NCBI RefSeq assembly: GCF_029867415.1
Contig: NC_081185.1
Location: 82,406,469 to 82,470,468, forward strand
DNA length: 64,000 nt
Direction of reading: 5' to 3'
Origin: Vicia villosa
Taxonomy: Eukaryota; Streptophyta; Magnoliopsida; Fabales; Fabaceae
The position numbers and the translations under genes were made by a program. Positions 1-64,000 of the stretch are shown piece after piece (positions within the stretch are counted from its first letter, which is position 1; each line of letters opens with the position of its first letter). The notes beneath the pieces were generated by a model, which searched no databases, was not told the DNA's origin, and saw only the letters and a program-made list of their open reading frames with translations.

Positions 1-59
<59 letters not shown>
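1..59. repeat. (TA)n microsatellite
   Basis: Uninterrupted TA dinucleotides open the window and directly abut the left end of the inverted-repeat element at 61. The array may extend to the left of the window. Confidence 0.95.
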
Positions 60-60
<1 letters not shown>

Positions 61-62
<2 letters not shown>

Positions 63-510
63 TCCTTATAAATATCTCAAATTTTATATTTAGTTCCTAT
101 TAAAAAGTGACATATATTAGTTCCTAAAAAATATTTATATATGCATTTTTAGTCTATGCTATTTTTTAAATTTTTGAATAATTTTTTCATACAAGTTTAG
201 AATACTGTGAAATATTTATTTATCAAACTTTAGAACTTTTTAAAATGAGAAAATTAAATATGAATTTTTTAAATTTCAAAAGATGGTGATAAAAGTAATA
301 AAAATGTCTACTTAGAAATCAAAGTTTGAGATTAGTTTTTTTCAATAAACTTTTTAAAACGTTCTAAACATACCTGCAAAATAATCATTGAAAAATACAC
401 ATTAGTTTAACAGCAGAGATTAAAACTACATGTATAATAATTTTGTAGGAACCAAAACATGATATTCTTTTTTATAGGGACCAAAAACAAAATTCGATAT
501 TTTATAAGAC
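61..510. mobile_element. MITE-like element with long imperfect TIRs
   Basis: The segment at 61-124 (beginning GGTCCTTATAAATAT) pairs imperfectly with the reverse complement of about 448-510 over some 60 bp, including shared GGTCC/GGTTCC blocks. The interior is AT-rich and non-coding. This is the layout of a non-autonomous inverted-repeat transposon of about 450 bp. No clear target duplication is visible because the left flank is a TA array, so the superfamily is not assigned. Confidence 0.55.
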
Positions 511-2629
511 AAAAATACACACAGACATGTATTATATATAATTTATCAACATTTGATATTTTATAGGACAACATTTGATATTATATATAATTTATCAATT
601 TATCACCTCTAAATTGTACCTAACACACAACAAACCTTCACTTGAAATTTCGTGAGATTACCATAGATTTTTCATTTTTTTACCGTGACAGATGAGAGAT
701 TATTGAAAATTTTAAATTTTTGGTATCGAAAGTTGCAAATTTCCGATTAAAAGATATAAGGTCTTTTTGTTTCAGCTTTAAAAAATGGATTTTTTTCTTT
801 GTATTTTTGAAAATAGATTTTACAAAACAGTTTTTCAAAATACTATAAGTTTTTTAATATTTATTTTTTCTAAAACGAAACACTAATTTTGACATCCTAT
901 AACATAAACATACATTATTGAAGACCAAAACTTAGTCAAAATCGCAAATTTTTTAAAAAGTTGTATTTCAAAATGAATTTTATGAAAAATATTTGAAATA
1001 GCTTCAAAATTAAGTGAGTTTTTGAAATTTTGATATCCAATTTCTTTTTCGATATATATAGATGAAATACCTATAATCACATTTTAAGAATAACTATTTA
1101 AACCAAATTTTCATTTAAAAATTTTATAAAAAAAATTTTGTAAAAATTTTTTACACAAATTATATGACAAAAATTATTTTTTAAAAAAACCAAAACAAAT
1201 GGGCCCATAAATTATCGGAATTTCTAATATTTTTTAAAAAATTCTAGAAATTTTAAAATTTTTGATATATTATCAATAAGTTTTTACCCACTTTTTTCCT
1301 TGATTTTTCTCGGAAAATTTTGTTATTATCCGAAAATTTTAAAAATCTCCTTTATGTTTCTTTTTGGTTTTATAAAATAACACCGAATTTTTTCAAAATT
1401 TTCAGTATCTCCGAAAATTTTGAGATTCACACACTATTTTCAACAAGAATGTGAAAATGAATGCCGAAAATTTCGTTTACAATACTCAAAATTTAAATTT
1501 TACTGTATGTCCATAGTAAATTTATCTTAAAAAATATAATTTTTTAAAGAAATAATAAAAAAGACATTTTTGTCAATACAAAAATGTAAGGTGTCAGATA
1601 TAGTTTTAGAGGAGCCAGGCCACTTGGGCTTTGCTCTTGATCGAACAAAATCATTTGATCCAATAAATGACTATTTTAGCTTTTCTTCTGTACGAGGAAT
1701 CTACCAAAAACCTCTTCATTTAAACCCCACATTTCTATTTAAAAAATGTTTAATTTAAAGTTTTTACCATTTCTTTTTTACTATTTATTTGATTTAAAGT
1801 TACAGCTTTTTCTTTGAAATGTGTGAAACACAAATAAAATATTTGAAATACTAACGATTTGAGAACGGTACAAATTAAGAAATAATTTTATATTTTTTGT
1901 TAGTTCAAATATTAATAATGCATTTATTTGTACATATTTTCTTTTATAAATATTCAAAATTAAATTTACATTGCAGAAGTTAAAAAAATATTCGAAAATA
2001 TTTAAAAAAATGCATTTTTCAAAATTTTCGAGAATACATATTTGTTGTTCCAACTTAGGTACCTAATGAAGTCATATATCATGCATAATAAATAAGTGAA
2101 AAATTATTATAAGTATATAGCCTTTGTGGAGCAAACTTTCATTTGATTTGTTGGTATAAAAGGACAAACTGATTGAAAAAGAGGTGTTGTGCATACTTGG
2201 AACGAAAGGACAAACTAAAGAAATGTATGAGGCAACCTTAGAAATCATGTTGTGGTCCAACCTTAAAGATCTTCCTCTTTTCATGATTTTTATAGCTTGA
2301 AATGGATAGCTAAACTTACTTCTTAGTTAGGATTATATGTAATCAATCAAGTTACCATGAATATCTTGTGTAGCAATATATGGTAGTGATCTTGTTGATG
2401 TATAATGGCGCATGCATGTTTGATCATTAAAAAACTTGAGAAAGAGATTGATATTATGAATTAAGGATGAAAACCCTTTATTAATGGTCAATGGTGAATA
2501 AAGTTTGGAATTATAGTGCTAGAGGTGTGTATGTTAGCGGATTCATGAGCATGTAAGAGATAATGCACATTTTAACTAACTCTTAATAACCGTTAGACAA
2601 GGTAGGAACCACCTAACTTAACTATATAT
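511..2629. other. AT-rich DNA, no gene recognised
   Basis: Very AT-rich sequence with many homopolymer runs. The only short ORFs (for example 62 codons from 1570) show no family I recognise and have no supporting context. I see no LTR ends, TIRs or RNA genes here. Confidence 0.6.
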
Positions 2630-2637
2630 GATGAGCA

Positions 2638-2916
2638 CAGGGCTGGCCCAAGGGTCAAGCTACCCAAGCTAGGGCTTTAGACCTCAAAACTTTGGGCTTA
2701 AAAAAGGCCTCAAATTTTTTTTATTTAGTTATAAAAATATATAATTACACTTGAGTTACATATATTATTGTCATTGAGTTGGAAATATATAGGCCTCTTT
2801 TTCTTTTGTTCTTGAGTTCAACTCTTAGCAACTACAAAATTAATATTTTAAAATCTCTTTTAAAGGCCTTACTTTAAAATTTACTTTAGGCCTCTAAACG
2901 GGTTGGACCGGCCCTG
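2638..2916. mobile_element. hAT-type MITE, 279 bp
   Basis: The left end CAGGGCTGGCCCAA and the right end, which reads CAGGGCCGGTCCAA on the opposite strand, form terminal inverted repeats. The element is flanked by a perfect 8-bp direct repeat GATGAGCA (2630-2637 and 2917-2924). An 8-bp duplication with CAGGGC-type ends is diagnostic of the hAT superfamily. The interior is AT-rich and non-coding, so it must have been moved by a transposase encoded elsewhere. Confidence 0.92.
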
Positions 2917-2924
2917 GATGAGCA

Positions 2925-3350
2925 ACTAATTATTTAACTAACTTGTATCATTATCTTGTAATATCCTTCCAAAAGTTGGAGGAAGATAAATGCAGATCAT
3001 GTTCAATTTGGACGGAAGAAATATGAATGATTTATATGAAGTAGTGGTTTGGTGAAGAAGTTAGCTAGTTAGTCCTTTAATGAAATAGGAAGTAATTTGA
3101 AAGTGTCTCCTAGAAGATTTTTCTCAACAATGTGACAATCAATTTTCAAGTACTTTGTTTTTTATGGAATGTCGAGTTTGGTGCAATATGAATGACACCG
3201 ATATGAGAGTACATTTTTGTGGTTTTAAGTCGACTTACAATTTTTTAGTAGGTAAAGCAACCATTGAAATTCATATGTAGCAGTAGCGAGTACTCGATAC
3301 TCAGCTACATAAGATGAGCATGATACACTTAATTTTGGCTTTGGCTAATA
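2925..3350. other. Unassigned low-copy sequence
   Basis: No ORF, terminal repeat or RNA gene that I can support. Base composition is less skewed than in the upstream 2 kb. Confidence 0.5.
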
Positions 3351-3547
3351 TGCATAAGGATTTCCTTATGCACCATGCATAAGCCTACACAAGTCATTGG
3401 ATCATGTGTTTTAATCATGTATTGAGTATTGAGTATTGAGTATTGAGTGGTGAGTATTGAGTATTGAGTAATAACAATTGATGTCTAGAATTTGATCCAA
3501 TGGTCCATAATAATCTATGCATGGTGCATAGATTTTTATCTATGCAC
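3351..3547. mobile_element. Foldback MITE-like element
   Basis: About 53 bp at 3351-3403 is the inverted counterpart of about 3493-3547, including the exact pairs GCACCATGCATA/TATGCATGGTGC and CATTGGATCA/TGATCCAATG. Each arm also folds on itself: TGCATAAGG/CCTTATGCA on the left and ATCTATGCA/TGCATAGAT on the right. The self-paired tips differ between arms yet stay complementary within each arm. The centre carries a heptamer repeat. No target duplication was found. Confidence 0.6.
3421..3469. repeat. Heptamer minisatellite (ATTGAGT)7
   Basis: Seven exact-period heptamers, one of them GGTGAGT, at the centre of the foldback element. Confidence 0.9.
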
Positions 3548-4285
3548 GGTAACTGCACCCCCTGGTTTAACATTTACTTAAATGATTAAAACAAAGAGAA
3601 AACATAAAACAAATAGAGAATACAAATCATTTAAAATTAACCTGTAACCGAATCCGATAGCGAGGAAAAAATATACTACACCTGACAAATGGAATTGACA
3701 GCTTGTCTGGGCTCTTGATTGGTCTGTACTGCTGCCAAATTTTATTTTTGACAAAAATATTTTCTTTTCCATGTTTATATATGCTAATGCAGAATTTTGA
3801 ACTGAACAGAAGATACGATTACGATTACATATGGAAACCAATATGAGAACCGAAATACTTAGACGACAGGGTGAGGATAATGAAAACCGAAAAATGTAGG
3901 GTTTGACATGCAGTGAAGCGTATTAATATGGCTAACAACAAAATCCATTGAATGAATCTTGGGAAGTGGTGGGTGGAGTTGAATATCGTGTGAAGTTCAA
4001 AGAATTTCGGCTGGCTTTTCCATTCCCAAATGCAATTACGTCTATCAAATAAATGCCTGGAATGATTAGCTTAATTAATTATTATGCAATTAAAAAATAT
4101 AAAATAGAACAAATATTTGGGAGCTGCCACGTCACCCGTAATAAATGCCAAATCAACCAGAATTAGTTATTTTGCCAAAAGTCTATTTTACCCATGGAAT
4201 AAGAAAAGTTTCAGTTGTTTAATCAGAGGGCTTATCATGTAAATTCCAAGTACTTTACTTTTTATATATTATAATAGATAATAGA
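3548..4285. other. Unassigned intergenic sequence
   Basis: Mixed-composition DNA without a recognisable coding exon. A minus-strand ORF of 87 codons (3578-3841) has no family I recognise and is not supported by context. It ends in an AT-rich TAATAGA-rich stretch that served as the insertion target of the next element. Confidence 0.5.
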
Positions 4286-4775
4286 TGTAACACCCCATAC
4301 ATAACTGACTAGTATATTATGCATGAAACGTTAAAATTGATATTGAGTACATACAAAAGCTATAGATATAGAAAGATCCAAATAAAATACAACATGAAAT
4401 CCTAATAAGAATTACAGAACATGTGTCTTCAATGGATCTGCACAGCGGAAGATGAGATCTGAAGAGGTCTCCGAGCCATCACCACTTCCAAATCTTCAGT
4501 CTAAACCTGCTACTGACCAAACGCTACTAAACTGCACCTGAAAAAAATATAAGTTGATTGGGGTGAGATTACTAAATCTCAGTGAGTCTCCCTATCTTAC
4601 GGGTTCACTCGGTCCTACAAGGTACATGCAATCAAACGGATCCGCCGTGGATCCGGGGTTTACCTCACGGCCAGGTACAAATACACAGCAAGGACAATAT
4701 CACCATTAGAAGTCCCGTGGCTAACCAATGAGATATCATTAAACACACAAACAACACACAAGTATGATGTTGCTA

Positions 4776-5320
4776 GTACAACCACGTCACCATGATTGTA
4801 CCAGCCCACCGGTGAGGACCTAATGATATTGCCTATGTGGCATCACTAGGGGTGAATAAACAAGTGATCTTACCGACGTGGTATCACCATCTCACCGTAC
4901 CAACATCCGATGTTTTCCTGCTAGAGGAAATGCCTTTTTCAGTACATGATGAGTATACACCAGATCATTCCCATCAAGCACTAGCATTTCCTTGGTAACA
5001 CGATGAGTATACACCAGATCATTCCCATCGAGTACCCACATATCTCATACCGATCAATGAGTATACACCAGATCATTCCCATTGAGAGCGGTGAATATGC
5101 CCAGCTATCCCTTCCCACCAATGAGTATACACCAGATCATTCCCATTGGCGGCCATCCACGGAGTATACACCAGATCATTCCCGCGTGGAGGGGGACATA
5201 AAGATGACGACATACGCAATGAGTATACACCAGATCATTCCCATTGCGTACTCGTTAATGCACAAAATCACAACATACATGATGAGTATACACCAGATCA
5301 CTCCCATCAAGTATGCATAT
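4776..5320. repeat. Array of constant-loop, variable-stem hairpins
   Basis: Seven copies of a 22-nt core starting GAGTATACACC (at 4951, 5005, 5059, 5123, 5162, 5221 and 5284), at irregular spacing. Each core is flanked by arms that pair with each other but differ between copies: CGAT/ATCG, TCAAT/ATTGA, CCAAT/ATTGG, TCCACG/CGTGGA, TACGCAAT/ATTGCGTA. By eye the innermost 5 to 11 positions pair in about 50 of 59 cases. Just upstream lie three further hairpins with 14-nt loops (stems at 4776/4796, 4820/4842 and 4864/4883). The first unit extends into a longer imperfect stem (4925-4933 with 4984-4992). Confidence 0.85.
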
Positions 5321-5757
5321 AATCATATCCGAAAGTTCGACCAGAACAAACATAAATCAAGTGATCATTGTCACACAAATCATCAAGCCATAATAGCATT
5401 TATCATCATAAAGCATTCAAATTTGTCCTACATATTCATACCACTAGTATACAAGTGATAATATAATGCGTATCATGTTCTACAACATGGTTTCACAAGT
5501 CTCGAAGGACAACAGAGGTATTCGGCTCCCTCTACAAGACTGAATTACTCTTGGGGTAAATTTCACAAAATTCCGTTTACCACATTCGTCTGAATGGGTG
5601 TCAGATATATCAAAAAAATAATATTTAGGCACCAAGGCTAATTTTCCTAGATAGTACACTTTATTAGCTTTCCAACGATATAAAGTTTGCGCAATTTCGA
5701 TACCCGAGCCGAAAGTTACAAATTTCTGAAGTTTGCTGATTTTTGCACTTTTGCCCA

Positions 5758-5870
5758 GGGTAACCGGTTACCCAGAAGCCAGTAACCGGTTACTGGCATG
5801 AAAAATGCCCAGAAACGCAAATTTACACAGAGTAACCGGTTACCCAAATGCCAGTAACCGATTACCCTGA
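5758..5870. repeat. Palindromes sharing a TAACCGGTTA core
   Basis: GGGTAACCGGTTACCC (5758-5773) and GCCAGTAACCGGTTACTGGC (5778-5797) are perfect palindromes with a shared core and different outer arms. Two more, slightly decayed copies follow at about 5829-5845 and 5851-5869. This echoes the constant-centre, variable-arm pattern of the upstream array. Confidence 0.85.
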
Positions 5871-6698
5871 AGCAGAATCAATTTTCTGCATTTTTAAGGG
5901 TTCTAAACCAGTCCCAATTGCTCTAAATTGGTTCCCTGCATCACTAACATAATCCCAACGAATTTATAACAGGTACATATTCAGAACCACCAACATGCAA
6001 AGGCTTATAGCAAAAGAACACATTATGTACTAATTAATCAAGCATGCAACAACAATCATCCAAACACTGACACATTCAGGCATGTCTCACTAACCCATTC
6101 AACATGTAATTAATCTTCATTCCTACCCAAGTCCTATCTAATGGAACTCACCTTGCATCAATGGAGCTTTGGATGATGAACATGCTGCAATTGAGCTCCT
6201 AACTTGACCAAAACTACAACCCCAAACTCATCAAACCCGTAGCCCTTTCTTCTTCACATTCAGCATGCATGTCCCAACTTCAAACTCGTTTTTCTCCTTC
6301 AAGACAGAAGCTACAGATGCGAACCATAGGTGCAAATCGAAGAAAAATTTGTTAGCTTTCCAATGGGACCAGAATCGTTACGATCGGAGTTACGAGTTGA
6401 GAGTTATACCTGATTTAGTGGGGGCTGCACCATTGTTGCGAAAATGCACTTGCTTCATGAGTTCTTCTTCCTTTCTTGTTTTCAAATTCTGATTTGCAAG
6501 CCAAACAAGTCCTTAAGTCCATGCAATGGAGTTAAATGTCTCTTGTGCCCTCCAACTAAGTGTTAATTACTATCATGCCACTTGGTTGCCTCCCAACTAA
6601 AACACATGTGATTCTAACTATTCCACTACTCTTAATAATAATCATTCATAGATTAATGTAGGATATTACAATAGATAATAGATAGATATAATAGATTA

Positions 6699-6798
6699 NN
6701 NNNNNNNNNNNNNNNNNNNNNNNNNNNNNNNNNNNNNNNNNNNNNNNNNNNNNNNNNNNNNNNNNNNNNNNNNNNNNNNNNNNNNNNNNNNNNNNNNN
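6699..6798. other. Assembly gap (100 N)
   Basis: Exactly 100 undetermined bases, the usual placeholder for a gap of unknown size. It lies 28 bp after the solo LTR and separates it from the interior of element A, so these two flanks need not be adjacent in the genome. Confidence 0.98.
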
Positions 6799-7378
6799 AA
6801 ACATGTGGCACACAAAAACAAATCAAACAATAGCCTTAGGTTTAAAGGCTTGCATGAGGTTGATAGGTGATACCCTCCCCTCTGAAGTTGAGTTGGTTGA
6901 AAACCTGTCCTAGAATAGTATTCGGGTTTTATGATCCTTGGAGACAACATCTCAATACGGCGCTCGGACGGCCGATCAAGAATATTCCTCGAGGATAACT
7001 AGCTTCGATCAATTTCAAAGCTAGCCACTTAATAGGCCACAAGTCAAGTTCAACTAAAAGGTTCTAAGACAAATTAGTGTTAATGACACTTCGGAAGCCT
7101 AATATACTCCTTGATCGCTTTCAAGGGACATCAGTATAAACCAAAGTATCACACTAACGATGACTACCAGATCAACCGTATCGGTACATGCCGTACAGTT
7201 TCCTTGGTCTATTGTCATATACTTAAGGTATCTCGAGATTCGGGTTAGAATCTTTCACACAAGCAAAGTACCCAAGCAAACCTGTGAAAAGTAAAGTAAT
7301 CAGATCAAACAATTGAAAACATCGAAATGATCTATACTCTAAAGGTAACCCCTTTTGAAAACATTTTGAATTTGTATT
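6799..7378 (-). mobile_element. Element A, 5' untranslated interior
   Basis: Minus-strand sequence downstream of the element A primer site, cut by the assembly gap. It has no coding potential I recognise. A short block near 6961-6990 (CGCTCGG, ATCAAGA, TCCTC in order) recurs at 12170-12196 in element B, supporting related elements. Confidence 0.6.
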
Positions 7379-7395
7379 CCCCAGCAGAGTCGCCA
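7379..7395 (-). other. Primer binding site, element A
   Basis: The minus strand reads TGGCGACTCTGCTGGGG five bases after the LTR end. It resembles the complement of the 3' end of a plant tRNA-Arg, the primer known for Ogre elements, with about two mismatches to the common form. Confidence 0.8.
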
Positions 7396-7399
7396 GTTC

Positions 7400-10300
7400 T
7401 GTGGACCGTCCTTTCGGGCCATACCCCTCCGTGGGTGGGATACGTGAACTGACTCTTTTTTGTCGATCGGACGCTTTCGCGTCACTTTTGAAAAAGTTTA
7501 CAGAGTCGCCACCGACCTTTTATTTTATCCAATGAAGGAAAGGTTTCTAAAAGAAACAGAAAAAAGACCTTTGAGAGATTCTGGGTAAGGGGGTAGGTTA
7601 TACAAAGGGAAGGTGTTAGCACCCTTTGTATCCATGGTTATCCATGGGCTCTTTAGTTTGCTTAGCTCATTTGCTTTACTTTTCAATTGATTCGGAATGC
7701 TTTACCTGTGTTTTTGAAATACCTTTGCAAATAGAATTTGTAATGATCCTTGTGCGGATATATACAAATGCTTGTTTATCTTTCGAAAGATGTTTTGAAA
7801 AGATCGTTAATTTTGTAATGATCCGTGTTTGGATGTATACAAAATATTGTCTTTTGGAAAATTCGTTTTAAAAAAACAACAGTGTATGAGAATTTTGTTT
7901 GTTTTGATTTTGAGCAAGCAAACTAGGAGGTCTACCCTGAGTTAGGAGGTCTTTATCCTTGTTCCCTTTAAAAATCTATCCATTCGTCGGATATAAACAA
8001 AAGGTTCGATTTTGTACTCGAAACAGTAGAAATGTAACTTTGATTTTGAAAAGAGTGAAAAGGGGTTACCCTAGGAGGTGCAAATGTGATTGTGATTGAA
8101 TTCAGATATTTATCTTTGAAGTTAGTGATCTGACGGTTCAGTTTTATCTTTGACATACACGCAGTTTATATGGGTGCTGGAAATTAAAATGCGGAAATGT
8201 AAAGTGCAGAAAGTAAATCTACGCTATTACATCGATTGTGCGGGAAATGTAAACTAGCCTATTTACATGAATTTGACATCCTATACATTTATCTAGGAAT
8301 TTTAAATTGCAAGAAATAAAAGGCATATTTTTGTATTTTTGTGATTTATTTTAAATATAATTAATGCATTATTAATTAATTTAAAATAAAGAAAAGATGG
8401 AAATATGATTAAACCTAGCAAATAGGTTTAAAAATATGTACAAAATGTTTGTTAATTGATTTTAGAACAAAACTAATTTTTTTGGAATTTTTGAAATTTG
8501 TTTTTGGATATTTTAAGTTAATCAAAACATAATTATGCAAATAATTACACAAATAATTAAAACTTAAAGAGAAAATTATCCTAAATATGTACAAAATTAG
8601 TTTATGATATATAAACAATATTTAACACAAAGAACAATTTTTTTTTATGATTTTTTGGCTAATTAAAATAATTAATAAGCAAATATACAAATACATACTA
8701 ATTAATTATGAAAAATATTGAAATTTTGAAGAAAAATAAAATATTTTTGTTTCATAAAATAATATATTATTTTAGAAGTTTAAAATATTTTTTGTGGAAT
8801 TTTTGGAAGTTTTTAACTATTTTTAATTAATTTATCAAAGAAACTAAAATAAAAATAGAAAATAAAATTAAAAATATAAGGATACTGATCTGGTGTGGCA
8901 ATTAATGAAGGAGCATGGTGAGCTTGCATGTGTGAGGCGTTGGATTGGCTTTGAGATTGATCCAAGGGCACAGATTTGTAGGTGCATGGTATGATGGTGT
9001 ACACTGAATCCAAGGGGATTCAAAGTCTTTGCAGGGGCCCACGCTGGATTGACCAGCGAATAAGATTTGAGGGAAGGGCCACCTTGGCGCGCTGAAAAGT
9101 CAGACGAACCACGCTTGGACGCGTGGTCGTCTTCAACCTCCAGAAGTGAGGTTTTCAGCTTCAAATAGCGGGGGTTTTTAACCTCCCCTATTTGGACGTT
9201 AAAATTCCAGTTTTTTAACAACCTATGAACCTGCAAAAAATACGAGTTAGCAATAGAAACAAGTGACCCAGATCCACTAATTAGAGTGTCCTGAATCCAA
9301 ATATGTCATTTGTTTTAAGGTTTGAAGCTCCTAGCTATGGATACGAAGAAGATGAAGCTTAAACACTCATGGACTCGTTTTAATGGTGGAGCCTGATCCT
9401 CACGTTGGAACACTCATGCTAAGGCCCAGATCACACATATAGGTCCCCATAAGGATGTTAGGGTGGTTAGTTTGCAGTGAAATTAGTTGCATATACAAAA
9501 ACGAAAATAAAACTCATATGTACATGAAGAGCTTTAAGTGCTTTATACGACTCTCATATGTCTATATTTAGAGCTCAATCTTACTCTATAATGTTTGAGG
9601 AGATGATTAGAAGTGTTTATTGGTATTGATATTGATTGGAAATTTGAATTTGAAAATTACAAAGTATATGCAAATTTTGAGAATTTTTGTGATATTTCTT
9701 GCTATACTCTTGCCCTATTTCGTGTGTCCCCCCTTTTGCTGAAGTATGATGCTTCTTTTATAGCCCAAAGTTGCTTGGAACTCAAGCTAAGAAGCTTTGT
9801 TGTCTTTGTTGAAAGTTTGATTTTTAAAATATTAAAAATCTTTGAATTGTTGACCAAGCTTGACTCCATTCAATGCTCTTGTCTTGCTCTTCAATTCTTG
9901 CAGAAAAAATGAAGATTCCTTGAAGTGAGTCATACTTGGAGGCCAAGCAACCATTATCCATGCATTTTCCTTTTAATTTTAATCTTAAAGTAAGATAAAA
10001 TTATGCAAAAAATGGCCAATAAAGATGTGGGCTTTGTCTTGGTCGTGGGAGGCCCATAGTAACATGGCAAAGATGTTTGGACCATAAAAACTTGGACTCA
10101 TTTGGAAAAAAAACATTTTTGAGCAATGTTGATTTCATGCATTTTCCCAAAATTTAGCCAACTTCAACAAGGTGTAAATCCTTCAATTTTTGTCATATGA
10201 AGGAGATCTTGCACTTTTTGGAAACCTCAAAGAGTCCTCTAACCAATGTCTTTGGTCTCATATCAAAATGATTTTTGGTTCTCCTTGTGTGTCCATTTGA

Positions 10301-12166
10301 AAAAAGTGTCTTTTTGTTGACTTTGAAAATGACCTGTAATGTCTTTGGCCATATTTTTCAAATGGTGAATGCTATGACCATGGGATCAATTGCATTTGAA
10401 AGATAATTGAATTTCCTTCAAAATGAGCTTTGGTTGACATTTTTTGGATGAAGGATGAGAGAGTTATGATCAGTCAAAGTTGAGTTGACTTTTCAGGCAA
10501 AAACCCTAATTTTGAATCTTAGGGTTTTGTTGATTTTTGATCTTTCCTTGATGAATTGTGATCATCCAATGATCAAATGTTGAATCCTTTGACAAAATAT
10601 GGACTTTGACAAAAAATTTCATTTTTGACTGTCAGTTGACTTTTTTGGTCAAACGGGTCGTCTGTTGACTGTTTGAGCTGCTGACGGTGCGTCTGAGTGA
10701 ATTGAAGTTTGAAAATTTGTATGATGGTACTTTGAGATGTATGGATGTATATGAAATCCATTTGAGCTCTCAAAACTTGTTGCTCCTGTTAAAACAAGAA
10801 AAACCCTGATTAGGGACTGTCTGTATAGGAGGCAGTTAAGCGTACCTGATTTTTGTGCAGTGTTGAGTTTCTGCTAATCATGTGATATTCAGAAGACTTC
10901 TAACACAAAAATCTTGGAAATTTGAATTGTGAATGATTGATTTGATTGATTGTACAAATCACTGTGAATTGTACTGTCTGCAGTTTGTCTGTCAACCGAC
11001 TGTTCGTGTACTGAAGCAGCAGTTAAAGTGAAAAATCAACCGTCAAAGTTAATTTTCTTTTTTTTTTGTTGTTATTTTTGTTTTTGTTTGGTGTGAAGCA
11101 TGAAAATTTATTTACATGACTTGTTAGAAAACAGAAACATAATAAATAACTGATATTTACGGTATGCGGGCAAAATTACCGATAATAACCTGAAAATTAT
11201 TTAATGCACAGAAATAGAAATATTTGACTGGCAGAAAATACACAAAATATTATCTTAGTAATTAAGCAATATTATGACAACTAGTACAACATTTAATACT
11301 GACAGTATAAATATTACATACTATATTGAAAAGTACGACGAATAAACGGTACGTTTAAGAAAATAAGAAACACGACAAATTTTAAAAATGACGGTTGACG
11401 AACCATGCTATGATTAATAACATGTAGAGGAGTGGGAGTGCAACCATTGCAGGTCCACACTTCTCAGGACTGTGTAGGCAGAAGAAAGTTGTGATCACCG
11501 TAGCAATGGTGACGACTGTAAGAAGCAGTGTTTCTATCCATTTTGCCATTTTTGCTAGGGAAGAAGAAATGATGGATTATGAGGTAGGAATTTGAAAGAT
11601 GATTTAGAATTTGATGTGAGATTTGTGGGAAGAATGAGAGGTATTTATAGAATGGAAAGATGATAGAGACGTTGGGGAATGATGTGATTCCGTACAAAAG
11701 GAAATTTGAGTGGTAGTGAGATTTGAAAGAAAGTGTAAGGTATTGTTGGGAAAAGAGAGATGGATAGAATAAAGTTGAGATTTGAATTTGAAAGGATAGA
11801 TTTGAAAAGATTTTGAAAATAATGGAATATAGCACAAAAGTTAGTGGGAAAACAAAAACAATTGTTACCAGTACAGTGTGAGTTTCCTGCTTTTGCGCCT
11901 GCAAAAAGATTTAACCCTGCATGAACTGTGTTAGTACTATTTATCTGTAAAATAAATAAATAGTATTTGTGAAGTAAAGAACAGTATTTGGCGTTTGCGT
12001 AAGAATAAATTCCACTGTAAGCCAAGTTACTGTGTAAGAAAAATTCTGAAAACCAAGTTCTTCATATGTCAGGATATTTTGAAAAAATCCATGTTTATAT
12101 GAGACTCTTAATTTTCATATTGAAACTTTCCTGAAAAAAGAAGTGGGCAAATTTTGGGGTATAACA
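7400..12166 (-). mobile_element. 5' LTR of Ogre-like element A
   Basis: A 4767-bp LTR on the minus strand. It starts TGTTATACCCCAAAATTTGCC at the right edge (12166) and ends ...GGTCCACA at 7400, followed by the primer site. A TATAAATA promoter at 11642-11649 splits it into a short U3 (about 0.5 kb) and a very long R-U5. The block at 7500-7640, with the GTTAGCACCC motif, recurs in the LTRs at 13003 and 20518. The LTR abuts element B interior directly at 12167, so A inserted into B. ORFs inside are not conserved and are regarded as chance. Confidence 0.82.
11642..11649 (-). promoter_or_regulatory. TATA box of LTR A
   Basis: TATAAATA on the minus strand, about 520 bp inside the LTR start, the expected place for the U3/R boundary. 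Confidence 0.6.
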
Positions 12167-12983
12167 CGAGCGCTCGGGGATCCATCAAGAGTCTCCTCAT
12201 CACGTGGCCATCATGAGGCCACATGTTACGCATTCGGGGACGGAGGGACATCCACTTAAACCAAAATCTGAGAGGTCTTATAGACAATGTCAGATTAAAA
12301 GGGAATCCCTACAGGCTAGGGATCCAGGTTAAGCGAAATAATATCCTTATGAGTCTAAGGGATGATAATTGTGGGAGGTGATCCTACGTAGACTTAGGCT
12401 TACAAAACAATGTCCTTCTCGGGAAGGCTTCCCATGATGGATGGGATGATATAATTACCTTAGTACGTAGGTTCATAAGTCCGTCCTACGGATTTTCTAC
12501 CCTTCCCAAAGGTGATTTAATTCTAAGGGTCTCATGGGGCCCTTCATATCCTCCGAAACTTTTTGTTTCTTTGGATTTTTAGAAGGACTCTTTTGTCCAT
12601 GAGGTTCGAATTTTAGGGGTATGTTCCCAGAGAGATCAGCCAAATTCCGCATCTTACCCTCGACAAAGTCTAGCCTCGTCTAAGATATTTCTCGGAATTC
12701 AGCCCACTCTGAGTGGAATTGTCACTAAAGCTCGTAGGCGATGCAAGTCTCCTCTTACTTAATGACAATTCCCACACTTAAGGTTTTACAAACAATTATA
12801 TAATAATTTCCCAAAAAAATAATATAAACATAAGCAATTAATTATGAAACCAAAATATAATAGAGATATATTTATTTGCCAAATAACAATAAAATAAACC
12901 ATAAAATAAATACCCTCATAAACCAAAAAATAAAATAAAAAGAGACCTGCCCCAAACCTTAAGTGCTTCTCTGCCCTAAGGGT
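12167..12983 (-). mobile_element. Element B, 5' untranslated interior
   Basis: Sequence between the element B primer site and the inserted element A. It is non-coding. Several short motifs (CTTAGGGT, TCCTACG) recur within it. The possible target duplication of A would be CGAGC at 12167-12171, but the other side lies beyond the gap. Confidence 0.6.
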
Positions 12984-13000
12984 CCCCAGCAGAGTCGCCA
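12984..13000 (-). other. Primer binding site, element B
   Basis: The same 17-base minus-strand motif TGGCGACTCTGCTGGGG as at 7379-7395, two bases from the LTR end. Confidence 0.82.
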
Positions 13001-13002
13001 GC

Positions 13003-15841
13003 TGTTACGACCGGCTTTAAATTTTAAGTTATAAAACTTAACCTACAGAGTCGCCACCTATGTTTTATTTTATCCTAAGATAAGGGTAAACATGAGATAA
13101 AAACCTAAATAAGAGTTTCTAGGTAAGTTGAGAAATTAGGGTCAAGGGAAGGTGTTAGGCACCCTTAACCCTTCCTTAAGGTTTATAGTGTCTCTAGAGT
13201 AAGGTTTATGATAAGATTTTTATGGTAAGGTTTATAAAAAAGTTATGGTTAAAGGTGCACAGTAGGGTAGAGAATAAAATCTCAAACCTACTTAATTTTA
13301 GGGAAAGGGGGCTCGTTCTGGTTATCCAAATGCCTACGTACCTCCTTAATGGAGGATCAGAGTCAACGTAGTTCGTAGTTATTTGTTGGTGTTTTTTACG
13401 GGATTGTACGTTATTTTGTATGTTGAGTGTGTTTTACGTAGTTCGCAGTTTTACCGTAGTTCGTAGTTATGGAAAAAAGTATGTTTTACCGTAGTTCGTA
13501 GTTATGGAAAAAGTATTTTTGTGTACAATCCCTTTTTTTTTAATATTTTTTGTATAATTAGAAAGAAAGACAAGTATTTTAGAATTTTATGTTACATTAT
13601 AATAATTATTAATATATATTTATCAATTTAATTGACAATAAAGGGTAGATTAAGTATATTTGTGAATTTTGTATATTAAAATACATCACGAGTATTTTAA
13701 TTTGTACACAATTATAAATATTTAAGCCAAAGTTATTTATTTCGAACATCATTCATTTAATAGAATAATATTATGAAATAAAAATTAAACTCCAGCAAAT
13801 AATCTATATTTTATTAAATTAATTATCGAAATCAAATATTGGAAATTCTTTCCAATTATTAATCATGATTTTTATTTATATGTACAAACAAAATCATAAA
13901 AATAAAATTAAAATAAAAAACTAAGCATTTTTTGGCCAGGGTGTATTTTTATGTTTATATGTAATTATAAGGTGTGTTAATAGCTATTAGGTTTGGTCCA
14001 ACAGACTTCTAGAGTCCATTAGACATTACGTGGGTGAGTGTATGGTGTTATGGTGTGAACGCAAGATCTTAACCGTCAGTCAAATCCAATGGCCTGCAGA
14101 TTCAAGATCTGAGACTTAGATTCAAACTATGACAATTTAAGGGACTGCATGCGGTTTTGGACGAGGGAGTATGGTAAGGGTTACGCATAAGATCATTTTA
14201 TTTAAAAAAAAGCAGTTTTTATAAAAAAATAAAAAAAGGATGGCAAGTGGTAACGATTCATTTTCTTTTTTTTTATTCCTTCTTATTCGTTCCTCTCTCT
14301 CCCTTGTATCTATCCTTCATTCTCTCTCTCACTGTTGTGAACAACAACCAAACCCAAATATGAAAACCCAGATGAAGATCTTCCACGATCTTCATCTTTT
14401 TCCTCTCTGTGCTTCATAAACAACAGAAAAAAAACCCCAAAACAGAACCCAAGAACAACATGCATATCAAATCCTATCTCAAAATCAACGAAATCTAATA
14501 CCCATTTCCAGAAAAAGAACACAAACAGAGGAAACATGTATATGAACAAGCAATAATTTCTAAGCTAAGGGTTTTTCATTCTCACCTTTCCCGGAAATTC
14601 TTTACGTTTTCCTTTCTTCTCCGATCCCGATTTGTTTTTTCTCTTTTGTTTCAGGTGCTGAAGGTGGCGGCGCGATGAAGGTTTCCGACTCCTCCTCCTC
14701 TTTTCGTTAATTTCCTCCTTCATTTTTTCTTTGTATTTTTTCGTCCCCCCTTCTGCTGGGGAATTTAGGTTTTAATCTTATAGGGTTAGGAATTAGATAA
14801 ATTAGGAAATAGATTTTAAGGCTTTTGATTCGTGTTATAACTTTTTTCAGATTTGTAATTTCAGATTTGATTTAGTTTTGATTGTATATTAATTGTGAAT
14901 TGAAGATTGATTTTGTTTGTAATATTCGGTTTGATTTAACAATCATATTTTTCCTTTTCTGAATTCGATTTAATGTTTTATTGATTCAGATTTATTGTAA
15001 TTTTTATATTTGGAAATTGGTTGTGATTGATTCAACTGGATTTTGGGCTACAAGTTTTTTAGGGTTTATGATAGTGTGCGGCGCGGTCGTTTTTGGAGAA
15101 GAAGATGAATAGGCTAATTGACTTAGTCAAAATTTTCCACTAAAATAAATAAATATAATATTAATAATTATATATTTTCAAAGACCACCACTTATCCTTA
15201 AATATGCCCCTAATAAAAATGTTTTAATAATAATCTACCGTATCTTACAATAATAACAATTAAGTAACAATAAAATTAATTATTATATTAAGATTGTTGG
15301 AATAATAATAGTCGTTATAATTTCTTTTGCAAATAGAAACTGGTAATGACGTTTGTTTTTTTTATAATAATAATAAACATAAGAGGATAGTAACAATTAT
15401 TTCTTAAATAGTACTTTATTAGTAATAATAGTCCACGTTTCACTAACATGCATATAACCATTTTAATTTAGAAATGTTATGATCATAAATTAAATACAAC
15501 CCCTAACATATATTAAATAATTAAATACGTATATGACTAATTAATATGTAGATAAATTTCTAATTATTTTTAATGGGCCTAGCGTTTAATTGGATCCGAA
15601 TGATTTTTCTAAATAAAAATTTAATGCACCCCCCATCTTTTGAATAAAATGGTTTAGAGAATGGGCTTAACAATTTAAATGTTAAGCCCACTAATTTAAT
15701 AGACACCCACTTTAGAATAAATTTAAATAGTAAATTAAAAAAAAAGAAGCTATATATAAACATATAAAAATAACTTAGTAATATGGCTTATCTAGAATAA
15801 TTTGTCGTTTAAAAAGATAGGGTAAATTTTGGGGTATGACA
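13003..15841 (-). mobile_element. 5' LTR of Ogre-like element B
   Basis: A 2839-bp minus-strand LTR starting TGTCATACCCCAAAATTTACC (right edge 15841) and ending ...GGTCGTAACA at 13003. Near its end it carries the conserved GAGTCGCCACC block and the GTTAGGCACCC motif shared with the other Ogre LTRs here. A repeated CGTAGTTCG(T/C)AGTT motif occupies 13365-13505. A minus-strand TATA-like element lies near 15755. The right edge joins copia sequence, so B inserted into the copia element that follows. Confidence 0.8.
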
Positions 15842-15872
15842 GTGTCTTCTAAATGGAGAACTGAGCAAAAGA

Positions 15873-16379
15873 GTGACAGTGTATAAAAATGCTTATTCCC
15901 TATTACAAGAAGAAAGAGTAAGTCTAATGATAAACATTATTGATCTAGAGAGAAAAATGCGAAACAGAAGATCAAACAAGAAGACAGCAATGGGAAGTAC
16001 TCAAGACATAAATATCAGCAAGTTAATCAGTCCTAACAAGAAGAAGAAAAAGAAGTTCAATCAAGAGCCTCAACATCCGGAAAAACACACACCTGTCTCA
16101 GCCAAGAGATGCTATCAATGTGGTAAGATAGGTCACTTGAGGTTCTCATGTCCTAAAACTCATACACCTACAAACAGAAAGATCCCTCAACAGGAAAATC
16201 TAGCCAAGATAAATCCACCTCAGCAGAAGTCATGTGTTTTCACTAAACACTCAAGTTGTGAAAAAATGAGGAGGAGGCTAAAAAGAAAACATGAAGCTCT
16301 AGAAGAAAGAAACCTAGACAAGATGAGAGTCACAAAAAGAACAAGTGCATTCCTGCTACTAGCAAGAACACAACAATAA
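15873..16379 (+). pseudogene. copia gag fragment with zinc knuckle
   Basis: An open stretch of 168 codons, lysine-rich, with the nucleocapsid motif CYQCGKIGHLRFSC (16110-16151), which fits the C-X2-C-X4-H-X4-C knuckle. Gag of this kind coats the RNA genome in the cytoplasmic particle. The amino-terminal capsid part is absent because the element is cut at 15841. Downstream frames (16478-16939) are acidic/lysine-rich and carry none of the protease, integrase or RT motifs expected in a complete copia polyprotein, so most of pol has been lost or replaced. Confidence 0.75.
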
Positions 16380-17007
16380 AGTGGGATGCTATAGAAGAAG
16401 GTGAGACTACTACCTCAGTAAAATATGAAAATGTCAAAATTGATGTCTTAACATCCAAATATGCTGGGAACTCAATTGTGAGCATTAAAACAAACGAAGC
16501 CTCTGGAATTGATGAATGCTCATTAGTCAATATGCAAAATGTTCTCCATAGGGAGATTACTATTCTGAACCAAATCCCAGAAGCTGTCAGAAGATTAAAG
16601 AAATCATATACAACTTCCTGTAATGATCACAACTTTCACCTGACAAAAATAATGATGAATGTGCTTAATGACATCTGGACTAAAGAAATGAAACGAGAAG
16701 TCTATCTATTCAAGGTGAGTACTGTATTGAAGGTGATCCCAAGGAAGCTATCCATTGGCCATCAATTTCATCTAAGAGAGGAGTCACCAGAAATAGACCA
16801 AACTTCAAGAATCTGGATGGAAAGAGCAAAAGATTCACAAACCAACCTGAGAACTCAAGAAAGCAAGGAGAGCATGATCCTTCTTATCACAACTGAAGAT
16901 GTGAATCTGATGATAGGTATGATTCCTACAAAATTGTAGACTGGTCTAAATCAAGTTGGATACACCAAGGTGTATCTAATCAGAATGTCAAGAAGGATGT
17001 CATAACT

Positions 17008-17499
17008 ATGCTCTACTACATCAAAGACTGTGTGGAGAACAAACAGATTTCTATAAAACAGTCAACCACTGATCTAGATGGTGTTAGTGAGCTAGATGTA
17101 AAAGGTTCCCCGATTCACAAAAAGATCCTTCAGCTGCCATCCCTCTACAACAACTCTAGTGTGATCTCAAATTGCGCTTCTCCCACAGAAAAAGGTTTAA
17201 AACTCACTCACTTCATTGAGATGTCTCAACAATCTCTGTTCCTCTCGTCCAAAGCAGTGTCTTGTCTAAATATGCATACAGAGGTAACTAGTCCTAATAA
17301 GATCTTGAATGATGCACAGTTGAAAATGGTGCATATTTTGAAAACTGAGGACCTAACCAAGATAACTGAAGATGATTCTAAAGATAGTGACAAGAATGTT
17401 CCTGACAATATCAATGACATTTTCACAAAATCCCTTGATGCTACACAGTTTAAGAACTTGCAGAGTAAGTTAGGAGTCTGCATCTTTGAGGAACCATAA
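17008..17499 (+). pseudogene. copia polyprotein C-terminal tail
   Basis: The end of this 163-codon ORF reads NDIFTKSLDATQFKNLQSKL, the characteristic last segment of Ty1/copia RNase H in SIRE-type elements. The part before it has no visible RT or RNase H catalytic block. It therefore looks like an internal fusion that kept the extreme C-terminus. It is followed by a TAA and the pre-LTR spacer. Confidence 0.78.
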
Positions 17500-17797
17500 T
17501 TTAAAAAAAAATGGGAAGAAGACAGTTGTTTGTTTTGGCAACTTTTGTGGCCAAACAGGGGGAGTAGTATCTGTCACCCCAAGTATGTGGTATTTGTGTG
17601 ATCAACAAAAATTCTGATATGCCATGTGTTGATCTGTTTGTGCTGCTCTTGTGGTATGGTTGTTTTAGCTATGTGGGCACTGTGTGCATACTGGTGGTGT
17701 ATGATGTATGTATTGTATTAGCTCTGATTGTGTTTGTTTTTTTTCTGTGCAAGTGTTTCTCTGATATGGTGTGATAGGTTGTTTTAGCCAAAAAAAA

Positions 17798-17811
17798 TCC
17801 AAAGGGGGAGA
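17798..17811 (+). other. Polypurine tract of the copia element
   Basis: CCAAAGGGGGAGA immediately precedes the LTR start TGTAGATG, the standard plus-strand priming site for copia elements. Confidence 0.8.
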
Positions 17812-17812
17812 T

Positions 17813-18749
17813 TGTAGATGTTTTTCATGTTGGCTGCATTTGTGGTAAAACATACCTGGGTGTTTAATGTCTTAAATGATGTCATGACATGATTTATATT
17901 GTGTTATGCAGGTTGCATATGTGTTAAGCTAATACAGGTTCTGTTAGTGAATGTCATGACCGATGTCATGACATCCTTGTCTGACAGCAGGGGCTGTTAT
18001 ATTTTATTGGTGTGTTTGCTGATTTATCTCAATCTACAATTTAGGAAACCTTTTATTGTGTGCTGAATATTTTGTCTAGAAGATTTCGCTGACAGCACAT
18101 TCTGTAACAACCAGATGACATGTAAATTAGATTAACTTGGTTAGCCCTAATTTGATTCTTGAAAAGCCCAAGGCCCAAGAGCTGGATATAAGAAGACTGC
18201 AATCCTAATTTGGAACGCAGAGAGAAAGTTTGTTAATTATGAAGAACCGTAGTTCTGTAGTTGTTTCTCTTGTACTCCAAGCAATTGTCTTTTGATGATT
18301 GTATTGGAATAGGTTGTTTATGTATTTTGTCACTCTAAGCTTTTAAGTACGAGTCTGCGTCTCTTGATTGAAGCTTTTAAGCAGATCAAGGTGTGTTTTT
18401 GAAGTTTGTCTTCTCTCTCAATTTGTTTAATGTTTGTTTGTAATCACTGTTGTGATTGAGGGGGAGTGAGTGGAGATACTCAGGTCTAGAAATAGATTGG
18501 AATTACATTGGGTAGGTCTTAAACGAGGAGTTGTAAATGGGGGAGTTTAACTCCGAATTAATTCTACTTATATTGGATTCCCTCCCTGGCTTGGTAGCCC
18601 CCAGAGTAGGTTGTTTGAATCGAACTGGGTAAGCAATTCTGTGTGTTCTTTATTGTTTTTATGTGTTTCTGTTTTAACATTTTGTTCTATGTAATTGTGG
18701 ATGTCATAACATCCAGTACGACATCGAGCGTGAGTTACTAGAATTTTCA
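17813..18749 (+). mobile_element. 3' LTR of the SIRE-like copia element
   Basis: A 937-bp unit from TGTAGATG, right after the polypurine tract, to ...ATTTTCA, where the sequence switches abruptly to minus-strand copia RNase H coding sequence. It contains repeated ATGTCATGACAT-like inverted motifs near 17880-17970. Confidence 0.75.
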
Positions 18750-19430
18750 CAAAGAAGCACAATTCTGTTTCTTACTAAACCAGGAAATCAGATTATTTCC
18801 CAAAAAGAAACACCCACCGGAAGTGCTTTTTCTATCATCAGCACTGCCAGGCCAATTTGCATCACAGTACCCTACCAACATGGCACCTAAACCATGAGAT
18901 TTTAACATACCATAGTCACTAGTACCACAGTTGCACTTAAAAATCCTTTTCACTTGATTGATGTGACTTTTTTTTTGCTCATCTTGATATCTTGCACACA
19001 CACCCACAACAAATGTGATATAAATTGTAATAGCTGTAAGGTACAACAAACTACCAATCATACTTTTTTATAAGCTTTGATCAACAACGATACCTTTTTT
19101 ATCCTTTGATAATTTCACATGAGTAGGAGCAGGTGTCCTCTTATGACTTGCATTTTACATACCAAACTTCTTTACTATGTTCTTGGCATACTTACTTTGA
19201 TAGATGAAGATAGAGTAATCCATTTGTTTCACTTGATGTCCAATAAAATATGTCAATTCACCAAAAAGACTCATCTCAAATTTTGATTGCATTTGTTTGA
19301 CAAAATGTTTCACCATCTAGTTTGACATCCCTCCAAGCACAATTTCATTAAAATATATTTAGAAACAATAAGTTTTCCGTCCTTCTTCTTGACAAACAAG
19401 GTCTTGTATAATCCTCTTTTCCTGTAGAAA
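18750..19430 (-). pseudogene. Ty1/copia RT-RNase H relic
   Basis: The minus-strand ORF 19061-18747 encodes MIGSLLYLTA, then GYCDANWPG and RKSTSGGCFFLGNNLISWFSK, classic copia RT-end/RNase H motifs. Upstream (to 19430) fragments in shifted frames give FVKQMQSKFEMSLFGELTYF and neighbouring RT motifs, with stops and frameshifts. The RT active site region is degenerate. The gene stops exactly at 18750, where the plus-strand copia LTR inserted. It is a dead relic older than that insertion. Confidence 0.85.
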
Positions 19431-20517
19431 ATCTCAAGGCATCAAGCCTCAGATCCATCAAAGGTAGCAAATTAGGGTTTTGAGCCTATCAAGGACTAAA
19501 ATCAGGGCTTTCATCTAGGAAGACTCACAAAGCTTCAGGACATGATTCAAAGAGCTCAAACATCTTCAAATGATTCCTACATCAATATCAATGAAATATG
19601 TAATTCAATTCATGTTCAACAACTCCCAATTTCATCTGACCCACAATTAGGGTTTTTTTGACCTAATTCAACTAGAGAGTTTACTTTTGATCAGGACATG
19701 GATCCATGGCTCAAATCATAGCTCAAGGACCTATAATGCCTCATTATAATACACTCACAACATTCATTTGAAGAGGATAGCTTGATTAATTTGAAATCTC
19801 CAAGAACACAATTCATTTGGAAAAAGTCAACTGTTGAAGATTACCTTTGACTCTTTGGAATTTTGATCAACTATGGACTTTTGAGGATCAAAATCATCAA
19901 CATATGATTATTGAATTCATTTGATAAAATAAATTCAAGAAAATCAATCAAGAATCAAAAAGTCAACAAAAGTCAAAATTTGGAAATTTCAAAGACTTAG
20001 AATTTTTCCAAGTGTTTGTAAGCATTTTTGTCATATGTTTTTCCCGATTTAAAAGACGATCAGGGTTTTCAAACAACAAAACCTTACATCTTTCAATCAA
20101 AAGTCAATTAAATGTTTATCATAAACAGTAATCAAATCATTGGGTCTCTAATAGAGTGTAAGTCCCATCTCTTTCTTCTTTCGTCCTCTTAAACAAATCA
20201 TCTTTTATCTGATTTTCATAAACAGTTAAAACCATGGGCTTCTATTTGAGTATAAGTCCCAACCCATTTGTTTTTATACATACTTGTCTGTTTCAAAACT
20301 TTGTTTTCTGTACAAAACTCTCTCACCTGTTTTAAATTTCTGGTACTAAGAGGGGCATTATTCCCGGTGAAACTGCTCCTATACCTTTGGGCCCCTCTTC
20401 TGAGGTATAACTTCCAAGCTTTCTCTTCTTCTATTTTAATATGTTTTTCAAAACAAAACTCTGGTACTAAGAGGGGAATTATTCCTGGTGAAACTGCTCT
20501 TAGACCTTTGGTCCCCT

Positions 20518-23500
20518 TGTAATACGGTGGGAGAACTGACTTTTTGAAATGTTGCGGATAGCAAGAGTCGCCACCGACTTTTATTTTATCCAATATATAG
20601 AAAGGCTAAAAGAACAGGAAAAGACCTTTTAAAAAATATTTTGAGTTCGGGGGTAGGTTATACAAAGGGAAGGTGTAAGCACCCTTTGTATCCATGGTTA
20701 TCCATGGGCTCTTAATTGCTTAGCTCACTTTATTTTCAAAATGTTTGAAGTGTAGTGTGTGAATAGAAAAAAGAATTTTGAATAAGAACTTTAGCTTGTA
20801 AATAAGCATAGTCTTTTTGAAAAGATTCTTTGAAAAGAAGTGGTAAAAGATTTTGAAATTTGAATTTGAATAGAGCAAGCAATCAGGAGCACCTACCCTA
20901 AGTTAGAAAAATTGTTCTTTTAGCTTTTCAGTTTGAAAGGGCTATCCATACCATAGGAGGGTAGGAAGTCCTTTTATTGGATGTAAAGGGTCATCGAGGA
21001 AGCATCATTTGCCATAAAATTGTCCCTACCATATAGAGGGTAGGTAGTCTTTAGGGAAGGATAGAATAGTCATTTAGGCAACATGCGAGGATACCTTAAC
21101 AATGGGACAATCATCTTTATTTCCGAGGCAGCATCGAGGGACAAAATCTTATGATGATTTCAATGAATTAAGGCAGCATTTGCTTTAGGTATCCTCGGAA
21201 TCGAGGGACTTGACTATTTTAAAATCATAATTAAAAGGCAACAGGCAGCATAAGAAGGGTTACCCTAAAGGTGTGTTGTGGCACAATCATGTGGTTCAAT
21301 TCGAATATTTATCTTATAATTAGTGGTCTAATTCATTTTAACAAGGCTTGCACTCCCTAGGATTACTAACCACAGCAATTAATATCATACAGAAATTAAA
21401 GGCAGCGAATATAAATTCCTACGCTATTACAATAAACACCTGTGGGCAAAAAATAAAGGCAGAAAAGAAAATCTAAGCTATTACAATAAAACCCTAAAGG
21501 TAACAGAAAATTAAGGCAGAAAGGTAGAAAACTTTTTACAAGGCTTTGGGGCAGATACAATATAGAAGAAGAATTTGGCGCAAAAATAAAAGCAGGATAA
21601 AATTGAAAGGAGAGCGACAAGGCAACAAAAAGGTTTTTTTTTTAAAACAAGGCTAACAAACCTAAAATTAATTATTGGTTATAAACCTAATTAATTTAAT
21701 CCTGATTAATTAAAAGTTAACCCTAAAATTAAATCCTAATTTATCTATTTAAATTAATTGACCTAATTAATAAAATGAAACTAATGATTTTTAGTAAAAC
21801 GAATTAATTAAAATTAACTTAAATATTAAAATATATAATCTAATCAAACTAACTTATTAAAAACAATTTTTTAAAATAATATGTTTAGGGTAGAAAAAAA
21901 CTAATTTAATTAGTTAAAAAAAAAAAGAAAATTTTAAAAGAAAGAAAAAAAAACAAATTAGGAAAACAAGAAAAGAAAATAAAATAGTAAAACCTGGAGT
22001 GCGATCTGGTGTGGTATGACCCCGCAGGTCCATGGTAGTCCTGCGTTTCCAAGGACATTGGATTAGGCTTTATGGATAATTTGAAGGCTGAGACTTGAGG
22101 ACGCACCATTAGGCGTGTAGTACCTGTTGCATAGGATCAATTGCACTGGAATTGCCTGGAAGAATTGAAGGAGAAAAAAATAATGATGTTAGTCACACCT
22201 AGGGGTCGAACTCGTGACCCAAAGGTTACCACACCAAGCCTTGCCATTCTTGCTGCACATGTTAGTTGTTATTAGACTGATTTAGATAAAATAAATATAT
22301 AAAATATAGATTAACGAGAAATTCAAACGCAGGGTCCACGTTGTTATGACACAACCAATGACGGAAGGATAGAGAGCGAAGACTTTGTTGACTGGCCAAT
22401 GGTGTTTGCTGAACGCACCACACGTTGATAGAAAGAGAAACGACATTATGAATGGCCAATGAGGATGAAGTAATGTGCGGTCAAACCTTCCACACTCCTA
22501 TTCATCATCGTCCTCCTCGTTTCCTGTGGAATCTGCTGCAACTTTTGTTGCGACTTTACTTGCGGATTTTTCCGCAGGTTCTTCTTCTTCATACCTGCAA
22601 AATTAAAACATACCAAGAACGACCCAAAGAAATATATAAAGTGCCCAGATCGACTCAAAACCTTCCCATGAATTCAAATATGGGTTTAGTTTCGTTTAAA
22701 AAGCAAGGGAACTATGAACCTGAAGAAGGACTCCATTATGCCCTAATAATGGTGATTCTTTGCTTCACGCATTAGAGCTTCGTTTCAAATGTTCTAACCT
22801 TGTCTAAACAACACCAGGAACACGTTAAAAGCATCGTATCACATTAAAACACAACAATATATGATATACGAAATTTTGAAATATGAATGCAAGAGATTAA
22901 CATGACATGCTTGTTTAGCATGTGAATGATCATTACTAATTACCTGGACTTACTATTTGGAGACCCAGGAATTGATTGGGACGAATGGTCTGCTTTGAGT
23001 CTTGTTGGGATAAGATTTTGAGTGTGCTCCTATTCTTGAAGAATTTCTCCTCCTAGAAACCCTAGGCTCCTTCAAAGATTTTCCTCCCCTTATAGTCTGA
23101 ATTTGTAAGGTATATTTAAGAGAAGGAATTAGGGTAACAATAATGGAAGGAAATCCAATCTTTTGAGTCATGGAAATTTGATTGAAAAATCACATATTCT
23201 TCCTATTTTTGGATCTTCTCTCTCCATATCTTGTACCAACGAAATTTGAACTTCTTTGTAGTGTTATTTGGGCCTCCAAATGATTAAGACCAAAGCCATA
23301 TGAATTGATCCATTTATTTTTAGTATTTTACTTAATTTACTTAGCTTTTATTTTAATAAAATCTAAATAAATGTAAATAAAAATAACAAAAATATGAAGA
23401 AGGTTTTATAGGTCCCTATTAGGCTTATGATCATGTCTGGAATGTAAGTCTTAGGCCCATTAGCTTAAAAAGTACAAAGTTATGCAATTAGGGTTTCACA

Positions 23501-24292
23501 TGTCTCTTGAAATTTGACCAACTTGTACACCTCATATCTCTTTCAATTTTTATCATATGGAGGTGATCCAGGACTTTTTGGAAATCCCAAGATGTCCTAT
23601 TTAAGCCACTTTGGAACACTTTTTCCAGTTGGAGATTTTATTTTGATGATATAGCTCCTGACAAAAAACAGCTTTTTGCGAGCTTCTAGAAGGACCTGTA
23701 ATGTTTTGACTTATATCTCTTAGGCGGAAGCATTTCTTGACCTTGGGCCCAACATCAAAGTTGTAGAGAATTGAATTTCCTTGATAATGAGCTTTGGTTG
23801 GGGAATTTTTGATAAAGCATGAGAGACTTATGGCCAGTCAAAGTACAGTTGCCTTTTGCTTAGAAAACCTAATTTAGCAACTTGGACTTTTGTTGATTTC
23901 TGAGCTTTCCTTGATGAATCATGATCAATACTTGATCAAATGATGAATATTACTTCAAAATAAGGAGGTTGACCAAAAATCAGTAGTTTTGACTGTAATT
24001 TGACCTTAGTTGACTTTTTAGGTCAAACCGATCGACTATTGACTATCTGAGTAATTTGACTGAGTAATCTTGGGAATTGAAGCTTGAATTTTTTCATAGA
24101 AATATTTTGAAACCTAATAAGCCATATGAAATCCATTGGATACCTTTATTCATCAATTTTCTTAAAATAATGCAAAACCCTAGTTCAGGAGGTCTTTGAT
24201 TAGGAGAGTGAGCCTTAGATTAACCCTTAAGCCTTGAACCTCTGTATGAGCTTTGAAGGTGAGATGAGATGGGCAAATTTTGGGGTATGACA
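20518..24292 (-). mobile_element. Ogre-like solo LTR, 3.8 kb
   Basis: Minus-strand LTR starting TGTCATACCCCAAAATTTGCC at 24292 and ending ...CCGTATTACA at 20518. It is flanked by CCCCT (20513-20517) and CCTCT (24293-24297), a target duplication with one mismatch. The host repeat unit reads continuously once it is removed. No primer site or polypurine tract adjoins it, so it is a solo LTR. It shares the GAGTCGCCACCGAC and AGCACCCTTTGTATCC blocks with LTR A. Confidence 0.85.
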
Positions 24293-24617
24293 CCTCTCTT
24301 CTGAGGTATAAGCCCCAAACTTCAATTATTCTATTTTAAAACTCTTAAACTATTTTTAATCAAACTTCAAACAGTTTTTAATCAAACTTCAACTTTTTGC
24401 TCAGGGCCTCTATTACAGTATAAGACCCAACACTTTTTGCTCATACAATAAATAAATGGGCTTTATCCTTGAGCTATAAGACCTAACACCTTTTCTTTTT
24501 CTTTCAAATAAAACACTTCACTGTTTTCATTTAATGCTTTCAATAGTTTGTCAAATATAAACTGTGAATATATACTGTTTAGATCTCCGTCAAAGAAAAA
24601 CCTTAAGACAGATAAAC

Positions 24618-24619
<2 letters not shown>

Positions 24620-24650
<31 letters not shown>
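24620..24650. repeat. (TA)n microsatellite
   Basis: About 15 TA units inside the element D LTR. Confidence 0.95.
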
Positions 24651-24653
<3 letters not shown>

Positions 24654-25324
24654 TATAGGACTATGACCTAGGTTTGAGGATTACTTCTCGGTGAAGCCTC
24701 TCATAATTAGATAATATAGATTCTTGCCACAAGATGAATTATTCCCGGTGAAACATCTTGAAACCCTTAGATCAACAATAGGGCACTCCCACCTGAAGAG
24801 GATTAATTCCTGGTGAAACCTCTTACCCCTTTTGCTTAGAGCCAAACTAGGCAAGCCAACATAGCTTTCTCTTGTGATATAACAAGGACCCTCAATGACC
24901 CTCGATTAGACTCCTCTTGGTCTTATAATGCAAGGAACCACGTGCTTCTTATAAGAATTTCACTTCAGCTTCCTCTTGAGCTTGTATACAAGGGCCCTCA
25001 GGCTTCTTAAAAGCATAGGACAGGTCTTTAGTCACCTTTACCCCTGTGAGAATCCAAATATATTTTAAATACACAATCACAATCATTCAAGTGTTCACTC
25101 AATCTTTGTATTGAGTATTTTCCCCTATTGAGTAAAAGACATGGAAAGTCTCAACTCTCAACACCCTAGTCATCCCTAGTGGATTCAACTTCTTTGGAAT
25201 GAGAGACATGGACAGTCTCTATCACCTATCTTTCATCATAAGAGTCAAAAGGATTCAAATCCCTGAATTTCTTTCCCCAGTTGTGTCAACTTCTAGTTTC
25301 TTCCTCAGCAGAAGTCAGCCTTAA

Positions 25325-26023
25325 CCTTGGGCTTTGTACAAGGCAGGAAAACATTCTTCCCAGAGTTAAAAGATTCAAACCCTTGGGTCTTTCCTCGGCC
25401 GGGTAATCCTCAATCTTAGGCTTTGTACAAGACAGAAAAAAACATTACCTTCCAACAGTCAAACAATTCAAATCCCCTGAATTTCTCTCCAAGCAGAGTT
25501 TACCTCAATCTTGGGCTTTGTACAAGACACCAAAACAACTGTCATACAAAAATACAGTCTTCCAAAATCCCTCAAAGAGAGAGCCTCAATCTTGGGCTTT
25601 GCACAAGACACAAATAACCATACAATCTTCCAAATATACTTTCCAGTTGAGTCAGTCTCAATCTTGAACTTTAAATGAGAAGCATTATGTTCCCTAAAAG
25701 AGTCAACCTCAACCATACAGGACAGAAAATAAACCATGCTCATATAATCTCCTCAGAGTTAACCTAAATCATGGACTTTCATGCAAGAAAGAAATCCATT
25801 CTTCAGTAAGTCATCCTTAATTATGGGCTTAGTACATAACACATACAAAACCATTCAGTCAAATAAAAACTCTATAAAGTAATCCTCAGTAGAGTCAGCC
25901 TCAATTCTGGGCTTAGTACAGGACACATAAAGTCCTTTAGTCAAAACAATTCCCGGTGGAAAATCTCCAACAGAGTCAGTCTCAAACTGTCATTTAAGCC
26001 TCAAGCTTAGGCCTTGTGCAAGC
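25325..26023 (+). repeat. 9-nt-loop hairpin array (about 7 copies)
   Basis: Loosely tandem units of about 80-100 bp, each with a loop GGCTT(T/A)GTA. Stems change in step: CCTTG/CAAGG (25325/25339), TCTTG/CAAGA (25509/25523 and 25590/25604), TTATG/CATAA (25821/25835), TTCTG/CAGGA (25905/25919). Two copies have one mismatch (25414 and 26005). The units also share GTCAGCCTCAAT before the stem. Confidence 0.82.
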
Positions 26024-26885
26024 CAGTCAACTTTCATATCTTCTATATATAAGTGAGACATGATTCATCTCTATAGAAGAGACATATCTTCTATTACACC
26101 ACATTAAAACATACAAACATTATCAATCATTTTCAAATCATTTTCCCATTTAGATGATGTAAGTGGCATGTTCTGTGGATTTCAAATCCATACTTGTTGA
26201 ACTTCCCTAAAATGTTTAAAAACTATTCTTTCACTCAAGAGGTTGTGATTGGCATACTTGCTTCATCCAAGTAAGGTCCTTCTCTTATGAAATGAACCTC
26301 CTTTTCTGTCACTTCAAAATGTTTGTGGTGGAATAGTATATATATCTTTCTGTAAAGATGGCGACTTGTCTCTTTTCTGTAGACAGAGATCATTTCCAGT
26401 TTCAGCCTTGAGCTTTGAATACGGCACATAAATTCAATCCATTTCCTTATTATTTCCTTGAACTACAAAAGCTCTGACTTCCATTAGGTATATGTAGGCG
26501 TGAGATTCACAAGGAATCTTTGCCAGCAAATAAAACACCAAAAATAGTTGGTTCATCTGTCTTTCTTCAATTCATTTCCTCTCCTATCACAAAGGTGAAA
26601 CTTTCCCAATAATCAAGCAACAAACAAACCAAAGTCAAACACAAATAACAAAGGGTTCCCATAGAGTACTACAGATACTTAGGGTGCTAATACCTTCCCT
26701 CTGTATAACCAACCTCCCGGACCCCAGATCTATATATTAGGTGAAATCCCCACACCTAAGCACACTCTAGGGTAGATTTAGATTTTCCCCCTTCCTCCTC
26801 GTTAGGATAAATTAAAAGTTTTACCGTAAACTGCTCAAATTTGGAAGGACTGATGAAGGTCCCGAAAAAGGCGCGAATAGAAAAA

Positions 26886-26904
26886 TGGCGAATCTGTTTG
26901 GGAC
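26886..26904 (+). other. Primer binding site, element D
   Basis: TGGCGAATCTGTTTGGGAC is a mutated version of the TGGCGACTCTGCTGGGGAC site seen in the other Ogre-like elements here. Confidence 0.7.
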
Positions 26905-27570
26905 AAGTAATAACCTTGGTTTTTTATACAAACTAGGTTGACCTGTGTTGGTCCAACCCCATGGGGAATTAGGGATGCCAAATTCCCCCACTCAAAAAGA
27001 GAGGTTCTGCCTACTTTGTAGTTTTTATCATATCATTTATTTGGTGCATTTCTACTTGTTTACTTTTGTGGTTTTGTATCGGGAAATGGCTTGATTCCCC
27101 CTTGTGGTGAGAAATCCTACACCTAGATATGATTGAACTTTGAGATAGGAAGGCAGCAACATTATGAATAATTTGTGATGGGGTGATTCCTAAACAAATT
27201 GACTTGAATAACTCAGAATTGCTTGGAGTGATTTCCAAATAAGCTAACTTGAGAGCTCTACCAATCAGGGTAACTCCTTTCGGGACATGCCGAGGACTCT
27301 TGTAACATTCAACCCCACTTTGGCCTCTTAGGATGTAGAGCGGTGATTGCGAAAGTAATTGTCACGCAAATACTACACTCAGATGAGGTTCTCTTAAGCA
27401 TACGATTAACTTGTCAAGTAATTGGCATTATTGAGAGTATCCTAAAGGGGACTAAAGGATTCTGAGACCCCTAAAACCCGTTCTATAGGTACAAAAATCA
27501 AAATCCTTAGTTTTCATCCTGGGGCAAGGTTAGAGATATGACTCTATGACTTTCAACACCACTTCAACCC
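26905..27570 (+). mobile_element. Element D 5' untranslated interior
   Basis: Non-coding stretch between primer site and ORF1 relic. It contains the phrase TTTTCATCCTGGGGCAAGG just before ORF1, comparable to the element interior near 44530. Confidence 0.6.
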
Positions 27571-28824
27571 ATGTTTTCAATTGTGTGCGCATTCATGCAT
27601 CCATGCATAAAAAGTGTATTTTTCAAGTTTGTCAAGGAAACTAAAAAAAGACGTTGTGAACTTCAAATAGAAAGAGAACAAGAGAAAGGACTAAGTATGT
27701 CCACCATGGATTACGGAAGAAGGAGGACTAAGAATTATACCTTCAATATTCCCTAAGTAAAGGAATTGGAAAAACTAGGAAAACTGGTGGTCAGTCCCCA
27801 AGCTTTCAAGGAGAAGTATGGAAAGCTTCTGCCTCTTCTCAAAACCAGCATAGTGGATGGGATCCTTCCTACACTAATTCAATTTTATGATCCTGTATAC
27901 CATTGCTTCACCTTCTCTGACTATCAACTCATCTCGATGATCTAATCATCACAACAACTTCTCCCTTAAACCTAGTGGACGTCAAAACTCATATGACAAG
28001 TAAGGCAGGAATCCGAGGTTTACCCGCCAAGTCTGACGATTTTATTGACATCAACGCAATCAAGATCTTCTTAATAGGAAACCCGGTTCCTACCCTGCTT
28101 ACAGATGCTTACCACTTTGTACATTTAAAGAACCTACAGCAAGGAGGAATGATTACCGCCTGTGTATAGTTGTTATACAAATGGTTCGTCTCACACCTGC
28201 CCAAGTTTGGCACTTTTTGGGACTTAAAGGACGGCCTCTGGTGGTCATAGAAAATCATGACCCTTACCCATAATGATTTCAACAGGTGCGAACACAGAAA
28301 TGTTGGAATCATCATAATTGACCATTTTCGCAGGTATCCCCACGTACCCCTTATTGGAACTAAGGGAGGAATCATTTATAATCCAGCTCTAGCATGTCGT
28401 CAACGCGGCTACTTCATGGAAGATGTGCCAAACAACATTCAGCTAGAAGGTATGTTCTTCAAAACATTGATGACCACGACAATGTATTGAGAAAGGAAAT
28501 CGTACAAGCCTGGCGCCATGTTCACAGAAAAGGAAGAGGATCGCTAGGAAAACCCCTCAGCGTCTCTTGGCACCCCTACCTTCAATTAAGCTCAAAATGT
28601 CATACCCTCGTCGGGAACCAATTCACTTAAGGGAACCTATCGACCTTTTCGCTAATGATACCGAGAAGCTACAAGTGGCATTAACCAAAGTATGTCAAGA
28701 AAAGGACGCTTGGAAAAACAAGTACCGAGTTGTCAATTTGGAAAACGTCCAAATCCAATTTTCTCTGAAAAGGAAAGATGAGTTACTCGAGATACTCAAA
28801 CAACAGGAAACACAAGGAAAATAA
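27571..28824 (+). pseudogene. Ogre ORF1 relic, element D
   Basis: Frames across this stretch give FKEKYGKLLPLLKTSIVDG, then PTLIQFYDPVYHCFTFSDYQ, DINAIKIFLIGNPVPTLLTD and a charged coiled-coil-like tail (28650-28815). The same order and motifs occur in the minus-strand ORF1 of element F (57280-58583). Ogre elements carry such an extra ORF between primer site and gag; its function is unknown. The first motifs recall plant mobile-domain proteins (inference). At least three stops or frameshifts break it, so it is non-functional. Confidence 0.75.
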
Positions 28825-29172
28825 GAGAATATGTCCGTTGCTCAGAATATTCCTCTTGCCTCTTGTATTATCGACCAACTCATATTGGAAAATGCTCAAC
28901 TAAAATAACAGAAGAAGAGATTGGAACGTGAAGTCGAGTCTTCATCAAAACCTTAGTGTCCTTTATCTCTGTTTCTCGGTATTGTTTACTCCCTTTTCAA
29001 AGTCTGTAAAAATAGTGTTTACCTTATGAATAAAAGTGTTTGATGTTTCACAACATAATTATTGTGTTTCCTAGAATTTTTTTTACTGCATATCATGCAT
29101 CATCTTCACCACATTACTCACATGAAAAACATAAGGTCCTAATCATCTCATTCCCAACTCCATCGGGAGGAA
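28825..29172 (+). mobile_element. ORF1-gag spacer, element D
   Basis: Short non-coding spacer. The layout matches known Ogre elements, where ORF1 and gag are separate reading frames. Confidence 0.55.
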
Positions 29173-29517
29173 TAAGGGAAGAAACGAAATTCAAGTTGTC
29201 TCGTTCGTACAACACTCGTGCAAGTCGTAAGAAAAGAATGGACGACTTAGAGCAAGAGAATGGGGAACTTAGAGAAGAGGTTACTGCACTCAGGGAGTCT
29301 TTGGAAAGACTCAATAGTATGGTGGAAGTGTTAGCAGTTGCACAAAGTCGACCTTCGCTAGAAGAACAAAGGAATGTGATTTTTGAGATTGGTGCCAAAC
29401 TTACTCCTCAGTATTCCATGCCATCCAACCGACCTTGCGGCATGCCACCCAACTTTATTCCAAAAGGTTACTACCCTTAGACTATTGAAGGTCCGAGAGG
29501 TACATCGGATATACTCC
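29173..29517 (+). pseudogene. Ogre gag, N-terminal fragment
   Basis: The frame of the 146-codon ORF 29040-29480 contains RSYNTRASRKKRMDDLEQEN followed by a heptad-rich coiled coil and a proline-rich stretch (about 100 residues). The gag at 42507 starts with the related DYETRANVRRRMADQEQ segment. A TAG interrupts after KGYYP, and the gene is truncated about 35 bp later by the LTR starting at 29518. The likely duplicated target is ACTCC (29513-29517). Confidence 0.75.
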
Positions 29518-32500
29518 TGTTGTACCCCAATTTTTTACCACTAAGATCCCACCATATCTTAAACATTAGGATCATCATTATCATCATAATCATCATGCAT
29601 TTATCATTTGCTAACAAAAAATACAAAAGATTGTTGTTTGTTGCTTGTGTCCCAAGACAGGAGACTGATTAGGAAGAGACTGGGCAAATTAGGGTTTTGA
29701 GGCCCACAAAGGAATTTAACATACTTCTATGATTCAAAGGATTATCTAATCATTATCATGGCCCAAAGATGGTTCAATGCAAGATCAATCACCTTCAAGT
29801 TCATCAGAAGCTCCAATTAGGGTTTCGACCCAATTGCACTAAAGGGTTGACTTTTAATCAAGACATGGTTCCAAGACTCAAATCATGATTCAAGGGAATC
29901 CAAATGAACATTATGATCCATCCATATCATTCATTTTAAGAGGAGATCTTGATTCATTTGGAAATCACAAAATTATAGTTCATCTAGAAAAAGTCAATTA
30001 TGCAAGTCAACCTTTGACTTTTGAGAAAAATGGTCAACTATGAACTTTTAAGGATTCAAATCATCGTCATATGGATATGGAAGACATTTGATCAAAGAAA
30101 ATTCAAAGAATTCATCAAGAACCAAAAAGTCAACAAAAGTCAAAATTAGGGTTTTAAGTGAATTTTGACCTAATTTTGGGAACTTCAAATTTTGCCTACA
30201 AACTCAAAAATCTCCATACATGAAAGTTGTAGATCTTGACAAAATAAACAACTTATCACAAAGCAACTTTTGGCTAAAAGTGATTATTTTGAGAGATTTT
30301 GGATTAAGAAGGTTTATGTCTAAAAGACTCAGAAAATTTTTAAGTGTTTTCACCTAGTTTTTTCTTAATTTTAAGCCCTTTTTTCTCCATGATCCAAAAA
30401 GAGTTTGGGGAAACTTTTAACAAGTGAATTGAAGTATGTAACAAGGGTTTTCCAAAGAGATCACTAGCATGAAAATTAATGGCTTGATCCATGAGTTATG
30501 ATTTTGTGAAGAAGGCATCATGAACACTTGAAAATGGTGAAGAACATGAAGAACCAAGTTGAGATTTGTTTCAAATCTGAAAGAATCTTAAAAGGAAAGC
30601 CCCTCTAACTTGTTTAAGAGGCCAAACTCAGAAGATTTCACTTTCTTTTGAGCTATGATCCATGTGTTTTAAGCATTGTCCAAAGTTTCATTCCATTTCA
30701 AGCATAAAGCCATGACTTCCATTCTTGTAAAGCTACTTTAATCACAAAGTCCACTCTCCTTGAGCCACTACAATGTTTCTTCTACACCAATAGCATTACA
30801 AACACCACGAGCAAGCTCCTAATATTTAGAACAAAGTCACACAAGCATGCTTGAAGATGTACTTTGCCATTGGAACTCCAATTTTCATATAACTTCACAA
30901 AAAAGCAAGATGGTACATCCTTCACATGTGAACTCAAACTTCAGAAAATTTTGCCTCCACAAACCCTAATTTATGCTTATAAATAGAGGGCATTTCTCAT
31001 TGCATCCCTTACACCAGAATTCTCCAAGTCATGCCTCACTTGAAATTCTCATTTTTCCAATCTTTACATTTTCATAGTGATTTTGAGTTCCACAAGTTCT
31101 AGGTGTCAACCAAAGGTTTAGAAAACTTCTAAACATCATTTAGAAGCTGTCCATACCTTCTTCAACCTCTCAAAGGTCCCTAACAAAAAATCACCTTTTA
31201 ACCTCCATTAAAGGTTCTTTCAAGCTCTTAACTTACCAAAATCCAAACCAAACACTTGCCAACCAAATTATCCTTTCCAATAGTTTCTATTAATCTTATA
31301 GAAGCTATCCACAACCTTCAAACACTTACCAAAGGCCCCAAACAGAAAATCATCTTTCAAAATTCCATTAAAATACCTCTTTGAACCAAAGTTGTCAAAA
31401 TCAATTTGGCTCGTGCGTTTTCAGGCCTTTTGTGTTGGATCCCTTCTAAACATCATTTAGAAGCTATCCAAACACCTGTTTTGGAACTGTAACACTTGGA
31501 ACATACACTTCCAGCCATAACTTCTTTTTCTTGTAGGTGGAATCGAGTTTGGATTTGCAGGGGTCTTCAAGGCATTTTAAGCAATCAAACACCATCCTTG
31601 GAGATCAAGGAAGCTTTCGAGATCACTGCAACACCTCCATTACAAGTTTCGATCCTCATTTTCAGAGGTAAAAAATTGAACTTTGAACTCATAGGTAGAA
31701 GTATCATTTTAAACAAAACTTAATACCAATCTACTCGGCACAATGTAGTGAATGAAAGCCCTAAGGTTTTAGGGATTGGTTGTACATATTCATCATTTAA
31801 TTTGATTTTGAAAAATTAGGATTCTTAGTGTTTTCTGTGAAATTCGCATGTCTCAGTTTAAATAAATTTATGAAAGTTACATGTTTGAATTCGTGTGCAA
31901 ATTCTGAGTGGAATGCACTTTTGTTTTGTTCAAAATTATCAAGATTCGAGAAAGTTTGAATTTGAGCCATGGAGGGAACGTGAGGTTGAAGATGAAGTTC
32001 TGATTCCATTATGGACTTTACTTCCCTTATGTTTCACTCAATGCATCATACTTGCAAAGCGCACGCGTTGGTCTGTTGGCTAGAGTTTTGAGATGTGAGG
32101 TCAAGGGCGTGGGTTTAAGCCTTGGCTCCCACATTCCCATTTCTTTTAATCACTTGTTTATTTTAGTTTTTTATTAAAACTTTAAAAATCATAAAAAAAA
32201 TATTAAAATTAACCTTTTTAATCCCTTCTTTTTTTGTGTGATTTATTTATTTTGTTTATTTTCACATTATGTTAAAAAATCCCAAAAATATTTATTATTT
32301 CTTTATTTAAAAATTAAATAAAAAACATGTCTTTTATATTGAAAAATCAACTAAAAATCTTTTGTTTTGATTATTTCTTTCAAAGAACTTTGTGTATGTT
32401 TTTGTAAATATTTGTTTAGGGTTAGAGTAGGATGTCTTTGACTTCTTCATGTACCCTTAGACCATTTCTCTTAAAGGAATTGGTATTTAACAATTAAAAT

Positions 32501-32640
32501 TAATTAGGTTTAGGTGTTTATGATTAAACCCTAATTTGAAAACCCTAATTCAAAAACCCTAGGTTTAAAACCCCAACCCAAAAAGAAACAACAAGTATCG
32601 CAAGTGTTGAACCAAAATCAAACCTCAAACCATCTTTTGG
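29518..32640 (+). mobile_element. Ogre-like LTR inserted in element D gag
   Basis: Starts TGTTGTACCCCAATTTTTTACC, close to the TGTCGCACCCCAATTTTTGACC start at 38498. Its U3 (29680-30200) is homologous to 19460-19980. A TATAAATAG promoter lies at 30978. Downstream R-U5 is non-coding. The right boundary near 32640 is approximate: AAACCCTAATTT-type sequence gives way to unrelated DNA and I see no primer site. Confidence 0.65.
30978..30986 (+). promoter_or_regulatory. TATA box in LTR
   Basis: TATAAATAG about 1.46 kb into the LTR, followed by a pyrimidine-rich likely start region. Confidence 0.65.
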
Positions 32641-34210
32641 GGCTTTTTAGAACATTAAAGCTCATGCCACCAATTGATCATTTTTCCGATTCGGGACAAG
32701 AAATATTGCGCTATGTTAAGCAGATCGCCAAGTAACTTATATAGAAGTCACCCTACAATGAGGCCAGTCAACAATTTTAGTGCTAATGCATGCTAGAAAA
32801 CGATATGTAGATCGTTCTCCAAAAACAATACCGCACGAAAAGAAAAGAGGTAGCGGTCTCATCTTCATCAAGAATCCAAAAGAATTCCAATGGTATTGAA
32901 TATTTTCATCGACCAAAATAAAAGGTGGAATCACATTAAATGTTACTTCCATCTTCAAGTTCAATCACTTAATATTGCGGATTAGGATTTTCATCCCATC
33001 AACGCCCTAAGTCCATTGACTTTGAAGAGGAATTAGACCTCTAAGCTTGTAAATCAAAGAAAATATCAAAAGAATGGAGTAGGAGAAGAGTAAGAACCAA
33101 AAACAAGTTTAAAAAGGCAAAAAAACACATTTTGGCTTCAAGAAATCGATTTACCACCTAGGGAAATCGATTTCCTGCGCGGAGTTTTCAAATCTGGCGC
33201 AAAAACAGCACTAGAAATCGATTTACTCCCTGGGGAAATCGATTTCCTGCACACAGTTTTAAAAAAAAACAGCATTAAAAGGCACAAAACCTTAATCAAA
33301 CATAACATCAAACACCTTATGATCTTGAATACCATTGTGCACAAAATTTTCATCATTCACCATCAAATAACATCAAAATAACACCATAGATGTAACACAC
33401 AAAATCAACAAAGGATCACATCTTGAAGAATGGAAGTGGATCTAGAGATTTACCAATTCTTGCACAAACTTTGAATCAACTTCAAGAACAACCACCAAAT
33501 GATTTGATCTACCAACAATTGATGAAGAAAAAGTGTTTGGATGAAGGTTTTGCTCAAAGATTAGTGAGATTCAATGTGAATCTCACTAACTTTTGTGAGA
33601 GAACAACTTTGAGTGATTTGGGAAAGAATGGGAAGAGAAATTGATAGAGTTCTTTTGGCTCTCAAAGCTTGTGAAATGAAAAGGTAGAGGCCTCTATTTA
33701 TAGAATTGGAAGTGAGGATAGTGGCAAATTGATAATTGTCTCTTGGAGGTTAATTTGAATTTAATTGGTAAAATGGGATTAAAATGGGGTTTATGAAGGA
33801 AATTAATTATGGTAATGATGTGGAATATTGGTAATGATAATGAATAATCAAGGAAATGTGATTGGTGCCAAAATGATGTCATGCTTCCCTCTTTTTTTCA
33901 AACTTCATCCAGGGAAATCGATTTACCCTGTAAATCAATTTCCACATTAAAATTTTCAAAAAAATTTCTTTTTTGAACTGCTTTGATTCTTGATCAGTCT
34001 CTTACCTGTAAAACACAAGCAAAAGGAAAAAATGCATATGTTTTGGATTTTGGTTAGTATAAAACAAATTAAACAAATATAGGTGCTTGATGGTTCCTCC
34101 CAGAGATGAAGTGAGCACAACACCTTAAACAAAGCTTCAAGATGGAGCTCTTGATTGATGATCGAGATGCAAATGATGTAAGATCTTAGGGTCAAAATTG
34201 GGGTATGATA
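32641..34210 (-). mobile_element. 3' LTR of Ogre-like element F
   Basis: On the minus strand the right edge (34210) reads TATCATACCCCAATTTTGACC directly after a polypurine tract; the usual second base G has become A. A minus-strand TATAAATA sits at 33695-33702 and a pyrimidine-rich start region follows. The left boundary is not resolved. The conserved R-U5 end block of the other Ogre LTRs is not seen, so the LTR may be truncated. The 75-codon minus ORF (32964-32737) and 73-codon plus ORF (33423-33644) match nothing I know. Confidence 0.65.
33147..33252. repeat. ATCGAT palindrome cluster
   Basis: GGGAAATCGATTTCC and related copies (near 33147, 33169, 33212 and 33233, with a decayed copy at about 33913). 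All share AAATCGATTT with different outer arms, as in the TAACCGGTTA cluster at 5758. Confidence 0.8.
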
Positions 34211-34227
34211 GATGCCCCTATTTAAGT
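34211..34227 (-). other. Polypurine tract, element F
   Basis: The minus strand reads TTAAATAGGGGCATC immediately before the 3' LTR. The identical motif precedes the 3' LTR of the nested element at 46821-46835. Confidence 0.85.
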
Positions 34228-34558
34228 TTCTTTTATCCGGAGACAGGATGATTGGAAATCTTCGTTTCGACGCGATCGAAGAGACTTAAATATAAAACAC
34301 AAATTATTTTAACCTAAGATGTAATGCAATGCTAATGAATGCATTTGATGCGATTATAAAATATGGGGAAACATATCATCACCGGGGAGAAGAAAGAACT
34401 CCATTGGGGAAGACAAGTGTCTTGTGGGAATAACTCCACAGTGGAAAACAAGACTTCATTGGGGAAATGAGACTTTGCTGGGAAAAGAAACTTCACCGAG
34501 GACAATATTTTGCACCAGAGAGGTTAAAGCGTCATCTTTCACTAGGGATGAGAGAATA

Positions 34559-34930
34559 CACCAACTTTTACTAGAGGTGAACTACCGACTTTTACTGAAG
34601 GTAGGAAGGAAGAGATCTAAATATCGACTTTTACTGAAGATGTAGATACAAGAGAATTACACCGAATTTTAATGAAGGTGAACTACCAGCTTTTATTGAA
34701 GGTAGGAAAACGATCTAAACATCGACTTTTACTGAAGATATAGATACAACAGAATTACATCGACTTTTACTGAAGGTGAACTACCAGCTTTTACTGAAGG
34801 TAGGAAAACGGTCTAAACATCGACTTTTACAGAAGATGTAGATACAAAAGATGCACCAATTTTTATTGAAGGTGAGCTACCAGCTTTTACTGAAGGTAGG
34901 AAAAGAAAACACTAACTTTTACTGAAGGTG
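34559..34930 (-). repeat. 13-nt-loop hairpin array (12 copies)
   Basis: Twelve units with a loop like GACTTTTACTGAA, almost always 13 nt. Stems alternate but always match: CACC/GGTG (34559/34576), CTACC/GGTAG (34582/34600), CATC/GATG, plus GU or one-mismatch variants. It lies in the 3' UTR of element F, between integrase and polypurine tract. The sequence at 34380-34540 (ACTTCATTGGGGAA-like units) may be a decayed continuation. Confidence 0.85.
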
Positions 34931-35980
34931 AAAGCAAACAAAGGTATATCAACAATACTTTGTTCTTCAAAGATCAAGGGTTGAAACATAAGCGCACGAT
35001 CTCAACAAGAGTCATCCAGCGAACGAAGTTCAATCCATGAAAGAATAGAAAGAAACTGTCAAATTAGACTGGATCAAGTAAGGGCCTAACTCACTATATC
35101 TTTCCATTCACAAGTATGTTGAACAGAAGAACTGAAACACATATCATCCACATAGAAACAAGTTCAGTGGGGAATTAAAAGGAAGTGAACACTTTTCTGC
35201 CTAGAGATTCTCTAAATGAAAGGAGACTCTGGTGAAAGTAAACTTTCCATGACGGTAAAATGAATGTATGATATTTTTTATGCATGCTAATGATGTATAT
35301 GCTGCCAAAACTAGCACAAGAATCAACTTAGTATAGACAAAATACAATAGTAGTATAGTCAAGCATGTCTCAAGCAGAACACTCGAGGTATCATCTGCAA
35401 ACATGAGCAAAGAGTTGCCACAACAAACTTTTGATGGCTTGGAATAAAATCTACTCAAAACTGGGGTTAATTCCAAATGGGAGATCGCTGGTACTAGGTC
35501 CTATGACATTTTAAACCATGTCGGGGACACACCAAACTGGAATGTATTCTATTTAATCATGAAGGCATCACCATTTTCATTCCTTTTGGTATACTCATGA
35601 ATCAAAATAAATCCTTTTTATATTTTTCAAAAGATTTTGTTGAAATGTTAATTTTCTCTTTGTTACAAAAATTACTATCAACAATAAATGGCATTTAAGA
35701 AGTAGAAAGAAATAAGATTGCAAATATTGGGTAAAGGCTCAAACTTTATTAATAGGATGGTAGTCTACAAATGACAAGACTCCATGGATGATTACAAAGT
35801 TTGGAAAGTGATAATTTTGTGGAAAAGATACATTGAAATGTAATGACCTTATCCTCTCTCACAACTTTAAATCTCTGAGCTAAGGCTTTCGTCGAAATGT
35901 GTTGAACTTCTCATGACAAACAGATGATTGCTGATGATCAAGTCTTGTGTGATGTAGTTACTTGCCATAATTCCCTAACT
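34931..35980 (-). mobile_element. Element F 3' UTR, non-repetitive part
   Basis: No ORF of recognisable family and no tandem structure that I can support. Confidence 0.5.
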
Positions 35981-35987
35981 GTTTCCT

Positions 35988-36130
35988 GGACCGCCCTTTT
36001 AGGTTTTCAATCCACCGGGTAATTTATTCTGTTTATGTCTCTAACTTTTTCCTGGACGGCCCTTTCGGGTTTTCAGTCCACCAAGATGCTCCTTTTTGAT
36101 TAAGCCACCCTTTCGTGTTTTCAACTTAGC
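35988..36130 (-). repeat. Hairpin units with CCCTTTCGGGTTTTCA loop
   Basis: Three copies just after the pol stop. Stems are TGGAC/ATCCA (35988, one mismatch), TGGAC/GTCCA (36054/36077) and TTAAG/CTTAG (36101/36126, with one GU pair). The loop is 18 nt in the first two and about 20 nt in the third. Confidence 0.7.
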
Positions 36131-36150
36131 GAGATGTTCTTTTATTATTT

Positions 36151-37234
36151 TTAGGATAAGTATTTCTTGACTACATCAGCATTCATGAGACGTGGGAGCT
36201 CCTATCCATCCATAGTTGCAAGAATTAATGCACCGCCGAGAAGGCTTTCTTAACAACATATGGTCCTTCAAAATTAGGAGTCCACTTGCCCCTTGAATCA
36301 GAGGTGAAAGACAAGATCCCTTTGAGCACGAGGTCGCCTTCTCTGAACACACCAGGTCGAACCTTCTTATCAAAAGCTTTCTTTATTCTTTTCTGGTACA
36401 ACTGATCATGGCATAAAGCTGTCATTCTCTTTTCTTCTATCAAAATCAATTGATCATACCTGCTCTGACACCATTCAGCCTCAGATAACTTGGTTTCCAT
36501 TAAAACCCTCAATGATGGAATCCCAACCTCAACAAGGAGCACTGCTTCCATTCCATAAACCAAATAAAAGGGAGTTGCCCCGGTTGAAGTACGGACGGAT
36601 GTACGGTACCCATGCAAAGCAAATGGAAGCATCTCATGCCAATCTTTGTACGTAACAACCATCTTCTGAACAATCTTCTTAATATTTTTATTAGCTGCTT
36701 CAATAGCTCCATTCATCTTTGGCCTGTAAGGCGAAGAGTTGTGATGCTCAATCTTGAAACTTTCACACAATTCTCTCATCATGTTGTTATTCAGATTTGA
36801 ACCGTTATTAGTAATGATCTTACTTGGTAAACCATATCTGCAGATGATGTTGTTCTTGATAAATCCATTCGAAGCCTTGGGTTCAATCATCTCGATTATA
36901 TCAATGCCCCACATAGAGAAATGTCAGGGAGAAGAAATATCATTGAGAGGCGTCAAGGCACATGAATCTTGTCAGCATACACTTGACACTTATGACACTT
37001 CTTTACAAACTTATAGCAATCAGATTCCATTGTCAGCCAATAGTAACCCACTCTAAGAATCTTCTTAGCCATCGAATGTCCATTGGCATGGGTACCAAAT
37101 GAACCTTCATGAATTTCATACATCAAAATGTCTGCTTCGTGTCTATCCACGCATTTGAGCAAGGCCATGTCATAATTTATTTTATACAAAACATCAACGT
37201 TGATGAAAAAAATGCCAGCTAATCTCCTCAACAT
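36151..37234 (-). pseudogene. Integrase, element F
   Basis: The H2C2 zinc-binding part (ORF 37234-36953) has HEGSFGTHANGH and CHKCQ. The catalytic core (36914-36225) has GIDIIEMIEPKASNGF, RYGLPSKIITNNGSNLNNN and MNGAIEAANKN, then a C-terminal domain with REGDLVLK. Integrase inserts the cDNA into the host genome. The second catalytic aspartate is asparagine here (NNGSN instead of DNGSN), a stretch between the first aspartate and RYGLPSK looks shortened, and a frameshift separates the two parts. The frame can be followed in decayed form to a stop at 36151. It is not functional. Confidence 0.88.
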
Positions 37235-37275
37235 TTTCTTATCCTTGTTTGACGCCCCAAGTGGGTACTCTTGGG

Positions 37276-37569
37276 TCTAGCGAAAATGCTTAATATCATA
37301 ATACAACGGTTTTTCATCTCTTACTTCTCCAACTGCAAACACATGAGCGGGTCTATCAAGACATCTGATCTTAATTTGAGGTACCTCGTTATTGAAATTC
37401 ACCTTATACATGGAAGAAAATATGGCCAAAGCATCAGCCATCTGATTCTCATCTCGAGGGATGTGGTGGAATTCAACTTTGTTGAAGAATGTAAACAGCC
37501 TTCTGGTATAATCTTTGTAAGGGATCAAGCCAGGATGATGTGTTTCCCAGTCTCATTTAATCTGATTAA
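37276..37569 (-). pseudogene. Second RNase H (aRNH), C-terminal part
   Basis: HHIPRDENQMADALA and the following linker form the end of the additional RNase H domain typical of Tat/Ogre elements. It is separated from its first half (end of the 38505-37570 ORF) by a stop/frameshift near 37570. The remainder links to integrase. Confidence 0.8.
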
Positions 37570-38492
37570 TCACGAGTGTAGAATTCCATAAACATCAAGA
37601 ATCTTAATTCTAAGATTAATGGCCTCTTCAAGTCCCATGATGCAAGCTACATATTCAGCAATATTCTTCGTACAATCAAAACATATCCTTGTAGTGAAAG
37701 GAACATGTGAACCTTGCGGAGTGATAATAACACCACCAATACCATGATCGTGAACACTAGAAGCTCCATAAAAAACTAAACCCCATTGAGATCCAGGTTC
37801 TGGTCCTTCTTCTAGCAACGGCTCATCACAATCTTGGGCTCTCAAATACTTCACATCCTCATCCAGGAAACCCAATCTGATAAACTGATAATCCTCAATC
37901 AGTTGGTGAGCAAGGCACTCTGCCAACACACTACCTTTTACAGCTTTTTGAGCATGGTATTCAATATCATATTTAGATAACAACATTTGCCAGCGAGAAA
38001 TCCTTCTAGTTAACGCAGGCTTTTCAAATATGTACTTGATTTGATCCATTTTGGAAATCAACAAGGTGGTGTGAACCAACATATACTGTCTCAATCGGCG
38101 AGCAGCCCACACCAAAGCACAACAAGTTTTCTCAAGTAGCGAGTATTTTGTTTCGCACTCGGTAAACTTTTTTCTAAGGTAGTATATTGCGTACTCTTTT
38201 CGACCAAACTCGTCATGTTGGCCTAGCACACATCTCATTGAATTTTCAAGCACTGTGAGGTACAAAATCAAAGGTCTTCCTTCAACTGGAGGGAGCAAAA
38301 TAGGAGGTTCAATCAGATATTCTTTGATACTGTCCAAAGCTTTCTGACAATCTTCATTCCACACACATCCCTGATTTTTCTTTAACAACTTGAAAATTTT
38401 CTCACAGGTAGTAGTCATGTTGGAGATGAACCTGGAGATATAATTCAAACGCCCAAGGAAACCTCTCACTTGTTTGTCAGTTCTTGGTGTTG
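37570..38492 (-). pseudogene. RT end, RNase H and second RNase H
   Basis: About 307 codons. GFLGRLNYISRFI is the RT thumb/connection. Then come RNase H with TKYSLLEKTCCALVWAARRL and the LSKYDIEYHAQKAVKGS end, then the start of a second RNase H (QWGLVFYGASSV, NIAEYVACIMGLEEA). A duplicated RNase H marks the Tat lineage. The nested element interrupts the gene four codons before GFLGR, between the lysine-methionine of AIQKM and PTPRTDKQ. The apparent methionine start at 38505 arises from the duplicated target and insert end; it is not a real start. Confidence 0.88.
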
Positions 38493-38497
38493 GCATC
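38493..38497. other. Target site duplication GCATC, left copy
   Basis: GCATC lies directly before the nested LTR and again at 50022-50026 directly after it. Removing one copy and the insert restores the pol reading frame. Confidence 0.95.
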
Positions 38498-39213
38498 TGT
38501 CGCACCCCAATTTTTGACCTAGTCTTTTTTAACTATTTCACTATCCATCTGCATCATTTATTAAGTCGGGTTAACTTGTTAAGCATGTCACTTTTTTTTC
38601 GACTTTTTACGGTTGTTTTTCTTCTAGCGTTTTTTTTTATTGAATTAATAGTTAAAATTGATTTTTCTTTTTCTCTTTAATAATCATTGTGAATAATGTT
38701 TATATTTTATTTAATTTTTGCTTCTTTATAATAATTTCCGATTAATTTGGTTTTTCTACTAAATTTCAAGAAATGCATATATATATAATTTTGTGTCTTA
38801 ATTTCTAGTCTTATTTTATTTTTATTTTTTTTTATCTTTTAATTAGAATTAATGTTATTTTTGTTTTTAGTCAAAAATATTTTTTGTTATACAAATAGAT
38901 ATAGAGTTTAAGTTGTTGTCCATACAAAACCCAAGTTACAAGTGTGAAAGCCCATTTTACATTTTTTTTACAATAGACAAGACAAAAAAAAGAGGACTTT
39001 TCATCCCATGCCTACAGTTTGTCGGCTATCTTCTGCTCTGCATTCTGCAACACTCCAAAAAAACTCTGCTTGCCTGCTCCAAAACCAGTCCACAATGGTC
39101 CAAAATTTTCACCAAACTGGTTAAACAAAACCTGCATAGAAAAAGTAACAATTCAGATTACCAGAATTGTTCAAATTTCCTCACACTTTCCCCCCTGAAT
39201 CACTTCTATCCTT

Positions 39214-39223
39214 CTATATAATA
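39214..39223 (+). promoter_or_regulatory. TATA box, 5' LTR
   Basis: CTATATAATAAAGG, about 715 bp into the LTR, followed by an A/C-rich leader. The copy in the 3' LTR is at 47552-47561. Confidence 0.65.
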
Positions 39224-39782
39224 AAGGAGGGACAGCCACAATAAAAGGGGAAGGAAAAGAGAACCTCTGCTCAAATCACCGATAATCCCTTCTCATTCTC
39301 CAAACCAACACTCCAATACCTTCACAAAACCAAAACACACTAGAAAAAAACCTCCCTCAAATTACGAACATCACCCTTTCACCCACAAAACCATCAATAT
39401 CTCTGCCTCACTCAACCCCTGCAACCTTCAAACTACTCACCATTCAAATCCCTCGGCAACCACACACAACACTCATAAACAGCAAAACCCAAGCACAACA
39501 ACACCAACATCCGTCATTCAAAACCGCACCATATACAAACCTCATTCACGCAGACCGTTCAGCAACAAACCGCACATCAATTGTAAACACTTACACCACT
39601 TAAACAAAAACGCAGAACAACAATTTCAGAAGCAACGAAGCAAGAGGAGGCGAAGCAAGGAAGCGGAGAACCAAAGCTTTAACGTACCTTTTTTTTTTAT
39701 CTCTTTCTCTTTGTATCTTAATGTTGTTTCTGATTTAATTTCTGCTATGTAATTGTAACAATCTCCAATCATATTGAAATCT

Positions 39783-39810
39783 GGGGTTGGGGTTATGTTG
39801 GGGTTTAGGG
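39783..39810 (+). other. G-quadruplex motif in LTR
   Basis: Four G-runs (39783-39786, 39789-39792, 39800-39803, 39808-39810) separated by loops of 2, 7 and 4 nt. The same motif is at 48121-48148 in the 3' LTR. G-quadruplexes in plant LTRs have been reported. Confidence 0.8.
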
Positions 39811-40534
39811 TTTCTGTGTGTTTGAATTTGTTGTTGTTTTTGCTTGAATAAACTTGCTGATTGATGCATTTGCGAGAGAGAGAGAGAGAGAGCACCGTCG
39901 AGACAGATAAGATCCAGTTTTGTGTTGTTTGTGTTTCCATCGAGAGGGAGCCAAGAATTTCTGGAAATATTAGAGAGTGAGATGCAATCGCTAGTTTTGT
40001 GAGAGGAAGAGTGTTCTTCTTTTTTGTTTCAGAAGCGTGAGTTTTGACTCATAGGGTTTCGTAACCCGTTTTTGATTAGGTGGGAAACCGGGTTCGTTTT
40101 GACCCGGCTCGGCCCAACGTTTTTTTCTTTCCTCACACCATCCGTTTTTTTTTGGTTCAAGATCTTGGGCCTGTCTACTGTTCAGCGGGTTTCACCCCCT
40201 TCTGGCCCAATAACTTTGTTTTCTACATAAAAAAAAATACACCCCCATGGGCCCATTTGTTCATTCTTTATTTTTATTCTATATATTAATATATCTTATC
40301 TTTTTTTTTATAATAAAAGATGGTCCTTTCTTTTTTGCTTTAAGTTAAAAGCTAAATTTCTTTTCATATAAAATCACAAAAATATATAGTTATTTATTTT
40401 ATTTATTAAATTTTATAAAAAGACAAAAATTATTCTTTAGATGTTCGTTTAGAATTTATCGAAAAAATATTTCAAAATGATACAAACAAAGTTCTTTGCA
40501 ATCGGATCGTGTTTTGAGTTTTAATGGATAAGGA

Positions 40535-40998
40535 GAGTTCGTACGTACTTGTACGATTTGTCCTAAAAGTATTTGGGTGATGGCCGTTAAGCTTTTATTC
40601 GAATTACTTGGATTCCATTAAACGCTCCATAAAACTCGATTTAATTCACCCTTTTTACAAAAACACTTTCTTTTAATCAAATCATTTTATCTATAATGGA
40701 AAGAAGGGTTTGTACGTACTTGTACAAGTTGTTCTTTAAGCTTTTAGACGATGGCCGTTAAGCCTTTGTTTGGATGATTAAACTCCATTAAAGACTTTAT
40801 AAAAATCAATTTAACAAACACTCTTTCAAGTATCTTAAGCGATGGCCGTTAAGCTTTTGTTTAAATACTTGGATCCAATTAAATATCTTTCAACTCATCA
40901 AATCATCTTCATCACCTACGAGGAGGTTGTACGTACTTGTACAATTTTCTCTTTCAAACATTTAGGCGATGGCCGTTAAGCCTTTGTTTAAATGTTTG
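40535..40998 (+). repeat. LTR hairpin array around CGATGGCCGTTAAGC
   Basis: Four units with a constant centre. The fourth has stem CAAACATTTA/TAAATGTTTG (40955-40964 with 40989-40998, loop 24 nt). The third has CAAGTATCTTAA against TTTAAATACTTG (10 of 12 pairs). The first pairs AAGTATT with AATTACTT imperfectly, and the second is decayed. Interspersed are GTACGTACTTGTAC units with stems TCGTAC/GTACGA or TTGTAC/GTACAA. Repeated at 48871-49334. Confidence 0.75.
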
Positions 40999-41690
40999 AT
41001 TTCTCTTAACAAACAAACTTTCAATTCATTCATACCCTTTTACATTCTAAAACACTTTTTTTCATAAAACGAGACACTTATTCAATTTCAATACGAACAT
41101 ACTTCCACATGTGAAGATCTAACATCTTCTACACGAATGCGATGATGGCCAAAATCATGTCTTATCTTGATTTAGTTATCCATTCTTGTAGTGATATCAT
41201 ATCCATGTGCGCGTAGTATTTCCATTTGAAAGCGATCGAGTACCTCTCGCTAAAATCAATCAACAAAACATTTCGTAGTTTTAGCCCGAACTACGATTGC
41301 TCTGACTTTCCCATTGCACTAGGGAATACGTAGGCACAAGATACAAATGTCTTGGCGAGCACAATAATATAAAAAAACTTTTTTTGTTCCTTTCTTCTTT
41401 CCAACCTAATAAATAATGCATGTAGATAATAAGCTAACAATCAATCAAGAATAACTAAATGGGTCCCATCGAATACGATGGAGGTGAGGGGTGCTAATAC
41501 CTTCCCCTTGCTTAACCGACTCCCGAACCTAAATTTGGTTGCGATGACCATCTTATCCTATTCTTTTTTAATCCGTGGGTTTTATCGATATTTTCCCTTT
41601 CCTTTTGGAATAAATAAAGTTCGGTGGCGACTCTGTTGTACTTCGAACGCGTGAAAACGTGTCGAGTCACATTTTTACCGCCACAGAAAG

Positions 41691-41709
41691 TGGCGACTCT
41701 GCTGGGGAC
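41691..41709 (+). other. Primer binding site, TR-GAG element
   Basis: TGGCGACTCTGCTGGGGAC starts five bases after the 5' LTR, the tRNA-Arg-type site shared with elements A, B and D. Confidence 0.88.
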
Positions 41710-42506
41710 TACTTTAGAGAGTCAACCCTAGTTTAGTTTTTTTTGTATTATTGTTAGCTTTATTTATTTGCTTATTTATTTCCTTTATTGTTTGATTTCT
41801 TATTTTATGGTTTGAATATCTTGTTTTTTGGCACTTTGTGGACAAAGCTCTACACCCGAGCTCAAGAAACACATAAGATAAGATGGTGGGTTAGTATTAA
41901 ACTTGCTTGACGTAGTGTCAAGTGGGAGATACTAATACCTCGCCTAGAGTAGGTCCTTTGAGAAGATGTCTTTGGTTAAGTAAGTTATTTACTTGAGCGA
42001 TGATGTTTTCAATTTGGATCGTTAACTCTAGGGACCTTTAGAAAAACCCTTAAACCATGACTTTTTAGGAAATGGTGGTTTCGCACCCAACTTGCGTAAC
42101 GTAACTATTACTGTGGGTAAGTGCGAAAACCACACTCAGAATAGGCTTCATTTGAAAACATGGTTGTGTGGGAAGTTATTTGCTAGATGATCAAGTTTTC
42201 AAAAGTAGCTTGTAACTCTGAGAACCGTGTCTAGAACCTTGTTGGGAAGAACCTTAGAACTATCCTATTGTGTGCCACTTTGTGTTGAGAAATCAGAATA
42301 TTTCTGGTCCATATGATTTGAAATCCATTATATGTTAATCATTCATGGCATTCATTTTTGCATAAAAAATAACAAAAATTGCATGCATCCATATTCATTT
42401 GAGTTGTCAACTCATACCGTCTGTATTCATCTTCAACAGTCTTCTGTTAACCGTCAAGCTGGTTCCTCCACACGATTACGAGACTAGAGCCAACGTTAGA
42501 AGAAGA
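41710..42506 (+). mobile_element. 5' leader of the TR-GAG element
   Basis: About 0.8 kb without a long ORF. The extra ORF1 of Ogre elements is absent here. An in-frame extension upstream of the gag ATG starts with TTG at 42399 and contains HDYETRANVRRR, which is conserved in element D gag. Translation may therefore begin upstream at a non-ATG codon, or this is leader. Confidence 0.6.
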
Positions 42507-44036
42507 ATGGCAGATCAAGAGCAACACAATGCTGAAGTCAGAATGGAGATTGAAGATTTGAAGTCAGGAATGACTAAGCTCACTGAAATGTTGCAAGTTC
42601 TGATTGCTAGAGGAGAACCACCTCAAAGGACTGTCATTCAAGAAATCACCGATGATGTTGAAGACCCTATTCCTGTTCAGAGGCCCGCCACTACTTGGCC
42701 TGAGTTTGGTTTACCTCCAAATTATTCTCCGCCTCATGCCACTGCTGCTATGTTAGGTCAACCTTCACGACCAATGTTCCAAACACCAATCATGACTGAG
42801 TCTCAGCCAATTGTGCACACTGCTGCCCAAACCACTTTTGGAAATCCTCTCTTTGAATACCAGGCTGGAGACCATCAAAGTGAAAGCCAAAAAGAAGCTG
42901 GTGATATTGACGAAGTCAAAGAACAATACCAAGTCCTGGAGAAAAGACTAAGAGCTATGGAAGGTGCTGATTACTTTGGGGTTGCTGCTGAGAACATGTG
43001 CTTAGTTTCTGACTTGGTTATGCCTTCCAAATTCAAGACTCCTGAGTTTGAAAAGTACAAAGGGTACACTTGTCCAAGAAGTCATTTGACCATGTACTAC
43101 CGCAAGATGGCTGCTTATACCAAGAATGACAAACTCCTTATCCACTGTTTTCAAGATAGTCTAACTGGTGCTTCCCTGAAATGGTATATGGGACTTGAAA
43201 AGAGTCGTATCCATTGCTTCCAAGATCTTAATGATGCTTTCATGAAGCAATACAAGTACAATCTAGACATGGCTCCTGATCGCCGTCAATTGCAAAACAT
43301 GTCTCAAAAAGAAAGAGAGTCCTTCAAGGAGTATGCTCAACGTTGGAGAGAGCTAGCTTCTCAAGTGGAACCTCCTTTGGCTGAAAAGGAATTAACTGGA
43401 ATGTTCATGGATACTCTTTCACCCTTCTATTGGGAGAAGATGATTGGAAGTGTGTCCTCCAACTTTACTGACTTGGTGACTATCGGTCAAAGGCTAGAGG
43501 AAGGAATTAAGAAAGGCAAGGTTGTAAATGCTGGTGAGTCCTCTAATGGGGCAAGGAAGTCTTTTGGAAACTTCCATAGGAAAAAGGAAGGAGAAACAAA
43601 TGCTGTGAGTGACGAAGGAAGAAGACCTCGTCAAAGAACTAATAACTATGATCAACCAATTGTGGTTACTGTTGCTCCTGTGACCAAAGCTCCACAAGTT
43701 CAAGCTCCTCAACCTCAGGCTGCCAACCGAGATCAGAATCGTGGTAGGACGACTTATGATCCTATTCCCATGACCTACACTGAGTTATACCCTGCATTGG
43801 TCGCGAAAGGTCTAATTACAACAAGAGCTTTTATTCCTCCGAATCCTCTTCCACCCGGTTTCAGATCCGATCTGCATTGTGAATTTCATCAAGGTGGTGC
43901 TGGCCATAATTTGGAAAGCTGTTTCGCGTTGAAGGCTAGAGTGCAAGAACTGATGAGGGCAAATCTGTTATACTTCAAGGATATTAACCCTAATGTTGTC
44001 AAGAACCCTTTGCCCGAGCATGACAAAAGTGGCTGA
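42507..44036 (+). CDS. gag: Gag polyprotein of the TR-GAG element
   Basis: An intact ORF of 509 codons from the ATG at 42507 (545 from a TTG at 42399) to TGA. Gag forms the cytoplasmic particle and packages element RNA. Residues 1-40 are a coiled coil (MADQEQHNAEVRMEIEDLK), then a proline-rich linker. The retrotransposon gag domain covers about residues 165-330 (FKTPEFEKYKG, GASLKWYMGLE, MSQKERESFKEYAQRWRELA). A basic, glutamine/proline-rich tail ends with a Cys/His segment, CEFHQGGAGHNLESCFALK, characteristic of this lineage. The ORF ends right after KNPLPEHDKSG; in element F the related NNPLPPH runs on toward protease. No stop or frameshift is seen, consistent with a young element. Confidence 0.92.
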   Translation: MADQEQHNAEVRMEIEDLKSGMTKLTEMLQVLIARGEPPQRTVIQEITDDVEDPIPVQRPATTWPEFGLPPNYSPPHATAAMLGQPSRPMFQTPIMTESQPIVHTAAQTTFGNPLFEYQAGDHQSESQKEAGDIDEVKEQYQVLEKRLRAMEGADYFGVAAENMCLVSDLVMPSKFKTPEFEKYKGYTCPRSHLTMYYRKMAAYTKNDKLLIHCFQDSLTGASLKWYMGLEKSRIHCFQDLNDAFMKQYKYNLDMAPDRRQLQNMSQKERESFKEYAQRWRELASQVEPPLAEKELTGMFMDTLSPFYWEKMIGSVSSNFTDLVTIGQRLEEGIKKGKVVNAGESSNGARKSFGNFHRKKEGETNAVSDEGRRPRQRTNNYDQPIVVTVAPVTKAPQVQAPQPQAANRDQNRGRTTYDPIPMTYTELYPALVAKGLITTRAFIPPNPLPPGFRSDLHCEFHQGGAGHNLESCFALKARVQELMRANLLYFKDINPNVVKNPLPEHDKSG

Positions 44037-45835
44037 AGATTGAGAATGGCAACCTACTTCCCTAAAGCCTAGTGTTTCAGGCAGGACAGCTCCTCCTCGT
44101 CCCTGATTAGTCACTAGGCCTAGTTTCCTTCTGTTTGCAATTTCCTTATTTTATCTTGTGTCCTGCATTTGAATTATGTTTGTTCTTAATTGTTTAATGT
44201 TAATGAAATGAGCATTGCGTGATTTTGATTCAATTCAATCCATTGTGCTTATCTTTACGCTTTATCTTTCAAAAAAAAAAAAAACAAAATATATATCTCT
44301 TGTTCACTCCTTTTATCAAAACTTGTTGTTTTATGCAAAGATTGGAGGGAGGATGATGAAAACAAATACCATAAATTGTTGAATTATATGCTTTCAAATA
44401 AAACTTTGCTGATGATGTAAAGGCATTGTTTCAATCCCCAAACACTGGAGAAATAAGGAAGTTAATCCCTAGTCAACCCCTTTGAGCTTGCGAAGTTAGA
44501 GTTTCTTTGTAAACGAAAAAACCCGCAATTTTAACCTGGGGCAGGGTAGTTCTCAGTTAGTATGTTTATGCATTCAAGGAAATCATTAAGTACACCTTTC
44601 AATAAGGGTTTCAATCAAAGGTGACCAAGATGGTTATCATTAATCATTCTCAAGGCAGTCATTATCTTTCTAATACAAAGAAAATGTTTCAAAAAGCCCG
44701 CTAAGTCAAACCTATGAAGGAGACTTAGGCAAAACTGAGGCATCCCGCTGACTGTGATCTCAAAAAGAAATAGTTTAGGCAAAAGTTAGGGATATACAAA
44801 AAAGAGAAGTCAATAAATTCCTTGAAACAACAATAAAACATTGTGACTAATAAATGGAAGAGGTGACTGCTATCTCAAAGATTCCCTTGGTCCTTAAACC
44901 GTTATCATTATCATAGGTGCAATTCCAAATTCTCTTGGAGCCTGAATGCATAGTTTGAATTAACTGAGCGTAGGATTGGAAGATCATCACGAAGAATAGG
45001 GTGGGTACAAATATACTTTGAGCCTATATCCTTTGTTTCTGAAACCGTGAACCAAGCCACGTTACAGCCTTTAAAAGACCTAATTGAAGCAAGGTTTATT
45101 TTGAAAGCATACTACAACAAGGTTGCGTTAACCTGACTCCTAAAGATCTTTGCAAATATTTTTGTTTTACCATACCTTTTATTCATCACTTCGAGTGTCT
45201 ATGCCATCGTGTGTGGGATTTTGATTCATTTTCTTTACATCAATAACATCATTCCAATAATGATTTTGATTTCAAAATATGCTTTGAACATTGCATTAAG
45301 GTTACCATTCTTGAACGAACATTTTATTTGCAAGTAAGCACTCATCTTTTAGGAAGTTCAAACAGTTAAGAAACTTGATCAGTGATCCTATCAGGGGCAC
45401 GTTACTTCAAGATCATGTTTTTTTTAAAAGTTATATTGGGGGCAAGTATTACCAACATTCATTTCAAAGAACTGAAGCAACGATCAGATAACAATCAGCC
45501 AGTCAGGGGCAGTCCTCTTCAGCAATCCCCAAGCAATTTATCAGTCCTTCTCAAAGGGATCATCAGTGTGACATAACAAAGTTGGCAATGTTCTCGTGTT
45601 GAGGAATCAGAGTTTCAATCTTCCCTCACAAAAGAGTCTACCTCAGTCGTCATAACCAATAACATTACATTAATCATTCGCATATCATGCATAGAAAATT
45701 CATTATCATGCATCGAAACAACATTCATACTCATTTGCATTCTTTCAAGGTTCCGTTGTTATTAATCATACCTTGTTATCAAAGCCCAACTTACTTGGCG
45801 CCTACCAAAGCAGTTGTTTGTCTTTCTTTTTTCCC
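44037..45835 (+). mobile_element. Non-coding region replacing pol
   Basis: No protease, RT, RNase H or integrase motif on either strand. It contains an A-rich run at 44271-44284 and unannotated short ORFs. Together with the array that follows, it stands where about 5 kb of pol would be in an autonomous relative. Confidence 0.75.
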
Positions 45836-46635
45836 TCCAATGCTACTATTGGATTTGTATTTTGTTTCTTTTCGATGCTACTATTGAATGTCTCATTGTT
45901 TCTCTTTGTCCAAAGCTAATCTTGGATTTGTATTTGTTTCTCTCTGTCTAAAGCTACTGTTGGACATGATGTTTTTCACCTTTTATCCGAAGCTACTGTT
46001 GGATATCACAATCCTTAGTAAAGAGTTGTTCAAAGCTACTGTTGAATGATCTTTATATCTTTGAGCCGGAATACCATTCTTTTCTCATCCAAAGCCACTC
46101 TTGGATGTTCTTGAGTTTGTTTTCCCATCCAATGCTACTATTGGATGTTTGCTCGTATTTTCCAAAATTGATATCCATTTCATCTATTGCTCCTCAGGAT
46201 GACTCTGATATATTTTCTGGTTCAGGTTTCCTTTTTGCATTCAAAGCCACTGTTGAATCTCTCTGGTTTCCGTATCATCCAAAGCTACTGTTGGATTGTC
46301 CCCCATGTTTTTCAGAGTTTGGATTCCATTCGTTCAAAGCTACTCTTGGACGTCTCTGCCATATCTCCGAGTTTGTAGGTCTCCTCTTGCATTCAAAGCC
46401 ACTGTTGAGTCCTGTTGGTTTCCTTCCATCCGAAGCTACTGTTGGATGTCTCCAATGTTTTCCCAGAGTTTGGAATATTTTCAGATACATTCAAAGCCAC
46501 TCTTGAATGTCTTTGCTTTTTGGTGTCGTCTAAAGCCACTCTTAGACGTTCCTACCCAAAGTATTGTTTCAGATTCATTCAAAGCTACTCTTGAATGTCT
46601 CTGACGATTTCCGCCGTCTAAAGCTACTCTTAGAC
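45836..46635 (+). repeat. 8-nt-loop hairpin array (17 copies)
   Basis: Seventeen units of stem, 8-nt loop (AGC(T/C)ACT(G/C) or TGCTACTA) and stem, about 30-60 bp apart. Stems change in step: TCCAA/TTGGA, TTCAA/TTGAA, TCTAA/TTAGA. Many extend further: CATCCAA/TTGGATG (46126/46141), ACATTCAA/TTGAATGT (46487/46503), CGTCTAA/TTAGACG (46527/46542). It lies just upstream of the polypurine tract, the same place as the array of element F. Confidence 0.9.
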
Positions 46636-46820
46636 ATTCCTACTATCTTCCCACAGAGTTTTGAGTCCGTCTCATATCATATTACATAAAAAAAAAAAAA
46701 ACATCCATGCATTGCACTTCATTTGCATAAGGACAAAAATTCGGGTCTTTTATATTTAATTACCCTTCGCCATTGATACCACGAAGACGGAAGTCATTCA
46801 TGCCATCTGGCTCGAGATAA

Positions 46821-46835
46821 TTAAATAGGGGCATC
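46821..46835 (+). other. Polypurine tract, TR-GAG element
   Basis: TTAAATAGGGGCATC directly before the 3' LTR, identical to the tract of element F. Confidence 0.9.
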
Positions 46836-49800
46836 TGTCGCACCCCAATTTTTGACCTAGTCTTTTTTAACTATTTCACTATCCATCTGCATCATTTATT
46901 AAGTCGGGTTAACTTGTTAAGCATGTCACTTTTTTTTCGACTTTTTACGGTTGTTTTTCTTCTAGCGTTTTTTTTTATTGAATTAATAGTTAAAATTGAT
47001 TTTTCTTTTTCTCTTTAATAATCATTGTGAATAATGTTTATATTTTATTTAATTTTTGCTTCTTTATAATAATTTCCGATTAATTTGGTTTTTCTACTAA
47101 ATTTCAAGAAATGCATATATATATAATTTTGTGTCTTAATTTCTAGTCTTATTTTATTTTTATTTTTTTTTATCTTTTAATTAGAATTAATGTTATTTTT
47201 GTTTTTAGTCAAAAATATTTTTTGTTATACAAATAGATATAGAGTTTAAGTTGTTGTCCATACAAAACCCAAGTTACAAGTGTGAAAGCCCATTTTACAT
47301 TTTTTTTACAATAGACAAGACAAAAAAAAGAGGACTTTTCATCCCATGCCTACAGTTTGTCGGCTATCTTCTGCTCTGCATTCTGCAACACTCCAAAAAA
47401 ACTCTGCTTGCCTGCTCCAAAACCAGTCCACAATGGTCCAAAATTTTCACCAAACTGGTTAAACAAAACCTGCATAGAAAAAGTAACAATTCAGATTACC
47501 AGAATTGTTCAAATTTCCTCACACTTTCCCCCCTGAATCACTTCTATCCTTCTATATAATAAAGGAGGGACAGCCACAATAAAAGGGGAAGGAAAAGAGA
47601 ACCTCTGCTCAAATCACCGATAATCCCTTCTCATTCTCCAAACCAACACTCCAATACCTTCACAAAACCAAAACACACTAGAAAAAAACCTCCCTCAAAT
47701 TACGAACATCACCCTTTCACCCACAAAACCATCAATATCTCTGCCTCACTCAACCCCTGCAACCTTCAAACTACTCACCATTCAAATCCCTCGGCAACCA
47801 CACACAACACTCATAAACAGCAAAACCCAAGCACAACAACACCAACATCCGTCATTCAAAACCGCACCATATACAAACCTCATTCACGCAGACCGTTCAG
47901 CAACAAACCGCACATCAATTGTAAACACTTACACCACTTAAACAAAAACGCAGAACAACAATTTCAGAAGCAACGAAGCAAGAGGAGGCGAAGCAAGGAA
48001 GCGGAGAACCAAAGCTTTAACGTACCTTTTTTTTTTATCTCTTTCTCTTTGTATCTTAATGTTGTTTCTGATTTAATTTCTGCTATGTAATTGTAACAAT
48101 CTCCAATCATATTGAAATCTGGGGTTGGGGTTATGTTGGGGTTTAGGGTTTCTGTGTGTTTGAATTTGTTGTTGTTTTTGCTTGAATAAACTTGCTGATT
48201 GATGCATTTGCGAGAGAGAGAGAGAGAGCACCGTCGAGACAGATAAGATCCAGTTTTGTGTTGTTTGTGTTTCCATCGAGAGGGAGCCAAGAATTTCTGG
48301 AAATATTAGAGAGTGAGATGCAATCGCTAGTTTTGTGAGAGGAAGAGTGTTCTTCTTTTTTGTTTCAGAAGCGTGAGTTTTGACTCATAGGGTTTCGTAA
48401 CCCGTTTTTGATTAGGTGGGAAACCGGGTTCGTTTTGACCCGGCTCGGCCCAACGTTTTTTTCTTTCCTCACACCATCCGTTTTTTTTTGGTTCAAGATC
48501 TTGGGCCTGTCTACTGTTCAGCGGGTTTCACCCCCTTCTGGCCCAATAACTTTGTTTTCTACATAAAAAAAAATACACCCCCATGGGCCCATTTGTTCAT
48601 TCTTTATTTTTATTCTATATATTAATATATCTTATCTTTTTTTTTATAATAGAAGATGGTCCTTTCTTTTTTGCTTTAAGTTAAAAGCTAAATTTCTTTT
48701 CATATAAAATCACAAAAATATATAGTTATTTATTTTATTTATTAAATTTTATAAAAAGACAAAAATTATTCTTTAGATGTTCGTTTAGAATTTATCGAAA
48801 AAATATTTCAAAATGATACAAACAAAGTTCTTTGCAATCGGATCGTGTTTTGAGTTTTAATGGATAAGGAGAGTTCGTACGTACTTGTACGATTTGTCCT
48901 AAAAGTATTTGGGTGATGGCCGTTAAGCTTTTATTCGAATTACTTGGATTCCATTAAACGCTCCATAAAACTCGATTTAATTCACCCTTTTTACAAAAAC
49001 ACTTTCTTTTAATCAAATCATTTTATCTATAATGGAAAGAAGGGTTTGTACGTACTTGTACAAGTTGTTCTTTAAGCTTTTAGACGATGGCCGTTAAGCC
49101 TTTGTTTGGATGATTAAACTCCATTAAAGACTTTATAAAAATCAATTTAACAAACACTCTTTCAAGTATCTTAAGCGATGGCCGTTAAGCTTTTGTTTAA
49201 ATACTTGGATCCAATTAAATATCTTTCAACTCATCAAATCATCTTCATCACCTACGAGGAGGTTGTACGTACTTGTACAATTTTCTCTTTCAAACATTTA
49301 GGCGATGGCCGTTAAGCCTTTGTTTAAATGTTTGATTTCTCTTAACAAACAAACTTTCAATTCATTCATACCCTTTTACATTCTAAAACACTTTTTTTCA
49401 TAAAACGAGACACTTATTCAATTTCAATACGAACATACTTCCACATGTGAAGATCTAACATCTTCTACACGAATGCGATGATGGCCAAAATCATGTCTTA
49501 TCTTGATTTAGTTATCCATTCTTGTAGTGATATCATATCCATGTGCGCGTAGTATTTCCATTTGAAAGCGATCGAGTACCTCTCGCTAAAATCAATCAAC
49601 AAAACATTTCGTAGTTTTAGCCCGAACTACGATTGCTCTGACTTTCCCATTGCACTAGGGAATACGTAGGCACAAGATACAAATGTCTTGGCGAGCACAA
49701 TAATATAAAAAAACTTTTTTTGTTCCTTTCTTCTTTCCAACCTAATAAATAATGCATGTAGATAATAAGCTAACAATCAATCAAGAATAACTAAATGGGT

Positions 49801-50021
49801 CCCATCGAATACGATGGAGGTGAGGGGTGCTAATACCTTCCCCTTGCTTAACCGACTCCCGAACCTAAATTTGGTTGCGATGACCATCTTATCCTATTCT
49901 TTTTTAATCCGTGGGTTTTATCGATATTTTCCCTTTCCTTTTGGAATAAATAAAGTTCGGTGGCGACTCTGTTGTACTTCGAACGCGTGAAAACGTGTCG
50001 AGTCACATTTTTACCGCCACA
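46836..50021 (+). mobile_element. 3' LTR of the TR-GAG element
   Basis: Copy of 38498-41685, two bases shorter because of one GA unit fewer (48212-48228), with one substitution at 48652. It is followed by GCATC and then element F reverse transcriptase on the minus strand. Confidence 0.95.
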
Positions 50022-50026
50022 GCATC
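50022..50026. other. Target site duplication GCATC, right copy
   Basis: Partner of 38493-38497. Confidence 0.95.
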
Positions 50027-51009
50027 TTTTGAATGGCTTTGACTTTATCGGGATCTACTTCAATTCCTTTTTGACTGACAATGAAACCCAATAACTTTCT
50101 GGAACGGACACCAAAAGTACACTTATTTGGATTCAAGCGGAGACGATACTTCCTCAAACGTTGAAACAACTTCAATAGATCCTCCATGTTCCCCTCATTT
50201 GATTGAGACTTGGCAATCATGTCATCCACATAAACCTCAATTTCTTTGTGCATCATATCATGGAATAGGGTAGTCGTAGCCCTCTGGTATGTCGTGTCAG
50301 CATTTCTCAACCCAAAAGGCATCACTCTATAACAAAACGTTCCCTATGGTGTGATAAATGTGGTATTTTCCATGTCTTCAGGTACCATCTTGATCTGGTT
50401 GTATCCTGAGAAACCATCCATGAAGGAGGAAACCATAAACTTTGTAGTGCTTTCTACCAACATATCAATGTGAGGTAGAGGAAAATCATCTTTTGGAATG
50501 GATTTATTCAAATCTCTATAATTAACACACATGCGGACTTTCTTGTTTTTCTTCGGCATTGGCACAATGTTAGCAATCCACTAAGGGTATACAGAAGTGA
50601 CAAGGAAACCTGCATCTATTTGCTCTAAAACCTCATTCTTAATCTTCTCCACCATATTGGGATGACTTCTTCTCAGTTTTTCCACCACAATGTTTGTGTC
50701 CAACCCAGGCATATCTTGGTAAGACCAGGAAAAAATGTCAACATACTCTTTCACAAGCTCTACCATCCTCTTCTTAACATCTTGACAACCAGTGCCCCAA
50801 TCTTGAATTCCTTTTTATCTTCTTCGGAACCCAAGTTGATGACTTCTAACGGTTCTTTGTATGGCTGAATGGTGTCTTCCTCGTGCTCAAGCAATCGGGA
50901 AATATCATCAGCAATACATTCTTCACTTTCTTCTTCTGCCTCATACACAGGACATTAAAAGTTGAGAGAGGGTGCAGGTTCATTACTTTCGACTATTTTA
51001 TTGATTAAT
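50027..51009 (-). pseudogene. Reverse transcriptase, element F
   Basis: Starts after the intron with an acidic linker (YEAEEESEE), then VELVKEYVDIFSWSYQDMPG, CVNYRDLNKSIPKDDFPLPH, SSFMDGFSGYNQIKM with a catalytic aspartate, MPFGLRNADTTYQR and EVYVDDMIAKS with the YVDD active site, then LGFIVSQKGIEVDPDKVKAI. RT copies element RNA into cDNA. A frameshift lies near 50766-50790, and stops occur before WIANIVP (near 50581) and before GTFCY (near 50344), where a tryptophan is expected at the second. The gene is interrupted at 50026 by the nested element. Confidence 0.9.
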
Positions 51010-51236
51010 CTGCACATGTGATTATTTTATTTTAGGAAAAGAAAAGATATATGCAAACAAGCAACCATGCAGATTATGAGAATTATTAACACATTTTTAA
51101 GGTTTTTTGTGTTACCACTTTCCAAAAAAAGCAAAAAGATAAAAAACACACATACGCGGGAATAAAATGACTTTTACTGATGATTTTAATGTTTGAAACA
51201 AATAGGAAAAGCCCCAACAACATAAAACCAAATTAC
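51010..51236 (-). other. Ogre-type intron between protease and RT
   Basis: On the minus strand the donor is AA|GTAATTTGG at 51236 and the acceptor CACATGTGCAG at 51010, giving 227 bp. Reading through without splicing meets TAA at once, right after HVSK. Splicing joins the split lysine codon and keeps the frame into YEAEEE 20 codons later. Ogre elements are known to carry a spliced intron at this place, which limits pol relative to gag-protease. One later stop in the exon (NF-stop-CPVYEAEE) is a decay mutation. Confidence 0.75.
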
Positions 51237-52741
51237 TTTGAAACATGAGTACATTCAGGAACATCCACAAAGATCCAATTCTTGATCCTCTTTCCACGGG
51301 TCACAATGTTTGGCATCCATGGCTCTGATTCATCTTCAATAATAGCATCTACCTCAGGAAGAGTCGGATGTAGGAACCCAGCGCTACAAAATATCTCCTG
51401 ATAAGGGCAAGAAGCAGACTCTGACTTCACCATTGACTTGCCTGAGGGAGAAAATCTCAAGCCAGCTTTATTCTTGTTCTCTTGCAGACTCACCACTTGT
51501 CTTCATACATCGGAGTGTCCTCTCTGCACCACTTGTTGAGCATCTTTGAAAGATGCAATGGAAGCTTCATCTTTCTTGGATTCATCATTAACAGGCAAGG
51601 CTTGGAACGCAGTTCCAATGACAGTTTCATCAGCTTCTATAGTACGGAATTAAGAGAGATGACTAATCAACAAAGCTTGCTCTCCATTCACAACAACCAA
51701 CTTTCCCTCCTTCACAAATTTTATCTTCTGGTGGAGAGTGGAAGTAACTTCCCTAGCTTAGTGAATCCACGGGTGTCCTAACAAACAACTGTATGCCGGA
51801 AAGATGTCCATCACCTGAAAAGTGACCTGAAAAACGAATGGACCAACACAAATGGGCAAATAAACTTCCCTAATTACTGACTTCTTTGATCCATCAAAAG
51901 CTTTCACCGCCACATTGCTATATCTCATTGGCCCGCCTCCATAAGACAACTTAGAAAGAGTAGATCTCGGCATAACATTCAGCGATGAACTAGTATCAAT
52001 AAACACATTCGATAGTGAATCCTCTTTACAACTAACAGAGATGTGTAAAGCCAAGTTATAATTTCTTTCTTCCTTAGGCAAATCTTTATCACTGAAGCTT
52101 AAACTGTTACACACAATAATATTTCTCACAACCCCATTAAATTGGTCCAAGGTCACGTCACGATCCAGAAAAGCCTGATCGAGTATCTTCATCAAAGAAT
52201 CCCTATGAGCAGGAGAACTTGTCAACAATTCCATTATGGAGATCTTATAGGGAGTACGATGCAACTGATCCACAATCTTGTAATCACTCATCTTAATAAG
52301 CTTCAAAATCTCATCCATCTCTTTTCCTGATGACGACCCATCATTCACTCTTACTTCGTTACCAGTAGTCACAGGCACCTGAATGGGCTTCTTTCGAATA
52401 TCTACAACTGCTTGGGGTTGAGTGAAGACTCTCCCACTTCTAGTCACACCACTGATATCCTCTATATTCACAACAAAATATAAAGGTTTAATCTCTACTT
52501 CTTTTCCACCTTCGAGCATGGTAGCATTGTACCTGTATGGCACAGCTCTGTCAGAATTATAGGGTACAACTCCAGGCAAATATATCACAAGTGGTTCTAC
52601 AACAGCTTTTTCGTAATAACCAATCTCTACGCTTTCTGGAATTTCAAAGCACGGCTCAATCACATTAACATCATCTTCATCTCTATCTCTAAGAATATAT
52701 ATGAACCCTTGATCCACCATTTCTTTCAAGTCTCTTCTCAC
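51237..52741 (-). pseudogene. Protease region, element F
   Basis: The 327-codon ORF 52741-51758 contains SGVTRSGRVF, then LHISVSCKEDSLSNVFIDTS, LNVMPRSTLSKLSYG and AYSCLLGHPWIH, the aspartic protease of Tat-type elements. The active site reads DTS rather than DTG or DNG. Protease matures gag and pol. After a stop at 51758, fragments VNGEQALLISHLS and WIFVDVPECTHVSK continue to the intron donor in broken frames. Confidence 0.82.
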
Positions 52742-52957
52742 AACAGAACGTCCTCGAGAATTAACTGAACAAATTCTACAAGCAGCATGATTATGTTCAT
52801 AATGACTTTATTCACACAAAGTGGCGAGCATCTCTACCAACGATCCTATCATATGTTGCACACGATAGATTCGATACTTTCTAGGACATCCATATACCAT
52901 GTTCACAGCAGACGCTTCATGAGGAGGTAAGGGGTTGTTTTGCACATTAGGACCAAC
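52741..52957 (-). pseudogene. Gag C-terminal remnant, element F
   Basis: Minus-strand frame DVGPNVQNNPLPPH, then a charged stretch with one stop, reads into the protease ORF. NNPLPPH aligns with KNPLPEH at the end of the young element gag. The rest of gag is missing: once the solo LTR is removed, this joins the spacer downstream of ORF1 directly. Confidence 0.75.
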
Positions 52958-53180
52958 ATCTCAGAAAGAAAGCATACTAGAACGAAACAATCTCACAAGA
53001 CAAATCTAAAAGCATACCAATTACATGTTAAAAGATCCATTCAATCGAGGCAAAAGGGAGTGACTAAAAATTACCAAACTACAGGTCTTGGTACCCTTAA
53101 GGGTCTCTTATTATGTACCTAAAATGATCTTACAAAATTGCACAAGGGCATTCTAAAATTATGGGAAAAACAAACAACTA

Positions 53181-53450
53181 CTCCCTCTGCTTCTTTTTAA
53201 GTGTCATTTTAGGAAAAAACTCTTCAACCAAAATAGTGGATTATTAGAGTTGTTTTTTCTATTATGCCCTTATTTATTTTCTCTTTCCAAATATATTCAA
53301 TATTCTTTCTCTTTTTTTAATGACTAATTAAGGAATTTATTGAGAAAGTAAGGGTATAATTGATAAATTATAACATTAAACTATAAAACGACACTTAAAT
53401 ATAAACAAAAAAATTCCTCTAAAACGACACTTAAAAAGAAACGGAAAGAA
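53181..53450. mobile_element. Stowaway (Tc1/mariner) MITE, 270 bp
   Basis: The left end CTCCCTCTGCTTCTTTTTAA pairs with the right end (TTCTTTCCGTTTCTTTTTAA on the other strand). TA dinucleotides flank it (53179-53180 and 53451-53452). CTCCCTC ends with a TA duplication mark Stowaway elements of plants. The interior is AT-rich and non-coding. Confidence 0.9.
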
Positions 53451-54190
53451 TATCATTTATAAGCATACATGAATCGAGCGCAAAAGAATTGATCTTAAAT
53501 CCTACCCAAAAATCAAAATCAAAATCATAGCTTGGTTTTATGTACATAGCATCACATGCTTCTCTACTAAGTTCACACAAAAACTTGTAGCGAAATTCAA
53601 TTTATAAACCCCCTAATCAAAGTAATTCACATAAGGTACCCAAACAAAGAAGTTTAGGAACACATGTGAGGAAAAGGCTCTTAAAAATACCAAATAAAAC
53701 TGTAAAAATCAACAAAAATATTCACAAGCATCTAAACATGTCAAAGTATTAGAAATCTAATTTTTCACATTTTTAGTTTCAATGGAAAATGAATTAAGAG
53801 GAAAAAAGCTGAGAGGAAAACAATTTTAGAACAAAATGTAAATATGCCTCAAGATGCGGGTGCATTAGCAATTGTCAAACATACTGGAGTTAGTTTTATT
53901 GGCATGTCTGGGCCTACATCAGGTGCTACAGAAATCAAAAACGTTAAGCCCACTTATGAAACTATGCGTTGGCATCAGCAATCATGGAGGTATGCACAGA
54001 AAAGCACCAAGCCCATGTCATTCGTGGCCCATTACATTATCTCACTTCTCTTTTTATGTTTTTCAATATTCACTTAACAAATGGTGCCAGCATTATGTTA
54101 CTTATTATATGGTTTTAGTATTAAAGCGTGACGTGAAAATATGAAGACTCCATAGTCCATATCAATTGGACACTCTCCATTTAAATGACT

Positions 54191-54409
54191 GTAAAATTCT
54201 TAGGTGGACACATACCTAAGAAATTGTTTTACACACAACCAATCACAAAATTTTAATTAATTAAAAAAATAAATACTGATTTTTCTCTCTCCTTCGTAAT
54301 CTCAACCACCCCATAAATCCAATTAAAATTAAAATAAATTAAAAAAAAGACTCTTTCTTATTGGTTGTGCCTAAGTGGATTTAGGGTCGTGTCCATGCAA
54401 GAATCGCTC
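54191..54409. mobile_element. Mutator-type MITE, 219 bp
   Basis: Ends GTAAAATTCTTAGGTGGACAC and, on the other strand, GAGCGATTCTTGCATGGAC share ATTCTT..TGGACAC. A perfect 9-bp direct repeat TAAATGACT flanks it (54182-54190 and 54410-54418); 9 bp is the Mutator-superfamily size. Subterminal ACAACCAAT repeats are also inverted. Non-coding. Confidence 0.82.
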
Positions 54410-55410
54410 TAAATGACTACAAGACAAACAAAACCTGAGCCAATCACACACGAACAACTCACCTCTCCGATCATTAGAATGAGGACAAAACGTGAGAGAA
54501 GCTGGGAACAACAACCAACCACCCTGCGTCACGTACGATCTGAGGGAAAAAGAAAAACAAATGCATAGACGCCGGAGACACATCCGGTCGTCTTCCCCGG
54601 CCCATTCAACCACCGGAGCATGCTTAAACCACACAGAAATCAAAACCTCCGCCAATGTTCAACTCGAGATTTCCCTCTGAGCATGAATCCGGCATTCATT
54701 TTCATTTTTAAGACTTATTTCATGCTAACTGAAAACAAAACCTAAACCCTAACTCAACACATCTCACTAAAAACACACATGAACACCATCTATCATCTTG
54801 TTTTTCCTTTCTGAACACGAATATGGCACTTTAATCAAGAAGCTCATATTATGAACACAAATACTCAAACCTTCAAAAATACAAGATGCGCATACAACAC
54901 CAAGAACATATGACTCTAACTCCAGCCTCCCGGTGTGAGGAGCTCTCACCAGATGCAATCCTAAACAATCCTCTAGACATGCTCAAAAGGTTCAAGAAGA
55001 CATACCTGAATGAAGTCTTTATCAAACGAAGAAGAAAACTCTACTCCTTGATTCCTCGATGATGATGATGATGTCAATCCTTGAGAAATAAACTCAAGGA
55101 CGGCTTTTGAGTTTGATGAAATCACAACCTCTTTCAAGAAATTGATATTGAAGATGGTGATGACGGAGCTCAGATAGAAGGAAATGGGGATACTTATTCG
55201 GTCACGAGACTGATGATGGTGGTGATCCATTCACGAGGTTGATGATGATGGTGATTCAGTTTGAAATTTGTTACAATTAGTTACAAGTTTTGTTGAGGTC
55301 GGTTGAAAATGAAAGTGAAGATGAGAGTGAGTGAGGAGAGAATGAAGCTTTGAATCTGAAAAAAAAAAAAAAGAATGAAATTCGGCCGTGTGATTTGTGA
55401 AGGGGTAGGT

Positions 55411-55419
55411 TTTATATAT
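55411..55419 (-). promoter_or_regulatory. TATA box of the solo LTR
   Basis: AATATATAAAACC on the minus strand, followed by a CT-rich stretch typical of transcript starts. Confidence 0.55.
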
Positions 55420-56927
55420 TTAGTGCACATGAGTGTTATGGTGTGTATGCAGTAGTGTATAATAATTTCCAAAACTTAGTGAACAAGGAGCAAGCATTTG
55501 TAGTAAGCTTTTGTCTTGCTTTCATACGTTCAGAATTATGCATGGCAAAATGTGGTAATTGCTACAAAACCTCACGCGTGATGCAGCTATGCTGGAAATA
55601 GTAACCTGAAGCCTTGCCAAATCATAGTGCTGAAGATGCCCACTTCTTACTCACGCCATTTTTCCCACACATCTCTGTTTGATCCGAACTGGTGCTCATA
55701 TTACAAAAGGGCGTGGCCTAAAGTATCTTTCATGTTGGAAATATTGCAAGATGATGCTCTTAGTTCTTTCAAAATTGCATGGAACATGATGACACACAAT
55801 TATGCCTTGCCCGCGCGTGTGACGTGTTCTTGTGCCAGCCAACTACAAATCCATACGCATGAGTTTAAGCCCTTGTATCTTGACGAATAGTCAATTAAAA
55901 TCAATGATCTCTAGCTCTTTGGATAGAGGGAATGGAGTAGAACATTTTTGCACTGGGATTGATTCAAGGAGATGCTTTTATTTCTTTAAAAATTGCATTG
56001 AAAACGGCACACCACATGTTTGATGAATTGCTTGCGCGTGCCCAGAAATTTGCCAGCCAACTTGTCTTACATTCAGTGTGAATCTTCAAACTTCAAAGCT
56101 CCATATCTCAAAATCAAAGCCTCTATTGGAAAAACATCCAACTACATAGTTGTTCATCTCCATGAGATGAGCAACTTCACTCTTGAACTTATTTTGAAAT
56201 GAGACCTCTATCATGTCTAAATCGGCCATGAATTTAGCTGCTCAATCATTTTAAAAAACTCAATATTTCTAAGTCTTTAGAACTTTCCATTAATAGTTGT
56301 TTCCATTCCATTTTTAGTAATTTTTGGTTATTCTTGATTTTGAGTATTTTTATTGACTTCCTTTGACAAATTTTCCGCTTAAAGTCAATATTTGAAAATT
56401 GACCTTGACATTGACCAAAAATCCCAAAAAGTCAAATGTTTGACTATTTTAACCCAAGATGAAATTCTCTGATTAATCAATCTCCTATTCAACTTTAATC
56501 AATCTCCAACCAATAAAATCAAATGAATAACTCCAAATGAAATCCCATGATACCTCATACCATATCAGCTTCTGATAAAACTGTTGACTAAAAAAAGTCA
56601 ACTGAATTGACTTTGGTCAAAAAATGCCCTGATTTTAGTGACCAAATGACTTCCAAGCTTGTATCTTCAAATCCAAGGCCATGAGCCTGATGATGGCAAA
56701 ACCCTAATTCTTGAGAAATCATGGGGAAAGTAAGATGATTAGTGAAGCCTCGAACTCTCCTTATTTAATTAGGAATTCTTTCAAGAGAATCTCCTTTTGT
56801 CAAACCCCTTTTTTTTGAAGAAACAACTATGCTATGATTGTATGTATGGGATTATGACCTAAATGGAATATGCATATGAATGTAATCCAGATGAAAGGGT
56901 AGGACAAATTTGGGGTATGACAATCTC

Positions 56928-57279
56928 TATTAATTTTCAAGGAACTTTAAGGCATTATTTGTAAACATCACAAAGATAACACAATATAACTGAAAAGCTC
57001 TCTTTTATAGAGGAAGGATTCGGAGTACAATGTTTCAAAGAGTCCTAAACAAACTAAAAGAGAAAAGGGAAAGCTAGCATCTATGGGTCCGAAGGAACCA
57101 CGTCTGATGAGGAACTAACTCCTCTATGTAGCTTCCTGTTGAGGCCTTTCCAATTCATCTTCATAGAAGGCCTTCATGTGAGTCTTCTCGACCTCAAGCT
57201 TGTCAACGACAGCTTTCCATGCAACCGTCACTTCCTGACCATTAGGAACTGCTGGAACACTAGAGGAAAATAAATTCTC
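56928..57279 (-). mobile_element. ORF1-gag spacer of element F
   Basis: Minus-strand continuation of the ORF1 tail (DKLEVEKTHMKAFYEDELER near 57185) into non-coding sequence. It ends exactly at the solo LTR target site. Confidence 0.6.
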
Positions 57280-58583
57280 TTATTGTCTCTTCCGCTTCTC
57301 ACCATGTTGCTTAAGTAATGCTTTCTGGCGACGAATCTGATCATCCTTCTCCATCAACCAACCATCCTGAAGGTAAAGTGTGTCATCCCTTTCTCTCAGC
57401 TGCTTCTTCAACTCTTCTTTCTCAACCTCTGAAACATGGAACTTCTTCTCCCAAGTATCTCTTTCTAACTTCATCCTAGCCTTAAGCTCTTGGTACTCCT
57501 CTCTATTCTCAATGGGAACAATGGAAGATGAAGGTGAAGCTATAGGTGGTAAGGAATCCTCGAGTAAGTATGGCATCTTAAGCTCATGAGCTCTAGCTTG
57601 AACCCATTCGATACAAGCTTCAAGAGGAATACATTGCTTCTTTCCTAACCAATTTTACTTTTCCTATCAATATGGTGCTAAGCATACACGAACTAGTTCT
57701 TCATATCCAAATGCCCATCCTTATTATGATAAAAGATTCCCGACACGAGAACACTAGTAGGTTAACCTCTCATCAGATACCTCAACTGTCGTCTAGTAAG
57801 ACTGAGGTTGTATGTAATTCCTCCTTGTATACCAAGAAGAGGTATATTGGAGAACTCTTCACAACTATTAATAATCACACTAGTGTCATAAGCAGGGTTG
57901 TACAAATTTATGTTAGCCTAAGCGAGGGGCATGAGTCTCTGAGACAATCTGAGCTTATCAGGGTTATCTTTGAAGCTTCTAGTTTGAGGCAACTACAAAA
58001 TAAACCAATTGTAAAGCAAAGGTGCACAGCAGTTGATACATCCATCTCTCTTCAAAGTCCTATAATGAATGAAATGGTATATGTCTCCAAGTAGAGTAGG
58101 CACGAGGTTACCAATCATGAATATCCGAATAGCATTAACATCAACAAAATTGTTAATGTTTGGAAAAAGCATCAGACCATAGATGAGTAGAGCGAGAGTA
58201 GCCTCTAAAGCATCCATATTTCCCTTACTAGCCAGCATAGAAGCCTTCCCTATCAAGAACTTAGAATTAAATCCCATAAAACCCCCCTTGTCAGTGAAAT
58301 TAGCATTCACATATAATATTTTCAAATAAAGAAGCTCTGTTATAACCTTATGCCCAGGAACTTTCTCTGAACCACTGAAAGGTATCTTGTCTGTAACCGG
58401 CAAGCCTATCCAATAAGAATACTCCTCTAAAGTAGGAACAAGCTGATAATCAGGGAAGGTAAAATAATGATATACCTGATCGTAAAATTGGACAAGAGTC
58501 TCAAGAATTCCCTCTTCAACCTTGGTTTTCATAATGAATAACAACCTCCCATAACGACTCTTGAAGTTGTCAGGAATAGATAC
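57280..58583 (-). pseudogene. Ogre ORF1 relic, element F
   Basis: Minus strand: KSRYGRLLFIMKTKVEEGIL, VQFYDQVYHYFTFPDYQL, PTLEEYSYWIGLPV, DVNAIRIFMIGNLVPTLLGD (ORF 58544-57993), a broken middle with a NIPLLGIQGGITYN block, and a C-terminal coiled coil (57576-57280, KKQLRERDDTLYLQDGWLME). The parallel ORF1 at 27571-28824 has the same motif order. Function is unknown; similarity to plant mobile-domain proteins is inferred. The 5' end is cut by the copia LTR at 58584, with GATAC (58579-58583) as the likely target. Confidence 0.78.
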
Positions 58584-59857
58584 TGTTAGAACATAGTTTG
58601 GTTCTAATTATATTTTAGTGTTTTGATGATAACAAGCAAACAAATTTTGTATAAAGCAAACATGGTACTCTAATCATATGATTCTAATTTCAGAAGATGT
58701 AACAGTACTAACAATCAGAACTTGAAGAATTAGAACTTAAAGCTAAAGAAACACAATGCAAGTTATAAAGGAACTCTTGATACCGCATGCTGCAAACATA
58801 TCTACAACAGAAGCTGAAGAACAAGGCTGAACAGAAGATTATAAGGAATGATTCAAATTAACACCGCTGAAAGCAACTTCTGATACCGCACGCTATAAAC
58901 ATATCTACAACAGAAGCTGAAGAATAAGGCTGAACAGAAGATTATAAGGAATGATTCAAATTAACACCATTGAAAGCAACTTCTAATACCGCACGCTGTA
59001 AACATATCTACAACTGAAGTTGAAGAACAAAGACTGAACAGAAGTTTATGCATATTGATTCAAATTAAACCGTTGAAGACATAATCATTAGCAAAACGGC
59101 TGCAACACTCCAAAAGCGTAATTTCCAAGGTTGATTGAAGAAACTATCCACATGCAAATTCTTGGAGAAAGCAAAAGCAAAGATAACACGCAAACCATTT
59201 AATGCTAAATGCATGCTTTGGAGATAACGGTCAAAAATTCTGAAGCTATATATACTCATGATCGTTTGAAGAAAAAAGACACAACACAACGAGCTTAATA
59301 GAAGAAAACAAGAAAGAACACACAAGAACGCTGCAACTCTAAATCATCAAGTGTGAAGAAGAACTCTCTGAAGCTAAAGTCTCTTATTCATATTCTGAGT
59401 TCATTATTCTGTACTTAATCTTAGTGAAATATCACAGTGGTGATTACAGCTTTCTAGAAGCAAAACTATAGACTATCAACAGAATTTATGTGGTAACTAA
59501 GTCCTTGAGAGACCAGTTGGGTCAGAAGTCTCAAGAAGTCTATGACTATTTGAGTCTTAGAAGATTGGTTAGTCACAAGCAGTTGGCTTGTGCGGGATCA
59601 TTAGTCACCAGAAGTTTGGCTCGTGCATTGTATTGTGAGTCACAGCAGTTGGTCGTGCAAGTGTAATCAGGTTCTAATTATAGTGGATTAAGACCACTAT
59701 TGAGAGAGGAAAATCACCTTGTTGAGGGTGGACTGGAGGTAGTCTTATTGAGAAGGTGAACTAAGATAAAAATAACTGCGTTCTGATTATCTTTCCTTCA
59801 TAAAGTTTTTAAAACCCACTTATTCAACCCCCCTTCTAAGTGTTTTCTCAACCTTCA
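58584..59857 (+). mobile_element. 5' LTR of a SIRE-like copia element
   Basis: A 1274-bp LTR from TGTTAGAACATAGTTTGG to ...CAACCTTCA, followed by a primer site. It has three tandem 103-bp units (58781-59089) and a TATATATA box near 59246. It inserted into ORF1 of element F. Confidence 0.88.
58781..59089 (+). repeat. Three 103-bp tandem repeats in the copia LTR
   Basis: Units begin TACCGCA(T/C)GCT at 58781, 58884 and 58987, exactly 103 bp apart, with a few differences and the third the most diverged. Confidence 0.9.
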
Positions 59858-59858
59858 A

Positions 59859-59871
59859 TTGGCATCAGAGC
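59859..59871 (+). other. tRNA-Met primer binding site, copia
   Basis: TTGGCATCAGAGC, one base off the plant initiator-Met complement TGGTATCAGAGC, two bases after the LTR. Confidence 0.88.
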
Positions 59872-59930
59872 ACCTGATTCTGGGTGCAAGCACTTAACTG
59901 TGTCAGAAAAAGATCCAGAAGGAAAACACT

Positions 59931-60656
59931 ATGGCGAATGATTCAAACAACAATAGTTACACAAAACCTCCTATGTTCGACGGAGAGAATTTTGAATATT
60001 GGAAAGATAGGATAGAAAGTTTCTTTCTAGGACAAGATCCTGATCTATAGGATATTGTGGTAGATGGTTACAATCATCCAGAAGATGCAGGTGAAAAGAT
60101 AGCAAGGAAGAACATGGATGATAAACAGAAGAAGGAATTCAAGAATCATCACAAAGCCAGAACTATCTTCCTGAGTGCCATCTCTCAGGCAGAATATGAA
60201 AAAATCACCAACAGAGATACATCACATGATATATTTGAGTCACTCAAGATGACTCATGAAGGCAATGCTCAAGTCAAAGAAACAAAAGCTCTAGCTTTAA
60301 TCCAAAAGTATGAAGCTTTCAAGATAGAAGAGGACGAGACTATTGAAGCCATGTTCTCAAGATTTCAAACCTTAACAGCTGGTCTAAGAGTCCTAAACAA
60401 AGGATACACCAAAGCTGATCATGTAAAGAAAATTATCAGAAGTCTACCAAGAATATGGGGGCCAATGGTTACAGCATTCAAAGTTGCAAAGAATCTTGAT
60501 GAAGTATCCCTTGAAGAACTCATCAGTGCACTAAGAAGTCATGAGATTGAGCTCGATGCAAATGAGCCTCAAAAGAAAGATAAGTCTATAGCTCTTAAAT
60601 CCGTTAAAAAATATGAAACTAATGCTTTGCAGGTTAAGGAAGAATGCTTTGGTTAG
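59931..60656 (+). pseudogene. copia gag (UBN2-type), N-terminal part
   Basis: From the ATG at 59931: MANDSNNNSYTKPPMFDGEN, FEYWKDRIESFFLGQDPDL, then an in-frame TAG, then 199 codons with HKARTIFLSAISQAEYEKI, YEAFKIEEDETIEAMFSRFQ and VKKIIRSLPRIWGPMVTAFK. This is the capsid region of SIRE-type copia gag. The stop after DPDL stands where tryptophan is common in the family. Similarity ends near 60640 (NALQVKEECFG), and no zinc knuckle, protease or RT follows, so the element is truncated. Confidence 0.88.
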
Positions 60657-61674
60657 ATTTAATTTCAAGTTCTGACTTTGTAAACCTAAACTTCTGATCT
60701 TGTTGTTTTACATGTTCTTCTAACTTAGTTGGTTTACGCATATTCCAGATTCTGATGGAGATTAGTGTAGACAGGGCAGTCTTTTCAAATAATTCGATCT
60801 GCTACTATAAAAATTATCCTACTCTTCTACTACACAAATGTTTTTACCCTATTACTGCATAAAACACTAATTCAATGTTATACAAGTTTTTCTACATCAG
60901 TTTCTTGTATCACTGCTATTAACTATCACTTGTTAATTTACTAATTTTTACTACTAAATTAATTTAGTTAAGCTCCTGAATTAATTTATCATGTAACTAA
61001 TATTAATTAAAAGTTATGGGGATAGTTACTAACTACTGGTTGAACTAACAAAAGAAAATATATATAGTGGCATGGAGACTCCCATCTCCAATGTACCTAA
61101 TATTATTTAAAGGTTACTAGTGGTTGAATGAGTAGAGGAAAAATATACATTGCAGCATAGGGACCCCCCGTCCCCACAAGGAGACCCCCGCCCCTAGGCC
61201 ACTAAGGGCGCGCGCCCCCACTACATTGGTCGCTCACCCCCTTCCTTTCATAGTGGGTTCTCCCACTTGTGTTTCACAAGGTACGTTTGTCCCTACGGTT
61301 CCTCCTTATTCCAGTTTTCTAGTTTTCCATTACGGTTCCACTTCCAATTCCAACAAAGTTCATCAACATCTACACATAAATTATATCACCATCATCGATC
61401 ATAATTTCAGTCCGAGCAACACAGTTACAACTTAATTCAACAATTCACAAACAGTTTCCACACAAAGTTTCAACACAGTTTCAACACATAAATCATACAA
61501 ATTATTAATACATAGCAGAAAAAAATCAATCGAAACATAGAGACAATAAATTCCCCAAACTCACATATAATCCATCATGTCCCTATTTATAGAGCAAGAA
61601 CCCCACCCTTACTTTGGATTGAAGGTTTCTCTAAATAATCCCGATCGAAAATCCCCAAAATCCTTTTGCCTCAT
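60657..61674. other. Unassigned, LTR-like sequence
   Basis: No coding similarity. A TATAAATAG on the minus strand (61583-61592) and a short C-rich stretch (61161-61225) suggest part of an LTR, but I cannot define its ends. Confidence 0.4.
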
Positions 61675-63134
61675 GTAATACCCCCAATTCTACACTAAAC
61701 AAATAAGACATACATTTGCATAAATCAAAGTAAAGAAGAATGCATCTCACGAGGGCGTTACACATATTTTAAAATAAAACAACATTTTATCTTTAAACAT
61801 GCAATGGTCATTTCCAAATAACACGGGATTTAAAACAACATGCAAAACCACAGCGGAATAATCATCTCATCAAATAAATGGTAAAATCGGATGATTCCCA
61901 TACATCATCCACCATGTCTCAACATCTTGGCTCAAGGCCACTCATCAGCAAAATAACATAATCAAATACAAAATACAATATGAGTAAACAAATATCTCAT
62001 AACATTGAGTCATAAAAATATAAACCCAAATCCCATGTGTTACATATGACCATAGCACAATGACTACTTAGTCATGACACTCTACAAGAGATCTAATCTC
62101 TAAGCTAAGCCTCCTTCGAAGCACCACTATCCTCGAAAACCTGCGCGTTACCAACAGAGGGCAACATTCAAACAAAAGGATAAGAATTCAAATTATTATA
62201 GAAAACATAATAATAGGAAATGTAAAACACAATAAGAATACATTTCAAGAATTCATCACTCTACTCATAAACATGCATCATATGCAACTAATCAAGATTC
62301 ACATGTTCATGTCATACAACATAGCTCATTCAATTCCACATAATCAAACATGATTCACATATCCACATATATATACATATATCATTAGTACATATAATTT
62401 CACATCTACATCACATATGTTTCAATCACATAAATCACAATCATAACACAACAACCATTCATATCAAATGAATCACCAAATTCACTTATCACATCTCCTA
62501 CACACATAACAATCACATAATTGCATATATTCAAACATCACATGACACCAATGTGATTCAATGCAAGACATGTGACTCTATGCATGTGGTACCCAATGTG
62601 AACCCAACGTTTCACCGCTTTCCGATTCAATATCTAGAATCCAAGCCACACTTTCGATCCGGACAAGATCAAAGACAATACGCCTATCTCCAATTAAGGA
62701 TCACGTCTCCTATGCCTATTTCTATTCAAGGATCAACATCTCTTACCATGTGAACCCAAGTTTCACCGCTTCCACCATAAACCTGCCATGCTATGAATGT
62801 ATGTACAAATACCAATATTATATGCAATTAAGATTATCCCATCAATCTTAACTTACCGCATACCACAATAATCTATGAATTATCCGCCAATTGTACACAA
62901 CATTCACAACACCATTAACAATTACAACAAAGTACTATCACCATCATATATCCAATCACAATCATCATGAATATATTACCACACATCGCACCAATAGTTG
63001 TTATTCATCACGTACCAAAACATAACGCACATAAAAGCATTTAAATGTATTCAAGTCTAGCATTATCATTATTCAATCCACATCTCAATACATACACATT
63101 TAAATGATCATTATCTACAAGACACATTCAAATA

Positions 63135-63135
<1 letters not shown>

Positions 63136-63167
<32 letters not shown>
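63136..63167. repeat. (TA)n microsatellite
   Basis: About 15 TA units. Confidence 0.95.
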
Positions 63168-63169
<2 letters not shown>

Positions 63170-63423
63170 TCCCAACATATCATGGATATCACATTCACTT
63201 AACACATCTAAGAATATTAGTCACAAGTCATTAATTCATAATACACATATAAGTAATCACATGTTATCCATATATTATCATCAAAATTAAAACAGTAAAC
63301 ATCAACTATCCTATCATATAGATAATCTCATTAGCTTCCTAACACTTCGAACAACGTGTAAAACGGAGTTACGGATCAAAAGTTATGGTCTTTACAAAAT
63401 CTGCCGAAAATGGAAATCTTCAG

Positions 63424-63551
63424 GTCGACGCAAGAGATTCATAGGTCGACGCATGGATGTTTTCTACCCATCTCGGGTTAGCTGAGTTCGACTCATGAGT
63501 CGACGCAAGGAATTCTATAGGTCGACGCACAAAATTCACAGGTCGACGCAA
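63424..63551. repeat. GTCGACGCA repeats
   Basis: Five copies of (G/A)GTCGACGCA at uneven spacing with differing flanks, close to the junction with integrase. Confidence 0.85.
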
Positions 63552-63556
63552 TTCAG

Positions 63557-64000
63557 AGATTTGAGTTTGGTATGTGAGGGTACTCCTAATAGTGTTAAAT
63601 TGGGTATGTTGAAGTTGACGAGTGGTATTCTAGATGAGATTAGAACGGGTCAGAAAGCTGATGTTGAGTTAGTTGATAGGTTGACTTTGATTAACTAAGG
63701 CAAGGGAAGTGATTTCCGAATTGACGTGAATGGCATAATGAGGTTTGATGATCGAGTTTGTGTTCCTGATGTTGTTGAACTTAAGAAGAGTATTTTGGAA
63801 GAAGGACACTGTAGTAGATTGAGTATTCATCCTGGTGCTACCAAGATGTATCATGATTTGAAAAAGTTGTTCTAGTGGCCTGGAATAAAAAAGGAAATTG
63901 TTGAATTCGTTTATTCTTGTTTGACTTGCCAAAAGTCGAAGGTTAAGCATCAGAAGCCGTATGGAGTTATGCAACCGTTGTTTATTCCGGAATGGAAGTG
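63557..64000 (+). pseudogene. Ty3/gypsy RNase H-integrase fragment
   Basis: Plus-strand frame FRDLSLVCEG, LTSGILDEIRTGQKADVELV, RFDDRVCVPDVVELKKSILE, LSIHPGATKMYHDLKKLF, a TAG, WPGIKKEIVEFVYSCLTCQ and KHQKPYGVMQP, running off the window. This is the linker and H2C2 zinc finger of a chromovirus-type (Tekay-like) integrase. TAA after LTLIN and TAG after KKLF make it a relic; the latter stands at a position usually tryptophan. The left edge is an abrupt fusion with LTR-like repeats. Confidence 0.88.

Follow-up and report, generated by a model that had tools for sequence, protein, structure and literature searches.

Hypervariable tandem repeats in the 3′ untranslated regions (UTRs) of Tat, Ogre, and Retand LTR retrotransposons were reportedly described by Macas in 2009. 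Repeats of this kind, which in Tat-lineage elements form short, family-specific arrays between pol and the 3′ LTR, are treated in passages of four papers (PMC7004042, PMC11963269, PMC3305785, and PMC6317226), one of which holds that Tat/Ogre repeat arrays seed legume satellite DNA (PMC7004042) and another of which states, in the passages concerned, that the origin and function of such arrays are unknown (PMC11963269). These passages describe plain repeats, and the main texts of the four papers use neither "hairpin" nor "stem-loop". In contrast, the unit of the array analyzed here (array A), from a 64,000-nucleotide stretch of Vicia villosa DNA (the window, whose positions are used throughout), consists of a constant core between paired, nonidentical arms. 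Array A also differs in placement, as it lies inside an LTR, at about positions 1351 to 1902 of the LTR's minus strand when side hairpins are included. A further array in the window (array C) is placed as Tat/Ogre 3′ UTR repeats are, with gag at 42366 to 44036, the array extending to 46636, and the 3′ LTR starting at 46836. In our search of the open-licence literature, no title or abstract opening dealt with arrays of constant-loop hairpins in such elements.

A multicopy RNA hairpin element would have its functional counterpart in the hairpins that act in packaging, dimerization, and export of retroviral RNA. Stem-loops are also described in the long R regions of retroviral LTRs (passages of PMC3601003). 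Retrozymes resemble array A in that structured RNA is encoded in the LTRs of plant nonautonomous elements, but the passages of PMC4918200 describe hammerhead ribozymes in LTRs of about 300 to 400 bp with 4-bp target site duplications (TSDs). We rejected a retrozyme identity for the LTR that holds array A, which has no Rfam ribozyme, a length of 2,385 bp, and a 5-bp TSD. The Conserved Hairpin Site of fungal GalEa Copia elements is, like the array A unit, a hairpin found in a retroelement and containing a conserved A/A mismatch, but the passages of PMC5445492 describe a single site that lies just past the 5′ LTR and replaces the primer binding site; its arms are conserved and its loop is less so, which is opposite to the arrangement in array A. 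Finally, the hairpins attributed to template switching in PMC8794818 are like the arrays described below in that the arms stay complementary while several adjacent pairs change together; the abstract of that paper concerns RNA genes and DNA replication and mentions neither constant-core arrays nor a G.U bias on one strand.

Array A and the LTR that holds it

The initial annotation placed the array in a solo LTR, and the termini and flanks of the interval from 4286 to 6670 (2,385 bp) support this. The interval starts with TGTAACACCC and ends with GGATATTACA, giving TG..CA ends, and is flanked on both sides by the 5-bp sequence ATAGA (4281 to 4285 and 6671 to 6675), a candidate TSD in surroundings that are rich in ATAGAT. 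Since no internal element region adjoins it, a solo LTR is the natural reading, and the interval lacks a primer site, a polypurine tract, and any coding region. Its assignment to a plant LTR retrotransposon, probably as a solo LTR, is supported by the TG..CA ends and the ATAGA on either side. A run of N starts at 6699, just past the LTR. Elsewhere inside the LTR, at 5760 to 5871, repeated GTAACCGGTTAC palindromes form its strongest local fold, with z scores of −7.2 on the minus strand and −5.8 on the plus strand for the scan window that starts at 5761.

Array A contains seven copies of a 22-nt core, six of them identical and the seventh carrying a single T>C change, and no copy was found in any of 100 shuffles. 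The hairpins around these cores, placed on the minus strand, lie at 4940 to 4983 (c1; core at 4951 to 4972), 4993 to 5038 (c2; 5005 to 5026), 5049 to 5092 (c3; 5059 to 5080), 5115 to 5152 (c4; 5123 to 5144), 5154 to 5192 (c5; 5162 to 5183), 5207 to 5255 (c6; 5221 to 5242), and 5273 to 5316 (c7; 5284 to 5305), with core-to-core spacings of 54, 54, 64, 39, 59, and 63 nt. Hairpin c6 is the stablest of the seven; the interval given for c5 is that of its main stem, which has one bulged base, and the fold of c5 in isolation (5148 to 5197) reaches further and would overlap c4. The arms had been described as complementary to one another but different from copy to copy, and we confirmed them as quoted (for example, CCAAT/ATTGG and TCCACG/CGTGGA). 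The span given for the array, 4776 to 5320, holds for the cores but not for the portion from 4776 to 4940, which has no core and instead contains three other hairpins predicted on the minus strand. One of these, H1 (4772 to 4805), has a 15-bp stem and a GUGA tetraloop, and its region (4768 to 4810) folds at −23.7 kcal/mol on the minus strand versus −9.3 kcal/mol on the plus strand; the other two, H2 (4819 to 4850) and H3 (4863 to 4888), share one plan and differ by one A-U/G-C double change. A plain tandem repeat, or minisatellite, was ruled out for array A by its irregular spacing, differing arms, and constant core. The core was also rejected as a coding repeat, as the spacings of 64 and 59 are not multiples of three and a 151-amino-acid open reading frame (ORF) has no Pfam match in a search up to an E value of 1.

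The arm pairing described in the initial annotation was borne out when right arms were swapped among the seven copies and contiguous pairs were summed, with a one-base slip allowed. The sum for the copies' own arms was 36, compared to a mean of 16.6 for exchanged arms, and 2 of 5,040 permutations reached 36; c1 and c7 score equally when they carry each other's arms. At random sites elsewhere in this LTR, away from the array, a pairing run of at least 4 was found in 1.35% of 20,000 draws. In a minus-strand alignment of the seven copies, 85.7% of 105 cells were paired and the covariation score was 0.308, neither of which was equaled in 500 shuffles, and both sides had changed in 7 of the 15 pairs, a count matched by 2 of 500 shuffles. 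Further pair types were no more numerous in this alignment than in the shuffled sets (252 of 500). Sliding the register by 1 to 3 columns reduced the paired fraction from 85.7% to between 27.6% and 53.3%. The arms of c5 pair with a one-base slip, and when this copy was dropped, 90.0% of cells were paired in the remaining six, leaving the verdict unchanged. As would be seen in a structured RNA element, covariation in array A lies above both the arm-exchange and the register controls.

Strand, fold, and related copies of array A

The initial annotation also described the loop as a constant 22-nt sequence, which stands for the plus strand as read but not for the minus strand, where the loop itself pairs. 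There, the core folds into GGG/CUC with one G.U pair, one A.A mismatch, AUG/UAU, and an 8-nt loop, AUCUGGUG, with the variable stem outside. All copies fold in this way on the minus strand, and all seven fold more deeply there than on the plus strand, with energies of −13.1 to −19.8 kcal/mol versus −4.2 to −12.7 kcal/mol. Over a 570-nt region, the predicted energy was −206 kcal/mol on the minus strand (z of −4.26, 0 of 100 shuffles) and −133.1 kcal/mol on the plus strand (z of −1.15, 14 of 100 shuffles). When the pair list was counted on the plus strand, 69.5% of cells were paired versus 85.7% on the minus strand, a comparison that favors the minus strand because the list was derived from the minus-strand fold. 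The 9-nt arms alone have three minus-wobble and no plus-wobble cells, which is too few to decide, and the substitution in the c7 core turns an A-U pair into G.U on the minus strand. In 160-nt sliding windows over the 64 kb, array A was no outlier, with minus-strand z scores from +1.0 to −2.8 for starts at 4721 to 5281, and the sliding window that starts at 5201 folds better on the plus strand (−3.9 versus −2.2 on the minus strand). From the predicted fold, we infer that the minus strand is the transcript strand of this LTR.

Four ORFs in the protein database (P0002 to P0005) traverse array A in other copies of the LTR. We compared their residues with the codons in the window and the implied bases with the predicted pairs, taking the pairing partner to be unchanged; because these relatives are read from proteins, silent changes go unseen. 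Six core changes were found in P0002 to P0005 and in c7 of the window: five fall within the 8-nt terminal loop, the sixth keeps its pair, and no change breaks one. If the changes are independent, five or more of the six would fall within 8 of 22 bases with a probability of 0.027, although two like changes in P0005 (c4 and c5) may be one event; copy 4 of P0005 is, in our reading, a base change plus a 2-nt loss. Arm changes at paired positions number four. Pairing survives three of them, two of which give G.U (5090 in P0004 and 5149 in P0005) and one of which turns G.U into G-C (4983 in P0002), while the change at 4994 in P0002 disrupts pairing in the outer 3-bp helix of c2. In P0003, one unit has been lost, leaving the c6 left arm fused to the c7 right arm. 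Separately, the first 60 residues of P0126, a hypothetical protein of Vicia faba (RYX36_012059), resemble three core-like units with different flanks; with an E value of 1.4 in the database search and of 2e−07 in pairwise comparison, this possible relative is a lead only.

Neither the bacterial and archaeal genome contigs nor the viral contigs contained the core pattern, the LTR sequence had no match in plasmids or phages, and two element proteins had no relatives in viral contigs. No Rfam family was found at its gathering score, with one chance-level match (E value of 3.5) elsewhere in the LTR, and six literal core strings were absent from the open-licence papers searched.

Other arrays in the window

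Array C (45834 to 46636, plus strand) contains 17 hairpins with the loop [AT]GCYAHTN and covarying stems, placed between gag and the 3′ LTR of an element at 38498 to 50021 that has a GCATC TSD. The two LTRs of this element (38498 to 41685 and 46836 to 50021) are 99.9% alike over 3,195 aligned bases, and the array, within the 3′ UTR, lies 200 to 1,000 nt before the 3′ LTR of this young element, which we take to be of the Ogre/Tat lineage. A gag ORF on the plus strand (42366 to 44036) matches Pfam PF03732, and no pol ORF was seen in the element. Among the 120 of 610 matches listed for this ORF, the best from a named source is from Vicia villosa (74% over 91% of the query), and Lathyrus and Trifolium come next; on these matches, the window is taken to be legume nuclear DNA from the tribe Fabeae. 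The first LTR is followed by a primer-site-like stretch (TGGCGACTCTGCTGGGGA, presumably the primer site), and a polypurine tract precedes the second LTR; together with gag on the plus strand, these features make plus the sense strand of the element.

In array C, own arms form 101 Watson-Crick pairs out of 119, compared to 84.1 with exchanged arms (0 of 20,000 permutations), and 93.3% of cells are paired in the sense versus 85.7% in the antisense. The 85 cells of the inner five pairs, read in the sense, comprise 79 Watson-Crick pairs, 6 G.U pairs, and no A.C; with exchanged arms, the mean was 5.2 A.C, and zero A.C was never obtained in 20,000 permutations. Over seven pairs, there were 10 sense wobbles to 1 antisense wobble, plus 7 other mismatches. 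The array has eight distinct arm pairs, and the states C-G, U.G, and U-A coexist at one pair. This pairing pattern is what an RNA helix that changes through G.U intermediates would show. Fold energy was about equal on the two strands (z of −3.30 and −3.02, 20 shuffles each). Array C supports the hairpin design more strongly than array A does.

Two weaker arrays also appear to be placed between a coding region and a 3′ LTR. Array B (34556 to 34930, minus strand) has 12 units with a GACTTTTACTGAA-like loop and the arms CACC/GGTG, CTACC/GGTAG, and ACATC/GATGT with variants, arranged in a 98-nt higher-order repeat. Upstream of it are an RNase H ORF on the minus strand and a weak match to integrase (E value of 0.0017, under the Pfam cutoff), and downstream of it lies a putative minus-strand LTR start near 34210, assigned from likeness to the junction of the array C element. 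Arm permutation gave 10 of 20,000, a count that overstates the evidence because the units are higher-order copies. Its RNA fold was significant on neither strand, and with three antisense (plus) wobbles to one sense (minus) wobble, array B speaks against a single RNA-sense rule. Array D (25325 to 26019, minus strand) precedes a minus-strand LTR start near 24292 and has seven units with a GGCTTTGTA-like loop and short stems, the count being that of units that match one search expression, with more degenerate units there left uncounted. It has some arm covariation (27 of 20,000 permutations) and wobbles of 2 to 1 in favor of the minus strand, and its single hairpins fold weakly.

A scan of the window for like loops between unlike arms returned eight families. 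All four that exceed two members (with 6, 4, 4, and 4) fall within arrays A, B, and C, while the remaining four are pairs of the kind also found in shuffles, which gave a mean of 4.2 families; the largest family in 30 shuffles had three members (in 8 of the 30) and was never larger. An earlier scan of the window gave 30 pairs versus 4 to 9 in five shuffles, while a scan for 6-mer arm pairing was discarded as too noisy, the shuffles scoring higher. Outside the arrays, the loop stretch TTCCYGGTGAAA is common to three hairpins (three of its six occurrences), at 20482 and 24742 to 24830, that have unlike arms of 6 to 7 bp (CTAAGAG/CTCTTAG, CAAGATG/CATCTTG, and AAGAGG/CCTCTT). The pattern TTCCYGGTGAA, which may mark a further family, has such arms at three of its six occurrences (20482, 24742, and 24807), compared to 190 of 3,000 random places, with loop lengths of 23, 17, and 17. 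Three 103-nt repeats at 58.8 to 59.1 kb have no shared hairpin, and a minus-strand ORF at 57993 to 58607 has a strong DUF7745 match (E value of 3.4e−74).

Origin and possible role of the hairpin arrays

The structural feature in array A is real and well supported, and its RNA nature is likely. The initial annotation had offered selection on a folded strand and template switching as explanations, and the evidence leans to selection at the RNA level, while c6 and c7 fit template switching. We lean this way because the minus-strand fold is better, because core changes in the relatives lie in the terminal loop or keep the pair, and because the inner stem of array C, read in the sense, has G.U but no A.C. 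It is, in our judgment, modestly probable that array A consists of minus-strand RNA hairpins in an element transcript whose stems are kept by selection.

A mutational origin is a serious rival, although it seems to us rather unlikely to be the explanation. On this view, template switching in the course of reverse transcription or replication would rewrite one arm from its partner, leaving the two complementary whatever their sequence, while the core spreads by unequal exchange. The mechanism is described for RNA hairpins in PMC8794818, and abnormal strand transfers are proposed as the source of Ogre 3′ UTR repeats in passages of PMC7004042. Between c6 and c7, the outer arms (ACATAC../GTA) are common and the change is clustered, with three adjacent pairs differing on both sides; the fused arms left by the unit loss in P0003 point the same way, and array B, with its weak fold and wrong-strand wobbles, fits template switching better than RNA selection. 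However, template switching predicts no strand bias among mismatches, whereas array C has the 6-to-0 bias of G.U over A.C in its inner pairs, which would have a probability of 0.016 to 0.033 if cells were independent, as those of repeated units are not; sense-to-antisense wobbles are 2 to 1 in array D and 1 to 3 in array B. By itself, template switching also leaves unexplained a near-constant core with varying arms and core changes that spare the stem.

We consider improbable a function at the DNA level, by which cruciforms or single-strand hairpins in LTR DNA or cDNA would serve a protein in integration, silencing, or replication: the stems would pair in DNA too, and the arrays lie in or beside LTRs, but the fold bias of array A and the G.U/A.C bias of array C point to RNA or to one DNA strand. 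Least probable of all, and very unlikely, is the view that short arms beside a tandem core look complementary through chance and the selection of examples. The window scans do yield unconvincing two-member families (four of the eight), families of three do arise in shuffles, and the 6-mer scan did no better than its shuffles, but the observed families of 6, 4, 4, and 4 exceed anything seen in shuffles, and the permutation tests also argue against chance. This reading is disfavored for arrays A and C and could still be right for arrays B and D.

Under selection at the RNA level, stem pairing in the element RNA would be kept while the sequence drifts, partly through G.U intermediates, and array units would multiply and be lost by exchange through the common core. 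Template switching could supply multipair changes such as those between c6 and c7, acting together with selection. The side-by-side layout suggests, tentatively, that the copies might form a multivalent binding site for Gag, in packaging, or for a host RNA-binding factor; such a site would explain why the loop and the copy number are family specific while the hairpin plan is kept.

Array A may be a variant of the known plant LTR-element repeat arrays, and there is a chance that such arrays form a general, overlooked class. On a broader conjecture, which we think possible but doubtful, the "hypervariable tandem repeats" of plant Ty3/gypsy elements would in many families be RNA hairpin arrays and not passive satellite seeds. 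Each array would display a family-specific loop repeatedly on stems that may vary provided that they pair, and would serve as a multivalent cis-acting RNA in the life cycle of the element; such arrays would have escaped notice because the programs that find repeats score sequence, not pairing. What gives rise to compensatory change in RNA stems is called a long-standing question in PMC8794818. The plan of a constant loop and paired stems, seen in two arrays, points to a testable class of function, RNA structure, and the strand rule, by which G.U is kept and A.C is avoided in the sense, can be checked across many genomic copies and could aid in telling whether compensatory stem change stems from selection or from template switching.
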